Origin: Lacrimispora sphenoides | GTDB lineage: Bacteria; Bacillota; Clostridia; Lachnospirales; Lachnospiraceae | Length of the DNA: 64,000 nt | Direction of reading: 5' to 3' | NCBI RefSeq assembly: GCF_900105215.1 | Contig: NZ_FOIP01000002.1 | Coordinates: 496,001-560,000 of the forward strand | Part shown: positions 1-64,000 of the stretch, piece after piece | How positions within the stretch are numbered: the stretch's first letter is position 1 | How the letters are laid out: the number at the start of each line of letters is the position of its first letter | Translations under genes and position numbers: made by a program | The notes under the pieces: model-generated | Databases searched by the model: none | What the model was told of the DNA's origin: nothing | What the model saw: the letters and a program-made list of their open reading frames with translations, nothing else

Positions 1-1
1 A

Positions 2-97
2 AATGTTTCTATGGTTCTGGTCCCATATATTTACAGTACGGCATTTAAGCCTGCTCCAAAGCAGATAGACGAAAATACGGAAAAAGGAAGGGCATAA
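2..97 (+). CDS. C-terminal tail of a gene entering from the left edge (partial)
   Basis: An open frame runs from the first bases to a TAA and encodes about 31 residues. It has a hydrophobic stretch (VSMVLVPYIYSTAF) followed by a charged tail (KQIDENTEKGRA), which would fit the last helix and cytoplasmic tail of a membrane protein. Too little remains to name a family. It ends where a short tandem repeat begins and converges on the MerR gene. Confidence 0.4.
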   Translation, partial: NVSMVLVPYIYSTAFKPAPKQIDENTEKGRA

Positions 98-120
98 AGA
101 ACATAAAGAACATAAAGAAC
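94..120. repeat. Three tandem copies of a 9-bp repeat
   Basis: The unit ATAAAGAAC occurs three times without interruption between the stop codon of the partial gene and the MerR gene's 3' end. It overlaps the preceding stop codon. No function is evident. Confidence 0.8.
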
Positions 121-134
121 ATGCAGTAAAGCCT

Positions 135-929
135 TTATGCCTGAATCGGCAGATACACTTCAATGTAATTGATAGGTGTATCTGCCATTTTTTCCTGATT
201 TTCTTTTGCGGTATCCTTAAAGGCGCAGCTTAATAAGTGCCCGCTGTAGGCAACTCCGAGAGGAGAATATCCTTTTTGTCTTGCCCAGTCAGCCGCGTCT
301 AAAACGGCCTGTGATACTAAAACAGGGCTTTCTGATTCAACCACGGTATATACACAGCGTTCCTGCTTTAGTAAGGGATAGCCGTTTAATGCCTGTTTTA
401 ATTTCATAATGGAAGCAGTATCCTCAGCGATCATGAAGAATTCGTTTATCTGGTTCGCCTGGTTCTCCTCTATCCCATATTCCTGGCAGATATAGCATAA
501 ATCAGAGATACCTTCTTGATTGATGAAGTGATTATCCGGCATCTGGTAATGGGGAGGCATGGGCCTTTGGTCATAACGGTTTAAATATTTTTCTACGTTT
601 TTATAGTGTTTCTGCAAATGAGTCAGATGGATGAGGGATTGCCGGTGCTTTTCCATCTGTTGTTTTTCTTCAGTAATTTTTTCCTGAATCATGGAGCAGT
701 AGGAAGGAAAGGAGCTTTTATACAGGATACGGCCGATATCCTCGATACTGAAGTTTAGTCTGCGGTAAAACATGATGCTTGAAAGTTTTTTAATATCTTC
801 ATATGTATAGGTTCGGTAACCATTTTTTTGCTTTTCCGGTTGTATGATTCCCTTTTTTTCATAAAAGCGAAGGGTATCACGGCTTAGACCTAAACGGTCG
901 GAAACTTCTCCAATGGTGTATTTTTTCAT
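135..929 (-). CDS. MerR-family regulator with GyrI-like effector domain
   Basis: This 264-residue protein begins with a MerR winged HTH (YTIGEVSDRLGLSRDTLRFYEKKG, about residues 4-27, then NGYRTYTYEDI), a dimerisation helix around residues 75-120, and a C-terminal half ending INYIEVYLPI. That ending is the signature of the GyrI/BmrR-type ligand-binding fold, so the effector is more likely an organic ligand than a metal. Members of this class activate promoters with over-long spacers. The gene is divergent from the rubredoxin oxidoreductase across about 200 bp and could control itself, that gene, or both. The ligand is unknown. Confidence 0.88.
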   Translation of the reverse strand: MKKYTIGEVSDRLGLSRDTLRFYEKKGIIQPEKQKNGYRTYTYEDIKKLSSIMFYRRLNFSIEDIGRILYKSSFPSYCSMIQEKITEEKQQMEKHRQSLIHLTHLQKHYKNVEKYLNRYDQRPMPPHYQMPDNHFINQEGISDLCYICQEYGIEENQANQINEFFMIAEDTASIMKLKQALNGYPLLKQERCVYTVVESESPVLVSQAVLDAADWARQKGYSPLGVAYSGHLLSCAFKDTAKENQEKMADTPINYIEVYLPIQA

Positions 930-1060
930 TTTGATTCCTCTTTACAGTCCGCATTTCAAACGGGTCAAAACTTGCTTACGTAGATAGTTTACCATAAAAA
1001 CACGTATTTTCAGCTTTACGGTTTTCTTTCTATGCTTACGAATTATTAACGGAAAGAAGT

Positions 1061-1088
1061 TTGAAATCGTAAAAAACTATGTTATGAT
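1061..1088 (+). promoter_or_regulatory. Probable sigma-A promoter of the rubredoxin oxidoreductase gene
   Basis: TTGAAA and TATGAT are separated by 16 bp and lie about 58 bp upstream of the chosen start codon. CTTACG repeats near 972 and 1034 might belong to a MerR operator, but this is speculative. Confidence 0.5.
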
Positions 1089-1145
1089 AGAAGCAGAAAT
1101 AAAGCTTGTACTTACAAAAGAAGCTTGAGAAGGGGGTATTTTTAC

Positions 1146-2435
1146 ATGGGAGAAGGTAAGAAGAAAATGGTTAAATGCCTGGTATGCGGTGCCGTATTTG
1201 AGGAGGGAAATGAGGTTTGTCCGGTATGCGGTGTAGGACCGGAAAATTTTGTCCCTTATGAGGAGGAAGAAAGGAATTACCATAAAAACACGGAGGAGTT
1301 ATACCTCATACTTGGTAATGGTGCGGCTGGTGTCAGTGCGGCTGAGGCGATTCGTGAAAGAAATTCCACCTGTTCCATTGTCATGGTAACGAAAGAGGAC
1401 TGCCTGCCTTATTCTAGGCCTATGCTGACGAAATCCGTGATGGGAAAGGATGAAAGAGAAGAATTACTTCTTCATGATCCGGCATGGTACGAAGAGAAAC
1501 GAATCTTAAACCTTACGGGAAAACAGGCGGAGAAGATCGATACCAGGGAAAAGGAAGTCACCTTTGATGATGGAATCCGGCTTAAATACGACAAATGCAT
1601 CTATGCATTGGGATCGGAATGCTTCATTCCTCCGATACCTGGAAGCGAAAAAAATGAAGTGGTCGCCATACGCCGGCTTTCTGATATAGAGAAGCTTAAT
1701 TCCCTCCTTTCCGATTCAAAGCGGGCCGTGGTCATTGGCGGCGGCGTGCTGGGGCTGGAGGCAGCCTGGGAATTAAAAAGGACAGGTCTTTTTGTGACGA
1801 TATTGGAGCAGGGCGACCAGCTCATGAAGCGCCAGCTTGATGAGGAAGCCGGTGAGTTTTTAAGATCCATTATACTGGAAAAGGGGATCGATGTGAAATT
1901 CCAGGCAGTTACCCAGGAGATAGAAGGGGAAGAGAAGGTGACCGGTGTCCGCCTTAAGGATGGTACAGTTCTGCCGGCAGATCTGGTGGTCATATCCGCA
2001 GGAGTCCGGGCCAATGTATCTCTGGCAGAAGAAGCGGGGGCTAAATCCGGACGGGCAGTAATCGTTAATGAGCATATGGAAACCACGGTACCTGGCATAT
2101 ATGCGTGCGGGGATTGTGCGGAATATGAAGGAATCAATTATGCTATCTGGCCTCAGGCCGTGGAGATGGGTAAGGCAGCAGGAGCTAATGCCGCCGGAGA
2201 AAGGATTACCTATAAAACCGTGACAGCAGCTCTCACATTTAATGGCATGGATACTTCCTTATTTGCGGTGGGTGACCCGGGCAAGGACCCTGGAAGAACC
2301 TATGAGGTGCGCCGGGAAGAGGATGGAGATAAGAAGCTTTACAAGGTGTATTACTCTGTAGAAGGAAAGCTGACGGGCGCCATACTCATTGGCGATACGT
2401 CAGATATGGGAAGAATCCTGGAAGAGATTGAATAA
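1146..2435 (+). CDS. NAD(P)H:rubredoxin oxidoreductase with N-terminal rubredoxin domain
   Basis: The N-terminal 45 residues hold a rubredoxin-like iron site (CLVCG...CPVCG). Then comes a pyridine-nucleotide:disulfide-oxidoreductase-type flavoprotein with an FAD dinucleotide fold (LILGNGAAGVSAAEAI), a central NAD(P)H fold (VVIGGGVLGLEAAWEL) and the FAD-binding GIYACGDCAE motif. Such fusions pass electrons from NADH to rubredoxin for O2, peroxide or superoxide detoxification in anaerobes. A TTG at 1125 extends the frame, but the AGAAGGGGG at 1128-1136 suits the ATG at 1146. An in-frame ATG at 1167, preceded by GGAGAAGG, is also possible. A strong hairpin terminator follows. Confidence 0.88.
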   Translation: MGEGKKKMVKCLVCGAVFEEGNEVCPVCGVGPENFVPYEEEERNYHKNTEELYLILGNGAAGVSAAEAIRERNSTCSIVMVTKEDCLPYSRPMLTKSVMGKDEREELLLHDPAWYEEKRILNLTGKQAEKIDTREKEVTFDDGIRLKYDKCIYALGSECFIPPIPGSEKNEVVAIRRLSDIEKLNSLLSDSKRAVVIGGGVLGLEAAWELKRTGLFVTILEQGDQLMKRQLDEEAGEFLRSIILEKGIDVKFQAVTQEIEGEEKVTGVRLKDGTVLPADLVVISAGVRANVSLAEEAGAKSGRAVIVNEHMETTVPGIYACGDCAEYEGINYAIWPQAVEMGKAAGANAAGERITYKTVTAALTFNGMDTSLFAVGDPGKDPGRTYEVRREEDGDKKLYKVYYSVEGKLTGAILIGDTSDMGRILEEIE

Positions 2436-2444
2436 AGGATTAAT

Positions 2445-2486
2445 AAAGAGGTGCAAAGGTCTTTTGGGAGACTTTTGCACCTCTTT
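2445..2486. terminator. Bidirectional intrinsic terminator
   Basis: A 13-bp perfect inverted repeat (AAAGAGGTGCAAA / TTTGCACCTCTTT), extended by further pairing inside, lies between the convergent oxidoreductase and asnB genes. A/T runs on both sides let it work in both directions. Confidence 0.85.
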
Positions 2487-2490
2487 GATG

Positions 2491-4341
2491 TTATTCCACA
2501 GAGATATGATATTTTTCCAGCCAGTAGTTGATCTGAAGGATATAGGCGAGCATCTGGGGACCAGCCATGAGCTGTCCGTACCAGGGTTTTCCGTAATCTG
2601 AAGGACTGGCCAGGAGTTTTTCCAGTTTCTTTTCGTCTAAAAATTCCATAACCGGAGCGGAACCGCCAGCTATCATTTCCTCTACCCGTCTGGCTAAAAG
2701 CGTCTCGTAATTGGTATCATAGGTTTTGGGATACGGAGATTTCCTGCGGAACAGGATCTCATCAGGCAGAAGCCCCCTTCCGGACTGGCGAAGGAGACTT
2801 TTTACCACCCCATCCCTTGTTTTCATATCCCAGGGGACATTCCACACGTACTCGATGATCCGGTGGTCTGCAAATGGTACCCTGGCTTCGAGGCCGGAAT
2901 ACATGCTGCCACGATCCATCCGGTTTAATAAGGTCTGCATAAACCAGCGGAGGTTCAGATAAGAAATCTCTCTTCTTCTTGCTTCTTTTGGATTATCCTC
3001 AGAAAGGACGGGAGTTTCCGCCACAGACTTTTCGTAAGCTTCCATAACATACTCATCCATTTTAAGATAATCCAGAAATTCATCCTTTAAGATGGCTTTG
3101 CGCGTTCCTAAGTCCATGGTCCAGGGGAAAGTCTGAGCTTTAAAGCATTCTTCCTTATGAAACCAGGGGTATCCTCCGAATATTTCATCTGCACACTCCC
3201 CTGTTAAAGCCACCTTATTAAACTGTTTGACCATGGAGCAGAAGTGGAGAAGGGAGGAGTCAATGTCTCCCATGGCCGGAAGGTCATGAGCAAGGACAGA
3301 GTCATAAAGCCGGTCTGCCTGGGTGCCATTGTCACATTCCAGATAATGATGGTCGGAATCTAAAAATTTAACCATTTGGTCCACAAAGGGGCGGTCCTGC
3401 GAGGGCTGGAAGGTGCTGGCTTTAAAGAATTTATCATTGTTGATGAAATCAAAGGAAAAGGTAGTAAGCTGTTTGCCCTGTTTTTTCAGTTCTGCAGCAC
3501 AGACTGCCGAAACCAGGCTGGAATCCACCCCTCCTGACAAAAATGTGCAGATAGGAACGTCGGAAACCATCTGCCGGCGGATGGAATCCTGAACCAGGAA
3601 GGAGGTTTTTTCAATGGTTTCCTCATAGCTGTCCTCGTGGGGCCTGCTTTCCAGCTTCCAATAGCATTTTAAGTGGAAGCCGTCTTTAGAACAGAGAAGC
3701 ATGTGGCCCGGGAGGATTTCATTGATTCCTTTAAAAACTCCGCAGCCGGAGGTATGAGCCGGTCCCAGAGAGAAAACCTCGTTTAAGCCTTTCCGGTCTA
3801 AAACAGGACGTACGCCCGGATATGCAAAGATTCCTTTGAGCTCCGAAGCAAAGATAATTTCTCCCTCCCGTATGGTGTAATAGAGAGGCTTTATGCCGGA
3901 ACGGTCCCGGCAAAGGCATAAGCGTTCCCGGAATGGGTCCATGATGGCAAAGGCAAATATACCGTTTAACTGTTTCGCAAAATCAGGCCCATATTCCATA
4001 TATCCGGTTAAAATCACTTCTGTATCAGAGGTGGTGGAAAAGGAATGGCCCCGCTCCTCTAAGTCCCGGCGAAGCTCCTTGGTATTGTAAATTTCTCCAT
4101 TGTACACAATCCCAAATGTTTTACCCTCCTCGGTTTTTGTTATGGGCTGGCGGCCGGTTGTTAAGTCGATGACAGATAAACGGGCATGAGACATACCTCC
4201 CTGAGGAAAGAGCCAGATCCCTGAATCGTCAGGTCCCCGGTGTTTTTGGGTTTCTGACATCTGTTCCAGGATGTTCTCATAATAGGCTTTATCTTTCTGG
4301 TAATCGTGATCTGGATTGTAAAAACCAGCAATTCCACACAT
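2491..4341 (-). CDS. asnB: Glutamine-hydrolysing asparagine synthase
   Basis: The 616-residue protein starts MCGIAGFYN, giving the N-terminal Cys nucleophile of a class II glutaminase (about residues 1-200). The synthetase domain has the PP-loop SGGVDSS and the ALTGECADEIFGGY motif. It makes asparagine from aspartate, ATP and glutamine in the cytosol. The length is typical of bacterial AsnB. AAGGAGG precedes the ATG. The gene lies 27 bp downstream of a permease gene on the same strand, so the two are probably co-transcribed. This suggests the permease may supply a dicarboxylate such as aspartate, which is an inference. Confidence 0.93.
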   Translation of the reverse strand: MCGIAGFYNPDHDYQKDKAYYENILEQMSETQKHRGPDDSGIWLFPQGGMSHARLSVIDLTTGRQPITKTEEGKTFGIVYNGEIYNTKELRRDLEERGHSFSTTSDTEVILTGYMEYGPDFAKQLNGIFAFAIMDPFRERLCLCRDRSGIKPLYYTIREGEIIFASELKGIFAYPGVRPVLDRKGLNEVFSLGPAHTSGCGVFKGINEILPGHMLLCSKDGFHLKCYWKLESRPHEDSYEETIEKTSFLVQDSIRRQMVSDVPICTFLSGGVDSSLVSAVCAAELKKQGKQLTTFSFDFINNDKFFKASTFQPSQDRPFVDQMVKFLDSDHHYLECDNGTQADRLYDSVLAHDLPAMGDIDSSLLHFCSMVKQFNKVALTGECADEIFGGYPWFHKEECFKAQTFPWTMDLGTRKAILKDEFLDYLKMDEYVMEAYEKSVAETPVLSEDNPKEARRREISYLNLRWFMQTLLNRMDRGSMYSGLEARVPFADHRIIEYVWNVPWDMKTRDGVVKSLLRQSGRGLLPDEILFRRKSPYPKTYDTNYETLLARRVEEMIAGGSAPVMEFLDEKKLEKLLASPSDYGKPWYGQLMAGPQMLAYILQINYWLEKYHISVE

Positions 4342-4368
4342 GGAAATCCCTCCTTAAAGCTGGATTAT

Positions 4369-5748
4369 CTATAAAAGGAAACAGGCAGCAATAAAAGTAG
4401 CAAGAAAACCGATCATAACCGGAGGAAGATTTTTTCTGGCAAGCTCCAGGGGATTAACACTGCAGATGGCTGCAACGGGGATAAGTCCCCAGGGGACGAT
4501 GGTACCTCCGCCGACGAAAATTGCGGCAATCTGTCCCAGGGTAGCCAGAATAGGAACCGAAGCTCCCACTGCCGTCCCAAAGGTATGGGCCAGGGAACCG
4601 GTAAGGGGCAGCCCGGAAAAACCAGAACCGTCTAAGCCAGTCAAGCCTCCGATCACCAGCTGGAAAAATGCAGCCATATATTTGTTGAGAGGAACGTTGT
4701 GAGCCAGCCAGATGGCCCAGTCGTTCATAATTCCCCTTTGGAACTGCTCCCCCATGATAGAGGAGATTCCTTCTCCTCCTAAAAAGAAAAAGGCCCCGAT
4801 GATGATGACGGGAGCAAAGATCCGTATGGCAAAAAGAAAGCCTTCCGTAACATAAGATGTTACTTTTTCCAGAGAATGCCTGCCAAAGCCTAAAATCGCT
4901 CCAATGCACATAACTAAGACGGCTGTGCCGGAAACCATGCTGGTGGCGTCTCCACCCTTTAAATTAAAAGCCAGCATAAGAAAGATGTCGGCCAGGAAAA
5001 GAAGAGGGGTCAGGATCGCCATTATAACCGCGGCAATCCCGATATCATGGTGTTCTTCGGCATTCTGGATATGGACTTCCTGACAGCAGGCAGCGATTTC
5101 GCTCCTGTTTAACAGATATGCGGAAACCACGGTAACAATGCCCATTACCAAAAACAAAGGCCGCCCCTTGATCAGGATCTGGTCGGTGGTAATGGAGGCT
5201 GCTGCCGCTGAAATGGACGGAGCGCCCTGGATGACGAAATCGTAGCTTAAAGCAATTCCATGGCCGAATAAGTTCATGGCCATGGCAGCTGCCAGAGGAT
5301 CCAGACCGGCTTTGACTGCAAATGGCAGCATGATCGCTCCCACCAGAGCCACGGAGGGAGAAGGCCAGAGAAAGAGGGAAAATACCAGCATGGTACATCC
5401 AAGGATCCACCAGGTAAAGGTGGGAGTTTTCATGACCTTTGACATGGGAATCATCATCAGATAGTCGCTTCCTAAGTCTTTTAAGCATTTGGACAGGGCT
5501 GTGACCAGGGCAATGGTGGCGATGATATCCATAAACTCCCTGGAAGCATACAAGATGGCGTTGAATACAGTCATGATGCCTCCGGTCAGGGACTTAAGGC
5601 CTACAAGGCCAAGGAGGAAGAGAAAAAGGATACAGACCAGGGGCGTATCCTTTCGTAGAACCATGACAGTCAGAATCACAATGACGCCGATGAGATAAAT
5701 ATAGTGCGTAGGTGTGAGCACCAGATAAGGATCAAACATAGGAACCAC
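4369..5748 (-). CDS. Ion-transporter-superfamily permease (about 11-12 TM)
   Basis: The 459-residue protein is almost entirely hydrophobic helices joined by short loops. It has no signal peptide and contains glycine-rich re-entrant-like segments (TGLDGSGFSG, IFVGGGTIVPWG), features of the GntP/DASS/NhaD-like ion transporter superfamily. Substrate cannot be read from sequence. AGGAG lies before the ATG. It is upstream of asnB with a short gap, so a C4-dicarboxylate or amino-acid role would make sense but is unproven. The starts of this gene and the OLD nuclease gene face away from each other. Confidence 0.65.
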   Translation of the reverse strand: MVPMFDPYLVLTPTHYIYLIGVIVILTVMVLRKDTPLVCILFLFLLGLVGLKSLTGGIMTVFNAILYASREFMDIIATIALVTALSKCLKDLGSDYLMMIPMSKVMKTPTFTWWILGCTMLVFSLFLWPSPSVALVGAIMLPFAVKAGLDPLAAAMAMNLFGHGIALSYDFVIQGAPSISAAAASITTDQILIKGRPLFLVMGIVTVVSAYLLNRSEIAACCQEVHIQNAEEHHDIGIAAVIMAILTPLLFLADIFLMLAFNLKGGDATSMVSGTAVLVMCIGAILGFGRHSLEKVTSYVTEGFLFAIRIFAPVIIIGAFFFLGGEGISSIMGEQFQRGIMNDWAIWLAHNVPLNKYMAAFFQLVIGGLTGLDGSGFSGLPLTGSLAHTFGTAVGASVPILATLGQIAAIFVGGGTIVPWGLIPVAAICSVNPLELARKNLPPVMIGFLATFIAACFLL

Positions 5749-5869
5749 TCCTGTGATAAGAATATATTCTATACTATGATAGAGAGGAAAGGACAGTGTG
5801 ATTTTTTTCAGGCAGAACTTGAAATTTTCCTGTCAGCCTTTTATACTGAGTTTTATAAAGGAGAGGCCT

Positions 5870-7720
5870 ATGCAGATAACATCGGTACATATTAAAAATT
5901 TTAAATCTATACGGGATATGGAAATTCAAAATGTGGAAAATGCCCTGATACTGGTGGGGAAGAACAATACGGGAAAAACAGGTGTCTTAGATGCCATACG
6001 CGCAGCTGCAGGTGCCTACGAAGTTACGGAAGAGGATTTTAACGAGAAGAAGCAGAATATAGAGATCACCATGACCCTGGCAATTACGCAGGAGGATCTG
6101 GTTTCCTTTCATAGGGGAGGGGTGGTGAGCCAGTATAAGCGGTTTGATGCATGGCTCCACGATTTTGTAACAAAGCTGCCTTCCTACCGGGAAGGAAGCC
6201 TGACCTTCACCTATCAGGTAAACTGGAACGGGGTCGTCCGGTTTAAGGATGGATACCGGAAGAATAACCGGTATATCAGGGAGATTTTTCCCAGGCTTTA
6301 TTACATTGACTCGGAACGGGATTTAAACCAGTTTCAGAATGATCTGCTGCTTTTCCAGGAGGATGACCAGCTCTCAAAGCTAAGGACCCACGTGTGCATG
6401 TTTGACAGCGCCAGGGAATGCAACCAGTGCTTTAAATGCATCGGACTGATTAACCAGAAGAAGCCGGAGGAACTGCAGATCTATGAGACGGCTAAGCTGC
6501 TGGAATATAAGATGTATCAGCTAAACCTAAATAATTTTGCTGAAAAGGTCAATGACAATTACAGAAAAAACGGCGGCTATGAGGAAATCCATTTTTCCTT
6601 AAACTGCAATCCTTGTGAATTGTTTAAAGTAACAGCGGAGACTTATCATGTGGAAAGAGGAAAACTAAGCCCTATAAACAACTTGAGCAATGGTATGAAA
6701 AGCCTTTACATGCTGTCTCTTTTGGAGACTTATACAGAGGATGAAAAACGGATTCCCAGCATTGTCATCGTAGAGGACCCTGAGATTTTCCTTCATCCCC
6801 AGCTTCAGAAAATATCCAGTGAGATCCTTTACCGGTTATCCAAGAAGAATCAGGTGATATTTACTACTCATTCACCCAGTATGCTGTTTAATTTTACCAG
6901 ACGCCAGATCAGGCAGGTGGTGCTGGAGCGTGACGGTTATTCTATTGTCAGGGACAGAACTGATATAGATGCTATTCTGGACGATTTGGGCTATGGAGCC
7001 AACGATCTTCTTGGGGTCAGCTTTGTGTTTATTGTGGAGGGGAAGCAGGATAAGAGCCGTCTGCCGCTGCTGTTGGAAAAATATTATTCGGAAATCTATG
7101 ATAAGGAGGGAAACTTATCCCGAATCTCCATTATCACAACCAACAGCTGTACCAATATTAAGACGTATGCAAATTTAAAGTATATGAACCAGGTTTATTT
7201 AAGGGATCAGTTTCTGATGATCCGGGATGGAGACGGAAAGAACCCTGAGGAACTGGCAGGCCAACTTTGCCGGTATTATGATGAACGCAGTCTGGAGGAT
7301 ATCGACAAGCTTCCAAAGGTCACCAGAAAAAATGTGCTTATATTAAAGTACTATTCTTTTGAAAATTATTTCCTGAATCCCAAAATCATGGCAAAGCTTG
7401 GAGTGGTGGAAGATGAAGATGCATTTTACCGGACGCTGTTTGATAAATGGAAGGAATACCTTTACCGGTTAAAGAGCGGAAAACAGTTTGTGGAGGCAGT
7501 AGGGAAGGATATGGAATCTCCGGAAGATTTAAAGACCCATATGGAGGAATTTAAGATTTATATGCGGGGACATAACCTGTATGATATTTTTTACGGGCCA
7601 TATAAAAAGCAGGAAGGGGAGCTGTTAAAACAATACATTGATCTGGCTCCCCGGGAAGATTTTAGCGATATTTTAGATGCGATTGATAAGTTCGTTTACT
7701 TTGAAAGCAGAAAGGCTTAG
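5870..7720 (+). CDS. OLD-family ATPase/TOPRIM nuclease, stand-alone
   Basis: The start at 5870 follows AAAGGAGAG and gives 616 residues; the frame is open 72 bp further upstream but without a ribosome site. The N-terminus is an ABC/SMC-like ATPase: ITSVHIKNFKSI, Walker A GKNNTGKT (about 30-37), signature LSNGMKSL (about 271), Walker B IVIVEDPEIFLHP (about 298) and the H-loop TTHSP. The C-terminal TOPRIM domain has VEGKQD (about 388) and RDGDGKN (about 451). OLD proteins are ATP-regulated DNA nucleases, often used in phage defence (Old, GajA). No UvrD-like GajB gene or reverse transcriptase is adjacent, so it resembles class 1 OLD. An unusual cysteine cluster (C...CNQCFKC, about residues 174-192) sits inside the ATPase and may bind a metal. 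Confidence 0.85.
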   Translation: MQITSVHIKNFKSIRDMEIQNVENALILVGKNNTGKTGVLDAIRAAAGAYEVTEEDFNEKKQNIEITMTLAITQEDLVSFHRGGVVSQYKRFDAWLHDFVTKLPSYREGSLTFTYQVNWNGVVRFKDGYRKNNRYIREIFPRLYYIDSERDLNQFQNDLLLFQEDDQLSKLRTHVCMFDSARECNQCFKCIGLINQKKPEELQIYETAKLLEYKMYQLNLNNFAEKVNDNYRKNGGYEEIHFSLNCNPCELFKVTAETYHVERGKLSPINNLSNGMKSLYMLSLLETYTEDEKRIPSIVIVEDPEIFLHPQLQKISSEILYRLSKKNQVIFTTHSPSMLFNFTRRQIRQVVLERDGYSIVRDRTDIDAILDDLGYGANDLLGVSFVFIVEGKQDKSRLPLLLEKYYSEIYDKEGNLSRISIITTNSCTNIKTYANLKYMNQVYLRDQFLMIRDGDGKNPEELAGQLCRYYDERSLEDIDKLPKVTRKNVLILKYYSFENYFLNPKIMAKLGVVEDEDAFYRTLFDKWKEYLYRLKSGKQFVEAVGKDMESPEDLKTHMEEFKIYMRGHNLYDIFYGPYKKQEGELLKQYIDLAPREDFSDILDAIDKFVYFESRKA

Positions 7721-7728
7721 GGAAGAGT

Positions 7729-8334
7729 CTATATTTCGGGATCGATTTCCCAGTCTCTGAAATAGTATTTCATATCCCGCTCGCCGATTTCTCTTATAAC
7801 TCGGCATGGGCTTCCATAGGCTACCACGTTGGCGGGGATATCCTTGGTCACAACACTTCCGGCTCCGATTACGCTGTTTTCACCGATCCGGACGCCTGGA
7901 AGGATGATGGCTCCGGCTCCGATCCATACGTTGTCCTCAATGGTAACGGGGACGTTAAACTGGATCTGCCTTTTTCGGATGTCGGGGCGGATGGGATGAG
8001 CGGCTGTGTCTACCACAACGTTTGGGCCGAACATGACGTTATTTCCTATATAGATATCGGCGTCATCTACAAGGGTTAAATTAAAGTTTACATATACGTC
8101 ATTGCCCATGTGTACGTGACTTCCCCAGTTGGCGTGAAGCGGGGGTTCTATGTAGCAGTTTTTTCCGATTTCGGCAAAAAGCTTCTTTAAAATTTCCTGC
8201 CGCTTTTCGCCTTCGGATGGGCGGGTCTGGTTGAAGTCATAGAGGATTTCCAGATAGCTGGTTTGTTCCGCGATCAGGGCATCATCAACACAATTATAGA
8301 GTTTTCCGCTTCTCATTTTTTCTTTTAAATCCAT
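7729..8334 (-). CDS. Maltose/galactoside O-acetyltransferase-type hexapeptide enzyme
   Basis: This 201-residue protein has the N-terminal Maa/LacA helical domain (MRSGKLYNCVDDALI) and then left-handed beta-helix hexapeptide repeats. The catalytic-His segment is VDTAAHPI, and the C-terminal cap reads VVAYGSPCRVIREI. Enzymes of this family move acetyl from acetyl-CoA to a sugar hydroxyl in the cytosol. The in vivo acceptor is usually unknown. It is convergent with the OLD gene, 8 bp apart, and has an AAGGAGG ribosome site. Confidence 0.88.
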   Translation of the reverse strand: MDLKEKMRSGKLYNCVDDALIAEQTSYLEILYDFNQTRPSEGEKRQEILKKLFAEIGKNCYIEPPLHANWGSHVHMGNDVYVNFNLTLVDDADIYIGNNVMFGPNVVVDTAAHPIRPDIRKRQIQFNVPVTIEDNVWIGAGAIILPGVRIGENSVIGAGSVVTKDIPANVVAYGSPCRVIREIGERDMKYYFRDWEIDPEI

Positions 8335-8354
8335 GAAAACCTCCTTGGTAATGG

Positions 8355-8384
8355 GGCTGTCGGGCAGACAGCCTCTTTTTTTCT
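8355..8384 (+). terminator. Hairpin followed by T-run, upstream of the acetyltransferase gene
   Basis: A 7-bp GGCTGTC/GACAGCC stem is followed by TCTTTTTTTCTT on the plus strand. No plus-strand gene ends here, so it may insulate the downstream sugar operon, or form part of the acetyltransferase leader when read on the minus strand. Confidence 0.45.
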
Positions 8385-8483
8385 TTATTATACCTTGTTG
8401 ATCTTTAAATGTCTATGTGATCAGATGATTGGCGGTGGGCAACGGTATATATATGGCTGTTGGGTTAAATGTGCCATTAGTCC

Positions 8484-8609
8484 GCAGTGCAGCTCGCGAA
8501 ACCTGCGGTTTCGTTCGCTCACGGGCATTCGCCCTATGAAATAGGCCATGAGAAGATTTTCTTATGTGCAAGCACAACGAAAATCTTTTCATGGCCTATT
8601 TCGCACTGC
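8484..8609. repeat. Large nested hairpin element upstream of xylB
   Basis: A 24-bp arm at 8538-8561 (GAAATAGGCCATGAGAAGAT...) pairs with 8579-8602 with one mismatch around a 17-nt loop. Outside it, GCAGTGC (8484-8490) pairs with GCACTGC (8603-8609). A second small hairpin (CGAAACC TGC GGTTTCG) sits between. The layered architecture resembles an extragenic repeat element or small MITE rather than a simple terminator. No open frame in it is convincing. Confidence 0.65.
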
Positions 8610-8716
8610 TCATTGCAAAAGTGCAAGAAAGTGCTACTACTTGGACAAATAAGCGCACGCTTTTTTCAGGCATGTATATTATAATCAGAATAGAGATCTT
8701 TCGAGGAGGTATTAGG

Positions 8717-10240
8717 ATGAAGTATTTGATTGGAATTGATGTGGGGACATCGGCAACAAAGACCGTCCTGTTCGATGAAACGGGCGGTGTGATTGCTTCT
8801 GCATCCAGGGAATATCCCCTTTATCAGCCTAAGAATGGCTGGGCGGAGCAGAAGCCGGAAGACTGGAGAGATGCGGTTCTTGATACCCTTTCCCAGGTCA
8901 TGACGGAGTCAGGAGTTTTAAAAGAGGATGTGAAAGGAATCGGTATCTCAGGCCAGATGCACGGACTTGTGATGCTTGATGAAAAGAATGAGGTGATACG
9001 CCCTTCTATTATCTGGTGCGATCAGAGAACCGCAGCCGAAGTGGAAGACATGCTTTCGATTATGCCAAAAGAGCGCTGGATCGAGATCACTGCGAATCCG
9101 CCTCTTACCGGCTGGACGGCAGCCAAGATTTTATGGGTAAGGAAGAATGAACCGGAGAACTATAATCGGTGCAGGCACATCCTTCTTCCCAAGGATTATA
9201 TCCGTTACATATTGACCGGAGTTTTCGCTACTGAGGTTTCCGATGCCAGCGGAATGCAGCTTTTAGATGTTCCTGGAAGATGCTGGTCCGAGGAAGTTTT
9301 AAATAAGCTAGATATTAATCCAAAGCTTTTGGGAGAAGTTTTTGAATCCTGTGAAGTAACGGGAACACTCCTTCCTGAAATTGCAGAGAGAACCGGACTT
9401 TCGGAGGAGACAAAGGTCGTGGGAGGTGCCGGAGATAATGCGGCAGCTGCAGTCGGAACAGGGGTTGTGAAGGATGGAACGGCCTTTACCACCATAGGAA
9501 CTTCCGGGGTTGTGTTTGCTCACAGCAGCCAGGTTACCATTGACCCGAAAGGAAGAGTCCATACCTGCTGCTGTGCAGTACCGGGAGCATGGCATGTCAT
9601 GGGAGTGACCCAGGGGGCGGGGCTGTCCTTAAAGTGGTTTAAGGATAATTTCTGCCAGGACTATGTGGAAGAAGCAAAAAAACAGGGGATTGATGTTTAC
9701 GATCTCATCAACCGGGACGTGAGCCAGGTGGAAGCAGGAAGTGATAAGCTTATTTACCTTCCATATTTAATGGGGGAGAGAACTCCTCATCTGGACCCGG
9801 ACTGCCGGGGAGTATTTTTTGGACTTTCTGCCATCCATACGAGAAAGCATATGCTGCGGGCCGTAATGGAAGGAGTTTCTTATTCTCTCAGCGACTGCAA
9901 TGATATCCTCAATGAAATGGGGATCCGAGTAGGAGAGATGATGGCATGCGGCGGCGGCGGAAAGAGCCCGGTATGGCGTCAGATGCTGGCGGATATGTAT
10001 GACTGTCATGTAAAGACCGTGGCTCAGACAGAAGGACCGGCTCTGGGAGCCGCTATTCTGGCAGGCGTCGGGTGCGGTATTTTTGAGAGCGTGGAAGCTG
10101 CCTGTGATGTCCTGATCTCTGCGGATAAGACTACGGGACCGGAGGAAAACCAGGCCGGCCTTTATAAGAAATACCATCAGTTATATAAAGAACTGTATGA
10201 GGATCTAAAGGGCAGCTATAAGAAACTTGCAGCTTTGTAA
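8717..10240 (+). CDS. xylB: Xylulokinase-type FGGY carbohydrate kinase
   Basis: The protein has 507 residues. It begins KYLIGIDVGTSATKTVLFDETG (FGGY ATP-binding fold), has the ISGQMHGLV segment, WCDQRT for the sugar site and the GGAGDNAAAAVGTG motif with the catalytic aspartate, and ends with the ACGGGGKSPVW ADP-binding motif. The start at 8717 follows CGAGGAGG; an upstream extension of 51 codons lies in the hairpin element and is not coding. It phosphorylates a ketose, classically D-xylulose. It is first of a four-gene same-strand group with an FSA-type transaldolase, a DUF4867 protein and an isomerase-like protein, so the real substrate may be another ketose. Confidence 0.87.
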   Translation: MKYLIGIDVGTSATKTVLFDETGGVIASASREYPLYQPKNGWAEQKPEDWRDAVLDTLSQVMTESGVLKEDVKGIGISGQMHGLVMLDEKNEVIRPSIIWCDQRTAAEVEDMLSIMPKERWIEITANPPLTGWTAAKILWVRKNEPENYNRCRHILLPKDYIRYILTGVFATEVSDASGMQLLDVPGRCWSEEVLNKLDINPKLLGEVFESCEVTGTLLPEIAERTGLSEETKVVGGAGDNAAAAVGTGVVKDGTAFTTIGTSGVVFAHSSQVTIDPKGRVHTCCCAVPGAWHVMGVTQGAGLSLKWFKDNFCQDYVEEAKKQGIDVYDLINRDVSQVEAGSDKLIYLPYLMGERTPHLDPDCRGVFFGLSAIHTRKHMLRAVMEGVSYSLSDCNDILNEMGIRVGEMMACGGGGKSPVWRQMLADMYDCHVKTVAQTEGPALGAAILAGVGCGIFESVEAACDVLISADKTTGPEENQAGLYKKYHQLYKELYEDLKGSYKKLAAL

Positions 10241-10272
10241 TTTAAGACAAAGGAAAACAGGAGGGTGAAGAT

Positions 10273-10926
10273 ATGCGTTTTTTTATTGATACGGCAAATG
10301 TAGAAGAAATCAGATCGGCCAATGAAATGGGGATTATCTGCGGAGTTACCACAAATCCTTCCCTGATTGCAAAGGAAGGGTGTGATTTTAAGCAGGTGAT
10401 CGGGGAAATCGCATCTATTGTTGACGGACCGATCAGCGGAGAAGTAAAGGCCACCACGACTGATGCGGAAGGCATGATAAAGGAAGGCCGGGAAATCGCG
10501 GCGATCCATCCGAACATGGTCGTGAAGATTCCCATGACGGCAGAAGGCTTAAAGGCAGTAAAAGTACTGAACGCAGAAAATATCCCAACCAACGTTACCC
10601 TGGTGTTTTCCGCTGCCCAGGCGCTTTTGGCAGCAAGAGCGGGTGCCGCCTATGTTTCCCCATTTTTGGGGCGTTTGGACGATATCTCCATGCCGGGAAT
10701 CAATCTTATTGAAGATATTATGGAGATATTCCAGATACATGGGATCGAGACGGAGATCATTGCAGCCAGCGTGCGCAATCCGATTCATGTGATCGATTGT
10801 GCCAGAGCAGGAGCAGATATTGCAACGGTGCCGTATAAGGTTCTGGTTCAGATGACACACCACCCGCTCACAGACCAGGGCATTGAAAAATTTAAAAAGG
10901 ATTATCTGGCTGTATTCGGAGAATAG
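10273..10926 (+). CDS. fsa: Fructose-6-phosphate aldolase / short transaldolase
   Basis: The 217-residue protein matches the short class I FSA/TalC subfamily: [12 protein letters not shown] at the start, [13 protein letters not shown], the Schiff-base lysine at K85 in MVVKIPMT, and PFLGRLDD. It catalyses reversible aldol transfer or cleavage of ketose phosphates through dihydroxyacetone or C3 units. The gap to xylB is 32 bp with GGAGGGTG before the ATG. The neighbours suggest it handles the phosphorylated ketose made by the kinase. Confidence 0.9.
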
Positions 10927-10944
10927 AAAAGGAGAGGTAAAACC

Positions 10945-11571
10945 ATGGGATTAACTATCAAACCAGTGACAGATCCTGCCTTTCAGACTTATGGGAAAGT
11001 GGTTACAGGATATGATGCAGGGGAACTGTTGGAAAAGATGAAGGAGACGCCCCTTCCGGAAGATGTGGTTTATGTTCCTTCGGTAGTAGAATTAGAGGAG
11101 TTGGCGGTTTCTAAGGAGATGGAAAAGAATCTCTACGGCCAGCTGCCCATTCAGGTAGGTTACTGCAACGGCCACAATAAGAAGCTGAATGCGGTGGAAT
11201 ACCACAGAAGTTCAGAGATCAATATTGCTGTGACGGATCTGATCCTGATTTTAGGAAGGCAGCAGGATATTACCCCTGATTATACATACGATTCAGGTAA
11301 GATGGAAGCATTCCTCGTACCGGCAGGAACTGTGATCGAGGTTTATGCAACGACCCTTCATTATGCGCCATGCCATGCGGAGGAAGGCGGTTTCCGATGT
11401 GTTGTGATCCTGCCAAAGGATACCAATACTGACTTAGAGCTGGTAGGAGAAGCAGTGAATGAAGAAGACAGACTGCTGTTTGCTAAGAACAAATGGCTCA
11501 TTGGGCACAAAGAGGGCGGACTTCCGGAACATGCTTATATTGGAATATCAGGAGAAAATCTGTCTATTTGA
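10945..11571 (+). CDS. DUF4867 family protein (cupin-like)
   Basis: This 208-residue protein resembles the DUF4867 family, which recurs beside sugar isomerases and kinases in Firmicutes. It has a beta-rich centre with histidines (EYHRSSEINIAV, ATTLHYAPCHA) suitable for a cupin metal site. A role as sugar isomerase, mutarotase-like or other carbohydrate-modifying enzyme would fit, but none is established from sequence. It starts 18 bp after the aldolase stop with AGGAGAGG and is surely in the same operon. Confidence 0.7.
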   Translation: MGLTIKPVTDPAFQTYGKVVTGYDAGELLEKMKETPLPEDVVYVPSVVELEELAVSKEMEKNLYGQLPIQVGYCNGHNKKLNAVEYHRSSEINIAVTDLILILGRQQDITPDYTYDSGKMEAFLVPAGTVIEVYATTLHYAPCHAEEGGFRCVVILPKDTNTDLELVGEAVNEEDRLLFAKNKWLIGHKEGGLPEHAYIGISGENLSI

Positions 11572-11647
11572 CAAATGCTTAACAATAAAATCAACAGGCA
11601 TATAATCCTAAGGAACATGCCTAAATAACAACAGGAGGAGTTATAGA

Positions 11648-13126
11648 ATGAATAATATCCCAGAAATAAAAGTAGGAATTGTAGCGGTAAGCAGGGACTG
11701 TTTCCCGGAAACTTTATCAGTGAACAGAAGAAAAGCGTTGGTGGAGGCATATAATGCAAAGTATGATGCCGCCAATATTTACGAATGTCCAGTATGTATC
11801 GTGGAAAGCGAGATCCATATGGTTCAGGCTCTGGAGGATGTGAAGAAAGCCGGATGCGATGCACTGGTCGTTTATTTAGGAAACTTTGGACCTGAGATTT
11901 CAGAAACCCTTCTTGCAAAGCATTTTGACGGACCGGTTATGTTTATTGCAGCAGCAGAGGAAAGCGGAGATGACTTAACCCAGGGACGCGGGGACGCGTA
12001 CTGCGGAATGTTAAATGCAAGCTATAATTTAAAGCTTAGAAATATTAAAGCGTACATACCGGAATATCCGGTTGGAACAGCTGAGGAATGCGCTGACATG
12101 ATCGAGGAATTCCTTCCCATTGCCAGAACTCTGGTAGGACTTTCCCAGTTAAAAATCATAAGCTTCGGCCCGCGCCCCTTAAACTTCCTGGCATGCAATG
12201 CCCCGATTAAACAGCTGTATAACCTGGGCGTGGAGATTGAAGAAAATTCAGAGCTGGATTTATTTGAGGCCTTTAATAAGCATGCAAACGATCCAAGGAT
12301 CCCTGATGTGGTAAAGGATATGGAAAAGGAGCTGGGAGAGGGTAATCAGAAGCCGGAAATTCTTCCAAAGCTTGCCCAGTATGAACTCACCCTGCTGGAT
12401 TGGGTGGAGGCCCACAAGGGATACCGGAAATATGTAGCTATTGCAGGAAAATGCTGGCCAGCGTTCCAGACCCAGTTTGGCTGTGTTCCCTGCTATGTAA
12501 ACAGCCGTCTGACAGGAATGGGCATCCCGGTTTCCTGTGAAGTGGACATTTACGGAGCTCTCAGTGAATTCATCGGAACCTGCATCAGCATGGACGCCGT
12601 AACCCTGCTTGATATTAATAACACGGTTCCTGCCGATATGTATGATGGAGATATTAAGGGTAAGTATGATTATACCCACCAGGATACCTTTATGGGCTTC
12701 CATTGCGGAAATACCTGCTCCAGAAAGCTTTCTTCCTGCTCGATGAAATACCAGATGATCATGGCAAGAGCGCTTCCAGAGGAGGTTACTCAGGGAACCC
12801 TTGAGGGCGATATCGCTCCTGGTGATATTACATTCTTCCGCCTTCAGAGCACAGCAGACAATTTACTCCGTGCATACGTTGCTCAGGGAGAAGTGCTTCC
12901 TGTAGCCACCCGTTCCTTTGGCTCCATCGGAGTTTTCGCTATTCCGGAAATGGGAAGATTTTACCGACATGTGCTGATCGAAAAGAACTTCCCTCATCAT
13001 GGAGCGGTTGCTTTCGGACATTATGGCAAGGCTATATTTGAAGTATTTAAGTACCTTGGGGTAGAAGAGATTGGATTTAATCAGCCAAAGGGAATGCTTT
13101 ATAAATCAGAAAACCCATTTGGTTAA
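11648..13126 (+). CDS. L-fucose/L-arabinose isomerase-like protein
   Basis: The 492-residue protein has the segmented fucose/arabinose isomerase fold: an N-terminal Rossmann-like part (KVGIVAVSRDCFPE), a middle SFGPRPLNFL region and a C-terminal barrel (GFHCGNTCSRKL, HHGAVAFGHYGKAIFE). It probably interconverts an aldose and a ketose with a divalent metal, giving the substrate for the kinase. The C-terminus is divergent from classical FucI, so the sugar is uncertain. AGGAGG precedes the ATG. It closes the operon, followed by a terminator. Confidence 0.75.
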   Translation: MNNIPEIKVGIVAVSRDCFPETLSVNRRKALVEAYNAKYDAANIYECPVCIVESEIHMVQALEDVKKAGCDALVVYLGNFGPEISETLLAKHFDGPVMFIAAAEESGDDLTQGRGDAYCGMLNASYNLKLRNIKAYIPEYPVGTAEECADMIEEFLPIARTLVGLSQLKIISFGPRPLNFLACNAPIKQLYNLGVEIEENSELDLFEAFNKHANDPRIPDVVKDMEKELGEGNQKPEILPKLAQYELTLLDWVEAHKGYRKYVAIAGKCWPAFQTQFGCVPCYVNSRLTGMGIPVSCEVDIYGALSEFIGTCISMDAVTLLDINNTVPADMYDGDIKGKYDYTHQDTFMGFHCGNTCSRKLSSCSMKYQMIMARALPEEVTQGTLEGDIAPGDITFFRLQSTADNLLRAYVAQGEVLPVATRSFGSIGVFAIPEMGRFYRHVLIEKNFPHHGAVAFGHYGKAIFEVFKYLGVEEIGFNQPKGMLYKSENPFG

Positions 13127-13212
13127 AAAGGTTATAGGACTTAGCTGTCACCTAATAAAGAAGTATCTAGGAACGTTCAAATTGGGCAGCCGGCAAGCAG
13201 AATATGACAATA

Positions 13213-13254
13213 AAAAGCGGACTATCGGTGTAAAGCTGATAGTCCGCCTTTTAA
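13213..13254 (+). terminator. Intrinsic terminator of the sugar operon
   Basis: AAAGCGGACTATC pairs with GATAGTCCGCCTTT around a short loop and a T-rich tail follows. Confidence 0.85.
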
Positions 13255-13319
13255 GTTAAGAGGTACAGGGCGAAGCCATGACACGCACAATAGGTGTTCC
13301 AAAGGAATGCCCTTAATGC

Positions 13320-14120
13320 TTATACGATTCGCCTGCTCTTTTTTTCGTATATCATAACGGTTACAATTGAAACAAGAACAAGAATGGAATTTGCGGCAAT
13401 TGTTCCTGCCCAAGTCATAGTCGTGGTACCCAAAATGGGTGATGCTGCATTGAACATGGTGTGGAACAATACGCACATAAACACACAGCCTTTTCCTGAT
13501 ATTTTGTAGATTGCCCCGTTAAAAAACCGAAACGCCATGAGTTGGACTGCAAACATCCAAAAGTTAATGAGTCCCTCTCCGTGATTCGTTCCCGGAATGA
13601 AGAAGAGTGGGATATGCCATAAAGTCCAAATGATTCCAACAAAAACAGCAGATAAAACAAAGCCATATTTTTCGTCAAGCTCAGGCTGTAATATGTACAT
13701 CCAGCCAGATTCCTCCATGCCACCGATAATAAGGTTACCAGGCAGGGATAGAAAGAACGTATAAAATGGAAGCACCATTTCCACGCGGCCCGAAACTGCA
13801 ATATGTGTCAAAAAATACAGTGCAAGCCCAGCAACAACGAACAAATAGATAGATATGTTATTTTTGGCGTAAAAAACAGTTTTCAACCATTCCTTAAAAT
13901 CCGCTATTTTATTATTTCTCTTCAGAACGATATATGAAGCAATAGCGGGTGACAAAATATAGATTGCAAATGGAATATTCATCCCGAATTGCTGTAGCGT
14001 GTGGACCCAATTGTGAACGGAATATCCAAATTGCCCAAGAGCAATCAAAGTACCTGACACAAGATAGGCTATGGCAAATGTCAGTATCGTAAATTGTACT
14101 GTGATCTTTTTGTTTTTCAC
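13320..14120 (-). CDS. CPBP-family intramembrane protein (Abi/CAAX type)
   Basis: The 266-residue protein has about seven hydrophobic segments and the three CPBP motifs: EESGWM (motif 1), WTLWHIP (motif 2) and LFHTMFNA (motif 3). CPBP proteins are intramembrane glutamic endopeptidases, linked to bacteriocin immunity and protein processing. Motif 1 is normally EExxxR, but the Arg is Met here, and the motif 2 Phe is Trp, so activity may be altered. It lies next to a recombinase remnant at the edge of the mobile-DNA zone. Confidence 0.8.
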   Translation of the reverse strand: MKNKKITVQFTILTFAIAYLVSGTLIALGQFGYSVHNWVHTLQQFGMNIPFAIYILSPAIASYIVLKRNNKIADFKEWLKTVFYAKNNISIYLFVVAGLALYFLTHIAVSGRVEMVLPFYTFFLSLPGNLIIGGMEESGWMYILQPELDEKYGFVLSAVFVGIIWTLWHIPLFFIPGTNHGEGLINFWMFAVQLMAFRFFNGAIYKISGKGCVFMCVLFHTMFNAASPILGTTTMTWAGTIAANSILVLVSIVTVMIYEKKSRRIV

Positions 14121-14230
14121 GATTTCATCACCTCACATTTTGAAGTATACATTAAATTTTCCCCGCCTTTCCCCGCTTTGTTTTTCTAGCCTCATTATAC
14201 CACATCTTACCACAAGCTGGAAATTTTCGT

Positions 14231-14335
14231 TTTGAAAAAATCATTATCCATGCTACCGGCAAGAGCAACGGTAAATGGGGACAGCGGGTGGAAATCCATT
14301 ACAACTGGGTCAGTGGGATTGAACTACGAGTATGA
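14231..14335 (+). pseudogene. C-terminal remnant of a large serine recombinase
   Basis: One frame reads FEKIIIHATGKSNGKWGQRV then EIHYNWVSGIEL and a stop. This matches the usual C-terminal end (DUF4368-type) of large serine recombinases from ICE/Tn4451-like elements. Nothing upstream continues the gene. It marks a past mobile element; a matching kind of N-terminal fragment lies near 25.1 kb on the other strand. Confidence 0.6.
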
Positions 14336-14349
14336 TTGGAACAAAAAGT

Positions 14350-14380
14350 AAAACGGCATAGCCAAAACTGACTATGCCGT
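14350..14380 (-). terminator. Terminator downstream of ribU
   Basis: A perfect 9-bp stem, ACGGCATAG/CTATGCCGT, is followed on the minus strand by TTTTACTTTTT. It lies about 150 bp past the ribU stop codon. Confidence 0.65.
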
Positions 14381-14529
14381 GTGCTTTAAAATACTTTTTT
14401 ATTGTAGGGGTGCAAGCCTCTTCTGGTAAGCTCTGACAAGCTGTCATAGCAGCTATGAGGTTATGCCCGGTGAAGCGGGGCACGCTTGCTGTAGTAAGCA
14501 GCGGAGCGGATCACGAATATCCGATTGAC
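14381..14529. other. Gene-free stretch between ribU and its terminator
   Basis: I see no convincing gene here. The segment is GC-richer than its surroundings, with small inverted repeats (GCTGTCATAGCAGC, GCTTGCTGTAGTAAGC), and would form the structured 3' untranslated region of the ribU transcript. Confidence 0.4.
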
Positions 14530-15198
14530 TTAGATAATACCTTTCATAACCAGGACAGCCAGAATACAGGTTACTAAGATGATTCCTGCAGCAAGGGTCA
14601 TGCCAAGATTGAAAGTCCGCTTTTTTGGTGCATCCGTGGAAGCCGGAATCATGAGATTGGATTTTCTCAACGTGGTGACTAACGGCTTATAGATAAGAAG
14701 CGTCAGGGCTGTGTTGATTCCTCCCTTTAAAAGGTTAAAAGGGACAAATGCAGGGAGTAGAAGTTTTACCACGGCTTCCCTTGGATATCCCATATAAATT
14801 GGGGTGATAAGGTAGTTCCACAAAACCATGACCAGGGTCATGAGTAAGGTACCTGCCACCATGCCAAGGAATGCACCCAAAAGGGAATGGCGTTTCTTAT
14901 AGAGGTAAGCCGCCGGACAGACAAATGCCACCGTAGAAAGAACGTTCATGATCAGTCCGATGATTCCGGTGCTGCTGATGGTAAACATCTCCACAAAAGC
15001 CACGATGACGGAGATCATTGCTGCTGACATTGGCCCGAATAGGAAGCCACCGGTGAGGATAATAACATCCTTTGGCTCATACTCCAGGAAAGGCAGCATG
15101 GGGATCAGAGGGATCCGGATCGCCACAACGGCTACAAAGGCCAGCGCACAAAGCATGGCCATGAGGGTGAGTTTACTTGTTTGCTTTGTCATATTCAT
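14530..15198 (-). CDS. ribU: Riboflavin ECF transporter substrate-binding component
   Basis: The 222-residue protein has six hydrophobic helices and the RibU hallmarks: an N-terminal LALFVA-like segment (LTLMAMLCALAFVAVVAI), the IPMLPFLEYEPKDVIIL stretch, and the PFNLLKGGINTALTLL segment. It binds riboflavin or FMN in the membrane and is energised by a shared EcfAA'T module encoded elsewhere. The FMN riboswitch directly upstream supports the call. The start has AGGAGG 8 nt upstream, and that ribosome site adjoins the attenuator hairpin. Confidence 0.93.
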   Translation of the reverse strand: MNMTKQTSKLTLMAMLCALAFVAVVAIRIPLIPMLPFLEYEPKDVIILTGGFLFGPMSAAMISVIVAFVEMFTISSTGIIGLIMNVLSTVAFVCPAAYLYKKRHSLLGAFLGMVAGTLLMTLVMVLWNYLITPIYMGYPREAVVKLLLPAFVPFNLLKGGINTALTLLIYKPLVTTLRKSNLMIPASTDAPKKRTFNLGMTLAAGIILVTCILAVLVMKGII

Positions 15199-15222
15199 GG
15201 TAAAGCCTCCTGAAAAATAAGT

Positions 15223-15251
15223 AACACCTGAAAGTATGCCTTTCAGGTGTT
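15223..15251 (-). terminator. Attenuator hairpin of the FMN riboswitch
   Basis: On the minus strand AACACCTGAAA pairs with TTTCAGGTGTT, then ACTTATTTTT follows. An upstream ACACCTG copy (about 15259-15270) could form an alternative pair, giving a classic terminator/antiterminator switch just before the ribU ribosome site. Confidence 0.8.
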
Positions 15252-15283
15252 AAAAATAAACAGGTGTATTATCACTATTTAAC

Positions 15284-15398
15284 ACATCTTCTTTCATCCA
15301 GACTATACTGTCGGTATTGGAATTACACCAATTCTGCGCAATTTGCGCTCGCGGACTTTACCGCCGGTCGGGAATTTCACCCTGCCCTGAAGACAACT
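15284..15398 (-). promoter_or_regulatory. FMN riboswitch (RFN element)
   Basis: Read on the minus strand, the conserved blocks appear in order: CTTCAGGGCAGGGTG, AATTCCCGACCGGCGGT, AGTCCGCGAGCGC, GAATTGGTGTAATTCC and AATACCGACAGTATAGTCTG. FMN binding normally shuts off riboflavin uptake or synthesis genes by termination, which fits the hairpin just downstream and ribU. Confidence 0.96.
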
Positions 15399-15454
15399 AT
15401 ATTCAAATGTTCTTGAATTATTATAACATTTTAAAAAATAAATGCAATATATTG

Positions 15455-15483
15455 TTGCAATTTTTTTAATGCTTTGCTATAAT
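15455..15483 (+). promoter_or_regulatory. Promoter of the tRNA-Ala locus
   Basis: TTGCAA and TATAAT are 17 bp apart. The predicted transcription start falls just before 15493, the first base of the truncated tRNA copy, so this is the native tRNA promoter. Confidence 0.75.
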
Positions 15484-15492
15484 AGCGGACAT

Positions 15493-15513
15493 GGGGGTAT
15501 AGCTCAGCTGGGA
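15493..15513 (+). pseudogene. Truncated tRNA-Ala copy (5' acceptor and D-arm only)
   Basis: These 21 nt (GGGGGTATAGCTCAGCTGGGA) are identical to the 5' end of the intact tRNA-Ala 117 bp downstream, then diverge into unrelated sequence. The anticodon and T arms are missing. It sits directly behind the tRNA promoter, so it marks a duplication or insertion event at this tRNA. Confidence 0.8.
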
Positions 15514-15609
15514 GCGCGAGATGTCCGGTAAACGACCCCTCAAAGAAGAAGTAGATTTAAAAAAGTAAAATGCTGGAAACCCGTATAGATAAAGGGTTTT
15601 CGACCATAT

Positions 15610-15682
<73 letters not shown>

Positions 15683-15800
15683 CTTAAACAATTAGCCACA
15701 GGCATGAACGCTTGTGGCTTAAATTATAACTTATAGGGACGGGACACTTGGTAAATTAAGGACAAAAGGGTATGTTTTCATTTTTCAAAATGTGCCTTTT
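15683..15800 (+). repeat. Post-tRNA cassette, copy A
   Basis: After the tRNA comes a hairpin (AGCCACAGGC/GCTTGTGGCT), then TTATAGGGACGGGACACTTGG, AAGGACAAAA and a second hairpin-like AAAGGGTATGTTTTCA/CAAAATGTGCCTTTTT. The same order recurs near 28.7, 40.9 and 45.4 kb in the same orientation. The first hairpin could be the original tRNA terminator. Confidence 0.75.
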
Positions 15801-15954
15801 TTTACTCGTCAAAATTGAACTGATGATTATGTTTTAGAAACCCGTAGATAGGTTTTCTTATACGGGGTATACAAAAGTGATTTGCTTGCTGGAGAGTACC
15901 ATATAAAAAACAACTTGTTAAATAAATGCTATGCGGTGAAGAAGGAGAAAGCAA

Positions 15955-16803
15955 ATGATTTATTATCATGTAGATGTGTTTAGCTCTGAAATTCTGTCAG
16001 GGAATGGCTTGACCGTTATATTTCATGAAGAAGATATGAGTATGCAATATATGCAGGCAATTGCGCAGGAGTTCAAGCAATTTGAGACTATTTTTCTCAG
16101 ACAGACCGGAGAGAAGCGTTTTCGCGCTAGAATCTTTACTGTGGAAGAGGAATTGGATTTTGCCGGGCATCCGATTTTAGGAGCCATGGCAGTAATTCAC
16201 GAGAAACTGTATGCAGAAATACAAAACGCAACCGCAGTTTTTGAGTTAAACAATAAAACCTTGCAAGCGGAATCAGTAAAAATGGAAGGCTATTTTCAAG
16301 CTACGATGAATCAGGGGGTACCCGGATTTTTGGGAACTGTTGAGGGTGAATTGGTCAATATGTTTTTGCATGCGCTAAATCTTACAACAGACCATCTTCA
16401 TCCCACGCTTCCAATGGAGGTCGTTTCAACTGGATTACCATATTTGATTGTTCCTCTTGCTACAGGGTTAGAAAAGGCAAAAATCAGTACCAAAGACTTT
16501 GAGGAACAATTAGAGAAAATTCAAGCTAAATTTGTTTATTTGTTTAGTGTAGATAGAATGGAAGGTCGTACTTGGGATAACAGAGGATTGATCGAGGATG
16601 TAGCAACCGGCAGTGCAGCTGGTCCGACTGGAGCTTATCTCTATAAATGGAATATTTGCAATGCTGATGAAGATATATTAATTAATCAAGGCGGTTTCGT
16701 AGGAAGACCCAGCAAGATAAAAGTATTTGCGGATCAATCCACAGGACACATTAAGGTGGCCGGAGATGTTAAGATAATTGCGAAAGGACAACTTTTAATT
16801 TAA
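15955..16803 (+). CDS. PhzF-family isomerase/epimerase-like protein
   Basis: The 282-residue protein has the PhzF two-lobe diaminopimelate-epimerase fold signatures: YHVDVFSSEILSGNGLTV at the start, the conserved catalytic glutamate (E44 in FETIFL), FAGHPILGA and EDVATGSAAGPTGAYL. Family members catalyse isomerisations without cofactor; only true PhzF acts in phenazine synthesis and no phenazine genes are near. GAAGGAGA precedes the ATG. It stands alone at the start of the first accreted module. Confidence 0.85.
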   Translation: MIYYHVDVFSSEILSGNGLTVIFHEEDMSMQYMQAIAQEFKQFETIFLRQTGEKRFRARIFTVEEELDFAGHPILGAMAVIHEKLYAEIQNATAVFELNNKTLQAESVKMEGYFQATMNQGVPGFLGTVEGELVNMFLHALNLTTDHLHPTLPMEVVSTGLPYLIVPLATGLEKAKISTKDFEEQLEKIQAKFVYLFSVDRMEGRTWDNRGLIEDVATGSAAGPTGAYLYKWNICNADEDILINQGGFVGRPSKIKVFADQSTGHIKVAGDVKIIAKGQLLI

Positions 16804-17129
16804 ATATACGCTACTACCAAGATCTCACTAGATTCAAGAAGTATCTTTTTCACACAATCCACACATGTTGAAACAGTGACAATGATGATATATTGTGGTA
16901 AAGAGAAGAAATAGCAGAGGTGAATCGCAAAATGTTGTGGTTTTTGAGTGAAAAATGAGCAAAAAACGGGGCTGAAAAATGCAGTTTTCGGACCCGTTTT
17001 TTGGCTCTTCCACGGATGACATAGGATAGTTGGAGGCAAAAAATAGCATGAGAAAGACACAGGAGACACAGGAGTATACCAGATGTATTCTACAAACTCC
17101 TATGTCTACATATATAAACAAGATATTAC
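16804..17129. other. Intergenic region between phzF-like gene and agrB remnant
   Basis: No gene is convincing here. An agrD would be expected in this position, but none of the minus-strand frames has the charged amphipathic start, a Cys/Ser ring site and the acidic proline tail together. It holds the terminator described separately and an inverted repeat near 17062-17107 (AGACACAGGAG/CTCCTATGTCT). Confidence 0.5.
16961..17002. terminator. Bidirectional terminator between phzF-like and agr genes
   Basis: AAAAAACGGG and CCCGTTTTTT form a perfect 10-bp stem; either strand gives a stem followed by a U run. Confidence 0.8.
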
Positions 17130-17656
17130 TTAACCCTTTGTGACAAGTGTTGCCAAGATTAGCAACATTTGTTTAGCCATGCCATATGCCAATGATGCGG
17201 CTATCCAATTATGCTTATCTGCCAACAAAACAGATGTTGCTATAACTATTACGAAAAAGATTATTACTATAATGCGGCTAAATATTTTCATGTGCTTACG
17301 TTTCTTCATACTTAAAGGATTATTTACATGTTCTATCGGAGCCTTTAACCATACAAAAAAAACTGACAATCTTGCAAGAGCAATGCACACTTCCGTAGCA
17401 GCAATATGCGAAATCCCCCATAAAGAAAGCAACCATATTGATGTTGACATAATAAAGCAACGAAAATGCGTTTTCGCATGGAATCCCCCTGCTTAAGCCA
17501 AACGGAAATAATTAGTATAGAAGTAATGTCAATAATGTTATTGTATAGTGAGTGAAAACCATACTCGTAAACATCTCTATCGTCCTCATCTATAAAATGA
17601 TTGCGTATTAAGTAATCTGTACTTTTCTTCATCATTTTTTCTAACACATCCAGCAC
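17130..17656 (-). pseudogene. agrB: Broken AgrB-type peptide-processing protease
   Basis: AgrB is a membrane cysteine protease that matures the AgrD autoinducer peptide. Here two frames share it: the N-terminal part from a GTG at 17656 (DEDDRDVYEYGFHSLYNNII), and from about 17489 the catalytic part GGFHAKTHFRC with the His and Cys, then TM helices. The frames meet in a run of five G (17485-17489 read as C on the plus strand); one extra G would restore KQGGFHAKT. The restored protein would still lack roughly 25-30 residues usual before the catalytic His, so a small deletion is more likely than a single slip. Confidence 0.8.
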
Positions 17657-17693
17657 TCTTATGTAAATGTTTTTGTTAAAACACCCAATTTCT

Positions 17694-18887
17694 TTATTTG
17701 GATAGCTTAATCATTACAAGCGTCGTAAACTCATGATTTTCATGTCGATAAGTTACAAATCCACCGCTTTTTTCAGCTATACTTTGAATTTGTTTTGTTC
17801 CAATGCCCTGAACCCCAGCCTCTTCCTTCGTTGATTTTAAAGATCCAGCAGCCCTGAACCGCCCCTCCTTATAAGTGGCGTTGCGACAAGCAATTACCCA
17901 ATAAGAATTTACTACACGAGTACACAAATCGATAAAAGGTGGTTCAACCGTCTTTTTGTTGGCTTCAAAAGCATTATCCAAAATATTGCTTATCAAAATA
18001 CATAGCTCAACGTCTGAGATCGGCAGATTATCAGGCATCTCAATGTGAGCAGTAAAATTCATATTGAGATTTTGAGCTATTTTTTCCTTTGAGCTAATGA
18101 GTGCGTTTAACACAGGATGTTTGACATATTCCTGCGTTCCGATATCAAATCCAGTTAGGTTTCCTATATATTGCTCCAATGCTTTATAGTCCTTTGCATT
18201 AAGGTACCCTGATATGGCAGAAAAATGACCATTGAGATCATGACAGACTGCAGATAGCTTTAAATATATATCTTGAATTTGGCTGATATGATCTTGCGTC
18301 ATTTCTGCCGTACGAAGTTGCAGTTTGGATTGTGCTAATTCATTTCCGTTTACCGTGAGCCAATTGTATAATGAAATAATGCTTGCTATCATCAGGATCA
18401 AAATAAACAATGAGCAATGGAAGGCAGTCACGCCATTTCATTGTATGGCTCTTATCAACCTTTAGTGTTATAAAATAATAAACGATGAACAAAATGATTC
18501 TGGATGCAAATATCATTACTAAACGAACTGAACCAAAAGAATCCACTTGTTCAGAAAATGTATTGGGTAACAAGAGGTAAAGGCTTATGATTGCCGTTTC
18601 AACAATTCCATCTAATGCAACCGGAATAATTGTCCAAATCCCATAGGATTTGAATTTACCTATAAACACAAAACTGGCATAAATTATTCCAGAGACTACT
18701 GAGAAGTACGGTCGATAAGGGAAACCTAAAGTATAGTAGGCCATTCTTATACATACAAAAACGATTCCTGCCACTATTTGTTTTTTCTTCCTACTTTTGT
18801 ATCCAGGGTACGATATAAAAAGTAAATATGTAAGGCAATGGTGGAAATTTCAGCAAACCGCTCAACAATAGATAGCCCAATATTCAT
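17694..18887 (-). pseudogene. agrC: AgrC-like sensor kinase with two frameshifts
   Basis: Three frames together make an AgrC-type sensor of about 398 residues. The first runs from ATG 18887 (MNIGLSIVERFAEISTIALH) to a premature TAG just after a run of six A (18781-18786). The second carries the transmembrane sensor (MAGIVFVCIRMAYYTLGFPY). After a second break near 18400-18403 (T4 on the minus strand) the third carries the last TM, a phospho-acceptor His (AVCHDLNGHFSAISGYL) and the GHKL ATPase (LISNILDNAFEAN, GVQGIGTKQI). One base added at each run would restore the frame. It lies 38 bp upstream of agrB; no AgrA-type LytTR regulator is nearby. Confidence 0.82.
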
Positions 18888-19138
18888 ATCATCTTTCGCC
18901 AGAATCTTTCAGTTCCCTTTTCCAACGGGACAAGTTTTGCTGATTGATTCCTAAGTTGCTGGCACATCCAACCAGCCTAAGATCCTTATGATTCTGCGAA
19001 TGAGGAGCTGGTTAACAGTCTTTCATACGGACGCGAAGACCAAGAAAGGATCCGCCATACCTATTGCTCCTTACATTCTAACAGCTTAAGAAACGAGATG
19101 GATAAAAATCTGACTGGCTGTCAGGTACTATTACCACA
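18888..19138. other. Gene-free stretch before the lexA fragment
   Basis: I see no recognisable gene, RNA or repeat. It is probably a patchwork of recombined sequence, since it abruptly abuts the truncated lexA. Confidence 0.35.
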
Positions 19139-19399
19139 TTGCTAAAGGTAAAAGGGAATAGTATGGTTAATGCCAAGATAATAGATGGTAATATGATTAT
19201 CGTCAATGTCGACTCTAGTGCAGACAGCAGTGATATAGTTGTTGCTTTAATAGATGATTCGGCTACAGTAAAGTGCTTCTTCAAGGAGGACGGACATTAT
19301 CACCTTCAGCCAGAAAACGATACAATGGAACCAATCATTGTGGATCATATTGAAATTTTAGGAAAGCTAATTGGAGTTTTTAGAGCTGGAATACGTTAA
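19139..19399 (+). pseudogene. lexA: Orphan C-terminal peptidase domain of LexA
   Basis: Its 86 residues match only the S24 autoprotease half of LexA: VKGNSMVNAKIIDGNMIIV with the catalytic Ser, ALIDDSATVKCFF with the catalytic Lys, and the terminal EILGKLIGVFRAGI. The DNA-binding HTH half and the Ala-Gly cleavage site are absent, and the first possible start is a TTG without a ribosome site. It is most simply a truncated gene, although the Ser-Lys dyad is intact. Confidence 0.75.
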
Positions 19400-19541
19400 C
19401 TAGAGCTATTCCATGTAAACTTACAATTTTTACTATCATAAGAACTTTGTTCTGATAAAAGAAATTTTCATTCTGTTCATTTCAAGCCCTATCCACTCAT
19501 AAAATATTAAAAATGAAACCTGATGTAAAGGAGGGGTTGAC

Positions 19542-21209
19542 ATCGAAATTATTGATGAAAATTATTTTGATCTAATAATAGACAATAAATTAGCAGATCA
19601 GCTTCGTGTAAATGGAAATGTGACTATGATTAATGACAGATATTCTATCTATCATATTCCAGTCAGCCAATTTAACATGTGCCTTCTCGGAGATCAGCAA
19701 TACTCTACTTTTCCGCTTCTTTTTACACTCGATTCCACTATTAGCCTGGAAAAATCTAGTATTACGGTCATACAGAACAACCCTAATTTTGCTTTGTTTG
19801 GACAGGGAATATTAATAGGTTTTGTTGATACAGGAATTGATTATGAGCATAAGGCATTTCTTAACCCGGCTGGAACCACCCGGATATTTTCCATTTGGGA
19901 TCAGACATTGGAAGAAGGAGACCCTCCTCAGGGATTTACATTTGGAACAGAATTTAAAAGAGAAAGCATAAACCTTGCGTTGAGAGCCATCAACCCTGCA
20001 TCCATCGTATCTACACGGGATGACAATGGCCACGGAACCATGCTGGCCGGTATCGCTGCCGGGAGCCCTAATCCGGCTGAGGAGTTCCAAGGTGTTGCCC
20101 CGGAAGCGGAACTGGTGGTTGTCAAACTAAAACAGGCAAAGCAATATAACCGGAAAATCTTTTTTGTCAGGAACGACATTGACTGCTATCAAGAATCAGA
20201 TATTCTGTTGGGTATTGAATATATCCGTTCTGTGGCCGAACAACTTAACAGGCCGCTGGTTCTGTGCATTGGAGTCGGCACAAGCCAGGGTGGACATAAC
20301 GGAACTGGACTATTTCCGTCATACATAAACAATCTGGCGACTTATCCCGGTATATTACCATGCATTGCCGCCGGAAATGAAGGAAATAACAGAAGACATT
20401 TCAGAGGAGCCCTTACGTCGCCCGATTTCTACAGGGATTTTGAATTAGGCATCGGAGATCATGACACGGATTTCTTTTTTGAACTCTGGAATTTCTCTCC
20501 GTACCGGTTGACCATTATGCTTACCTCACCAACCGGTGAAACTACGCAGGTCATTTATCCTCGTTTAAAAGAATGCCGTAGATTTAATTTAGTTTTTGAG
20601 TCCACCATACTTTATGTAAGTAACTTTATCCTGGAGGAAGAAGCTGGAGCCCAGCTCATCATTGTGCGCTTTCAGCAGGCTATGGCAGGCCTATGGAAGA
20701 TAAGAATTGATAATATAGATCATCAGCCACTCATTTTTGATGCCTGGCTGCCTTCGGGGCCTATTATCTCCGAGGAAACATTCTTTCTTGAATCTACTCC
20801 TGAAATCACTATAACGAATCCAGGAAATGCCGGCAATCCGCTTACCGTAACCGCTTACAATCAATTTAATGACAGTATTCTAATCAATTCAAGCAGAGGT
20901 TTTTCCACCTCCGGTACGGTTGTTCCGGATCTTGCAGCACCTGGATACCAGATTACATGTCCTCTGCCCGGCAATCGTTATGGTAGTGCCACCGGTACAG
21001 GAGCTGCAGCCGCACATGCCTCCGGTATCATTGCTATGCTCTTGGAATGGGCAATCGTCCGAGGAAATTTTACAACCATTACAGGAAAAGAGATCAACCG
21101 TCTTATGATACGTGGGGCTACCCGGAGTGCCGCTATCACATACCCAAATAACATGTGGGGATACGGACAAATTAATATTCTGGGTGTTTTCAGTGGCTTA
21201 AGCCTTTAA
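19542..21209 (+). CDS. Csp-like subtilisin pseudoprotease (catalytic Ser replaced by Gly)
   Basis: This is an S8-family protein of the clostridial type related to Csp germination proteases. The Asp (FVDTGIDYEH, residue 96 counted from 19542) and His (DDNGHGTMLAG, 164) are present. The serine motif GTSxAA reads TGTGAAAAHASG, putting Gly at 487, so it should not cleave. In Clostridioides, catalytically dead CspA and CspC act in germinant sensing, which suggests a similar role. Homology-like coding (EIIDENYFDLII) starts before the first ATG (19626) and the GTG at 19620. AAAGGAGGGG at 19527-19536 points to a start near 19542, which would be a rare ATC codon. Confidence 0.8.
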   Translation: MEIIDENYFDLIIDNKLADQLRVNGNVTMINDRYSIYHIPVSQFNMCLLGDQQYSTFPLLFTLDSTISLEKSSITVIQNNPNFALFGQGILIGFVDTGIDYEHKAFLNPAGTTRIFSIWDQTLEEGDPPQGFTFGTEFKRESINLALRAINPASIVSTRDDNGHGTMLAGIAAGSPNPAEEFQGVAPEAELVVVKLKQAKQYNRKIFFVRNDIDCYQESDILLGIEYIRSVAEQLNRPLVLCIGVGTSQGGHNGTGLFPSYINNLATYPGILPCIAAGNEGNNRRHFRGALTSPDFYRDFELGIGDHDTDFFFELWNFSPYRLTIMLTSPTGETTQVIYPRLKECRRFNLVFESTILYVSNFILEEEAGAQLIIVRFQQAMAGLWKIRIDNIDHQPLIFDAWLPSGPIISEETFFLESTPEITITNPGNAGNPLTVTAYNQFNDSILINSSRGFSTSGTVVPDLAAPGYQITCPLPGNRYGSATGTGAAAAHASGIIAMLLEWAIVRGNFTTITGKEINRLMIRGATRSAAITYPNNMWGYGQINILGVFSGLSL

Positions 21210-21331
21210 AATCCTCTGCTCTCTTTCCTGTAAAAATTGCCCGTAGTGTACATATTTCTGGCCGAAATACTGCTTTATTTTATTTACTATATTCATAGAA
21301 TGTATGTTAAAATAAACAAAGGAAAATCATC

Positions 21332-21679
21332 ATGGTATTTTACATCAACTAGCAAGCTATAGAGATAAAGTTACAGTTCCAAGGGGTCACACTAACATCT
21401 GCAAATGAATGTTGTTGTGCAATTGGAATTCTGGCAAAGATATACGGGCTTCCTGTACCACAAAAGCGTGATGCTTTGGAGGATATGAAGGATGAACTTT
21501 ATAAGCAAATTACTGGTAAGCCTGTGCCATCTGAGTACGCAGCTAAAATAATTAACATGCTTGGATATATTAAGTCAGGGACTATTACAAATGAATTATA
21601 TGACCTGTTGCAATATATTATAATGAGCAGCGCGTATTTGAACCAGCTTACAAAGTACCGACATATAGGTAAAAGGTAA
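21332..21679 (+). pseudogene. Small unknown gene with in-frame TAG at codon 7
   Basis: An ATG after AAAGGAAAA begins MVFYIN, then TAG, and the same frame continues for over 100 codons (QAIEIKLQFQGVTLTSA... NECCCAIGILAKIYG ... QLTKYRHIGKR) to a proper stop and a terminator. The downstream part is clearly coding-like, with a three-cysteine cluster. Internal starts exist only far downstream (21476). A nonsense mutation is the simplest reading. I do not recognise the family. Confidence 0.5.
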
Positions 21680-21719
21680 TAGCCTTTTGAGCTTTTTTTA
21701 GTTGACAAAAGGCTATTAC
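21676..21719 (+). terminator. Hairpin terminator after the TAG-interrupted gene
   Basis: GTAATAGCCTTTTG and CAAAAGGCTATTAC form a perfect 14-bp stem. It overlaps the stop codon of the upstream gene. Confidence 0.7.
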
Positions 21720-21988
21720 TTCGGGCAAGATTGTCAAATATGTTAGCATCAGGATATGTTTTATCCAACTAAGATATTTCTGCCAAGACGCATAGTAAAG
21801 GTAATTATCTATTTTGATTATGGCTGCCAAAGGTTATGGTATGGTAAAAAAGCAGAACAAATTTACCCAGAGCGCATGACCTTTCGGTATTGTTCTAATA
21901 ATGCAGTTTTAAGACTTTCATAGCCAACTTAGAAGTCACACATTTAGGGCATTTCAAAGTTCGTAAAGTAAATTTTTACGATACCATG

Positions 21989-22017
21989 TTGACACCACAC
22001 TCCACATCCTATATAAT
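21989..22017 (+). promoter_or_regulatory. Consensus promoter of the Ca2+-ATPase leader
   Basis: TTGACA, a 17-bp spacer and TATAAT give a perfect sigma-A promoter. Transcription would begin near 22024, giving a leader of about 240 nt before the ATPase start. Confidence 0.85.
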
Positions 22018-22058
22018 AATACACAAATATATTTGAGGAAAGGAATTAAACTGCGATT

Positions 22059-22136
22059 ATGGACGACGCCGACAGTAGCGACGCTGACCGAAGTAACTCA
22101 CATAATGTTTGTAACTTAAATTGTTTTCATATATAG
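22059..22136 (+). CDS. Candidate acidic leader peptide of the ATPase transcript
   Basis: A 25-codon frame starting MDDADSSDADRSNS begins about 35 nt into the predicted transcript. Four of its first ten residues are aspartate. Its TAG stop overlaps the 5' arm of the attenuator-like hairpin, the geometry expected if ribosome position controls termination. GAGGAAAGGA lies upstream, but 14 nt away, which is long. Acidic leader peptides sense low Mg2+ in MgtL of enterobacteria; a similar role here is inference. Confidence 0.35.
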   Translation: MDDADSSDADRSNSHNVCNLNCFHI

Positions 22137-22184
22137 ACATAACCTGCGCCCTTTTTAAGGGGTTAGTAGGCTATGTCTTTTTAT
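22135..22184 (+). terminator. Attenuator-like terminator in the ATPase leader
   Basis: AGACATAACCT pairs with AGGCTATGTCT, with an inner CCC/GGG stem, and is followed by TTTTTAT. It lies between the promoter and the ATPase gene, so expression requires readthrough. The pairing has one mismatch. Confidence 0.7.
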
Positions 22185-22266
22185 ATTTCTTTTTTGTTGA
22201 CCTCTGCCTAAAGGCGGTCAGAATATAAATCATAATTTAATCAAAGAAAGGAGTGGTATATCCTAA

Positions 22267-24918
22267 ATGGATAATCACAGACAGGTGCCTTGGCACACTA
22301 AAAAGCTTGAAGAGGTATATGGAGTATTACATACTTCGGAGGAGGGGCTAAGTGATGCCGAGGCAAACGAAAGGCTAAGAAAAAATGGGCGAAATGAGCT
22401 GCGCTCGAAACCGCCGAAAACCATTCTTCAAATGCTGAAAGCGCAAATTGTTGACCCTATGGTATTGATTCTCATAGGCGCGGCGGTATTTTCCGCCATA
22501 TTGCAGGAATGGACAGAAGCGTTAGTTATTTTTACAATCGTGGTAATCAATGCATTGATTGGTATTGTGCAGGAGAAAAAAGCGCAATCCTCATTGGAAG
22601 CTCTACGCAATATGAGCGCCCCCACGGCGCGGGTTCTGCGGCAGGGGGAAGAAAGTATTGTCCCAGCCAGCGAGTTGGTAGTGGGCGACGTGGTGCTGCT
22701 TGGCGACGGAGATATGGTTCCCGCCGATATGCGCCTCATCAATTCTGCAAACCTGAAAGTACAGGAAGCCTCACTCACCGGGGAATCCGTACCCTCGGAA
22801 AAGGATGAAGACGAACTGCTGTCGGAAGATTGTGTACTGGGCGACCGCAGCAATATGGTTTATACTTCCGCAATTGTCACCTATGGCCGCGCTATGGGCG
22901 TGGTAATTGCAACCGGTATGAATACCGAGGTGGGAAACATTGCTGGTATGCTTGACAATCAGGGTGATCTGGAAACCCCGCTCAAACGCAAGCTGAATGC
23001 GGTGGGTAAAACGCTGACGGTTGTGGGCCTGATTATATGTGTCCTGATTTTTGCAATTGGTGCGCTGTACCAGCGCCCACTTATCCCACAATTCCTTGTG
23101 GCAATTTCTCTGGCTATCTCCATTATTCCGGAGGGCCTGCCCGCCACGGCCACTATTGTCATGGCGATGGGCGTTCGGCGTATGGCAAAGAAAAACGCTT
23201 TGATCCGCAATCTCCCTGCAGTGGAAACGCTGGGCAGTGCCACGGTAATCTGCTCTGACAAAACGGGTACGCTTACCCTGAATAAAATGACCGTGACCCA
23301 TATTGCGGTCAACGGGGATTTTGAGGCCGGAAAGACAACACCTATAGAGACTGCCGCCGACCAGCACCCAAAGGTGTATAAAGAGCTGGTCTATGCGGCA
23401 GCACTTTGCAACGACGCAAGTCTTAACCCTGACCGGAAGGGCGAGATTATTGGTGATCCCACCGAAGGCGCACTGATCTATATGTCGCAGACGTTTGGGA
23501 TCGACCATGAATCCTTAGAGGATGAATATCCACGTATCTTTGAGCAGCCCTTCGATTCCGACCGGAAGCGCATGACAACTGTTCACCGGATAGAAGGAAG
23601 ATGGTCGGCTTATACCAAGGGAGCGGTGGATGAAATGCTTCCACTGTGTACGCATATTCTGACGGCGGATGGTGTCCGGTCTATTACAGAAATCGACAAG
23701 ACCAATATCTCAAAGCTGTGCCTTACCATGTCGGAAAACGCTCTACGTGTGCTAGGCTTTGCCATGCGGACACTCTCCACACTCCCCATTGATGATGATG
23801 ACTTGGAATATAATCTGACCTTTGTAGGTGCAGTGGGTATGATTGATCCGCCCCGAAAGGAAGTGGCAGAATCAGTACGTACCTGCCGCAAGGCTGGTAT
23901 CCGAACAATTATGATTACTGGTGACCATAAGGTGACGGCCCTCGCTATTGCAAAAGAACTTGATATTTACCGAGAGGGAAATACGGCAATCTCTGGCGAC
24001 GAGCTGGATGCCCTGAACGACGACGAGTTGGACGAAACGGTAAAAACGACCACGGTATTTGCCCGTGTATCGCCGGCTGATAAGCTGCGCATTATTGAGA
24101 GCCTGAAGCGAACCGGCGAGGTGGCGGCCATGACCGGCGATGGCGTAAATGATTCACCAGCCCTGAAGGCGGCGGACATTGGTGTGGCAATGGGTGTAAC
24201 CGGCACAGATGTTGCCAAGGATGCGTCCGACATGATTTTGCTGGATGACAGCTTTACCACCATTGCATACGCCATTAAAGAAGGCCGTCGGGTGTACCGC
24301 AACATTCAGAAGGTAATCCAATTCCTGTTGGTGGGGAATATTGCCGAAATCCTGACCTTGTTCGTGGCTACTATTTTTAACTGGGATGTACCGCTGTTGT
24401 CGGTACACATACTTTGGGTAAACCTTGCCACGGCAACCTTGCCCGCACTTGCGCTAGGTGTTGACCCTGCCAGCAAAAATATTATGAAGCATAAGCCTGT
24501 AAAATCCGGCACCTTGTTTGAGAAAGATTTGGTTCGCCGGGTCGTAATGCAGGGTATCTTTGTAGCGGCTATGACGATTGTGGCCTACTGGATCGGCATG
24601 AGCATGGAGAACCATACCGTGGGCCAGACCATGGCCTTCTGTACACTAGCCTTCTCACAAATGCTACGTGCTTTTAATCAGCGCTCTAACACGGAGCCGA
24701 TCTGGGTGCGGGCGGAAGGGGTGAACCCGTGGCTGTTCCTTTCCTTCGGAGTATCGGCGCTCCTTATGCTATGTATCCTCTTTATCCCGGCAATGCAAAA
24801 CGCTTTCCGGCTGACCCTGTTATCCGGCACACAATGGCTGGTAGTGATTGTCCTGTCTCTGCTCTCCATTATTCAGGTGGAAGTTGTGAAATGGGTAAAG
24901 CGACTTAGAGTATGTTAA
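22267..24918 (+). CDS. P2A-type Ca2+-transporting P-type ATPase
   Basis: The 883-residue protein has the full P-type layout: N-terminal cation ATPase domain, actuator SLTGESVPS, TM4 IIPEGLPA, phosphorylation site CSDKTGTLTLNK, nucleotide-domain TKGAVDEM, hinge MTGDGVNDSPALK and six C-terminal helices. It resembles Listeria LMCA1 and Bacillus YloB, which export Ca2+. The start codon has GAAAGGAGTGG upstream. Its codons are visibly richer in G+C than the AT-rich neighbours, suggesting separate acquisition. It sits alone behind a leader with an intrinsic terminator. Confidence 0.92.
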   Translation: MDNHRQVPWHTKKLEEVYGVLHTSEEGLSDAEANERLRKNGRNELRSKPPKTILQMLKAQIVDPMVLILIGAAVFSAILQEWTEALVIFTIVVINALIGIVQEKKAQSSLEALRNMSAPTARVLRQGEESIVPASELVVGDVVLLGDGDMVPADMRLINSANLKVQEASLTGESVPSEKDEDELLSEDCVLGDRSNMVYTSAIVTYGRAMGVVIATGMNTEVGNIAGMLDNQGDLETPLKRKLNAVGKTLTVVGLIICVLIFAIGALYQRPLIPQFLVAISLAISIIPEGLPATATIVMAMGVRRMAKKNALIRNLPAVETLGSATVICSDKTGTLTLNKMTVTHIAVNGDFEAGKTTPIETAADQHPKVYKELVYAAALCNDASLNPDRKGEIIGDPTEGALIYMSQTFGIDHESLEDEYPRIFEQPFDSDRKRMTTVHRIEGRWSAYTKGAVDEMLPLCTHILTADGVRSITEIDKTNISKLCLTMSENALRVLGFAMRTLSTLPIDDDDLEYNLTFVGAVGMIDPPRKEVAESVRTCRKAGIRTIMITGDHKVTALAIAKELDIYREGNTAISGDELDALNDDELDETVKTTTVFARVSPADKLRIIESLKRTGEVAAMTGDGVNDSPALKAADIGVAMGVTGTDVAKDASDMILLDDSFTTIAYAIKEGRRVYRNIQKVIQFLLVGNIAEILTLFVATIFNWDVPLLSVHILWVNLATATLPALALGVDPASKNIMKHKPVKSGTLFEKDLVRRVVMQGIFVAAMTIVAYWIGMSMENHTVGQTMAFCTLAFSQMLRAFNQRSNTEPIWVRAEGVNPWLFLSFGVSALLMLCILFIPAMQNAFRLTLLSGTQWLVVIVLSLLSIIQVEVVKWVKRLRVC

Positions 24919-25051
24919 ACTGGATTGGTGGAGGGGGATTCGCCTCTCCCTCTGCAAGTATCCTGGAAAGGTTAAGATGACTGTGACTTGGAACTAAGCA
25001 AAGAAAATATTAGAAGGGTACGGTTCATCATATGTTTTGCTATGCTACGTT
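24919..25051. other. Gene-free stretch after the ATPase gene
   Basis: A G-rich/C-rich run near 24930-24957 could fold weakly after the ATPase stop. Nothing else is recognisable before the recombinase fragment. Confidence 0.3.
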
Positions 25052-25195
25052 TTAGGGGCTGAACCATGCATCAAAGCTTTCTTGTGGTGCGGCAGGAATA
25101 ACTTCGAGCTCAACTGGATCAATGCCTTTATATCGCTCACGAATTTTCTTCTTTTGTAATTCAACATCTTTTATCTGTGTTTCATTTGTTTTCAT
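25052..25195 (-). pseudogene. N-terminal fragment of a large serine recombinase
   Basis: The 47-codon frame reads MKTNETQIKDVELQKKKIRE, then RYKGIDPVELEVIPAAPQES and soon a stop. A charged start followed by RYKGxxPxELEVIPA is the usual lead-in to the resolvase domain of ICE-type serine recombinases, but the catalytic YARVS region never appears. A GGAG lies upstream of the ATG. This is the truncated 5' end of a lost element. Confidence 0.6.
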
Positions 25196-25342
25196 AATCA
25201 GTTTTGCTCCGTGAATAATTTATTTTATAAATTTATACATGCTGTACATACAAAAGAAAATGAACCACAGGCTAATAAGTGATATGATCCTCCATAAGTA
25301 GATATGGTAAATAACCAAAATCTACTTATGGAGCATTATTTT

Positions 25343-26020
25343 ATGGCAAAATCACCACACACTCCTGAATTCCGTGCAAAGGTTTCACAGGAGTATCTTG
25401 ATGGAGTTGGTTCCTACGATTATATATCTGCTAAATATAGCATTGGAAGTAAAACCTTAAGAGAATGGATTTCAAAATATAGGATTTATGGAATTGCAGC
25501 ATTCGCTCACAAATCAGGTAACACTTCCTATTCATCTGATTTTAAAACTATGTGTGTTGAAGCTGTTTTATCAGGTGAAGGAAGTGTAGATGATATCGTT
25601 GCTAAATACAATATATCTTCCAGAGCGGTACTCAGAAACTGGATAAAGCGTTATAATGCCAATAGAGAACTTAAGGATTATGATCCTAAAAAGGAGGTCT
25701 ATATGGCAGTAGCAAGAAGAAGAACATCCATTGAAGAACGCAAAGAAATCGTTGAATACTGTCTTAAGCATAATCGTGATTATAAAGAATCTGCAAGCAT
25801 CTATGATGTTTCATACAGTCAGGTCTATTCGTGGGTGAAAAAGTACGATGCGAATGGAGAAGAGGGATTATCAGATAAACGTGGTCGTCATAAGACCGAT
25901 GATGAGATAGGTGAATTAGAACGTTTGCGCCGGGAAAATCTCAGGCTCAAACGCCAACTTGAAGAAAAAGATATGGTAGTTGAATTGTTAAAAAAAGTGA
26001 AAGAATTCGAAAGGATGTGA
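25343..26020 (+). CDS. IS3-family transposase OrfA (double HTH)
   Basis: From the ATG at 25343 (GGAG upstream) the protein has 225 residues with two helix-turn-helix modules (EFRAKVSQEYLDGVGSYDYI and SIEERKEIVEYCLKHNRDYK) and a leucine-zipper-like end (LERLRRENLRLKRQLEEKD), as in IS150-type InsA. A slippery A AAA AAA G at 25990-25997 lies near the end, where a -1 shift would normally make the OrfAB fusion. Confidence 0.87.
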   Translation: MAKSPHTPEFRAKVSQEYLDGVGSYDYISAKYSIGSKTLREWISKYRIYGIAAFAHKSGNTSYSSDFKTMCVEAVLSGEGSVDDIVAKYNISSRAVLRNWIKRYNANRELKDYDPKKEVYMAVARRRTSIEERKEIVEYCLKHNRDYKESASIYDVSYSQVYSWVKKYDANGEEGLSDKRGRHKTDDEIGELERLRRENLRLKRQLEEKDMVVELLKKVKEFERM

Positions 26021-26099
26021 GACTTGGAAAACTGCGCTATGAACCAAAATATTTAGCTGTTGGATATTTTATGAAACAAAGAAATGGAGCATCGAATGG

Positions 26100-26981
26100 A
26101 TGTGCAAACAGCTTGGAATATCCCGGGCGGCTTATTATAAATGGTTACATCGTGAGACTCCGGAACAGGAATTAGGTAATATTAAGCTTGCAGAACTTAT
26201 CAAAGAATACGATGAACGCTTTCGTCATATCCTGGGCTATCGCAGAATGACTTCATGGATTAATAACTTCAATCATACCAACTATAGCCAAAACAGAGTA
26301 CACAGGATTATGAAGAAGTTGAGTATACATTCAGTCATCAGAAAGAAAAAGAAGAAATATAATTCAACTACACCTGAAACAACATCTGAGAATAAGCTTA
26401 ATAGAGATTTCTATGCAACAGCGCCAAATGAAAAGTGGACAACAGATGTAACCGAATTCAAAGTTCCGGGAGAGAAAAAGAAGTTGTATTTAAGTGCAAT
26501 CATAGATCTGTATGACAGGTATCCTGTTTCGTATGTAATCAGCAGCAGGAATGATAATAATTTGGTATTTAAAACATTTGATAAAGCAATCTCTTCAAAT
26601 CCCCATGCAAAACCTATTTTTCATAGTGATAGAGGCTTTCAATATACAAGCAAAGTATTCCAAAAGAAACTAAAAGTTCAGGAAAAGGAACAATCAATGT
26701 CCAGAGTTGGTCACTGTATTGATAATGGTCCTACAGAAGGCTTTTGGGGTATCATTAAAACAGAGATGTACCAAATGTATGAAATCATGGATGAAGAATC
26801 ATTGAGATATGCAATAAAGGATTATATAAGGTTTTATAGAAAAGAGCGTCCTCAAGATAGATATCATTGTAAAACACCGCTGGAGGTAAGAACCGAAGCG
26901 CTATCTTCCGAAAGGCCAAAGGAATATCCGATTCCTGAAAACAAACGAATTGAGAAATATAAAGAGAAATGGTGTGCATAG
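26100..26981 (+). CDS. IS3-family transposase OrfB (DDE), frame-damaged upstream
   Basis: The integrase core is complete: WTTDVTEF (first Asp), HSDRGFQYTS (second Asp) and the Glu in DNGPTEGFWG, then a typical FYRKERPQ end. The conserved lead-in WSIEWMCKQLGISRAAYYKW starts before the ATG, near 26085. The -1 frame reached from orfA runs out of register at AGAAATGG (about 26080-26087): one extra A would join it to this frame. The fusion transposase is therefore probably not made. Confidence 0.8.
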   Translation: MCKQLGISRAAYYKWLHRETPEQELGNIKLAELIKEYDERFRHILGYRRMTSWINNFNHTNYSQNRVHRIMKKLSIHSVIRKKKKKYNSTTPETTSENKLNRDFYATAPNEKWTTDVTEFKVPGEKKKLYLSAIIDLYDRYPVSYVISSRNDNNLVFKTFDKAISSNPHAKPIFHSDRGFQYTSKVFQKKLKVQEKEQSMSRVGHCIDNGPTEGFWGIIKTEMYQMYEIMDEESLRYAIKDYIRFYRKERPQDRYHCKTPLEVRTEALSSERPKEYPIPENKRIEKYKEKWCA

Positions 26982-27054
26982 AAAAACGTCCACACAAATA
27001 TGTGTGACCGTTTTTAAGCACTTCATTTTAGATATTTATCCTGTCTACTTGACA

Positions 27055-28661
27055 GGCAATGTCATTAAGTTAAGAAGAAAGTCAATAGATAAGATTATGA
27101 AGTAGGTGGCGAATTCAATTATGAGTTCGCCATTTTTGTGTAAAAGCGCATGCCAAAAACAGATGAGCATTTATGATCATCTGCAAATTCGTATTCCATT
27201 AGTAGCGGCTAGGAAATCCGGTATACAAATCCAATTGCGTTTTTTATGTTTTGATATCTTTTATATATCCTATCAGGACGTATAGAAGATAAGTACTTTG
27301 GTATCAATGCAAGCAAAATCTTTTCAGTTATCTTCCCGTTGTAATACTGACGACAAAAGTTTACTGCATTTGAGAAGTTAATTCTTTTGTTTGGAGGCGT
27401 TTTTATCTGATATGCTATCAATGCAGAAAAATTATACATAATCAGTTTCGAGAAAATTTCTTGAAGTATCAAATCATATTTCTTGCTATGAATACTAGCC
27501 AAGCCAATATTATACTTTAGCTCCCGAAAAGACGTTTCAATATCCCATCTCATTTTATACAAGAGCTTTAACGTTTCTGCCGGAAAATCATCTGCTGGTA
27601 AATTAGTAAAGAGTGTTTCATAGGAATTCTCAGAAATCTTAAAGCGAACAATCCTGATAGGTAAATCATATAGCTTATTTTCTCTTGGGTGTAAGTAATC
27701 AAATGTTGTGTGTTGTTGGATCCAACGATATCTATACGGATCTACCCTCATCAATTCCTTAGATTCTTTTGTTTGTCTTCTGGTAAGAGTGATAATTGTT
27801 TCAATGTCAAACTCTTTATCCGTTGGAAGATTAATCTTAATCCCGTATGATTCCTTGGATCTTATTATGTAATTCCAATGCTTTTCTTGGAAATGTGCGA
27901 TATTATTAAAGGACTCATATCCTCTATCTGCTATTACGATTACTTTTCCTTGAATGTTGGATTGGTCGTTCATTGATATGAGTGCTTTATGCTCGTTCAT
28001 TCCTCGTTTGCTTTGAACAGAAGCCTCCACATAAATATGTTGTAATAGATCATACATTGCATCAAGATGCAGAAGATTATATCCTTTTGTATTCTCATCA
28101 TTCCTAATAAAGGAATATTTATCATTCGGGTTAACGGGTAACCTCAAATCTGAGCCGTCAACTGCCATAAGACGATATCCCTTGAATAAAACATGTTCGT
28201 CACATTGAGCAACCATATTTTTGAAAATGTATTCTAGCGCTGAGGAAGAAACCTTGTCTCTTTGCTGGCAAAAGGCTGAAACAGATGCCGTAGACTCAGA
28301 ATAATTGAACCACTCAAACAACTCCTTGCATAAGTTGTTTCCACCCATTCCTATCAACATCTTCAGTACTGTTTCGAAGGATAATTTCCGGTTTCGTGTG
28401 AAGTCAACATCAACTCTTTTCACGAAATCTGCGGGGTTATGTGACATAAATTGGATTATATCGGATAATATTTTCTTGATCTTTTTAGGTTCCATTACTT
28501 TGCCTCCTTGAAAAAATGTCTTTCAAGGCTTGGCTACAGACTTTTGTATTCTTGTCAAGTGTTTTTTCAAAATTTTTATATGTGTGCACAAGAAAAAACG
28601 CTTATCCTACATTTTGTATTGTAGGTGTAAGCGTTTAGCTCTTCTTAACTTAATGACATTG
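27055..28661 (-). mobile_element. IS4-family insertion sequence inside the IS3 element
   Basis: The 1607-bp element ends in CAATGTCATTAAGTTAAGAAG and its exact inverted copy, and is flanked by a 10-bp direct repeat ACTTGACAGG (27045-27054 and 28662-28671). That size of duplication suits IS4/IS231 elements. It carries one transposase gene. Removing it and one repeat restores the IS3 right inverted repeat, so this is the younger insertion. Confidence 0.92.
27209..28495 (-). CDS. IS4-family transposase
   Basis: The 428-residue protein has the DDE signatures of IS4: MAVDGSDLRLP (first Asp), VIADRGYESFN (second Asp) and the YREK-type motif YKMRWDIETSFRELKY with the Glu. The gene fills most of its element, has no frameshift and begins after GGAGG, so the element may still be active. 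Confidence 0.93.
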   Translation of the reverse strand: MEPKKIKKILSDIIQFMSHNPADFVKRVDVDFTRNRKLSFETVLKMLIGMGGNNLCKELFEWFNYSESTASVSAFCQQRDKVSSSALEYIFKNMVAQCDEHVLFKGYRLMAVDGSDLRLPVNPNDKYSFIRNDENTKGYNLLHLDAMYDLLQHIYVEASVQSKRGMNEHKALISMNDQSNIQGKVIVIADRGYESFNNIAHFQEKHWNYIIRSKESYGIKINLPTDKEFDIETIITLTRRQTKESKELMRVDPYRYRWIQQHTTFDYLHPRENKLYDLPIRIVRFKISENSYETLFTNLPADDFPAETLKLLYKMRWDIETSFRELKYNIGLASIHSKKYDLILQEIFSKLIMYNFSALIAYQIKTPPNKRINFSNAVNFCRQYYNGKITEKILLALIPKYLSSIRPDRIYKRYQNIKNAIGFVYRIS

Positions 28662-28675
28662 ACTTGACAGGGGGC

Positions 28676-28800
28676 ATATCAAAAGCTTGTGGCTTTAATT
28701 TTATTTATAGGTACGGGACACTTGGTAAATATCAAGGACAAATATTGAAAGGTACATTTTCAGCTATGAAAATGTACCTTTCAATATTAAAAAAGTTGTG
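28676..28800 (+). repeat. Post-tRNA cassette, copy B (right part)
   Basis: GCTTGTGGCTT, TTTATAGGTACGGGACACTTGG, AAGGACAAAT and a perfect hairpin TTGAAAGGTACATTTTCA/TGAAAATGTACCTTTCAA follow the IS3 right end. The other hairpin arm (CCACAGGC) lies at 25262-25275, left of the IS3 element, showing that the IS inserted into the loop. Confidence 0.75.
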
Positions 28801-28894
28801 CTGACCGGAAAATTTCAGATATGTGATTAAAAAAGAGGCATTCTCCAGCCGACTGGCGGCTTTTTTCGTCAAGGCATTAAATCCATTATAAATT

Positions 28895-29236
28895 TTAGCC
28901 AATAATAATACCGTTATCATCCAGGTATTTAAGCCCCCAGTTATCCATAGCATTCAAAATTGGAAAAAGGCTTTTGCCAAAGCTTGTAAGTGTGTATTCT
29001 ACTTTAGGTGGCACTTCGGGATAAACTTTTCGCTCAATCAAGCCATCTTGTTCAAGGTTACGCAACTGTAGGGTCAGCATTTTTGGCGTTGCATCAGGAA
29101 TATAACGTGATAATTCATTAAATCTCAAAATTTTGTTATCATTCAAATACCATAATATAAGCGATTTATATTTTCCACCGATTAAGTCCATGGTAGCTTC
29201 AACAGCGCAACGATAATGTTCTGGTTTCCGTTTCAA
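28895..29236 (-). CDS. HxlR-family transcriptional regulator
   Basis: The 113-residue winged-HTH protein carries the family core (CAVEATMDLIGGKYKSLILW, ATPKMLTLQLRNLEQDGLI, YTLTSFGKSL). The Cys at position 10 matches the position used by thiol/quinone-sensing members such as YodB. It is divergent from the 2-enoate reductase-type flavoprotein gene, a common arrangement in which the regulator represses the reductase until an electrophile appears. That link is inferred. Confidence 0.88.
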   Translation of the reverse strand: MKRKPEHYRCAVEATMDLIGGKYKSLILWYLNDNKILRFNELSRYIPDATPKMLTLQLRNLEQDGLIERKVYPEVPPKVEYTLTSFGKSLFPILNAMDNWGLKYLDDNGIIIG

Positions 29237-29380
29237 AATTATTCCCCCTATCTATCATTTATGTCAGTATATATCATAAAAGTGCGTTCTTGCAAGTAGT
29301 TTGGAGGGTAGTTATAATGAAATCACAAAACGTTAACGGAATTGTACATATTTAACTTAATCGATCTGAAGGGAGAAAAG

Positions 29381-31330
29381 ATGACTGAATATAGGAAATT
29401 ATTTGAGCCAATTCAGGTTGGCTCAATTACATTAAAAAATCGTTTTATCATGCCGCCGATGGCGAATAACCTGGCGAATGCTGACGGAACACTTAGCCCC
29501 AATTCCATTGCCTATTACACAGAACGAGCACGAGGGGGTGTTGGATTAATCATAACAGAATGTTCAGCAGTAGATTTTCCCCATGGTTTGATCGTTGAGC
29601 GTCAGCCAAAGGTGAACAGCAATTCCGTAATGCCGGATTGGCGTCGGTTGGCGGAGTCTGTACATAGCTATGACACAAAGATTATTGCACAGATTCATCA
29701 TGGTGGTTTTCTTTCAGACCCGGAATATAACAATGGAGAACTTTCTATGTCGCCTTCGGGGTATGATGGCGACCTTTGGTTTAAGGCCAGAGAAATGTCA
29801 CATGATGAAATAAACGAGATCATCGAAAAACATATCTTTGCTGCAGAAATGCTCTATAAGGCTGGCTTAGATGGCGTCGAAGTACATGCTTCCTCAACAT
29901 ACCTGATCAATGAATTCTTAACGCCTGAATATAATCATCGAACGGACGAGTATGGTGGAGCACTGAAAAATAGGGCACGCATATTGACAGAAATTATTTC
30001 TGGAATAAAAAAGAGGTGTCCTGGCAATTTTATGATCAGTGTTCGTCTTGCTATCAAAGATTTAGAGATTTCTAATGGGTTAAGTATTGAAGAAGGGGTT
30101 GAGGTGGCCCGTCTATGTGAAACGGCAGGTGCTGATATGATAAACGCCACTATGGGCTTTTTCAAAAGTCAATGCATGGATACAGAGAGCCAATGGCAGG
30201 ACGAAGGCGGTCGGTTATATATGGCTACTCCGGTCAAAGAAGCCATGACAACAGCAAAAGTGGCGGCAGTCGGAAAATTTCGCTCCCCATCTTTCTGTAA
30301 TGAAGTGATAGAACAAGAGAAAACCGATCTTATTTGCATTGGTCGCCAGCTACTATGTGATCCATTCTGGGTTAGAAAACTTGAGTATGGTCAAGAAGAG
30401 CAAATTCGACCTTGTCTGAATTGCAATGATGGCTGCATAGATCAATTATTTCGACATGGAAATCTGCGTTGTGCAATAAATCCATATACTGGTTATGAGC
30501 ATCAATACAGCGAACACAATGTGCCAGCTGCCGGTATTCGTAAAAAGGTAATGATTGTCGGTGGTGGTATTGCGGGTATGCAGACGGCAATTATTGCTGC
30601 TAAAAGAGGTCATGATGTGACAATCACAGAAAGAACCGACAAACTGGGAGGGCAAATGATATTGGCAGGTATGGCGCCCCATAAAGAAGTAATTCAGAAG
30701 GCATTGCATTGGTATCAGCAGGAGATTAAACGGCTTTGCATAAAAGTAAAGTTAAATGCAGAGACAGATGCCAAAATGCTAAATTCTATTGCTGTTGATG
30801 CGATTGTTATTGCAACAGGAGCAAGGCCCGTGAAACCTCCGATTATGGGCAAAGAAAAGGTTACCACAGCATGGGATATTTTAGGTGGTAATGAAGAAAT
30901 GCTTTTACGGGGAAAGATAGCTGTGATCATCGGTGGAGGTATGGTTGGCTGTGAAACGGCACATTTTCTGCACAAGAAAGGTTATAAGATTACAATTCTT
31001 GAAAAATCAAATGTGATATGTACAGATGAAGAACCAATGCACCGGGAATTTTTAGAAGCATATCTGCGAGAAAATATACGGATTGAAACAGGGGTTTTGG
31101 TAACGGAAATTGCTGACAACGAGGTTATGTTTGAAACTGCTGAAGGAAAGGAAGCGGTGGTTCGGGCAGACTTAATTATCTCGGCAGTCGGCAGTCGTCC
31201 ATATGGCAGAGAAATCATTGACAGCTTAGGTACTGCAGGAATTCCAGTTTACCAAATTGGCGATAGTGTTAAGGTTGGAAACATGCGTTCAGCAACCAGA
31301 AGTGCTATGGATGTTGCATACCTCATATAA
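29381..31330 (+). CDS. OYE/2-enoate reductase-type FMN, FAD, [4Fe-4S] flavoenzyme
   Basis: From ATG 29381 (GAAGGGAGAAAAG upstream) it has 649 residues. The N-terminal TIM barrel binds FMN (LFEPIQVGSITLKNRFIMPP, QIHHGG, DGVEVHASSTYLINEFL), then a CLNCNDGC...C cluster for [4Fe-4S], then FAD and NAD(P) Rossmann folds (VMIVGGGIAGMQTAI, VAVIIGGGMVGCETA). These enzymes reduce activated C=C bonds in enoates or dienoyl-CoA at NAD(P)H expense. The HAH pair typical of the barrel is HAS here. It is divergent from the HxlR gene and followed by a terminator. Confidence 0.9.
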   Translation: MTEYRKLFEPIQVGSITLKNRFIMPPMANNLANADGTLSPNSIAYYTERARGGVGLIITECSAVDFPHGLIVERQPKVNSNSVMPDWRRLAESVHSYDTKIIAQIHHGGFLSDPEYNNGELSMSPSGYDGDLWFKAREMSHDEINEIIEKHIFAAEMLYKAGLDGVEVHASSTYLINEFLTPEYNHRTDEYGGALKNRARILTEIISGIKKRCPGNFMISVRLAIKDLEISNGLSIEEGVEVARLCETAGADMINATMGFFKSQCMDTESQWQDEGGRLYMATPVKEAMTTAKVAAVGKFRSPSFCNEVIEQEKTDLICIGRQLLCDPFWVRKLEYGQEEQIRPCLNCNDGCIDQLFRHGNLRCAINPYTGYEHQYSEHNVPAAGIRKKVMIVGGGIAGMQTAIIAAKRGHDVTITERTDKLGGQMILAGMAPHKEVIQKALHWYQQEIKRLCIKVKLNAETDAKMLNSIAVDAIVIATGARPVKPPIMGKEKVTTAWDILGGNEEMLLRGKIAVIIGGGMVGCETAHFLHKKGYKITILEKSNVICTDEEPMHREFLEAYLRENIRIETGVLVTEIADNEVMFETAEGKEAVVRADLIISAVGSRPYGREIIDSLGTAGIPVYQIGDSVKVGNMRSATRSAMDVAYLI

Positions 31331-31376
31331 GCAATGAAGACATATCAAGAATTTGGATGCATTCATTAAAAATAGT

Positions 31377-31414
31377 AAAGTCGCCGTTTCCGAATCGGGA
31401 AAATGGCGACTTTT
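31377..31414 (+). terminator. Terminator of the enoate reductase gene
   Basis: AAAGTCGCCGTTTCC and GGAAAATGGCGACTTT form a long stem followed by TTTTCG. Confidence 0.8.
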
Positions 31415-31577
31415 CGTATATTAGACAACATAGGTGCTGCTGCCAGTTCTGGTTTCAACGATACCGAATGCATTTAACTTAATGGGGTGACAGTGACATA
31501 ATGTATATTTTAAAGTTTGTTTGATTTTATTCGTTTCTCCGTATATACTAAAAGATATATTCAATATGGAGACGAAT

Positions 31578-31810
31578 ATGCTTGATTATATTTCCGTCCG
31601 GCAAGTAGCTGGTAAATGGGGAATTTCTGAACGCAGAATTCAAAAGCTCTGCGAAGAAAAACGAATCGTCGGAGCAATCCGATTTGGACATGCCAGGGCA
31701 ATACCGAAAATGCAGAAAAGCCTACAGATGCAAAAAGAAAAAAAGAGGATAAATGTGTAAATAATTCGGAGGGAGGCATCGAAAATGGGAAACAAAATTC
31801 TAATTACTGA
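31578..31810 (+). pseudogene. Excisionase-like small HTH protein with frameshift
   Basis: MLDYISVRQVAGKWGISERR then RIVGAIRFGHARAIPK is the typical small MerR/AlpA-like HTH protein found on mobile DNA. After IPK the frame gives an odd MQKSLQMQKE tail and stops at 31760. Adding one A to the A4 run at 31707-31710 gives IPKNAEKPTDAKRKKEDK, the usual kind of ending, running to a stop at 31810. TGGAGAC precedes the ATG. Confidence 0.65.
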
Positions 31811-31949
31811 TAATATAAAATTAGTGGTGTTACTTAAAAAGTGTGTAGTCAAAGAGAGTCTTGAATCGGACATACGCTGTACGAGCGAAGAAGGGTTTTG
31901 TTTATCAAAATGCAGCGCCTATACTTTAGATGTTATGGAGGCTATATAA
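31785..31949 (+). CDS. 54-residue shortened receiver-like protein coupled to the response regulator
   Basis: An ATG with a strong GGAGGGAGG begins MGNKILITDNIKLVVLLKKC, and the protein ends SAYTLDVMEAI. Start and end look like the first strand/helix and the phospho-acceptor LDVM strand of a receiver domain, but half the usual 115-120 residues are missing and the acidic pair is TDN. Its TAA overlaps the response regulator ATG (TAATG), so the two are translationally coupled. It could be a remnant retained as a translation leader. No known family. Confidence 0.55.
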   Translation: MGNKILITDNIKLVVLLKKCVVKESLESDIRCTSEEGFCLSKCSAYTLDVMEAI

Positions 31950-32623
31950 TGAATAAAATATTGGTTGTTGAAGATGAAGATATTTTACGCGAAGTGATAA
32001 TCGACTATCTGATTGAGGATGGATATCAGGTATTAGAGGCTGCAGATGGTGAAAAAGCTTTAGAGCTGTTTCAATCAAATTCTGTTGATTTAGTTATCTT
32101 AGACATTGTTCTGCCAAAGGTTGACGGTTGGTCAGTATGCCGAAGAATACGGAAAAATTCCAGTATCCCGATCATCATTTTAACCGCTCGTTCAGATGAG
32201 GACGACTCTCTTTTAGGATATGAGTTGGGAGCGGATGATTATCTGATCAAACCATATAGTCCCCGTGTTTTAATGGCAAAAGTGAAACGCTTTCTTGAAA
32301 AATACTCAGGTACTATAGATGGAATGCTGATATCATCTGGCGGTATTGTCATAAATATGGGATCAAGACTTGTTTCTGTAGATGGCATTACAATTAATCT
32401 GACACATACAGAATTTGAAATTCTCTCTTACTTAATGCAAAATAAAGGGATTGTAATTACCAGAGAGCAACTGATCGCTAAAGTATGGGGTTATGATTTT
32501 TATGGTGATGAAAAGATAGTGAACAGCCATATCAGAAATCTGCGTGCAAAGTTAGGCAGCAGAGGCAGCTGCATTGTTACGGTTATCCGTTCGGGATATA
32601 AATTCGAAGAGGAACAGCTATGA
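31949..32623 (+). CDS. OmpR/PhoB-family response regulator
   Basis: The 224-residue protein has a receiver domain (ILVVEDEDILRE, phospho-acceptor D52 in ILDIVLPKVDG, LIKPY) and a C-terminal winged helix (HTEFEILSYLMQNKGIVITR, GDEKIVNSHIRNLRAKL). The start at 31949 overlaps the preceding small gene's stop. The stop codon overlaps the kinase start (ATGA), so they form one VanR/VanS-like system. Likely targets are the adjacent surface-polymer acylation genes; this is an inference. Confidence 0.93.
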   Translation: MNKILVVEDEDILREVIIDYLIEDGYQVLEAADGEKALELFQSNSVDLVILDIVLPKVDGWSVCRRIRKNSSIPIIILTARSDEDDSLLGYELGADDYLIKPYSPRVLMAKVKRFLEKYSGTIDGMLISSGGIVINMGSRLVSVDGITINLTHTEFEILSYLMQNKGIVITREQLIAKVWGYDFYGDEKIVNSHIRNLRAKLGSRGSCIVTVIRSGYKFEEEQL

Positions 32624-34356
32624 AAAAAAGTATTGTTTTTAAATGGTTTTTGTTAACAACTATGCTATTCTCCACAATGCTTTTATTCATAGGTATCGCT
32701 CAAAATTACTTCTTTGAGAAATATTACGTTAATGAGAAGTCAGATTCTCTTAAAATGTACATGAGCGAATACACAGATACGGCAGCGAAAAAAAGAACGG
32801 AAGCAGCATCAGGAGAATTTTATAAGAATAACCATATATGGATAACAAAATTAGATAAATATGGACGTATCTGTGATGTGGAAAATTACTATATCGAAGT
32901 GAAACTGGATAATGAATCCCAGGATAATTTGCGAATCCCAATGTACTCATTTCAAGGAGACTATTCTTCCGATGTACTCTCGTTATTAGAAGTCGGTGAT
33001 GAGGTGGTTATTGATACCGTTAATATAGCAGGTGAAACGATACCTTACAATATACAGACTGATTTAATCGGAGTTCTAAATATGAGCATTGCAAATAAGC
33101 TACATGGCCCTGATGCTGATAAGGCTTATAGTCACCTTGCAGTCGGTATATTAAGGGGTACAATAGCGAAAGCTGTATTTCCGGAACGTGCGCTGGATAT
33201 TCAGTTTCCCTACAATGAACAGTATTTTCTGGAACAGATAAAAGAATTTCAAGCCAGGCTTCTGGCTGATGATGCGAAACCCCTTCAGCATACGGAAGAG
33301 CATAGTGCAACAGAAAATTTTGCAGAATACAAGATAATTATCAAACCGGTTGTTGAAAATGGGGTGACGGAATATATTTTTGCCATGACCTCTCTTCAGC
33401 CGGTAGGCGAAGCAATATCGGTTATTCGACAATTCTATCCTTACTTTTTTGGATTTACTGTTCTATGCGTTATTCTTTTGGCATTTGTTTTTTCTAAGTG
33501 GCTGGCTAAACCGCTGATATTCATCAACAAGATTACAGGGAAAATAGCAAACATGGATTTTACGGAAAAGCTGCCGGTGCGTTCCGCCGATGAAATTGGT
33601 CAACTATCCCAAAATATCAATTACCTATCGAACCAGATGGAATCATATATTGGTCAGCTGAAACAGGACCTAGATAAAGAGAAGCAGCTGGAAAACACAC
33701 GGAAGGAATTTATTGCAGGGGTATCTCATGAGTTGAAAACGCCTCTTGCTGTTATGAAAAGTTGCCTATCTATTTTAAGAGACGGAATTGCAGCCGAAAA
33801 AAGGGAACATTACTTTCAGGCAATGGAAGACGAAATACAACGAATGGATATGCTGGTTGTTAATATGCTGGATCTGGCTAAGTTTGAATCTGGCACCTAT
33901 AAGCCTGAAATGGCTCCTTTTGAAATAGATAAAGTGATTACAGAAGTATGCAGGTCGCTGGCTGGACAAATACAGGAGAAAAATCTCTCTCTTACATTGA
34001 GATTTAGTTCTCAGATGGTAGTAGGGCATAAAGGGCTAATCAGTCGTGTTATTACTAATTTTCTCAGTAATGCAATCCGGCATACTGATAATGGACATGC
34101 AATCATAATTACCGTAAATGACAACGGACAGACAGCAGAAATCAGTGTGGAAAATCAAGGGAACCCGATTTCAGAGGAAGATAAAAAAAAGATATGGGAC
34201 CAATTCAACAGTTTAGAGTCACGGACATCTAAATCAGGCACGGGGCTCGGACTTTCCATATCCAAGGAAATACTGGAGCTTCATCAAGCAGCGTATGGTG
34301 TGGAAAATACAAAAGATGGCGTCTGCTTTTTCTTTTCACTGCCGATCCAATTATAA
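32620..34356 (+). CDS. Membrane sensor histidine kinase (VanS-like)
   Basis: The 578-residue protein has a TM helix near residues 8-30, an extracellular sensor of about 240 residues, a second TM near 271-292, a HAMP linker (LAKPLIFINKITGKIANMDF), the H-box VSHELKTPLAVMKS with H370, and an HATPase with NFLSNAIRHTDNG and GTGLGLSISKE. Its cognate regulator is the overlapping upstream gene. The sensor domain gives no clear ligand hint. A terminator follows. Confidence 0.93.
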   Translation: MKKSIVFKWFLLTTMLFSTMLLFIGIAQNYFFEKYYVNEKSDSLKMYMSEYTDTAAKKRTEAASGEFYKNNHIWITKLDKYGRICDVENYYIEVKLDNESQDNLRIPMYSFQGDYSSDVLSLLEVGDEVVIDTVNIAGETIPYNIQTDLIGVLNMSIANKLHGPDADKAYSHLAVGILRGTIAKAVFPERALDIQFPYNEQYFLEQIKEFQARLLADDAKPLQHTEEHSATENFAEYKIIIKPVVENGVTEYIFAMTSLQPVGEAISVIRQFYPYFFGFTVLCVILLAFVFSKWLAKPLIFINKITGKIANMDFTEKLPVRSADEIGQLSQNINYLSNQMESYIGQLKQDLDKEKQLENTRKEFIAGVSHELKTPLAVMKSCLSILRDGIAAEKREHYFQAMEDEIQRMDMLVVNMLDLAKFESGTYKPEMAPFEIDKVITEVCRSLAGQIQEKNLSLTLRFSSQMVVGHKGLISRVITNFLSNAIRHTDNGHAIIITVNDNGQTAEISVENQGNPISEEDKKKIWDQFNSLESRTSKSGTGLGLSISKEILELHQAAYGVENTKDGVCFFFSLPIQL

Positions 34357-34381
34357 GAAATGAATAATAATAATTACTAGC

Positions 34382-34416
34382 AAAACAGCTATGAAGGATA
34401 CTTCATGGCTGTTTTT
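34382..34416 (+). terminator. Terminator of the two-component operon
   Basis: AAAACAGCTATGAAG pairs with CTTCATGGCTGTTTTT, one mismatch, ending in a T run. Confidence 0.8.
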
Positions 34417-34512
34417 CTGCAAAAATAATATCTGAGATTTATCTCATCTGCACCTGTTCTGCACTTGGCTGATGTAATATCTATGTGTCAAATAAAGAAA
34501 AGAGGTATTTAT

Positions 34513-35121
34513 ATGAAAAAATTAATGATGTGTTTCATGATAGGCATTCTTCTGATAGGCACGGTTGCCTGCGGGAATAAAACGGCTGAAAAGGATGCTA
34601 CAAATCAGTTTAAGAGCAGTGTGTTTATGGGAGATTCCATTACCGAGGGTTTTGCTGTTTATGAAATCCTACCGAACGAATCTGTGATGGCTGGGGCAGG
34701 AGCTACAGCAGGTTATATCTATGAAGAGTATATGGATGATTTAGCTGAAAAGAAACCAGATAACGTCTTCATTATGCTGGGCTCGGATGATATGCTTATG
34801 CCTGTGGATGATCCTAAAGAATTATTCAGAAATGATTTAACGAAGTTCATCAATAAGATTAAAGAAGAATCGCCCGACAGTAAGATTTATATCCAATCTA
34901 TAACGCCTGTCACACAGGAGGCATTAGAACTAGAATCTCGCTATGAAAGAATAGAGGAATATAACGAACTTTTAAAGGATTTAGCAGACGAGTTATCAGT
35001 AAATTATGTAGACATAGGAGCATTGGCAAAGGAAAACTCAGATTTGTTTGCTGAAGACGGTGTTCATTTCAAGAAAGAATTTTATCAGTTGTGGCTGAAT
35101 AAACTCTCTGAATTATTATAG
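34513..35121 (+). CDS. SGNH-hydrolase lipoprotein
   Basis: The ATG at 34513 (AGAGG upstream) starts a lipoprotein signal MKKLMMCFMIGILLIG with lipobox TVAC. The mature part has SGNH blocks: GDSITEG with the Ser, the LGSDD segment and the C-terminal DGVHFKKE carrying the Asp and His. Such surface esterases act with MBOAT acyltransferases in transferring or removing acyl groups on exopolymers. It is 12 bp before the MBOAT gene. Confidence 0.87.
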   Translation: MKKLMMCFMIGILLIGTVACGNKTAEKDATNQFKSSVFMGDSITEGFAVYEILPNESVMAGAGATAGYIYEEYMDDLAEKKPDNVFIMLGSDDMLMPVDDPKELFRNDLTKFINKIKEESPDSKIYIQSITPVTQEALELESRYERIEEYNELLKDLADELSVNYVDIGALAKENSDLFAEDGVHFKKEFYQLWLNKLSELL

Positions 35122-35133
35122 AGGGGGGGAAAT

Positions 35134-36540
35134 ATGGTTTTCAGCAGTCTTTTTTTTACATTTGCATTTTTACCGGTCACAGTTATTTTATATTATTCTT
35201 TAGGAAAGCAATTGAGGAATATTGTACTGCTTGTAGCAAGTCTGTTTTTCTATGCATGGGGAGAGCCAGTCTATGTGTTATTGATGTGTAACTCCATAAT
35301 GATTAATTATTGCATAGGTTCTTTTTTAGACAATAATAATACCAGCAGACAAAAACGGAAGCTTTTATTAATAATAAGTCTGGTGTTTAATTTAGGCTGT
35401 CTCGCATATTTTAAATACTTAGGCATGTTAATAAGTACAATAGCCTCCATTAGTGGCTGGAATTTAAATATAGTAATACCAGCACTTCCTATAGGGATTT
35501 CGTTTTATACTTTTCAAGCTCTATCCTACGTGATTGATGTATACAGGGGGAAAATAAAATCGCAGAAAAGTCTAAATCTTTTTGCTCTTTATATTACAAT
35601 GTTCCCGCAACTAGTAGCCGGGCCTATTGTGAACTATGCAGACATTGAAGTACAGTTAGCTGACAGGAGTGTGAATTTTAAAGAATTCATATCCGGGATG
35701 CGACGCTTCCTTTGTGGTTTGGCGAAAAAGGTGCTTCTTGCCAATAATATAGGTCTGCTATGGTCCGAAGTAAAAGTCATGCCCGGTACAGAAATTTCAG
35801 TACTCATGGCATGGACAGGGATTATTGCATTTACACTGCAGATTTATTTCGATTTTAGCGGGTACTCAGATATGGCCATAGGGTTGGGAAAAATGTTTGG
35901 CTTCCATTTCAAAGAAAACTTCCAGTATCCATATATTTCGCAAAGTATCTCGGAATTTTGGCGGAGGTGGCATATCTCCCTTGGGTCATGGTTTAAGGAA
36001 TATGTATATATTCCTCTTGGTGGGAGCCGCGCAGGTAAGTGGAAACTGATACGAAACCTGTTTATCGTATGGTTTCTTACAGGGCTCTGGCATGGTGCAA
36101 GCTGGAATTTCGTTTTATGGGGAATGTATTTTGGGGCTTTAATATTTATAGAAAAATTGTTTTTACAGAAGAGAATGGTACGATGGCCAAAAGCTGTCTG
36201 CCATATATACTCATTGCTATTTGTTGTGATAGGCTGGGTGTTTTTTGAATTTACAAATCTGCCGGATGCGTTAAATTTTCTGATGAGCATGTTTGGAGTG
36301 AGAGGCAATGCGCTTATTAACAGCCAAGCAATTGTGGAGCTGAAAGCTTATGCTATTTTATTTATTGTTGGTATAATTGCCGCTACTCCATGGCCTAAAA
36401 AAGTGTCATTGTATTTTAGAGATAATCATTGTAATATTTATAGTTTAGCTATTAACGCATATTATTGTATACTAATGTTCTTTTCAACCGTATATATGGT
36501 TGCCTCAACCTATAACCCATTTATTTATTTTCGATTTTAA
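35134..36540 (+). CDS. MBOAT O-acyltransferase (AlgI/DltB-like)
   Basis: The 468-residue polytopic protein shows MBOAT signatures: PIGISFYTFQALSYVIDVYR, FWRRWHISLGSWFKEYVYIP, and the catalytic His in LTGLWHGASWNFVLWG. It passes acyl groups across the membrane to a carbohydrate polymer. AGAGGGGGG precedes the ATG. Together with the SGNH lipoprotein before it and the DHHW gene after it, it matches AlgI/AlgJ/AlgX-like acetylation clusters, here of unknown polymer. Confidence 0.92.
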   Translation: MVFSSLFFTFAFLPVTVILYYSLGKQLRNIVLLVASLFFYAWGEPVYVLLMCNSIMINYCIGSFLDNNNTSRQKRKLLLIISLVFNLGCLAYFKYLGMLISTIASISGWNLNIVIPALPIGISFYTFQALSYVIDVYRGKIKSQKSLNLFALYITMFPQLVAGPIVNYADIEVQLADRSVNFKEFISGMRRFLCGLAKKVLLANNIGLLWSEVKVMPGTEISVLMAWTGIIAFTLQIYFDFSGYSDMAIGLGKMFGFHFKENFQYPYISQSISEFWRRWHISLGSWFKEYVYIPLGGSRAGKWKLIRNLFIVWFLTGLWHGASWNFVLWGMYFGALIFIEKLFLQKRMVRWPKAVCHIYSLLFVVIGWVFFEFTNLPDALNFLMSMFGVRGNALINSQAIVELKAYAILFIVGIIAATPWPKKVSLYFRDNHCNIYSLAINAYYCILMFFSTVYMVASTYNPFIYFRF

Positions 36541-36554
36541 TCTGGAGGATTGCA

Positions 36555-36839
36555 ATGCGAATAAATAGAAAAAAAACTTCTGCTGCTTTACAGAGTATCG
36601 TACGTGTAATTCCGCTTTTATTTATATTTGTCATGTTGATGTTGCATCTGATTTTACCGGATAAAACATTTTCAAGAGATGAAATGCGCTATTTAGCTCA
36701 ATGGCCTACCTTCCATGTTAATAGGGTAATGGATGGTAGCTATAAGACAAAAGTAGAAGCATACTTTTCAGATCAGTTCCCTTTCCGGAATTTTTGGGTT
36801 CATATTCAGAATGACTTAGTATTACACTATGGGCAGTAA
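36555..36839 (+). pseudogene. Truncated DHHW/AlgX-like acetylation protein
   Basis: 94 residues contain the signal-anchor (VRVIPLLFIFVMLMLHLIL) and the first conserved DHHW block (YFSDQFPFRNFWVHIQNDLV), then stop at GQ. Full members are about 350-400 residues with the catalytic Asp-His pair further on, so the catalytic part is lost. TCTGGAGG lies upstream. Sequence after the stop is unrelated, so a deletion is likely rather than a point mutation. Confidence 0.7.
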
Positions 36840-36885
36840 CGCTGCCAACGGCTGAGTATTACGATTAACTTAGGTGATACCATAT

Positions 36886-36921
36886 AAGCCCTCCAGACTT
36901 GCGGGTTTGGAGGGCTTTTTT
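36886..36921 (+). terminator. Terminator of the acylation operon
   Basis: AAGCCCTCCA/TGGAGGGCTT followed by TTTTTA. Confidence 0.85.
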
Positions 36922-37013
36922 ATGCGTATTCTGTTTGCCATGTCTTTTACTTATCAGGGACTATATTAAGAGCTTAGAGAAAGTGCCAAGAATCCTTAAA
37001 TACAAATAGTTCC

Positions 37014-37355
37014 TTATTGTATCATTATATTTCTCTGTCCACTAATGATGATATTTAGTCCGAATTTAAAAGTATCCTGTGCACCGTTTTCAGATATATT
37101 TATCACATCAGAAGTCAACGAATCCATATCTGTATCACTTTGAGATTCTTTAAACTTCTCTACTGGTGATGATTTTAATACATCTCTATTATTTCGTGCT
37201 TGTTCTTCCACTACACATCCTAAAGTAAATTGGCTCATTGTAAGCATTGCCATTTGAGAGTCTCTCTTGGAAAAACCCGCTCGTACAAGATATTCAATTT
37301 TAGGTGCTAACTGAATAAGATCATTATGAATAGGAATTGAGCCCGCATGAAGCAT
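37014..37355 (-). pseudogene. C-terminal domain of a TetR-type repressor, HTH missing
   Basis: 113 residues (MLHAGSIPIHNDLIQLAPKI, FSKRDSQMAMLTMSQFTLGC) match the ligand-binding C-terminal domain of class TetR repressors. In-frame sequence continues a little upstream (TYPDGAMLHAG) and then meets a stop. Neighbouring frames hold fragments such as MSKFNHSLKENLNSPPEFPT, consistent with frameshifts. No DNA-binding HTH remains. Confidence 0.6.
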
Positions 37356-37510
37356 TGCTCCATCTGGATAAGTCGTACAATTGCCTTTGTAGGAAATTCA
37401 GGTGGTGAATTTAAGTTTTCTTTTAAAGAATGATTAAATTTTGACATATTGTAAATATTAAGGCTACCGCACTATGCTAGATTATGTATCTGTGCGGTGG
37501 TTACAAAAAA

Positions 37511-37547
37511 AAGACTCCTATGAATTGATTTTCATAGAAGTCCTTAA
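37511..37547. terminator. Terminator downstream of kup
   Basis: A near-perfect stem (AAGACTCCTATGAA/TTCATAGAAGTCCTT) flanked by A and T runs serves the kup transcript from the minus strand. Confidence 0.7.
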
Positions 37548-37559
37548 CTTTTTATCTTA

Positions 37560-39572
37560 TTAACTCTTTTTCCCATCGTTTCTTTTTAAGACAACGTGAT
37601 CTGAATGCCCAAGAAACATCGGAACCTTTTCAATATAAACATCACTGGTATCAAGTCCAAACCAGTTCGTTGGGGATGCGGTAAATTTCTGTATGAAGAA
37701 CTTGGTTCTTAACAGAAGAGAGTCCCAGGCGGATAAAGCGGATTCATGGGAAAGGATTTCCTGAATAAACACAAATCGGAAATCTCCCAGGCTGCGGTTA
37801 GGCAAAATGGAGTATGTGCTGGTCTGTGGTTCTATTTCCTTGTTCTTTACCATATCTGTTGATATTTGCCTTAAAAAAACATTCAGACTCTGGTCGATAC
37901 GGAATCCAAGTTTTAAATCTATTTTCATAATATTGGACGTATTAAAGTTTTCAACCGCATATTCAGCCTGATAAGGTTCATCTGTTACGGAAACGTTTAC
38001 AAACCAGTAGACGTCCGCTTTTTTGGGGCGTTTATCTAAAAGGAAGTACATGATTTTACGTTCGATTTCCTTTGGATTAGAACAGTTACTTAAGCATACA
38101 AGGTTGCTGGCGTATTTTGGAACTTCTGGATCAGCGCATAGCTGGCTTAGCTGCGGAATGTAGTTTTTAATCGGTACATACTCCACGTAGCGCATCTTTA
38201 TAATATGAGACCTGTCCCAGAGATACATAACAAATAAGATGGTAACTGCAATAATGACAGCAACAAATCCACCATGGAAAAATTTAAGAACGTTTGCCAG
38301 GAAGAAAGAAACTTCAAAACTCATAAAGAAAACAAGCATGATGACCGCAAGCACAATGGGTGTTTTTTTCTTCAGCATATAGTTAAATAACAGAATGGTT
38401 GTCATAAGCATGGTAACTGTTATGGCAAGACCATACGCGGACTCCATTTTCTCGGAACTTTGAAAGTAAAGAACGATTCCGATACAGACAAAGCATAAAA
38501 TCCGGTTGATTGCAGGAATGTAAAGCTGGCCCTTTAAATGGGAAGGATATAACGTGTGAAGTTTTGGAAACAGATTCAGCTTGATTGCTTCCGATACAAG
38601 AGTAAAGGAACCTGAAATCAAAGCTTGTGATGCGATAATAGCGGCAAAAGTAGAAATTACGATACCATATATCAGCATACCATGAGGGATCATCTGATAA
38701 AAAGGATTGATATCTTCTATTAAGGCATGAGCAGGATTATTTTTTGCAGATAAAATCCATGCACCCTGTCCAAAATAGTTCAGCAATAAACATATTTTGA
38801 CAAATGGCCATGTAAAGTAGATGTTTTTTCTGCCTACATGTCCCATATCAGAGTAGAGTGCTTCTGCTCCGGTAGAACATAAAAATATGCTTCCCAGAAT
38901 AAAAAAGCCAAGCTTGTTATCGTCGCTGAACAGGATATTGATTGCATAATGAGGGGACAATGCGCGCAGCAGGAATGGATTTTCCACTAAATTGATAATA
39001 CCAAAAAAAGCCAGGCTGCAGAACCATAAAAACATAATGGGACCAAACAGTTTCCCAATAAATTCAGTGCCTATATGCTGGATAAAAAACAGGACGCAGA
39101 TTATGAAAATAACAAGTAAAACAATATTTTTCTGGCTATTGCCAAAAAGATCTTGAAATACTGGGAGCAATTTAAGTCCCTCGACGGCTGATGTAACGGT
39201 TACTGCCGGTGTCAGCATTCCATCAGCTAGCAGTGCAGAACCTCCGATCATGGCAGGTATGATCAACCACCTGGAACGGCTTCTGACAAGTGTAAAAAGT
39301 GAGAAGATGCCACCTTCTCCATTGTTGTCTGCCTTTAGTGTAATACAAACATATTTTATGCTTGTTAAAATCGTGAGAGTCCAGAATACCAGAGATAAGG
39401 TTCCCAGAATAAAATTTTCTGAAACATGTTGGATTCCCCCATTCCCGAAAATAACGGATTTCATAACATAAAGCGGAGAAGTACCGATATCCCCGTATAC
39501 GACTCCTAATGTTACCAGAGTTCCTCCAAGTGTTAATTTTGAAATGTCAGAGTGTTTTGATGATAATTCCAT
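37560..39572 (-). CDS. kup: KUP/HAK-family potassium uptake protein
   Basis: The 670-residue protein has about 12 TM helices and family blocks: GGTLVTLGVVYGDIGTSPLY, ADNNGEGGIFSLFTLVR, GSALLADGMLTPAVTVTSAV, LYSDMGHVG. A cytosolic C-terminal domain follows from about residue 450. It imports K+, probably by proton symport. The start has AAAGGGGATATC upstream. A leader hairpin lies just before it. No other K+ genes are adjacent. Confidence 0.93.
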   Translation of the reverse strand: MELSSKHSDISKLTLGGTLVTLGVVYGDIGTSPLYVMKSVIFGNGGIQHVSENFILGTLSLVFWTLTILTSIKYVCITLKADNNGEGGIFSLFTLVRSRSRWLIIPAMIGGSALLADGMLTPAVTVTSAVEGLKLLPVFQDLFGNSQKNIVLLVIFIICVLFFIQHIGTEFIGKLFGPIMFLWFCSLAFFGIINLVENPFLLRALSPHYAINILFSDDNKLGFFILGSIFLCSTGAEALYSDMGHVGRKNIYFTWPFVKICLLLNYFGQGAWILSAKNNPAHALIEDINPFYQMIPHGMLIYGIVISTFAAIIASQALISGSFTLVSEAIKLNLFPKLHTLYPSHLKGQLYIPAINRILCFVCIGIVLYFQSSEKMESAYGLAITVTMLMTTILLFNYMLKKKTPIVLAVIMLVFFMSFEVSFFLANVLKFFHGGFVAVIIAVTILFVMYLWDRSHIIKMRYVEYVPIKNYIPQLSQLCADPEVPKYASNLVCLSNCSNPKEIERKIMYFLLDKRPKKADVYWFVNVSVTDEPYQAEYAVENFNTSNIMKIDLKLGFRIDQSLNVFLRQISTDMVKNKEIEPQTSTYSILPNRSLGDFRFVFIQEILSHESALSAWDSLLLRTKFFIQKFTASPTNWFGLDTSDVYIEKVPMFLGHSDHVVLKRNDGKKS

Positions 39573-39613
39573 GATATCCCCTTTGCTGTATTTTGCTTTT
39601 TTGTAAAAAAGTC

Positions 39614-39655
39614 AAAAAAAAACCCCTGCTGTAACATAAACATTACAACAAAAGT
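39614..39655 (-). terminator. Possible attenuator in the kup leader
   Basis: On the minus strand TGTTGTAATG pairs with a TTACAGCA arm, and GGGG plus nine T follow, about 25-40 nt before the kup ribosome site. It could terminate transcription before kup. No known K+ or c-di-AMP riboswitch motif is visible upstream. Confidence 0.45.
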
Positions 39656-39971
39656 CTTGTTACTTCGTTGCGATGCAGATTATAGTATGCTTTAAAAGCG
39701 TTGATTATAATCGTATTGATGCTATCGCAAACACCTATTCAGTGCAAACTACTCCCTTTTGATATGGGTATTCTACAAGAAAGAATTAGGTATGTCAAAT
39801 TAAATATTCCTTAAGCTGATTGCGAAGCTGCAAAATTGTGCAGGATTTGGTGGCAGACAACATCAAGTACTTCTTTCTGCTAATGTGAAGCCATTGGTCC
39901 TGATTATTGTATGCTAGCACTAATCCTCCTTATTTTCAATAGTTCCTATGAAATATATTTGTTAGACAAAT
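39656..39971. other. Gene-free stretch between kup and the small GTG frame
   Basis: AT-rich sequence upstream of kup. It should contain the kup promoter on the minus strand, but I could not identify clear boxes or any gene. Confidence 0.35.
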
Positions 39972-40091
39972 GTGAAAGACTCATGGAACAATAGGAATGT
40001 CACTTATGAGAATAGTGGTCCTACTGCAGTATCCGGGTTTGGCAAAGCATTTTGTATAGACGGGTATCCGGTATTTGGGGCCCATAAATAG
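39972..40091 (+). CDS. Short frame, possible gene fragment
   Basis: A GTG-start frame of 39 residues reads WNNRNVTYENSGPTAVSGFG, then KAFCIDGYPVFGAHK. The composition looks protein-like, but there is no ribosome site and no family is recognised. It may be a decayed gene. Confidence 0.2.
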   Translation: MKDSWNNRNVTYENSGPTAVSGFGKAFCIDGYPVFGAHK

Positions 40092-40194
40092 ATTGTACCT
40101 TCTAAAGTGTAGCATACTCCTTTTTTAATAATATAATGGAATATCGGTTGGTACAAATATTATTTTGTCTGTCTATATATTAGGAGGTAGCTTT

Positions 40195-40737
40195 ATGAGT
40201 GATTGCTATATTCAAGATTGTGAATGTGATAGTGATGAATTCCAAGAATGTGAACGACATTTTAAGTGCGAAACCCATCAAAAGAAACTTAAACCAAATA
40301 GGACAATGTTAAAGTGTGGTAATTCAGGGTCTTTAGTGCTTCCAGTTAATACTAGAGCCGATACCCGCTTTACTCTTGCTACAGTTAACGTTAATATTAA
40401 AGATTTTAAAAAACCTTGTATTAAACTTGAATTTACAAGTGAGATTGCAACTACGGATGCAGCTCTCATACTTGAGTTTCATATATTCAAGCGTTGCAAA
40501 CGTATAGTGACACCTTTTCCCATCGGACCTATTTGGACGTTTTCACGGTCATTAGCCATTACTGATAGTGACACATTTTCATTCTTTGTTTGTGACTGTG
40601 ATATCTGTGATGATGAATGCTGCACATATAGCGTTGTCATAAGGGTTGCAAGTATTGTTACAGTAGGCGTTACTTCTATTAATCATGCTTCACTTTCCGC
40701 GCTTATAGTAGATAATGACTGCAATGTCTGTAAATAG
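40195..40737 (+). CDS. DUF4489 family protein, copy 1
   Basis: From ATG 40195 (TAGGAGGTAG) it has 180 residues. A Cys-rich, acidic N-terminus (CYIQDCECDSDEF) precedes a beta-rich domain with LKCGNSGSLVLPV, PCIKLEFTSEIATT and VCDCDICDDECCTY. These features fit DUF4489, found in spore-forming Clostridia and suspected to be a spore or surface protein. A paralogue with the same order of motifs lies at 60.6 kb. No signal peptide is seen. Function is not known. Confidence 0.75.
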   Translation: MSDCYIQDCECDSDEFQECERHFKCETHQKKLKPNRTMLKCGNSGSLVLPVNTRADTRFTLATVNVNIKDFKKPCIKLEFTSEIATTDAALILEFHIFKRCKRIVTPFPIGPIWTFSRSLAITDSDTFSFFVCDCDICDDECCTYSVVIRVASIVTVGVTSINHASLSALIVDNDCNVCK

Positions 40738-40939
40738 TAGGAAATGCTTAAATACAAAAAATGCTTAAAATTTGGAATTAGTAGAAAAGTACGAAATGTG
40801 TTGTATCTCGTGTTGCATCGTGATGTAAATGTATTGTTTTTAGAGCACTTTGCTGCTCTAATCTACAAGATTAAAGTACCGGAAAACCTCGTATTTAAAA
40901 GGAATTCCGGTACTTACAGGCTTTTGCACTAATGTTTGC
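40738..40939. other. Gene-free stretch before post-tRNA cassette C
   Basis: It holds an AGAGCA/TGCTCT hairpin after the DUF4489 gene and a wider inverted repeat AGTACCGGAA/TTCCGGTACT (about 40873-40917). A 62-codon frame across it has no ribosome site and is not credited. Confidence 0.4.
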
Positions 40940-41090
40940 TCATGGGTTCTGATCCCACTATCCCCACTTTTAAGATAAGCCGCAGGTATAAAAACTTGCG
41001 TTTTTTTACTTTTAAGGACGGATACTTGATTTAAATTAACGACAAAGAATGAAAGGAACATCTTAAACTACGAGGATGTGCCTTTTTATC
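40940..41090 (+). repeat. tRNA-Ala 3' end plus post-tRNA cassette, copy C
   Basis: TCATGGGTTC then TGATCCCACTATCCCCAC (40940-40967) matches 25 of 28 positions of the tRNA-Ala T arm and acceptor end at 15.66 kb, without the 5' half. It is followed by AAGCCGCAGG, TTAAGGACGGATACTTG, GACAAAGAATGAAAGG and a hairpin-like GAACATC...GATGTGCC, the cassette in diverged form. Confidence 0.7.
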
Positions 41091-41287
41091 ATCGGAAATA
41101 AAAGTAGGGGTTATGTATTCGGAATACGAAAAGCGGTTGAAGCCCGATGATTCTGCAAAATAAAAGGAAATTCATCCAAGCTGGTCCATTGATTAGTCTG
41201 CTAATTATGAATTATAAAATATTTTGTTGGAATAAATAAAAAATTAACAAATTAAATGTAAATATTTCGAGTATATCAAGAGGAATA

Positions 41288-41316
41288 TTGATAATATTGC
41301 AAAAATAAGATATAAT
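41288..41316 (+). promoter_or_regulatory. Promoter of the korAB operon
   Basis: TTGATA, 17 bp, TATAAT, located 29 bp before the korA start. AAAGGAGG is the ribosome site. Confidence 0.8.
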
Positions 41317-41344
41317 TAGTCAAAATTCAAAAGGAGGAAAGTCT

Positions 41345-43012
41345 ATGTATAATATTCTGATTGGTGGTGCTGCCGGGCAGGGCATTGACACCACGGTCGC
41401 AATTCTGGAAAAGCTGCTGAAGCATTCCGGATATTATATCTATACCACCAGAGATTTCATGTCCCGCGTGCGCGGCGGGCACAATTTTTCCCTGCTTCGC
41501 TTCGGGACGGAGGAAATAACCTCACACAGCGATGTTTTGGATGGGATTGTAGCCTTAAATGAGGAAACCATTGATTTGCATAAGCATAAACTGACGGCCA
41601 AAGGATTTATATTATGTGACAGCAGCTTTGCTTATCCGGATGAGGATTCCAGAATCATTAAGCTTCCCATGAATAAAATAGCGAAAGAACTGGGGAATAT
41701 GAAGGCTTCCGGCAGCGTGGCGGTGGGCGCGGTATTGAAGCTCTTTGGCGAGCCATTTACATATGCAGGTGAAGTCATGGCCGGTGTCATGAAGAAAGAG
41801 TTCCTTGAGGTCAATGTAAAGGCGGTTGAAGCAGGCTACACAGCCGTTGAAGCGAAATTTAAGCATCTGGATGGCGGATATAAGGATTACATGCTCATTT
41901 CGGGCAGCAAGGCCCTGGGACTTGGTGCGGTGGCTGGTGGGCTTAAGTTTTATTCCGCTTACCCCATGTCTCCTTCCACGGCTGTTTTGGAATATCTGGC
42001 TTCTGTTGGATATGAGGCTGGGATCGTGGTGGAGCAGGCGGAAGATGAGATCGCCGCGGTCAATATGGCATTGGGCGCTTCCTTTGCGGGAGCAAGGGCC
42101 ATGACCGGGACCAGCGGAGGCGGCTTCTGCTTAAAGGTAGAAGCGCTGGGATTCTCCGGCATTGCGGAGATTCCGCTGGTGGCCGTGGATGTGCAGAGGC
42201 CCGGCCCGGCGACCGGTCTCCCCACAAGAACAGAGCAAAGCGATTTAAAGTTCGTTATTTCTGCATCACAGGGGGAATTCCCCAGGCTGGTCATAGCTTT
42301 GAGAAATCATGAGGATGCTTTTTATCAGACTTTCCGGGCGCTGAACCTGGCTGAAAAATACCAGATACCAGTCATACTGCTCAGTGATCAATATCTGGGA
42401 GATACAACGGCTTGTGTAAAGCCCTTTGACACATCCGGGCTGGAACTGGTCAGCCATGCCAGTGAAGCGGAAGGGGAGTATCTGCGTTACAGGATAACGG
42501 AGGACGGTATCTCTCCCAGGCTTATCCCGGGACTGACCAGCCATCTTGTGGCCGCTGACAGTGATGAGCATGATGAAAGAGGCTGGATAACGGAATTGGC
42601 AGAAGTCAGGAATCAAATGGTGGATAAGAGGATGAGAAAATTAAAGGGCCTTATCCAGGAGCTGTCGGAGCCGGAGTTTATGGGAGAAGAGCAGTGCGAA
42701 ACCCTTCTCCTAGGCTGGGGGTCTACCTATGGTCCCATCAGGGAGGCCGTATCCCTGCTGAATAAAAATGGGGATGGAAGATATGGAGCTTTGGTATTTG
42801 GAGATATTTATCCCCTTCCTCAGGAAAAACTGAACATCTATGCAAAGGGCAGGATCTTAATCAACGTGGAACAGAATGCCACGGGCCAGCTGGCCTCTCT
42901 CATAAGGGAGCAGACAGGTATAGAATGCCATAAAAGCATCTTGAAATATGACGGCAGACAGATATCCGGAGAAGAAATTGCAAAGCAGGTGTTGAAAGGA
43001 GGTTCCAAGTAG
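41345..43012 (+). CDS. korA: 2-oxoacid:ferredoxin oxidoreductase, fused gamma-alpha subunit
   Basis: The 555-residue protein has an N-terminal gamma domain (YNILIGGAAGQGIDTTVAIL, SRVRGGHNFSLLR) and from about residue 190 an alpha (pyrimidine-binding) domain (ALGLGAVAGGLKFYSAYPMS, QAEDEIAAVNMALGASFAGA, TGTSGGGF). It works with the adjacent beta subunit in reversible oxidative decarboxylation of a 2-oxoacid to acyl-CoA with ferredoxin. The gamma-alpha fusion and lack of a ferredoxin delta subunit are typical of KorAB; substrate may be 2-oxoglutarate or a branched/aromatic oxoacid. Confidence 0.9.
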   Translation: MYNILIGGAAGQGIDTTVAILEKLLKHSGYYIYTTRDFMSRVRGGHNFSLLRFGTEEITSHSDVLDGIVALNEETIDLHKHKLTAKGFILCDSSFAYPDEDSRIIKLPMNKIAKELGNMKASGSVAVGAVLKLFGEPFTYAGEVMAGVMKKEFLEVNVKAVEAGYTAVEAKFKHLDGGYKDYMLISGSKALGLGAVAGGLKFYSAYPMSPSTAVLEYLASVGYEAGIVVEQAEDEIAAVNMALGASFAGARAMTGTSGGGFCLKVEALGFSGIAEIPLVAVDVQRPGPATGLPTRTEQSDLKFVISASQGEFPRLVIALRNHEDAFYQTFRALNLAEKYQIPVILLSDQYLGDTTACVKPFDTSGLELVSHASEAEGEYLRYRITEDGISPRLIPGLTSHLVAADSDEHDERGWITELAEVRNQMVDKRMRKLKGLIQELSEPEFMGEEQCETLLLGWGSTYGPIREAVSLLNKNGDGRYGALVFGDIYPLPQEKLNIYAKGRILINVEQNATGQLASLIREQTGIECHKSILKYDGRQISGEEIAKQVLKGGSK

Positions 43013-43858
43013 ATGGATAAATTCACAACTTATGAAACAGCCTGGTGTCCGGGGTGCGGAAATTTCTCCATATTAAACAGCCTGAAAACGGCGTTGGAGG
43101 AGCTGGGCATAGAGCCAAATAAAGTGTTGATGGTGGCAGGAATCGGTCAGGCAGCGAAAACGCCTCAGTATTTAAGCGCCAACAGCTTCTGCGGGCTTCA
43201 CGGAAGGGCACTTCCGGCTGCAGTTGCCGCCAAGATAGCTAATGAAGAGCTCACTGTCATAGTAAATTCCGGAGACGGGGACTCTTACGGCGAAGGAGGC
43301 AACCACTTTATTCACAACATAAGAAGGAATGTCAATATCGCACATTTTGTTCATGACAATCAGATATACGGCCTTACCAAGGGGCAGGCATCACCCACCA
43401 GCGGTGAAGGACTCATTACGGGAGTTCAGACCGATGGCAACAGAAATACGCCCTTAAATCCAGTGCTCCTGGCCATTGCTTCGGGAGCGGGATTTGTTGC
43501 GAGAGGCTTCAGCGGTGATTCAAAGCAGCTGGTGAGGATCATGAAGGAGGCTATCCTTTATCCAGGGTATGCGTTTGTGGATATCCTGCAGCCTTGCATC
43601 AGCTTCAACAAAATCAATACCTTTGCCTATTATAAAAACATGGCGGCGCCTCTTGGAGACGATTATGACCCGACGGATCGGCTGGAAGCCATTAAAATGT
43701 CGATGGAAGTCAGTGAAAAAATTCCCACCGGCATCCTCTATCGGGAAGAAAAAATGGAGTTCCATAGAAAAAACAGGCTTTTAAAAGACGGACTGCCACT
43801 GATAGAACAAAAAACAGAGGAAAGCGTGCTCAAGGACCTGATTCACAGCTTTATATAA
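43013..43858 (+). CDS. korB: 2-oxoacid:ferredoxin oxidoreductase, beta subunit
   Basis: The 281-residue protein binds thiamine diphosphate through GDGDSYGEGGNHFIHNIRRN and ends the site at NQIYGLTKGQASPTS. The CPGCGNF motif near residue 15 and later Cys residues bind the Fe-S cluster. Its ATG immediately follows the korA stop with AAAGGAGG inside korA, so translation is coupled. Confidence 0.92.
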   Translation: MDKFTTYETAWCPGCGNFSILNSLKTALEELGIEPNKVLMVAGIGQAAKTPQYLSANSFCGLHGRALPAAVAAKIANEELTVIVNSGDGDSYGEGGNHFIHNIRRNVNIAHFVHDNQIYGLTKGQASPTSGEGLITGVQTDGNRNTPLNPVLLAIASGAGFVARGFSGDSKQLVRIMKEAILYPGYAFVDILQPCISFNKINTFAYYKNMAAPLGDDYDPTDRLEAIKMSMEVSEKIPTGILYREEKMEFHRKNRLLKDGLPLIEQKTEESVLKDLIHSFI

Positions 43859-43952
43859 TTCAATGGAATAAGCTTGCTGCATTATTTCCCATAACTGTAT
43901 AATTTTAACAATCATGAATATAATGTAATAAAAAATTTCCTGGAAAAAGCCA

Positions 43953-45320
43953 ATGTTCTATAATAGTAATGGGAGAAAAATCAGCTCCTGCAATGAAGAC
44001 AATGGTTTTACGGAAAGGTATTTGAATCCATCTGATATTTATATTGTCACAGGTTATCAGATAGAAGTATTTATAAAAAGTCTGAATTCTCCGATTGGGA
44101 TGGTTTTTAATGAAAACGGGGAGATCCTGGTGGCTGATTCCGGTTTGGCTTCCGGAAATCCCCGGATATTGCAGATGATCAATGGTCAGTTTGAAACGAT
44201 CGCAGATGATTTTATTACCCCCATATCAGGGATTAATTATTTAAACGGTGTGATCTACGTATCGCACAGAGGATTTATCACAAAGATATACAAAGATGGT
44301 ACAAGGCAGAATATCATTATGGGGCTGCCCAGCAACGGCGATAACTATAACAGCCCGGTTACCTTTTCTCCGGATAATAAGATGTATTTCGGACAAGGAA
44401 CGGTGACTAACAGCGGTGTTGTTGGGAATGACAATGAGTGGGTGACAGTTTCTCCTCTTCTGTGTGATTACACAGGAGATTACACCATGCTTTATGGACA
44501 AAACTTCGCAACAAATAACATACTGACAGAAGGCTTGCCCGATGATATCGCTTTAACGGGGGCTTTTTCTCCCTATGGCATTCCCAATATAGAGTACGAG
44601 ATCAGAAAGCGGTATATCAAGGCGTCGGGAAGTATTCTAAGGGCAAATCTTGACGGCTCCAACTTAGAACAGGTCGCATGGGGATTCAGAAATCCTTCTT
44701 ACCTAAGATTTGACTACAGCGGTCAGTTGTATGCGGTCAATAACGGTTATCAGGCAGTGGGAAGTAGGCCCATCGAGAATGCTACAGATGATTTTTATTA
44801 TATTACACCTAATTTGTGGTATGGATGGCCGGATTATTCCGGAGGCGAACCCGTAAACTCGCCGCGTTTTACGCCTAGTGGAGGTGTACAGCCTTCTCTT
44901 CTCTTTAAAAATCAGCCCAATATTCCCCCAAGGCCCTACGTGACTTTTCCGCCCAATTCCTCCATAAGAGGGTTTGAATTTAACTATAATCCCAAATTCG
45001 GTCCCTACGGGGATGTGTACATCGCTGAATATGGCAGCACCATACACACCCAGGTCGGCGATACCATATCTTATGCGAATGCAGGACACAGAATATCCAA
45101 AATCGATATGAAATCCAGGACCATCAGCACGTTTGCTATCAATCGAACTGGGTTTCCGTCCTCTTTGTCAAACGGAGGAGGTCTTGAGAGACCGGTCCAT
45201 CTGTTATTCGGTCCTGACGGGGCAATGTATATCGTAGATACCGGACTGAATATTCAGGGGAACCCGGATGTGTTTATTCCGAATACGGGGGTCATCTGGA
45301 GAGTAACCCGGACGGATTAG
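43953..45320 (+). CDS. Cytosolic beta-propeller, sugar-dehydrogenase-like protein
   Basis: The 455-residue protein consists of propeller blades with repeated MVFNENGEILVADSG, VTFSPDNKMYFGQG, LRFDYSGQLYAVNNG and LLFGPDGAMYIVDTG strands, like glucose/sorbosone dehydrogenase or NHL proteins. PQQ use is unlikely in this anaerobe and the ligands are not clear, so activity is uncertain. There is no signal peptide. Only a weak GGAAA precedes the ATG. It lies just after korB with no terminator seen and ends 30-40 bp before cassette copy D. Confidence 0.65.
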   Translation: MFYNSNGRKISSCNEDNGFTERYLNPSDIYIVTGYQIEVFIKSLNSPIGMVFNENGEILVADSGLASGNPRILQMINGQFETIADDFITPISGINYLNGVIYVSHRGFITKIYKDGTRQNIIMGLPSNGDNYNSPVTFSPDNKMYFGQGTVTNSGVVGNDNEWVTVSPLLCDYTGDYTMLYGQNFATNNILTEGLPDDIALTGAFSPYGIPNIEYEIRKRYIKASGSILRANLDGSNLEQVAWGFRNPSYLRFDYSGQLYAVNNGYQAVGSRPIENATDDFYYITPNLWYGWPDYSGGEPVNSPRFTPSGGVQPSLLFKNQPNIPPRPYVTFPPNSSIRGFEFNYNPKFGPYGDVYIAEYGSTIHTQVGDTISYANAGHRISKIDMKSRTISTFAINRTGFPSSLSNGGGLERPVHLLFGPDGAMYIVDTGLNIQGNPDVFIPNTGVIWRVTRTD

Positions 45321-45349
45321 TGCAAAAAATAGTACCTTCGAAAAAGAAA

Positions 45350-45480
45350 GGAATACCTACTATCTCCATTTATAGGCCGCAGGCATGAATGCTTGCGGCT
45401 TTCATTTTATCTTATAGAGACTGGACACTTGGTAAGAAGCAAAGACAAATGATGAAAGGTATATTTTCAGCTATCGGTAT
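45350..45480 (+). repeat. tRNA 3'-end remnant plus post-tRNA cassette, copy D
   Basis: CTACTATCTCCA matches 11 of 12 bases of the tRNA-Ala acceptor end. Then come GGCCGCAGGC/GCTTGCGGCTT, CTTATAGAGACTGGACACTTGG, AAAGACAAAT and GATGAAAGGTATATTTTCAGC, parallel to copies A and B. It marks the right edge of the accretion zone. Confidence 0.75.
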
Positions 45481-45519
45481 CCCTCCTTTTAATTTCGAAA
45501 CAAATTCTGTCAGTTCAAA

Positions 45520-46473
45520 TCACCGCTGAAGAATGTGAACAGCAAAGCCTCCGACTTCCTCTTCAAAATAGATTACAATCATTTTATCATGATTGAATTT
45601 TGCAGAAGCTTCATTGAACTTATAACCTGCTGTTTCAAAATAATTTTTTGCACGGACAATGGAGTTGGTGGCGATAGCGATATGACCTTTCGTACCGAAG
45701 TAAGGAGGTTTCATACATTCAATGGCAGTTCCGGCAAATATGGAACCGGCTCCTGATCTTTTTTGAAATCCGAACATTGCCTCAAATATTCCCGCTGTTT
45801 TTTCTGCTTCCTCATCGGTACTGAGGTTTATTCCAATATGGGTGAATTCGAAACCCAGCATAGTCTGGATGGCCTTCGCTGTCAGCTCGTGTATTTTTTC
45901 AAATTCCCCTGCTTGAATCAATTCCTGTTCCACCATAAAGTTGCAGGCCAGAATATTATCGAAAGCCGGATAGGAATTGCTGTTTTTCTCATTAATGCCG
46001 TCAGCCGGAATGAAGTTTATGTGATTATAGGATGAATACGTGGTCTGGTTCATATGGAGGCCCCTATCCTGTCCGGCAGAGGAAACTTTTACAGCGTCAA
46101 GCCCAAATGAAATTGCCGTTTCAACATCGTCCGGAGTGGAAACACCCGGTATTACTGGTATGGCCCTGTCGATACAATATTTTACAACAGATGATGAGAA
46201 CTCCGGACTAACGATAAATTTTGCTCCTGCATTAACTGCGAGGCTGGCCTGTGCGGCTGTCAGAATGTCGCCGGCTCCGATCAGCATTTGGGGAAACCGT
46301 TCTGTCATTATGCGAATGGATTCTTCGGCTGCGTTGGTGGAGAGGGGAATTTCTACACAGTGAATCCCCCCGCCGCAGAGAGCCTCTGCAAGAGGAACCG
46401 CGTTTTTTACATCATCAAGTACTGCAACCGGCATAATGCCGATTTTATGAATCCTATTCAGAATTTCATTCAT
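45520..46473 (-). CDS. KDPG/KHG-aldolase-like domain fused to a VOC domain
   Basis: Residues 1-205 follow the KDPG aldolase barrel: catalytic Glu in HCVEIPLST, GAGDILTAAQA, GVSTPDDVE and the Schiff-base Lys in DAVKVSSAG. Several substrate-site residues differ from E. coli Eda by my alignment: Arg49 to Ser, Phe135 to Ser, Thr161 to Ala (IPADGI for CPTGGI), Ser184 to Asn. Residues 207-317 form a VOC/glyoxalase-like domain (FTHIGINLSTDEEAEKTAGI, GHIAIATN, EEEVGGFAVHIL). The fusion and the altered pocket suggest a new aldol substrate. It is divergent from the transporter/dehydratase operon and probably serves it. AAGGAG lies upstream of the ATG. Confidence 0.8.
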   Translation of the reverse strand: MNEILNRIHKIGIMPVAVLDDVKNAVPLAEALCGGGIHCVEIPLSTNAAEESIRIMTERFPQMLIGAGDILTAAQASLAVNAGAKFIVSPEFSSSVVKYCIDRAIPVIPGVSTPDDVETAISFGLDAVKVSSAGQDRGLHMNQTTYSSYNHINFIPADGINEKNSNSYPAFDNILACNFMVEQELIQAGEFEKIHELTAKAIQTMLGFEFTHIGINLSTDEEAEKTAGIFEAMFGFQKRSGAGSIFAGTAIECMKPPYFGTKGHIAIATNSIVRAKNYFETAGYKFNEASAKFNHDKMIVIYFEEEVGGFAVHILQR

Positions 46474-46531
46474 AGTTGAATACTCCTTAATTACGATAAT
46501 TTATAGTGTTTTATTAATCCTGATTATCTAA

Positions 46532-46559
46532 ATTATACTCACATCTTTATCGTTGTCAA
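46532..46559 (-). promoter_or_regulatory. Promoter of the aldolase-VOC gene
   Basis: On the minus strand TTGACA, 16 bp, TATAAT. The spacer starts ACGATAAAG, related to the ACGATAACA of the cre-like site in the opposite operon leader. Confidence 0.75.
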
Positions 46560-46639
46560 CAAAAAGGCATAAAAAACGCTGTATATGACAACCTTTTCAT
46601 ATACTAAATAAATATTTTAAAAAAGTTTTTTTGTATATA

Positions 46640-46668
46640 TTGACATAAATATAAAAAAGATGTATGAT
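46640..46668 (+). promoter_or_regulatory. Promoter of the Liv-type transporter/catabolic operon
   Basis: TTGACA, 17 bp, TATGAT; transcription would start near 46675, giving a leader of about 180 nt. Confidence 0.8.
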
Positions 46669-46675
46669 GTTTTTG

Positions 46676-46731
46676 AATTTAAAGAGTGATATTTGAGCGA
46701 AATAGCGAAAAATACTCTTTAAATTTTTTAA
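46676..46731 (+). terminator. Leader hairpin with T run
   Basis: AATTTAAAGAGT and ACTCTTTAAATT are perfect 12-bp arms around a 26-nt loop, followed by TTTTT. It forms at the very start of the transcript and could attenuate the operon. AT-rich pairs make it modest in strength. Confidence 0.55.
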
Positions 46732-46739
46732 AAATCAGT

Positions 46740-46755
46740 ATGAAAACGATAACAT
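46740..46755 (+). promoter_or_regulatory. Catabolite-responsive element (cre)-like site
   Basis: ATGAAAACGATAACAT fits the cre consensus WTGNNARCGNWWWCAW at every position. It lies about 65 bp inside the transcript, a roadblock position for CcpA. The operon's own LacI-type regulator could use the same site. Confidence 0.65.
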
Positions 46756-46857
46756 ATTGATGGTTAAAAGGGAAACTGTCAAAGTATCACGAAAAAACGG
46801 AGGAAAGTATCTGACAAGGGGTGCTTATTCTTTCAAAAGAGAAAAGGAGAAGTGTAT

Positions 46858-48075
46858 ATGAAAAAAGCAATAGCAATTATTTGTGCGGGTCTGATGACAT
46901 TCAATCTGGCGGCATGCGGAAGTTCCCAGACGCCTTCAACCACCGCTGCAAATGCAGCATCATCAGGAACAGAAACCAAAGCGGGGGGAACGGCAACGGA
47001 TGGAGAAATCTTAATCGGATGTCTCCAGGACATTACGGGCGCTACTTCCAGCCTTGGCCAGATGGTGCAGGCAGGAGCGCAGTGGGCCGTGGATGAAATC
47101 AATGAGAATGGCGGAGTAAAAGGGAAAAAGCTTGTTATGAACACCTATGATACCAAGGCGGATGTAACAGAAGCTATTAACGCATATACAAAAGCGGTTA
47201 CTTCTGACAAGGTTTCCCTTATCGTAGGACCGCCAGTTGCAAATATCGCTCTGGCTATTAAGGAAACCTCGGAGCAGTATGAAGTTCCGGTTATGGGCCT
47301 TGCCATGGATCCCAGCGCACAGCTTAAGGCGGATGGCACTCCATATAAGAACATGTTCTGTTTTCAGCCCAATGCGATCCAGCAGGGAGCCATTATGGCA
47401 AAGTACGCTATGAAGAACGGCTTTAAGACCTTCGGCGTTATTTATAATGAAAGTAATGCCTACTCGCTTTCTTTGAAAGATCCTTTCATTTCCACAATTA
47501 CTGAAAACGGCGGTACGGTTGATGGGAAACAGCAGGTTGCTTATAATGCAAACGATACAGACTTTAAAACCTTACTGTCCCCTATCGTGAATGCAAATGT
47601 TGATGCCATCTATGCACCAAACTACACCAAGGATCTTGTAAACATTGTTACGGCAGCACGTGCGCTGGGATATGAAGGCGCAATCATCTGCGGCCTGGAT
47701 GCATGTCCGCCTTTCAACACTATGCTTGGCGGTAGCAGTGATGGCGTATACTGCATTAACAATGTGGATGACACGGAGCCGGAGCTTCAGAAAATGATTG
47801 CAGCGGTTAAAGAAAAAACAGGGGTAGAAGCTACCAACAAATTTTTCCTTGGATATGACATCGTTAAAATTGCAGTTAAGTGTCTGGAAGAAACAGGAAC
47901 AGATGACCCTGCTGCTCTTCGTACTGCGATTGAAAATGTAAAGGATTTTAAAGGCCTTACCGGAAATATCTCCATTGATCCAAATACTCATATGACTACC
48001 GGTCTTGATATGGTTATGTTTACCTATGAAGGAACAACACCAAAAATGTTGGAAAGATTCAGCTCAGATAACTAA
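46858..48075 (+). CDS. ABC transporter substrate-binding lipoprotein (LivK-like)
   Basis: From ATG 46858 (AAAGGAGA) the 405-residue protein has a lipoprotein signal ending in the lipobox LAAC, then a low-complexity linker and a type I periplasmic-binding fold (EILIGCLQDITGATSSLGQM, GAQWAVDEINENGGVKG, VSLIVGPPVANIALAI). It is the receptor of the Liv-type importer that follows. Liv systems also take up aromatic acids, urea and other small organic acids, so the ligand need not be an amino acid. Confidence 0.9.
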   Translation: MKKAIAIICAGLMTFNLAACGSSQTPSTTAANAASSGTETKAGGTATDGEILIGCLQDITGATSSLGQMVQAGAQWAVDEINENGGVKGKKLVMNTYDTKADVTEAINAYTKAVTSDKVSLIVGPPVANIALAIKETSEQYEVPVMGLAMDPSAQLKADGTPYKNMFCFQPNAIQQGAIMAKYAMKNGFKTFGVIYNESNAYSLSLKDPFISTITENGGTVDGKQQVAYNANDTDFKTLLSPIVNANVDAIYAPNYTKDLVNIVTAARALGYEGAIICGLDACPPFNTMLGGSSDGVYCINNVDDTEPELQKMIAAVKEKTGVEATNKFFLGYDIVKIAVKCLEETGTDDPAALRTAIENVKDFKGLTGNISIDPNTHMTTGLDMVMFTYEGTTPKMLERFSSDN

Positions 48076-48102
48076 AGCTTTTAAAATGGATGGAGGCATA
48101 TC

Positions 48103-48975
48103 ATGTCACTGCAGATTATAATCAACGGCCTTGCGACGGGATCTGTCTACGCGCTGATTGCGACAGGCTTTTCATTGATATTTAATGTTTTAAAGTTTTC
48201 AAATTTTTCTCATGGTGCTACCATGACGCTGTGTGCGTTTGTTGGATACTTTTTGGTAGCTTCCAAAGGACTGGGGTTGATTCCGACAATTCTGGTTGCG
48301 ATAGTAACGGGCGGCTGCATTGCACTGATTGGAGAATTTGTGGCATTTCGCCGTATAATACAGCGTAACAGCTCTTCCGTATACTTTTTCGTTTCCTCTA
48401 TTACATTAGGAACGCTGTATGAAGGACTTGTTACCTTGAAAGTTGGGGCAAATTTTTACAGCTATCCTCAGTTCTTTAAAAAGGCGGCAATTAAGTTTGG
48501 GTCGGTTGTTGTTTCTACATCAGATCTCCTGATGTTCTGCACCAGCGCTGTTGCACTCCTTGTACTGGCCTATATTATTCAGAAAACCAGAATCGGCAGG
48601 GCACTCCGAAGCGTCAGTTTTGACAGGGATACTGCGAACCTGATGGGTATTGATGCTACACGGATTATTCAGTTTGCGTTTGTGGTTTCAGGTGCTCTTG
48701 CCGGACTTGCAGGTGTATTTCTGGGCATTAACTACACATTGTATCCGACTCTGGGCGGCCTGGTAGTAAAAGGATTTATTGCTTCGGTAATCGGAGGTCT
48801 GGGAAGTCTGCCGGGCGCGATCATCGGAGCCGTGCTTCTCGGGCTGCTTGAGACACTGTTAATCAGTACTGTGGGTTCGGGATACACCCCGGTATTTATT
48901 TTCCTTATTATGCTTGTATTTTTGTTACTCCGCCCAAGCGGAATTGCCGGCAGCAATATTCAGGAAAAGGCATAG
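48103..48975 (+). CDS. livH: Liv-type ABC permease LivH
   Basis: The 290-residue protein has about eight TM helices, the ATGSVYALIATGFSLIFNVL start and the LRSVSFDRDTANLMGID coupling segment. AATGGATGGAGG lies upstream of the ATG. It pairs with LivM to make the pore. Confidence 0.92.
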   Translation: MSLQIIINGLATGSVYALIATGFSLIFNVLKFSNFSHGATMTLCAFVGYFLVASKGLGLIPTILVAIVTGGCIALIGEFVAFRRIIQRNSSSVYFFVSSITLGTLYEGLVTLKVGANFYSYPQFFKKAAIKFGSVVVSTSDLLMFCTSAVALLVLAYIIQKTRIGRALRSVSFDRDTANLMGIDATRIIQFAFVVSGALAGLAGVFLGINYTLYPTLGGLVVKGFIASVIGGLGSLPGAIIGAVLLGLLETLLISTVGSGYTPVFIFLIMLVFLLLRPSGIAGSNIQEKA

Positions 48976-48987
48976 GGGGTACTCACA

Positions 48988-49851
48988 ATGATATTATACA
49001 TGAATATTTTCACGCAGATATGTATTACGCTTGTAGCAGTTGCGGGCGTGTATGTTCTGACAGGACTTACGGGAATGTTCAGCCTTGGGCAGGCGGCATT
49101 CATGGCAGTTGGAGCTTATGTATCCGGTATTTTTGTCGTAAAACTGGGTGTCCCGTTTCCCCTTGCCTGTATCGCGGCTGTTATAATCGCGGTTGGTATT
49201 GGCTTTGTGGTGGGTATTCCAACCGTGAGGTTAAGGCGGGATTACATATCCCTGGTTACACTTGGATTTGGAGAGGCGATTACCGCTCTGTTAAACAGAA
49301 CGACAAAGCTTACAGGCGGCGCTTCCGGTTTCATCGGTATTCCGAAAAAAACCACAACGCTGATGGCATTCACGTTTGCAGTCATTGCAATCCTGCTGGT
49401 AAACTGGTTTAAAAACAGCAAATACGGACGCCAGTGCATTGCGATCCGGGGAGATGAGCTTGCGGCCAAGGCCATGGGAATCAATGTCCCAAAAATCAAA
49501 ATCACATCGTTCCTATTGAGCGTTGCCCTTACCTCCTTCAGTGGCTGCCTGTATGCTTTCTATATTACATACGTGGATCCCAGCATTTTCGGCTGGAAGA
49601 AGAGCGCCGACTGGGTAATCATGGTTTTCTTCGGAGGCGTGAACAGCCTGACAGGATCAATCCTGGGGGCCACGATCTTAAGCGGTCTCCCGGAAGTGTT
49701 AAGAGGGCTTGCAAATTACAGAAGCATTATTTATGCAATCCTGGTATTGTTAATTATCAACTTTAAACCTTCGGGACTTTTAGGTGAGTATGAGCTTGCA
49801 GATTTGTTAAGAAGAAAAGGCCGGGTAAAGCTGCAGAAGGAGGAAGACTGA
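48988..49851 (+). CDS. livM: Liv-type ABC permease LivM
   Basis: The 287-residue protein shows LTGLTGMFSLGQAAFMAVGA at the start and the coupling loop AIRGDELAAKAMGIN. It starts 12 bp after livH, and its stop overlaps the livG start (TGATG). Confidence 0.92.
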   Translation: MILYMNIFTQICITLVAVAGVYVLTGLTGMFSLGQAAFMAVGAYVSGIFVVKLGVPFPLACIAAVIIAVGIGFVVGIPTVRLRRDYISLVTLGFGEAITALLNRTTKLTGGASGFIGIPKKTTTLMAFTFAVIAILLVNWFKNSKYGRQCIAIRGDELAAKAMGINVPKIKITSFLLSVALTSFSGCLYAFYITYVDPSIFGWKKSADWVIMVFFGGVNSLTGSILGATILSGLPEVLRGLANYRSIIYAILVLLIINFKPSGLLGEYELADLLRRKGRVKLQKEED

Positions 49852-50618
49852 TGAGCTTGCTGGAGGTTAAGAATATTTATAAAAGCTTTGGCGGTGTAAA
49901 GGCTATTCAGGATTTTTCTATCCGTGCAGATGCAGGAGAGATCCATGGAATTATAGGACCAAACGGAGCCGGAAAAACAACTATTTTCAATGTTATATCC
50001 AATGTATACACGGCGGATCAGGGAACTGTGATGCTGGATGGGAAGGATGTAACCAGAAAAGAACAATATCTCGTTACGAGAGAAGGAATGGGACGCACCT
50101 TTCAGAATATCCGCTTATTTAAGGGACTTACCGTATTGCAGAATGTTATGTGCGCATTTGATCCCCAGTCGAAGTATTCCATAATCGGAGGCCTTTTTCC
50201 AACACCGAAACGCAAAAGCGAGGAAAAGAGAGGAATTGAACTTTGCGAACATTACCTGGAAATGGTGGGGATGGCTGACTATAAGAATGAACGGCCGGAA
50301 AACCTGGCCTATGGCATGCAGCGCCGTATTGAGATCGCAAGGGCGCTGACGTGTAATCCAAAGGTACTGCTCTTAGATGAGCCGGCTGCCGGACTGAATC
50401 CTACAGAGGTCCAGGAATTGACGGAGTTGATTTCAAGACTTTCCAAAGATATTGGATTCGCAATTCTTTTGATAGAACACAGGCTGGAGCTGGTTATGAC
50501 CATTTCACACATCATTCATGTCCAGAACTTCGGAAAGACGATTGCAGTGGGTACCCCTGCAGAAATACAGAGAAATCCTGAAGTAATTGAGGCGTATCTT
50601 GGAAAGGAGGAGGGATAA
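49851..50618 (+). CDS. livG: Liv-type ABC ATPase LivG
   Basis: The 255-residue ATPase has Walker A GPNGAGKT, the Q-loop GRTFQNIRLF, signature LAYGMQRRIEIARAL and Walker B VLLLDEPAAGLNP. The LAYG form replaces LSGG, as usual in LivG. AGGAGG is inside livM. Confidence 0.93.
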   Translation: MSLLEVKNIYKSFGGVKAIQDFSIRADAGEIHGIIGPNGAGKTTIFNVISNVYTADQGTVMLDGKDVTRKEQYLVTREGMGRTFQNIRLFKGLTVLQNVMCAFDPQSKYSIIGGLFPTPKRKSEEKRGIELCEHYLEMVGMADYKNERPENLAYGMQRRIEIARALTCNPKVLLLDEPAAGLNPTEVQELTELISRLSKDIGFAILLIEHRLELVMTISHIIHVQNFGKTIAVGTPAEIQRNPEVIEAYLGKEEG

Positions 50619-50621
50619 CAC

Positions 50622-51326
50622 ATGGCAATGCTGAAAGTAATGGATTTAAGCGTCACCTATGGTCATGTCAGGGCACTGAAAAAGGTCCATGTGGAAGCGG
50701 ATGAAGGGCAGATTGTCAGTATCATCGGTTCCAATGGAGCAGGAAAGACCTCCCTCCTGCGGACCATCTCCGGTCTGGTGAAACCGGTCGAAGGAACCAT
50801 CGAATTCCTGGGGGAGGCAATACCTTCCAAGTCTAACAAAATCGTTGCGAAAGGAATTGTACACGTGCCGGAGGGACGTAAAACCTTCTCAGGCCTTACC
50901 ATTCGTGATAACCTGCTGGTCGGCGGGTATTTACATCATAGAAAACAGCTGGAAAAAGATATCGAAGAGCAGTTTAAGCGTTTCCCTATTCTGAAAGAAA
51001 GAGAGCACCAGTTTGCCGGAACTCTCTCGGGCGGCGAGCAGCAGATGCTGGCTATCAGCAGAGGACTTATGGAGCATCCCAGGATTTTGCTGCTTGATGA
51101 ACCCAGCCTTGGACTTGCGCCAATTATTGTAAACCAGGTATATGATTTAATTAAGGAGATCCGGGATTCCGGAATTACCGTGCTGCTTGTTGAGCAGAAT
51201 GCGAGAAAAGCGCTTTCGATCTGTGATAAAGCATATGTTCTTGAAAACGGTATGGTAAACATCTGCGGAACAGGTGAAGAACTGATGAAGTCTGATGTTG
51301 TAAGGAAAGCTTATCTGGGAGGTTGA
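50622..51326 (+). CDS. livF: Liv-type ABC ATPase LivF
   Basis: The 234-residue ATPase has Walker A GSNGAGKT, signature [16 protein letters not shown] and Walker [14 protein letters not shown]. It starts 3 bp after livG with AAAGGAGGAGG upstream and ends about 50 bp before the dehydratase gene. Confidence 0.93.
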
Positions 51327-51375
51327 TACAGCGTCATTAAGTATCAATTTAGGGATAATGACAGGAGGAGAAAAG

Positions 51376-53034
51376 ATGATACGTCAGTGGAATGAAGAGT
51401 CTATGGATCATCGCAATACACTGCTTTATGCGATGGGAATATCGCCTGAGGATGCGGCCAGACCTATAATCGGCCTGGTAAACTCATGGAATGAAATGAA
51501 TCCGGGACATTTCCCCTTTAAAGATGTCATCGCAGAGATGAAGGAGGAAATCTATAAAGCCGGTGGACTTGCACTGGAACTTCCTATCACCGGTGTCTGT
51601 GACGGAATTTGCTCCAATACACCGGGGGACCGTTACACGCTTCCGGCCAGAGATCTGGTATCGAGTGAAGTGGAGACGGTTGCAGAATTAAACATGCTGG
51701 AAGGCATGATTATCATGGCAACCTGTGACAAAGTTGTTCCGGGTATGATCATGGGCGCTTTGAGGGTGGATATTCCAACCGTTATGTTTACAGGCGGATA
51801 CATGGCTGCAGGTCATTATAAGGGGAAAATGCTGACTCTGACCCATACAAAGCAGGCTTATGCAGCCTACATTGCGGGTGATATGAGCGAAGAGGATTAC
51901 AAAGGAATCGTGAGAAATGCCTGCCCGACTCCGGGAGCCTGTCCCTTTATGGGAACGGCGAATACCATGTGCGCCATGGCCGAAGTTCTTGGCCTTTCTC
52001 CTCACGGTAATGCAAGTGTCCGCAGCCAGACCCCCCGGTGGCATGAGATGGCAAGGGAAGCGGCTGAAAAGATTGTGGAGGCAGTAAAGGAAGAAAGACG
52101 GCCAAGTGATTTTATAGAACAAAAGAGCTTTGAGAACGTCGTACGCTATATGATGGCAACGGGAGGTTCTACCAACAGCCTGCTTCACATCCCGGCACTT
52201 GCACGTCAGGTAAAATGCGATATTGTCCCTGAAACCTTTGATAGAATCAGCCGTGAAGTGCCCGTTATCAGCACCATTTATCCCAACCATCCAACTTATA
52301 CAATGGAAGAATTTGATGCGGCCGGAGGGCTTGGGGCTGTTGTGAAGGAACTTGCCAAAGCGGGGAAAATCGATACGGCAGCGGGCGGTATGTTCGGCAC
52401 CATCGGCAATAAGGCGGAACTTGCTGAAAATAAGGATATGGATGTGATTCATTCTGTGGAAAATCCCATCCATGAACAGGGTGGACTTGCCGTTCTTCAC
52501 GGCAATATCGGAACGGACAGTGCGATTGTCAAATTCAGTGCGGTAGATCCGGCGGCATGGAAATTTTCTGGACGGGCCAAGTGCTACGATTCTCAGGACG
52601 ATGCCTGGAATGCGATTTTAAGGGATGAAATTGTGGCCGGCGATGTTGTAATCATCCGGTATGAAGGACCGAAGGGCAGCCCGGGAATGCCCCATATGGA
52701 GACATTTATGGCAGCTGTTCTCGGAAAAGGACTTGGCAGCCGGCTTGCCCTTGTATCGGACGGCAGATTTTCGGGAGCAACCGGAGGTCTCGCAATCGGT
52801 CATGTGAGTCCGGAGGCTTATGAAGGCGGAAACCTGGCTTTGATCAAAGACGGAGATATGATTTATATCGATGTTGAGGCGAGAATGCTGACGGTAGATG
52901 TGACGGAAGCGGAATTTGCTGACAGAAGAAAATGTTTCGAACCCGTTCATAAACCGGCTAAGGGGTGGTTAAATCTTTACCGCAAAAATTGTACCTCAGC
53001 ACACCGTGGAGCAACCGTATTTTGGGAAGACTGA
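51376..53034 (+). CDS. IlvD/Edd-family dehydratase (likely sugar-acid type)
   Basis: From ATG 51376 (ACAGGAGGAG) it has 552 residues. Family blocks are [16 protein letters not shown], the cluster/metal ligands in [10 protein letters not shown] and [14 protein letters not shown], and [21 protein letters not shown] at the C-terminus. The enzymes dehydrate 2,3-dihydroxy acids using an Fe-S cluster. No other branched-chain amino-acid gene is near, while a LacI regulator, an epimerase, dehydrogenases and a KDPG-type aldolase are, so aldonate dehydration is the better guess. An ilvD function cannot be excluded. Confidence 0.85.
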
Positions 53035-53101
53035 ATGCAATTAAACGACTATGCTGAATTTTCGTGTATATTCTGACAATGTGTGATAAAATTAGGGAAA
53101 A

Positions 53102-53121
53102 GAATCCATATTATGGAATTC
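53102..53121. promoter_or_regulatory. Palindromic site before the lacI-type gene
   Basis: GAATCCATATTATGGAATTC is a near-palindrome just upstream of the regulator's ribosome site, a plausible operator for autoregulation. No binding evidence exists. Confidence 0.4.
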
Positions 53122-53140
53122 ACATATTGAGGTGATTGGA

Positions 53141-54154
53141 ATGACAAATATTAAAGTGGTTGCAGAATTGGCAGGTGTTTCAGCGACAACCGTATCGAGA
53201 GTTTTAAGTGGAAAAAGTTATGTAAGTGATGACACAAGGATGCGTGTCATGGACGCCATCCAGAAAACAGGCTACAGCCCCAACGTCATGGCAAAAGGTC
53301 TGAAAATGGGCAGGACCAATACCATAGTCCTTATGCTTCCGGATATCCAGAACCTTATTTTTCCCATGATTACGCGGGGGGTCGAAGATGCGGCAAGACA
53401 AAAAAATTACACAGTAATTCTATGCAATACCGACGAGAACAGCGGTGTTGAAAAAGACTATATTTCTACAATGAAATCACGTCTGGTGGATGGGTTTATT
53501 GTAGGCTCCATGCTTCCAAACTCTATCCATATAAGAAACCTCCGCACAGAAGGATTCCCCCTTGTGCTTATAAACCGCTTTTATGCCAAGGACGAGGGAA
53601 AAATAGATATTGTTGCCATTGATAACTTTAAAGCGGCCTATAATGCAGTCCGTTACCTGATCGGATCCGGACATAAAAAAATTGCTTTGGCTCTGGGGCG
53701 GGAGAACCTCTATTTGTATAATGAGCGTCATCGGGGTTACCGGGCGGCACTTGAAGATCATAACATCCCTTATAATGAAAACCTGGTTATGAGGGAGGCT
53801 ACAGGAAGCAGCAGCTTCTACAGCATGACACAGGCTTTGATGAACTCGGAAGACAGGCCGGATGCGATTTTTGCGACCAGCGACCCGAAGGCATTTGTTA
53901 TTCTTCATGCCCTTCATGAGATGGGGATCCGTATTCCGGAAGACGTCTCTGTACTCAGCTTTGACAATGTAACCCTTTCAGGGATGGTGGAGCCGCCGCT
54001 TTCCACTGTGGCACAGCCATTTTATGATATAGGTGTAAGAGCGACCAATAATCTGATTCATCAAATTCAATATAAAGATGAGAAGGGAGTGCTCCCCCAG
54101 CCGTTAAAAGAGCTGTTGGAGACAGATTTAATTATACGGGCTTCAACAAGATAG
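53141..54154 (+). CDS. LacI-family transcriptional regulator
   Basis: From ATG 53141 (TTGAGGTG) it has 337 residues. The HTH and hinge read NIKVVAELAGVSATTVSRVL, then NVMAKGLKMGRTNTIVLMLP leads into a periplasmic-binding-like effector domain (VDGFIVGSMLP, SGHKKIALALG, ISVLSFDNV-type VSVLSFDNVTLSG). It presumably controls the surrounding catabolic genes. A GTG at 53132 is less likely as the start. Confidence 0.9.
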   Translation: MTNIKVVAELAGVSATTVSRVLSGKSYVSDDTRMRVMDAIQKTGYSPNVMAKGLKMGRTNTIVLMLPDIQNLIFPMITRGVEDAARQKNYTVILCNTDENSGVEKDYISTMKSRLVDGFIVGSMLPNSIHIRNLRTEGFPLVLINRFYAKDEGKIDIVAIDNFKAAYNAVRYLIGSGHKKIALALGRENLYLYNERHRGYRAALEDHNIPYNENLVMREATGSSSFYSMTQALMNSEDRPDAIFATSDPKAFVILHALHEMGIRIPEDVSVLSFDNVTLSGMVEPPLSTVAQPFYDIGVRATNNLIHQIQYKDEKGVLPQPLKELLETDLIIRASTR

Positions 54155-54163
54155 GAGATATAT

Positions 54164-55003
54164 ATGAGCAACCACTGGGGAATTAATCTTTGGAATTGGG
54201 AGAATGAACTGGGACTTAAATGTGTAGGATTGTCTGAAAAAGCCTTTAAGATGGGATTTACGGCAGTGGAACTTCCCATGACTGTTCCTGAGATTCCGAA
54301 GAAACTTGTGGAGGAAATCCGTTCCCTGGATATGGAAGTGAGCCTTTGCGCCGCACTTGGAGTTGGGCGTGATCTTTCCAATTTTGATGATACGATCCGA
54401 AAGAACACAATAAAATATATGACGGAATGTTTAAAATCGGCGGAAGCAGTTTCCGCAAAAGTATTTGCCGGCCCTCTTTATACAGGGGGAGGGAAGAAAC
54501 ACCGGCTTTCTGAGGATGATGATAAAAGAGAGTGGGAGCTTGCAGTAACGGGTATCCGTAAAGTTTCTGCTATAGCAAAAGAATGCGGTGTGCGGCTTGC
54601 TCTTGAACCTTTAAACCGGTATCGGACCAGCGTTGTCAATACAGCAGCTCAGGCGTTAAAGCTTGTTTCCGATATTGGAGAGGAAAACGTAGGGGTACAT
54701 TTTGATACATATCAGGCCGGAATAGAGGAAGACAGCATCACGGATGCGTTTGAAGCCGTGCTGAAGGAAGAAAAAATGTATCATTTTCATGCCTGCTCAA
54801 ATAACAGAGGAGTTCCGGGCCAGGGATTCTTTCCGTGGAAGGATTTATGGGTGTTGATGCAAAAATACGATTATAAAGGGCATATCACAATGGAAACATT
54901 TGCGCCCGGCGGCTTTGACGCTGGTTGGGTTCAGCCGCAAAAGAGTGCGGATGAGATTGCCGAATCTGGAATCCTCTATATGAAGCAGCATGACTGGCAT
55001 TAA
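54164..55003 (+). CDS. Sugar phosphate isomerase/epimerase-like TIM barrel
   Basis: The 279-residue protein matches the tagatose/allulose 3-epimerase type of AP-endonuclease-2 fold. Metal ligands fall at ALEPLNRY (Glu), HFDTYQAGIEE (Asp), YHFHACSNNRG (His) and HITMETFAP (Glu). These enzymes epimerise or isomerise free ketoses or keto-acids. AGGAGA lies upstream. It is 9 bp after lacI, in the same operon. Confidence 0.85.
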   Translation: MSNHWGINLWNWENELGLKCVGLSEKAFKMGFTAVELPMTVPEIPKKLVEEIRSLDMEVSLCAALGVGRDLSNFDDTIRKNTIKYMTECLKSAEAVSAKVFAGPLYTGGGKKHRLSEDDDKREWELAVTGIRKVSAIAKECGVRLALEPLNRYRTSVVNTAAQALKLVSDIGEENVGVHFDTYQAGIEEDSITDAFEAVLKEEKMYHFHACSNNRGVPGQGFFPWKDLWVLMQKYDYKGHITMETFAPGGFDAGWVQPQKSADEIAESGILYMKQHDWH

Positions 55004-55024
55004 TAATAAGGAGATGACTGAACA

Positions 55025-56395
55025 ATGGCATCACATGAAAAGTTTAATTTTAAGACATTGAATGAGGTTGTAGAAAAAGTAAATTCTCTTGGTGTGAATA
55101 TAAAATTCAGCGAAGATTTATCTCCGCTTCGTGCCGAGGTAAAGGTAGGAAAACGGATTGCACCCAATGCAATTGCAATTCTTCCAATGGAAGGTTGTGA
55201 TTCAAATCCCGATGGTTCTCCTTCTGAGCTTGTTGAAAGAAGGTATAAGAGGTTTGCGGAAGGTGGAGCGGGATTACTTTGGTGGGAGGCCTGTGCGGTT
55301 GTCGTGGAAGGACGGGCCAATCCGCTCCAGATGATGCTTACTAAGGAGAATATGCCGCAGTTTAAGGCAGTTGTTGAGCGGTGCAATCAGTCGGCAGTTG
55401 CCCGCAATGGAAAAAAACCACTGAATATTTTACAGTTAACACACTCCGGCCGCTATTCCAGACCGGAAGGCCATAAGGGAGCGCCTATTGTTCCCCAGCA
55501 TGACCCTATTCTGGATCCGAGAGTCGGGCTTGCGGCAGATGCACCTGTCGCGACCGATGAATATCTGGACAATTTAACAGCTCATTATGTGGAAAGTGCG
55601 GTTTTGGCAAAGGAAGCAGGTTTTGACGGTGTGGATATAAAGAATTGCCACCGATATCTTTTGAGTGAGTTGATTGCCAGCCACACAAGAGAGGGAAAAT
55701 ACGGCGGAAGCTTTGAAAACAGGAGCCGGTTTCTTCGCCAGACAATCCGTGCCGTCCGGGAAGCTGTGGGCGATGACTTTATTATAGCCTGCCGTTTCAA
55801 TGTATTTGACGCTCATCCTTATCCCTATGGCTTCGGCTGTGATCAGAAAGACATGTGGAAGTTTGATCCCACAGAGCCTATGGCTCTTGTACAGATGCTG
55901 GTGGAAGAGGGCGTTGATCTTTTAAGCAATTCTGCGGGAAATCCCTATTATATTTATCCTCAGGTAACAAGGCCTTTCGACTTATCCAGCATGGGAGTCC
56001 CCACTCCGGATGAACATCCCCTTGAAAGCATGGACCGTCTGTTTGAGTTCACACGGCAGATTCAGAAAGCAGCAGGTGATGTGCCTGTTGTGGGAAATGG
56101 TTATACATGGCTGAGGCAGTTCCTTTCTTATGCAGGTGCGGCGAACCTGGCCGACGGAAGCTGTAAATTTGTGGGTCTGGGGCGCTCAGGCTTTGCATAT
56201 CCGGATGCCCCCCGCGATATTCTGCTGAAAGGAGAAATGGATCCGAAGCAGTGCTGCGTCACCTGTTCAAAATGCACTCAGATTATGAGAGACCATGGAA
56301 GAACCGGCTGCGTCATCAAAGACAGTGAAATCTACGCGGGCTTTTATAAGGAGTACAGAGAGGAAGCTTCCATGCGTGAGAAAAGTTTCCAATGA
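55025..56395 (+). CDS. Old-Yellow-Enzyme-type FMN/Fe-S reductase
   Basis: The 456-residue protein has an OYE barrel: PNAIAILPMEGCDSNPDGSP, LQLTHSGRYSRPEGHKGAP and a catalytic strand DGVDIKNCHRYLLSELIASH, where KxCH replaces the common HxxH. CCVTCSKCTQIMRDHGRTGC near the C-terminus supplies the [4Fe-4S] ligands. The FAD/NAD part of 2-enoate reductases is absent, so an external electron donor is needed. It probably reduces an enone or enoate formed by dehydration. GGAGATGA precedes the ATG. Confidence 0.85.
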   Translation: MASHEKFNFKTLNEVVEKVNSLGVNIKFSEDLSPLRAEVKVGKRIAPNAIAILPMEGCDSNPDGSPSELVERRYKRFAEGGAGLLWWEACAVVVEGRANPLQMMLTKENMPQFKAVVERCNQSAVARNGKKPLNILQLTHSGRYSRPEGHKGAPIVPQHDPILDPRVGLAADAPVATDEYLDNLTAHYVESAVLAKEAGFDGVDIKNCHRYLLSELIASHTREGKYGGSFENRSRFLRQTIRAVREAVGDDFIIACRFNVFDAHPYPYGFGCDQKDMWKFDPTEPMALVQMLVEEGVDLLSNSAGNPYYIYPQVTRPFDLSSMGVPTPDEHPLESMDRLFEFTRQIQKAAGDVPVVGNGYTWLRQFLSYAGAANLADGSCKFVGLGRSGFAYPDAPRDILLKGEMDPKQCCVTCSKCTQIMRDHGRTGCVIKDSEIYAGFYKEYREEASMREKSFQ

Positions 56396-56412
56396 AGGAG
56401 GACTTAAAAAAA

Positions 56413-57441
56413 GTGAGTGTAAAAACCAGCAGAATTGGGAAAGTAACCGAGCCCATGAAAGCAATCATCGGGAAAAGGGATATTCAGCCTCCGAAAAAGG
56501 GACAGGTTCTGATAAAGATTAAATCAAGTGCCATTTGCGGCAGTGATATCCATATTTTTAAAGGGAAACACCCTTCTGCCCCCCTTCCTATGACCATTGG
56601 GCATGAATTTTCGGGAGATGTGGTTGAGATTGGAGAAGACGTTACCAATGTATCTATAGGAGACCGGGTAACGGTGGAACCTTGTATTGTCTGCGGAACA
56701 TGCGATGCCTGTTGTCATGGAGATTACGGATATTGTGAGAATATATCGTTTACATACAGAAATGGCGACGGAGCCATGGCTGACTATATTCTGGTCAATG
56801 AGCCGTATGTGTATAAGCTTCCTGAATACCTGACTTATGATACAGGTGCCCTGATTGAACCCTTGAGCGTGGCAACCCATGCGGTACGCCGCGCAGATAT
56901 CCGCCTTGGAGAGACAGTTCTTGTTATCGGAGCAGGTGCGATAGGAATGCTGATTGCGTCCATATGCAAAAAGAGCGGAGCTGCCGAAGTTATTATTGCG
57001 GATTTTTCTGATGAAAGGCTTGCAGCAGCGAAAAAGCTGGGCGCTACTATAACGGTAAATTCGGGAAAAACAGATCTGGAGGACGAGATACGTCGAATTA
57101 CAAATGGAAAGGGCGTTGATAAGAGTTTCGAATGTGTTGGCCTTGAAGCATCTTTTTTACAAGCGATGATGACGTTAAAGAAAAATGGCCTGGCCACTGT
57201 TATTGGAATCTTTGAGAATCCGCAGATCAATATTCCTGCAAGTAGATTTGTCACCCATGAAATTAAAATCCAGGGTGCTCAGGGATACTGCTGGGATTTC
57301 CCGATTGCACTTAAAGTTGCCAGAGAATTAGACCTTGAACTTCTGATCACCCATCATTTTCCTCTTGATGATATTCAGAAAGCTCTTGAAACTTGCCTTG
57401 ATAGGAAATCGGGCAGTATTAAGGTCCTTTTACATCCTTAG
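56413..57441 (+). CDS. Zinc-dependent medium-chain alcohol/polyol dehydrogenase
   Basis: The GTG start at 56413 follows AAGGAGG at 56395; an ATG at 56392 would overlap the previous gene but lacks a ribosome site. The 342-residue protein has catalytic zinc ligands (SSAICGSD, IGHEFSG), the structural zinc motif CIVCGTCDACCHGDYGYC and the NAD fold VLVIGAGAIGMLIASIC. It resembles threonine/sorbitol dehydrogenases and oxidises a secondary alcohol. Confidence 0.9.
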   Translation: MSVKTSRIGKVTEPMKAIIGKRDIQPPKKGQVLIKIKSSAICGSDIHIFKGKHPSAPLPMTIGHEFSGDVVEIGEDVTNVSIGDRVTVEPCIVCGTCDACCHGDYGYCENISFTYRNGDGAMADYILVNEPYVYKLPEYLTYDTGALIEPLSVATHAVRRADIRLGETVLVIGAGAIGMLIASICKKSGAAEVIIADFSDERLAAAKKLGATITVNSGKTDLEDEIRRITNGKGVDKSFECVGLEASFLQAMMTLKKNGLATVIGIFENPQINIPASRFVTHEIKIQGAQGYCWDFPIALKVARELDLELLITHHFPLDDIQKALETCLDRKSGSIKVLLHP

Positions 57442-57524
57442 AGACACGATTTAAGAGAAACACCCTGCGGGTATACCTTTATGCCCAAAAAGCATGGGCG
57501 AACAGATGAAAGGTGAAAGAGAAA

Positions 57525-58292
57525 GTGAAAAAAACAGCGATTGTAACAGGAGGAAGCCGCGGCATTGGATTTGCCATTGCTTATCAGTTGGGCCTTGACG
57601 GCTACAATGTGGTCATCATGGCTACTTCTGCCGAAGATAAAAATCAGGAAAATATGAGCATGCTTAAAGCTGCCGGGATTGAATATACATATGTCCAAGG
57701 AAATATTGGTGATTCCAAAGACAGAGAGAATCTTGTCAGAAAAACGGTGGAGAGATATGGTGCTGTTAACGTACTTATCAATAATGCAGGTGTTGCCCCA
57801 AATGTAAGGGCGGATTTGCTGGAGATGTCAGAAGAAAGCTTTGACCGTGTTGTAGGCATCAATACAAAAGGAAATATGTTTCTGACACAGGCAGTTGCAA
57901 ACCAGATGCTGAAACAGCCCGTAGAAGGGAAAAAGCGGGGAACCATCATCAATATTTCATCCTGCTCTGCCGTTGTATCCAGTACAAACCGCGGAGAGTA
58001 CTGTGTTTCTAAAGCAGGCATATCTATGCTGACAACCCTTTACGCGGACCGTCTTGCAGGAGAAAGCATTTTTGTCCATGAGATCCGCCCGGGAGTGATT
58101 GCTACGGATATGACCAGTACGGTGCAGGGAAAGTATGACACACTTATTGAGCGGGGCGCATTCCCGATTACCAGGTGGGGGATGCCGGAGGACGTGGCCA
58201 ATGCGGTCAGCGTTTTCTGCAGTGATAAATTCCTCTATACAACCGGAAATTATATTGATGTAGATGGAGGCTTTCATATCCAGAGGTTATAA
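57525..58292 (+). CDS. Short-chain dehydrogenase/reductase
   Basis: The 255-residue protein has the NAD(P) motif TGGSRGIG, the NNAG motif, the Ser in ISSCSAV and the YxxxK pair in EYCVSKAG. GTG 57525 or 57513 could start it, since AAAGGTG overlaps the latter. It is the second dehydrogenase in the cluster, separated from the first by about 80 bp, and may act on the epimerised intermediate. Confidence 0.88.
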   Translation: MKKTAIVTGGSRGIGFAIAYQLGLDGYNVVIMATSAEDKNQENMSMLKAAGIEYTYVQGNIGDSKDRENLVRKTVERYGAVNVLINNAGVAPNVRADLLEMSEESFDRVVGINTKGNMFLTQAVANQMLKQPVEGKKRGTIINISSCSAVVSSTNRGEYCVSKAGISMLTTLYADRLAGESIFVHEIRPGVIATDMTSTVQGKYDTLIERGAFPITRWGMPEDVANAVSVFCSDKFLYTTGNYIDVDGGFHIQRL

Positions 58293-58313
58293 TAAGCCTG
58301 ATAAAACCATGTG

Positions 58314-58355
58314 AATGGGGCTGCTGCAGAATGTGAAATCGGCAGCAGCCCCATT
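58314..58355 (+). terminator. Strong intercistronic hairpin
   Basis: AATGGGGCTGCTGC and GCAGCAGCCCCATT are perfect 14-bp arms around a 14-nt loop. Only AATTCTG follows, so it is a weak terminator at best; it may protect or end part of the transcript before the flavoprotein gene. Confidence 0.55.
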
Positions 58356-58380
58356 AATTCTGTAAAGAAAGGCGGACTAG

Positions 58381-60339
58381 ATGAAACTACAGATGTTTAA
58401 TAAAGTACAGTTGTATCAGATGAACACGGTTGTCGTGGGAACCGGAGCAGCCGGATTTAATGCGGCAGATCAGCTATGGGCTTTAGGCCAGAAGGATATT
58501 GCGATTGTGACCGATCATGTGGGAGCGGGAACCTCCCGCAACACCGGTTCTGATAAACAGACCTATTATAAGCTGACGCTTTGCGGAAACGATCCTGACA
58601 GCGTGGGAGATATGGCAGAGACGCTGTTCAGCGGCCAGTGTATGGACGGCGACATTGCCTTGTGTGAAGCGTCATTATCTGCCAGATGTTTTCTAAAGCT
58701 TGTTAACCTCGGCGTGAACTTCCCCCAGAACAGGTGGGGGGAATTCGTTGGCTACAAGACGGACCACGATCCCAGGTGCCGTGCCACAAGTGTAGGCCCA
58801 TACACTTCAAAACAGATGACAGAGTGCCTGGAACAGGCAGTCAGGGAAAAGAATATTAAGATTTTTGACAGGATGCAGGTAATTAAGATTCTTTCCGACG
58901 AAGAAAGGGTGTATGGACTTCTTTGTCTGGATTTGAGCTGCCCGGATGATGAAGAAAGACGATTTGTACTTTTTTCCTGTAAAAATATTGTGTTTGCCAC
59001 CGGCGGGCCGGCCGGGATGTATGCGGACAGCGTGTATCCGGCCGGACATTATGGATCCAGCGGTCTTGCATTTGAGGCGGGGGCCAAAGGGAAAAATCTG
59101 ACAGAATGGCAGTATGGGATAGCGTCCATTCATCCGCGGTGGAACGTATCGGGAACCTATATGCAAGCGCTTCCCCGTTTCTTTTCTACGGATGAAAGTG
59201 GAAATGATGAGCGTGAGTTTTTATCGGATTTCTTTGAAAACCGGGATGCTATGCTCAGCAGTATTTTTTTAAAAGGATATCAATGGCCTTTTGACGTAAG
59301 AAAGCTTTCAGGAGGAAGTTCGATCATTGATATTCTGGTATATATTGAAAGAAGCAGAGGCAGACGGATATTTCTTGATTTTCGCGAGAATCCCGGTAAG
59401 GAACCGGTGAATTTTGAAAATCTGGATCAGGAGGCCTTTGAATATTTAAACAGGGCAGGTGCATGTTATGGGACACCGATCGAGAGATTAAGCCATATGA
59501 ATATGCCGGCGGTGGAATTTTATCTTGGAAGAGGAGTAGATTTAAGGACAGAGCCTCTTGAGATTGCAGTGTGTGCTCAGCACAATAATGGAGGTTTAGC
59601 AGCTGATGCATGGTGGCATACGGATGTGGAGGGACTTTTTGCAGCCGGCGAGGTTTGCGGTAGCCATGGTGTCTATCGCCCGGGCGGAAGCGCTTTGAAT
59701 TCCGGCCAGGTCGGCTCATCAAGAGCTGCGCAGTACATAGCAGCCAGGAGACATGGAGAGCCTGATAATACGGGCGAAAGTTTTAAAGATATTGCCGGAA
59801 AAGCGGTATATGATGCGGAAAAGATGGTATCCCAGGTTACGGGGAAAAAAGAAGGTCGAATCGCAGTGAGAGAGCTTTGGAACCGAGCAGCCGTCCGCAT
59901 GAGTCGGTTCGGAGCGGCCATACGGAATCCCGAAAAGATTGAACTGGCCATAAAGGAGGTTCAAGAGGAACTTTCGCATTTGGGTGATTTCGCCTGGGTG
60001 GAAGACGGGAAGGAACTCTGGCGCGCCTTTCGGCTGAGAGATATGCTTATCAGCCAGTTTGTGTATCTCTCTGCTATGAAAGATTATGTAGATCATCAAG
60101 GAAGGAGCAGAGGCAGCGCTCTTTACACGGATCTTAGCGGACAAAAGCCAGATCCAAGGCTGCCGGAAGAATTTACATTCTGCCTTGATGACGGCGGCAG
60201 TGCAGATTTGATACAGGAAGCTTCATATAGAAATGGGAAGGTTCAATTTGAATGGAGAAAGGTAAGAACGATTCCTGAAGATGATAACTTCTTTGAGAAT
60301 GTGTGGAGGCAGTTCAGAGAAAATCAGAATATTTATTAG
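58381..60339 (+). CDS. Fumarate-reductase/L-aspartate-oxidase-like FAD flavoprotein
   Basis: The 652-residue protein has the FAD fold TVVVGTGAAGFNAADQL, SRNTGSDKQTYYKL, the mid motif NIVFATGGPAGMYAD, and C-terminal GLFAAGEVCGSHGVYRPGG. It belongs to the succinate dehydrogenase/fumarate reductase flavoprotein group but has no iron-sulphur or membrane partner nearby and no signal peptide. It may reduce or oxidise a C-C bond of the pathway intermediate. AAAGAAAGGCGG lies upstream. Confidence 0.82.
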   Translation: MKLQMFNKVQLYQMNTVVVGTGAAGFNAADQLWALGQKDIAIVTDHVGAGTSRNTGSDKQTYYKLTLCGNDPDSVGDMAETLFSGQCMDGDIALCEASLSARCFLKLVNLGVNFPQNRWGEFVGYKTDHDPRCRATSVGPYTSKQMTECLEQAVREKNIKIFDRMQVIKILSDEERVYGLLCLDLSCPDDEERRFVLFSCKNIVFATGGPAGMYADSVYPAGHYGSSGLAFEAGAKGKNLTEWQYGIASIHPRWNVSGTYMQALPRFFSTDESGNDEREFLSDFFENRDAMLSSIFLKGYQWPFDVRKLSGGSSIIDILVYIERSRGRRIFLDFRENPGKEPVNFENLDQEAFEYLNRAGACYGTPIERLSHMNMPAVEFYLGRGVDLRTEPLEIAVCAQHNNGGLAADAWWHTDVEGLFAAGEVCGSHGVYRPGGSALNSGQVGSSRAAQYIAARRHGEPDNTGESFKDIAGKAVYDAEKMVSQVTGKKEGRIAVRELWNRAAVRMSRFGAAIRNPEKIELAIKEVQEELSHLGDFAWVEDGKELWRAFRLRDMLISQFVYLSAMKDYVDHQGRSRGSALYTDLSGQKPDPRLPEEFTFCLDDGGSADLIQEASYRNGKVQFEWRKVRTIPEDDNFFENVWRQFRENQNIY

Positions 60340-60370
60340 TAATATATTACTATATATCAGGTGCTTGGCC

Positions 60371-60425
60371 CTGTACAACCATTATAGGAAGCAAAATGCT
60401 CTGATAACGATGGTTGTACGGGGTT
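60371..60425 (+). terminator. Terminator of the catabolic operon
   Basis: CCCTGTACAACCAT pairs with ATGGTTGTACGGGG around a 27-nt loop and is followed by TTTATT. Confidence 0.7.
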
Positions 60426-60642
60426 TATTCAACTGGGTTACTGCAGTTCGTCGATCACATTATTCAATGTAGGAATAGGACTTTTAACCCTGATTATTCA
60501 TAAGGATGTCATTTAAATGGCCAACCATTCGGGTCCACTCACAATTTTAAAATTATCGTAATATAATAATGTATAAAAATTAGGTAAATTTATTCAATTT
60601 TCTTCAAATTAAATATAATTCCTAAACAATGGAGGTTTTTAT
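60426..60642. other. Gene-free stretch before DUF4489 copy 2
   Basis: AT-rich upstream region, with TATAAT-like sequence near 60560 that may belong to the promoter of the next gene. No gene is seen. Confidence 0.35.
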
Positions 60643-61122
60643 ATGAATCATGACAGTGAATGTGAATACTGCTGTGATGACTGTTGTTGTGAGAAACAAG
60701 AAAAATCAAACGCAACTGCATTAAGATGCGGAAGTCCAGGATTTGTTGCATTTCCTAATTTAACCGGAGTGGATATAACGCGTACGATTGCCGAATTACA
60801 GGTTAATCTTTCGGGATTTGAGAATCCTTGCATCCTACTGTCATTTACTGCGAATATTGTTATAGGTGTAGCAGGCAACTATAGATTTCAAATCTTTAAA
60901 GAGTGTACAGGTAAGTCCCCTATTCCAGTTAGCGGAATATATGAATATTCCAGAACAGTTGCTACAACGGTAACTGATACCTTTAATTTTAATGTATGTG
61001 ATTGTGATTCCTGTATGAATGACTGCTGCACCTATCTGGTTGTAGTTACGTTTAATGTCAGTCCTCTTATCGGTAGTGCAACACTCAGCGCCATTATTAC
61101 CGATAATGTTTGCCACAGCTAG
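60643..61122 (+). CDS. DUF4489 family protein, copy 2
   Basis: The 159-residue protein has a Cys-rich start (CEYCCDDCCCEKQ), ALRCGSPGFVAFP, PCILLSFTANIV and VCDCDSCMNDCCTYLVV, in the same order as copy 1 at 40.2 kb. Overall identity looks modest. ATGGAGG precedes the ATG. Probably a spore- or surface-associated protein of unknown role. Confidence 0.75.
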   Translation: MNHDSECEYCCDDCCCEKQEKSNATALRCGSPGFVAFPNLTGVDITRTIAELQVNLSGFENPCILLSFTANIVIGVAGNYRFQIFKECTGKSPIPVSGIYEYSRTVATTVTDTFNFNVCDCDSCMNDCCTYLVVVTFNVSPLIGSATLSAIITDNVCHS

Positions 61123-61234
61123 ATTCAGTACAGATAAATACGAGCTATGAATATTCAATAAAACAATGGGAGAGTAGACGACACAACCATAACCTATTGG
61201 CAGTTCAAGATGTAAAAATAAGCTTGAATCCAAA

Positions 61235-61489
61235 TTAAATGCCGCCGATTACCGCGTCACACTTGTAATTCTTAACATGCTCACCATCATAGCATTTATA
61301 ATCAGTATAATTTATTTTAAGATCGGTTGTAGTCTTTAAAATGCAATCCTCGCCCTCAAATTTAAAAAGCATCGGACGCGGCGGGCGGCTAGGGGAATAC
61401 CAAGCCATGCAGGTAATAGGGTATGTTTTGCCTCTTTTTATATCACTATCAATTCTTTTTTTATTAGTTCCGATCCCCAATACTTCCAT
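61235..61489 (-). CDS. Small conserved-looking hypothetical protein
   Basis: 84 residues, starting MEVLGIGTNKKRIDSDIKRG and containing YPITCMAWYSPSRPPRPMLF and a KCDAVIGG end. The pattern looks like a beta-rich single domain with hydrophobic and proline-rich strands. I do not recognise it. Its ATG overlaps the stop of the upstream fragment (TAATG) and has CAGGAAT before it. Confidence 0.55.
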   Translation of the reverse strand: MEVLGIGTNKKRIDSDIKRGKTYPITCMAWYSPSRPPRPMLFKFEGEDCILKTTTDLKINYTDYKCYDGEHVKNYKCDAVIGGI

Positions 61490-61659
61490 TATTCCTGCCT
61501 ATCATAATACTGTTCAAACCACTTTGGCTGTCTTTGACAATTTATTTCTTCCGCAAGCCCGCAACTTCCACACCAATATTTTGGCCGAATGTATGTTCTT
61601 TTGCGGTGGGGATAATAGAGAATTTCTAAAAATATTTCTAATGTGTATAAATCTACCGC
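61489..61659 (-). pseudogene. 3' fragment of a Cys-containing gene coupled to the small protein
   Basis: 56 codons without a usable start read YYPHRKRTYIRPKYWCGSCG, then LAEEINCQRQPKWFEQYYDR and a TAA that overlaps the next gene's ATG. The CGSC pair suggests a zinc-ribbon. The 5' part is missing behind a stop codon, so this is a truncated upstream gene of a former operon. Confidence 0.5.
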
Positions 61660-61708
61660 TTAATAGTATTAATACATCATTATACACTTGATGAATATAT
61701 GCGCATAA

Positions 61709-61750
61709 AGAAAGGTACATTTTCATTTATGATAATGTACCTTTCTTTTT
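61709..61750. terminator. Hairpin resembling the second hairpin of the post-tRNA cassette
   Basis: AGAAAGGTACATT and AATGTACCTTTCT form a 13-bp stem with a T run. The same GAAAGGTACATTTTCA hairpin occurs in cassette copy B at 28.75 kb, but the rest of the cassette is absent here. Confidence 0.65.
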
Positions 61751-61795
61751 TTGATGTTATAAGCTAAAATAGTTGGCCTTCTGGTTACTGTACAT

Positions 61796-62686
61796 TTACT
61801 TATTATTTTTCACAGTTTCCATTCCTTCTTTTAACATTTTTTGAATGCTCTGATTATGGGCTCGACGTATTCTCTTTAGACTGTATAAAGTATCGGGATC
61901 GTTATCTATCACATTCACCCCGAATTTACAAGTCAGGGTCGCTTTAAAACCCAGATTTTTAATGATAGTTTCTATTTTATCGTTATATCTGCCATATGGA
62001 TAGGTAAACGTATTTGGACTATTACCTGTAACAGACAAAATTTCTTCCTGCAGCTTATTTAAATCATTCGATAAGAATTCTTCATAGTTCTCTAATGATT
62101 CATTATCCATTTGGCAGCATCCATAGCGTCCTTTAGAAATTTTATGTAAATTGTAGGAATGGCTTTGTATTTCAACAAGTCCAGATTGCTGCATTTCTTT
62201 TATTTCATCCCATGTTACATGAGAATATTCAATATTTTCATCGCATACTTTTGAAAAATCATCGACGCTTTTTCCAATTACAGATAAAACTATTTTCATA
62301 TTATATTCTTTTGCCAGAGGATAAACATTTAAATAGGTACTAAGATACCCGTCATCAAAAGAAAGAATGACTGGATTCGGGGGTAATTCCTTTTTATCAT
62401 GAACATATTCTATTAATTGCGTCATTGTTATAGTATTGTAATCATTTTCTTTTAAATACTTTAAATCACTTTCAAATTCATTGGGACTAATGACATCATT
62501 GCCAAAACCACTGTTTTTTACTTGATGATACATTATAATCGGAACTAAAATCCCATCAGCAGGTTGTACGGAAGTGGTCGTATGGATTTTATATATACTT
62601 TTTATTATGGAAATAGATAATAGGCTGTATGTAATGATCAATATAATATTTTTTAGAATATTTCTATATTTTTTTATTCGGTCCAT
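61796..62686 (-). CDS. Membrane-anchored polysaccharide deacetylase (NodB domain)
   Basis: The 296-residue protein has an N-terminal signal-anchor (residues 13-30) and a NodB domain: VPIIMYHQV, LSFDDGY with D111-D112, SHSYNLH with H176 and H181 as metal ligands, and TFTYPYGRYND. It removes acetyl groups from peptidoglycan or exopolysaccharide outside the membrane. It is divergent from the sensor kinase at the right edge. Confidence 0.88.
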   Translation of the reverse strand: MDRIKKYRNILKNIILIITYSLLSISIIKSIYKIHTTTSVQPADGILVPIIMYHQVKNSGFGNDVISPNEFESDLKYLKENDYNTITMTQLIEYVHDKKELPPNPVILSFDDGYLSTYLNVYPLAKEYNMKIVLSVIGKSVDDFSKVCDENIEYSHVTWDEIKEMQQSGLVEIQSHSYNLHKISKGRYGCCQMDNESLENYEEFLSNDLNKLQEEILSVTGNSPNTFTYPYGRYNDKIETIIKNLGFKATLTCKFGVNVIDNDPDTLYSLKRIRRAHNQSIQKMLKEGMETVKNNK

Positions 62687-62895
62687 AATTATGCCCTTAT
62701 ATATTGTTATAACAATTGTATGCCGAAGATGTGAATTAATTCATATTATTTCCTTAATAGATTGGCTGTGGAACACAGGTAAAAAAGAAGAATATGTGAT
62801 TGTTAAAAAGAACCTTACCTGATATGCTTAAAAAAGCATGGATTATAGATATCTTTCAGAGGCAACGTAAAAACGCCATACCAGGGAGGGGAAAT

Positions 62896-64000
62896 ATGCA
62901 TTCATTAGTTCATAAGCCCAATATCAGTCTTTTCAAGAAAATAATAACTATCTTTTTAATAGTTATAGCTCCAATTTTTATACTTGGAATTTATATCCGC
63001 AATTGGGGAGCCAACACGGTACGTGAAGAGCTGTCAAAATCATCAACTGCTCAGATTGAATTTTATTTAAGCCAGCTGGAAAAAGAAATTGAACGGCTTA
63101 AAATATTGCAATACACTTGCTTAAATGATGAGCACCTTAACCGTCTCGCAGTCCAGTATAGCATTATGAGTGATTATGATATAGTCAGCAATATGAGACA
63201 GCTTCAGGCACGTCTTATAACAATTGCGTATAGCAGCAGCTATGTAAAAAATGTCAGCGCCCATGTGTTTTCAATCGATAAAACGATCTCATCTTCCAGG
63301 GGAGTGGATGATTTAGATAACATGGTATATGAACGTACAAGGACCGCTGCAGGGCTGAGGGGAGCCCAAATCATCAGATATGAAGATGGTTTATATCTTA
63401 CAACAGTCTATCCTTCGGACAATACAGGCCCAAACAGTAACTATGTCATAGAGATAGAGTTGGATCAAGATGTATTTAAGGAAGATTTGGAGCAGTTTAA
63501 TATTTATCCCGATAGTGGATCGTTTTTGATCGATCTTACAAACTCGAATGAAATCGCCATGGCCAATACGGGGAAGCCTCTGCAGTTCCATGAGATATTG
63601 GGTGATCTTAGTATTGTTGATAAAAGTGGCACTAATCTTAGTAAAATAGAAGATTATCATTGCTATTCCGTGTATGCGAAGTCAGAGTATCTAAATATGC
63701 TATTACTCAGATATTTGCCGGAAAATTTGGTATTTACACCGATGCGAAATTTTACCAGCTGGATATGGGTATTCATCATGGTATCAATAACAGTAATTAT
63801 AATCTTCACATTATCCATGAACCGCTTTATAAATAAACCTATTAAAAAATTGGTAGAGGTTTTCCGGCAGGTAGAAAAAGGGAACCTGCAGATAAGTTTA
63901 GATACAAATGACGTTAGATCTAAGGAATTCGCCTATCTGTATACCAGATTCAACAAAATGGTTGATAGCTTAAATATGTTAATCGATCAGGCCTATAAGC
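62896..64000 (+). CDS. Membrane sensor histidine kinase, 5' part (cut by window end)
   Basis: The frame from ATG 62896 (CAGGGAGGGG) stays open to the end, giving at least 368 residues. It has a TM near residues 16-36, an extracellular sensor of about 245 residues, a second TM near 285-308 and a HAMP start (NRFINKPIKKLVEVFRQVEK). The layout is that of YesM-type two-component sensors. The kinase core lies beyond the window, so the class is an inference. Confidence 0.75.
   Translation, partial: MHSLVHKPNISLFKKIITIFLIVIAPIFILGIYIRNWGANTVREELSKSSTAQIEFYLSQLEKEIERLKILQYTCLNDEHLNRLAVQYSIMSDYDIVSNMRQLQARLITIAYSSSYVKNVSAHVFSIDKTISSSRGVDDLDNMVYERTRTAAGLRGAQIIRYEDGLYLTTVYPSDNTGPNSNYVIEIELDQDVFKEDLEQFNIYPDSGSFLIDLTNSNEIAMANTGKPLQFHEILGDLSIVDKSGTNLSKIEDYHCYSVYAKSEYLNMLLLRYLPENLVFTPMRNFTSWIWVFIMVSITVIIIFTLSMNRFINKPIKKLVEVFRQVEKGNLQISLDTNDVRSKEFAYLYTRFNKMVDSLNMLIDQAYK

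Follow-up and report, generated by a model that had tools for sequence, protein, structure and literature searches.

Several described systems share enzyme families with the gene cluster considered here. In Entner-Doudoroff-type sugar-acid catabolism, KDPG aldolase is recognised by a Schiff-base lysine, a catalytic glutamate and a phosphate-site GGSW motif. Classical old yellow enzymes (OYEs) bind their substrates by means of an HxxH or HxxN pair, and the substrate histidines of the L-aspartate oxidase NadB are H244 and H351. The inositol route of Thermotoga, in turn, employs a 5-keto-gluconate epimerase and an inosose dehydrogenase. Proteins resembling these enzymes are encoded together in Lacrimispora sphenoides, and a search of the open-access literature returned neither a description of this cluster nor an assigned pathway for its conserved trio of an OYE-family protein, a short-chain dehydrogenase (SDR) and a fumarate reductase (FRD)-like flavoprotein. 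Our preferred reading, to which we assign a probability of roughly 45 %, is that the cluster imports an anionic sugar (a sugar acid or a small acidic glycoside) and catabolises it via the trio to a 2-keto-3-deoxy acid.

The window, that is, the whole stretch analysed, comprises 64,000 nt of assembly GCF_900105215.1 (NZ_FOIP01000002.1, positions 496,001-560,000, forward strand). All genes named at 45520-60339 in a first-pass annotation are present, with exactly matching ORF coordinates; 10 of the 13 proteins were assigned to families by Pfam and NCBIfam, and LivM, LivG and LivF by Pfam. The 12 genes between 46852 and 60339 all lie on the plus strand and begin with a Liv-type importer, consisting of a substrate-binding protein (SBP, Peripla_BP_6; 46852..48075; PF13458, 200.8 bits), a LivH-type (48103..48975; PF02653, 134 bits) and a LivM-type permease (48988..49851; PF02653, 143.6 bits), and a LivG-type (49851..50618; PF00005, 116.8 bits; PF12399, 50.6 bits) and a LivF-type ATPase (50622..51326; PF00005, 110.7 bits). 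These are followed by an IlvD/Edd-family dehydratase (51358..53034; PF00920/PF24877), a LacI-family regulator (53132..54154; PF00356, PF13377), a TIM-barrel sugar epimerase/isomerase resembling D-psicose 3-epimerase (54164..55003; PF01261; PsicseEpim, 159 bits against a cut-off of 300), the OYE-family protein (55025..56395; PF00724), a Zn-dependent medium-chain dehydrogenase (Zn-MDR; 56392..57441; PF08240, PF00107), the SDR of the PRK12745 family (57513..58292; NF009386, 318.6 bits, cut-off 250) and the FRD/NadB-like FAD protein (58381..60339; PF00890). A strong hairpin with 17-nt arms (94 % paired; 58314..58355, plus strand) lies between the last two, and a divergent minus-strand gene (45520..46473) encodes an aldolase fusion of 317 aa. 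The 2-oxoacid:ferredoxin oxidoreductase genes farther upstream (41345-43858) were rejected as cluster members, being absent from the matches in syntenic loci. The divergent intergenic region holds a perfect LacI/cre-type palindrome, ATGAAAACGATAACAT (46740..46755), which is the sole match without mismatches in the window to the operator pattern used, and an identical site precedes the SBP gene in loci L021 and L022. LacI-type operator sites were furthermore found shortly before the OYE gene in L037, L039 and L042, and before the SBP gene in L042. Judging from gene position and these operator-like sites, the LacI protein probably controls the cluster. A shared operator before OYE was rejected as a general feature, as the automatic count gave a site in 2 of 141 loci, the one in L037 having been missed because the called ORF begins too far upstream.

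The complete plus-strand set recurs with its gene order kept in 5 of 96 fetched loci, 3 of them outside the genus, and the 12-gene cluster is therefore not a chance grouping but a set that is linked in relatives. Its centre had been placed at the IlvD-type dehydratase by the first-pass annotation, which the counts contradict: this gene occurs in 8 of 142 non-redundant OYE loci, as compared to 103 for the SDR and 105 for the FRD-like gene, and it is the OYE-SDR-FRD trio that forms the conserved heart. Of these loci, 94 have both partners in the vicinity of OYE and 62 show the exact adjacent order OYE-SDR-FRD; one or both partners are missing in 48, 18 of which are cut by a contig or region end less than 3 genes downstream of OYE. 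(The count of 142 excludes the near-duplicates L024-L029 and L058 and drops the same-contig pairs L118/L061, L119/L062, L128/L070 and L131/L096.) The main set of relatives holds the best 80 of at least 563 confirmed ones and is thus skewed towards close relatives; in a class-wide sample, which has 4 contigs in common with it, both partners accompany OYE in 39 of 58 loci (from the 60 matching genomes less G000 and G016). None of 20 control loci with OYE paralogues of the genus has both partners. The distance matrices of the three proteins correlate (0.60, 0.49 and 0.69; p 0.001; 86 loci), with host relatedness not removed. At E<=1e-80, 60 of the 391 genomes sampled from the host's class contain the OYE family, several carriers being of animal-gut origin according to their genome records (rumen, caecum, rectum), and carriers of the trio span Clostridia, Spirochaetes, Planctomycetes, Lentisphaerae and others. 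The cluster is real, conserved and probably catabolic, and its three oxidoreductases reappear as a group in numerous anaerobic bacteria. The epimerase and the Zn-MDR are accessory (9 and 16 of the 142 loci), which weighs against an inositol or keto-aldonate substrate that would be handled by epimerase, MDR and IlvD as in Thermotoga, with the flavoenzymes in a side role in redox balance; the matches of the epimerase to IolO (111 bits) and of the MDR to IolM (218 bits) would fit, but they fall far short of the cut-offs of 300 and 450, and we regard this substrate class as improbable.

The possibility that dehydratase and importer are ordinary branched-chain amino-acid genes was checked and rejected, since neither scores as such. 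The dehydratase reaches 583 and 590 with the biosynthetic IlvD models TIGR00110 (cut-off 618) and PRK00911 (cut-off 644), versus 782 and 840 for a separate ilvD located elsewhere in the genome between ilvB and leuB, whose presence argues that the cluster does not serve branched-chain amino-acid metabolism. Likewise, the SBP scores 83 bits with the curated Liv model PRK15404 (cut-off 477) and the LivH-type permease 123 with its own (cut-off 379). The nearest solved structure to the SBP, 3td9 (123 bits), suggested no ligand.

The OYE-family protein (PF00724, 96 bits; AF2 pLDDT 92.6) showed the OYE/2,4-dienoyl-CoA reductase fold in a structure search. In place of HxxH it carries K206xxH209, both residues being present in all 92 aligned rows (each of at least 200 bits), and C411, C414, C417 and C429 are each found in 99 % of these rows; the protein probably binds an Fe-S cluster, as predicted from its sequence. 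In L079, the OYE is fused to Fer4_20 and Pyr_redox_2 domains (NAD(P)H-type), and the sequences of other long OYEs indicate the same fusion. The FRD-like protein (AF2 pLDDT 88.3) adopts the SdhA/FrdA fold (Foldseek best E 2.4e-27, TM about 0.7). Its R433, which corresponds to the NadB substrate arginine R386, is invariant in 64 rows (each of at least 150 bits, divergent forms left out), as are G246 and Q400, which align with the two NadB histidines, so that, by alignment, the protein lacks two dicarboxylate-site residues. With classical active-site residues missing from both proteins, they may catalyse something other than alkene reduction altogether, and the earlier label of "C=C-active" is not supported for either flavoenzyme. 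No Fe-S or haem partner gene was seen beside the FRD-like gene in the window, and structure searches with both models returned folds but no substrate; nor did the nearest solved structure to the SDR, 4da9 (200 bits), suggest a ligand.

The SDR matches the KduD model with 138.5 bits, which could speak for an extended uronate route wherein the trio would convert saturated or modified hexuronates into 4-deoxy-5-keto-uronate and further into KDG, in parallel to the alginate or KduI/KduD routes. Of the 142 loci, 11 have heparinase-II/III-like genes near OYE and 3 (L022, L059 and L162) have GH88 relatives, which points in the same direction, as do the KDG-type kinases and aldolases described below. 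The KduD score lies, however, under the cut-off of 338.85, the GH88 gene of L022 is separated by an opposite-strand gene, and the heparinase-like loci L129 and L134 have OYE without SDR or FRD. Moreover, GH88 and KduI families were matched in all 25 genus genomes searched, with or without the trio, so that the ordinary uronate route is probably already present; ordinary unsaturated-uronate catabolism was rejected on this ground, and the extended version appears unlikely.

Evidence for a sugar-acid route that ends in a 2-keto-3-deoxy acid comes from the lower pathway and the transporters. The divergent fusion had been described as aldolase-VOC, of which the aldolase half is confirmed (KDPG/KHG type; PF01081, 154.6 bits; eda, 172 bits, cut-off 156). 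The C-terminal half has no Pfam match even at E<=1, and its VOC identity is likely yet faintly backed by a weak Glyoxalase_4 match of the L049 counterpart (E=0.013) and by a free-standing copy of 121 aa in L042, whose match (E=0.0027) falls short of the curated threshold. The window aldolase keeps the lysine and glutamate positions, carries LST where relatives have FRT, and has lost the GGSW-type motif, which is lost in L022 as well and present in L049; in its two copies in the genus, the lysine is replaced by Ile in L021 and by Asn in L022, where the glutamate is lost too. The enzyme looks degenerate, and it may be decaying in this genus. A KDG-kinase-like PfkB and/or a KDPG-type aldolase occurs in 19 of the 142 OYE loci (both in 7), and neither was detected at the threshold used in the other 123; the L057 kinase reaches 304 bits with a KDPG aldolase/kinase fusion model (cut-off 700), and the window cluster has no KDG kinase. 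The transporters beside the trio include the anion transporters Liv (syntenic loci), TRAP (L030), TctC (L054) and Asp-Al_Ex (L044), next to a GPH-type (L086) and a cytosine/purine-type one (L032). Owing to the minority of loci with kinase or aldolase and to the organic-anion transporters, the sugar-acid route is the best reading, and the earlier proposal is supported in part: the genes form a coherent catabolic cluster that includes a LacI gene and probably serves an acidic sugar. A link to sulfoquinovose was rejected, as the SftI-like isomerase of L143 scores 64 bits against a cut-off of 700 and the KDG-type kinases would be idle. An O-methylated substrate, for example, a methylated uronate that is demethylated first, seems very unlikely: URO-D-family genes (Pfam) lie within the cluster or next to it in L033, L042, L136, L144 and L153, with a B12-binding protein farther along in L144, but this concerns no more than five loci, members of the URO-D family differ in their roles, and no such gene was seen in the window cluster.

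Relatives of the FAD protein also occur in Proteobacteria. In E. coli, an island between ytfB and rplI encodes a TetR protein, a PRK12745 SDR, a TIM barrel, a crotonase, a CoA-transferase, the FAD protein and an MFS transporter that scores 314 bits with the D-galactonate-transporter family (cut-off 395); at least 80 % of its 10.5-kb stretch is present in 1037 of 5426 genomes. The E. coli FRD relative is 53 % identical to that of L079, and both it and its Rhizobium counterpart adjoin CoA-transferase and crotonase genes without an OYE. No SDR homologue was found near the FAD protein in the Rhizobium clusters, and searches with the CoA-transferases and crotonases of both organisms against the ORFs of the OYE loci gave 0 matches (E<=1e-5). 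A 26 % identical Agrobacterium protein neighbours a CoA-transferase and MaoC. This replacement of OYE, seen in two lineages plus the Agrobacterium protein, hints at an alkene intermediate. The CoA-transferase and crotonase of the E. coli version would also suit a hydroaromatic (quinate- or shikimate-like) substrate whose ring alkenes would be reduced by the OYE and FRD-like enzymes, as would the enone/enoate reductase-like pair itself and a match to an aromatic-acid MFS family in L073 (138 bits, cut-off 418). The IlvD-type dehydratase, the kinases and KDPG-type aldolases, the arabinose-isomerase-like gene that 4 of the 142 loci carry and the D-galactonate-family transporter of E. coli point instead to open-chain sugar acids, and we consider a hydroaromatic substrate hardly probable.

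For the preferred sugar-acid route, we infer the following order of steps. An anionic sugar would be taken up by the Liv-type importer and oxidised, most likely by the FAD protein and/or a dehydrogenase, upon which elimination of a beta-hydroxyl or other leaving group would yield an enone or enoate. The OYE, probably an Fe-S protein, would reduce the C=C bond with NAD(P)H electrons, and the SDR would reduce a carbonyl to give a 2-keto-3-deoxy sugar acid that could enter an Entner-Doudoroff-type lower pathway; epimerase, Zn-MDR and IlvD-type dehydratase may provide a second entry or isomer handling in the window version. A bolder extension, which we hold to be doubtful, would be an undescribed, widespread anaerobic dehydroxylation of sugar acids by oxidation, elimination and alkene reduction by the Fe-S OYE, with an FRD-fold flavoprotein repurposed for sugars; some Proteobacteria would employ this type of FAD protein, in E. 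coli together with the same SDR, yet handle the alkene by means of a CoA-transferase and a crotonase. Once the substrate is identified, three protein families together would gain a role, reductive sugar-acid metabolism may come to light as an electron sink, and there would be a lead on the E. coli island.

Compared with described systems, the cluster shares protein families with branched-chain Liv transport and IlvD, and departs from these in its unmet curated scores and in the biosynthetic ilvD elsewhere. With Entner-Doudoroff-type catabolism it has dehydratase and aldolase families in common, as well as the kinases and/or aldolases of a minority of loci, whereas it is the trio that is conserved instead of the dehydratase, and a kinase is lacking in the window cluster. 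The OYE resembles the OYE/2,4-dienoyl-CoA reductase family, including 2-naphthoyl-CoA reductase, in fold, Oxidored_FMN domain, four cysteines and the NAD(P)H-type domains that one relative carries as a fusion, but differs in its KxxH pair, its own gene neighbourhood and a best curated model score of 91 bits (cut-off 793). Likewise, the flavoprotein has the fold and one conserved carboxylate-site arginine of fumarate reductase and L-aspartate oxidase, yet an invariant glycine and glutamine in place of two substrate histidines. The E. coli island, for which the annotation names no pathway, shares a homologous SDR and FAD protein (36 % and 35 %) and differs by having CoA-transferase and crotonase and no OYE.

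The cluster at 45520–60339 is a real, conserved and apparently undescribed catabolic unit of the sugar-acid type, the core of which is a widespread oxidoreductase trio composed of an old-yellow-enzyme family protein (OYE), a short-chain dehydrogenase (SDR) and a fumarate-reductase-like FAD protein (FRD). ORF analysis and Pfam/NCBIfam scans recovered all genes that the first-pass annotation had named, with the same limits and families, that is, a divergent aldolase-VOC fusion on the reverse strand and, on the forward strand, SBP, LivH, LivM, LivG, LivF, IlvD/Edd, LacI, a TIM-barrel epimerase, OYE, Zn-MDR, SDR and FRD. Since the spacing of neighbouring forward-strand genes ranges from a 4-base overlap to a 97-base gap, 46852–60339 probably constitutes one or two transcription units. 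Between SDR and FRD lies a strong, GC-rich inverted repeat without a T-run (58314–58355), a hairpin that could possibly act as attenuator or processing site, and the 378-base intergenic region beside the divergent aldolase gene contains a perfect LacI/cre-type palindrome (46740–46755) that is identical in two relatives of the genus. Named near relatives of the FRD are found in Clostridium sp. ASBs410 (98 %) and Lacrimispora (97 %); as the latter genus belongs to the Lachnospiraceae, this is very probably the family of the window as well. The region is flanked by two homologous Cys-rich small proteins (40165–40737 and 60643–61122; 43 % identity over 149 columns), and an FMN riboswitch is located elsewhere in the window (15282–15398, reverse strand, 121.9 bits).

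The gene set also held together in the synteny search that had been proposed as a check, with the full set present in 5 of 96 fetched loci, including the identical 12-gene order outside the genus in Faecalispora jeddahensis (L037), a Clostridia bacterium (L038) and Candidatus Galloscillospira (L039). Partial versions of this order occur in L040, L042, L045 (Anaerolineaceae) and L114. Within the genus, 2 of 24 other genomes searched were shown to carry the full set (G013 and G014; OYE identity 98 % and 96 %). In six (G006, G010, G016, G021, G022, G024), SDR and FRD adjoin an OYE that is about 60 % identical to that of the window; for G005, the evidence is limited to a short contig carrying the trio.

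For a broader view, the OYE alignment was scanned against a species-genome collection (84,980 species by the collection's description), from which the best 80 of at least 563 confirmed relatives were used; a class-wide sample of 391 genomes contained 60 with an OYE match. Counting partners within eight genes of OYE, both SDR and FRD were found in 39 of the 58 loci from the class sample. Pooling and de-duplication gave 142 loci, of which 94 contain both partners and 62 show the strict order OYE-SDR-FRD on a single strand. Among 20 control loci of other OYE-family genes from the same genus, the same thresholds returned FRD in none, SDR in seven and both in none. Pairwise distances between the trio proteins correlate (0.60, 0.49 and 0.69 across 86 loci), which supports co-inheritance but does not prove it, as the hosts' common ancestry is still contained in these figures. 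The first-pass annotation had built the regulon around an IlvD-type dehydratase, a Liv-type importer and two flavoenzymes; since the trio is frequent among the 142 loci and IlvD (8), epimerase (9), MDR (16) and LacI (24) are less so, the trio is the unit of interest, of which the window carries a richer version. A variant with OYE, FRD, LacI and MDR, in which no SDR was seen, occurs in L061, L062, L070, L120, L127 and L123; its FRD is divergent (27–30 % in L061, L062 and L070), L123 being the exception with 727 bits. The window encodes a second, long-form OYE-family protein (29342–31330, 662 aa), near which no FRD or SDR relative above 60 bits was found.

The AF2 model of the OYE (pLDDT 92.6) adopts the fold of ene-reductases, 2,4-dienoyl-CoA reductase and 2-naphthoyl-CoA reductase. 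K206 and H209 occupy the usual HxxH position in all 92 aligned rows, and four cysteines are conserved in 99 % of them. The OYEs of 22 loci group with long forms (median 884 aa); the one scanned with Pfam, from L079, contains Fer4_20 and Pyr_redox_2 domains, and NAD(P)H is therefore its likely electron source. The FRD model (pLDDT 88.3) shows the SdhA/FrdA/NadB fold. In the alignment with NadB, the two substrate histidines are replaced by G246 and Q400 whereas the arginine is kept (R433), all invariant in 64 of 64 rows (divergent forms below 150 bits left out); strictly speaking, the protein is therefore no fumarate reductase. The SDR belongs to the PRK12745 family, and the reactions ascribed to the trio are putative.

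Regarding the substrate, a KDG-kinase-like PfkB and/or a KDPG-type aldolase is encoded in 19 of 142 loci, and both in seven. For example, L049 combines Liv importer, aldolase-VOC, kinase, LacI, OYE, SDR and an FRD interrupted by the contig end, and L079 a long OYE, SDR, FRD, a short kinase frame and an aldolase. Organic-anion transporters adjoining the trio comprise Liv, TRAP (L030), TctC (L054) and Asp-Al_Ex (L044) types; GPH (L086) and cytosine/purine-type (L032) permeases occur as well. Together, the kinase/aldolase linkage and the organic-anion transporters are evidence for a putative sugar-acid substrate. Further neighbours of OYE include a 2-hydroxyacid dehydrogenase (33/142 loci), a TIM barrel of one family (25/142) and, in a minority of loci, heparinase-like, rhamnosidase, GH88 and GH30 genes. 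Ordinary unsaturated-uronate breakdown as the whole answer was rejected because the GH88 and KduI families were matched in all 25 genus members. In the window cluster itself, the kinase is absent, the VOC label on the divergent fusion is weak, and the aldolase part is degenerate in the genus, the lysine being lost in both copies of relatives. URO-D-family genes lie within or adjoin trio operons in L033, L042, L136, L144 and L153, with a B12-binding protein farther along in L144, suggesting possible demethylation in some lineages. In L054, three mutually similar proteins, two of which match QueG/reductive dehalogenase (every score being below cut-off), are encoded immediately upstream of the OYE-SDR-FRD operon with its TctC-type transporter protein. 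Searches of open-access papers yielded nothing on the cluster.

Relatives of the FRD in E. coli and Rhizobium share 35–36 % identity across 97 % of the window protein, and the E. coli protein is 53 % identical to the FRD of L079. It is encoded in a catabolic-looking island between ytfB and rplI (L178), together with TetR, a PRK12745 SDR (421 bits), a TIM barrel, a crotonase, a CoA-transferase and an MFS protein of the D-galactonate-transporter family (314 bits vs. a cut-off of 395); at least 80 % of this 10.5-kb stretch is present in 1037 of 5426 genomes (ca. 19 %). An adjoining hipA-like gene is annotated as frameshifted in the strain concerned. The Rhizobium FAD protein neighbours CoA-transferase, crotonase, aldehyde dehydrogenase and sugar-type ABC genes, and neither an OYE nor a PRK12745 SDR homologue was found beside it; L176, a Rhizobium locus, encodes a levoglucosan-dehydrogenase-like Gfo/Idh protein (306 bits vs. 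a cut-off of 650) and a KdgK-like kinase (250 vs. 400). When the CoA-transferases of E. coli, Rhizobium and Agrobacterium and the two crotonases were searched against the ORFs encoded at the OYE loci, no match was obtained (E≤1e-5). From these two lineages, we infer that OYE on the one hand and CoA-transferase/crotonase on the other may represent two ways to handle the same kind of alkene intermediate.
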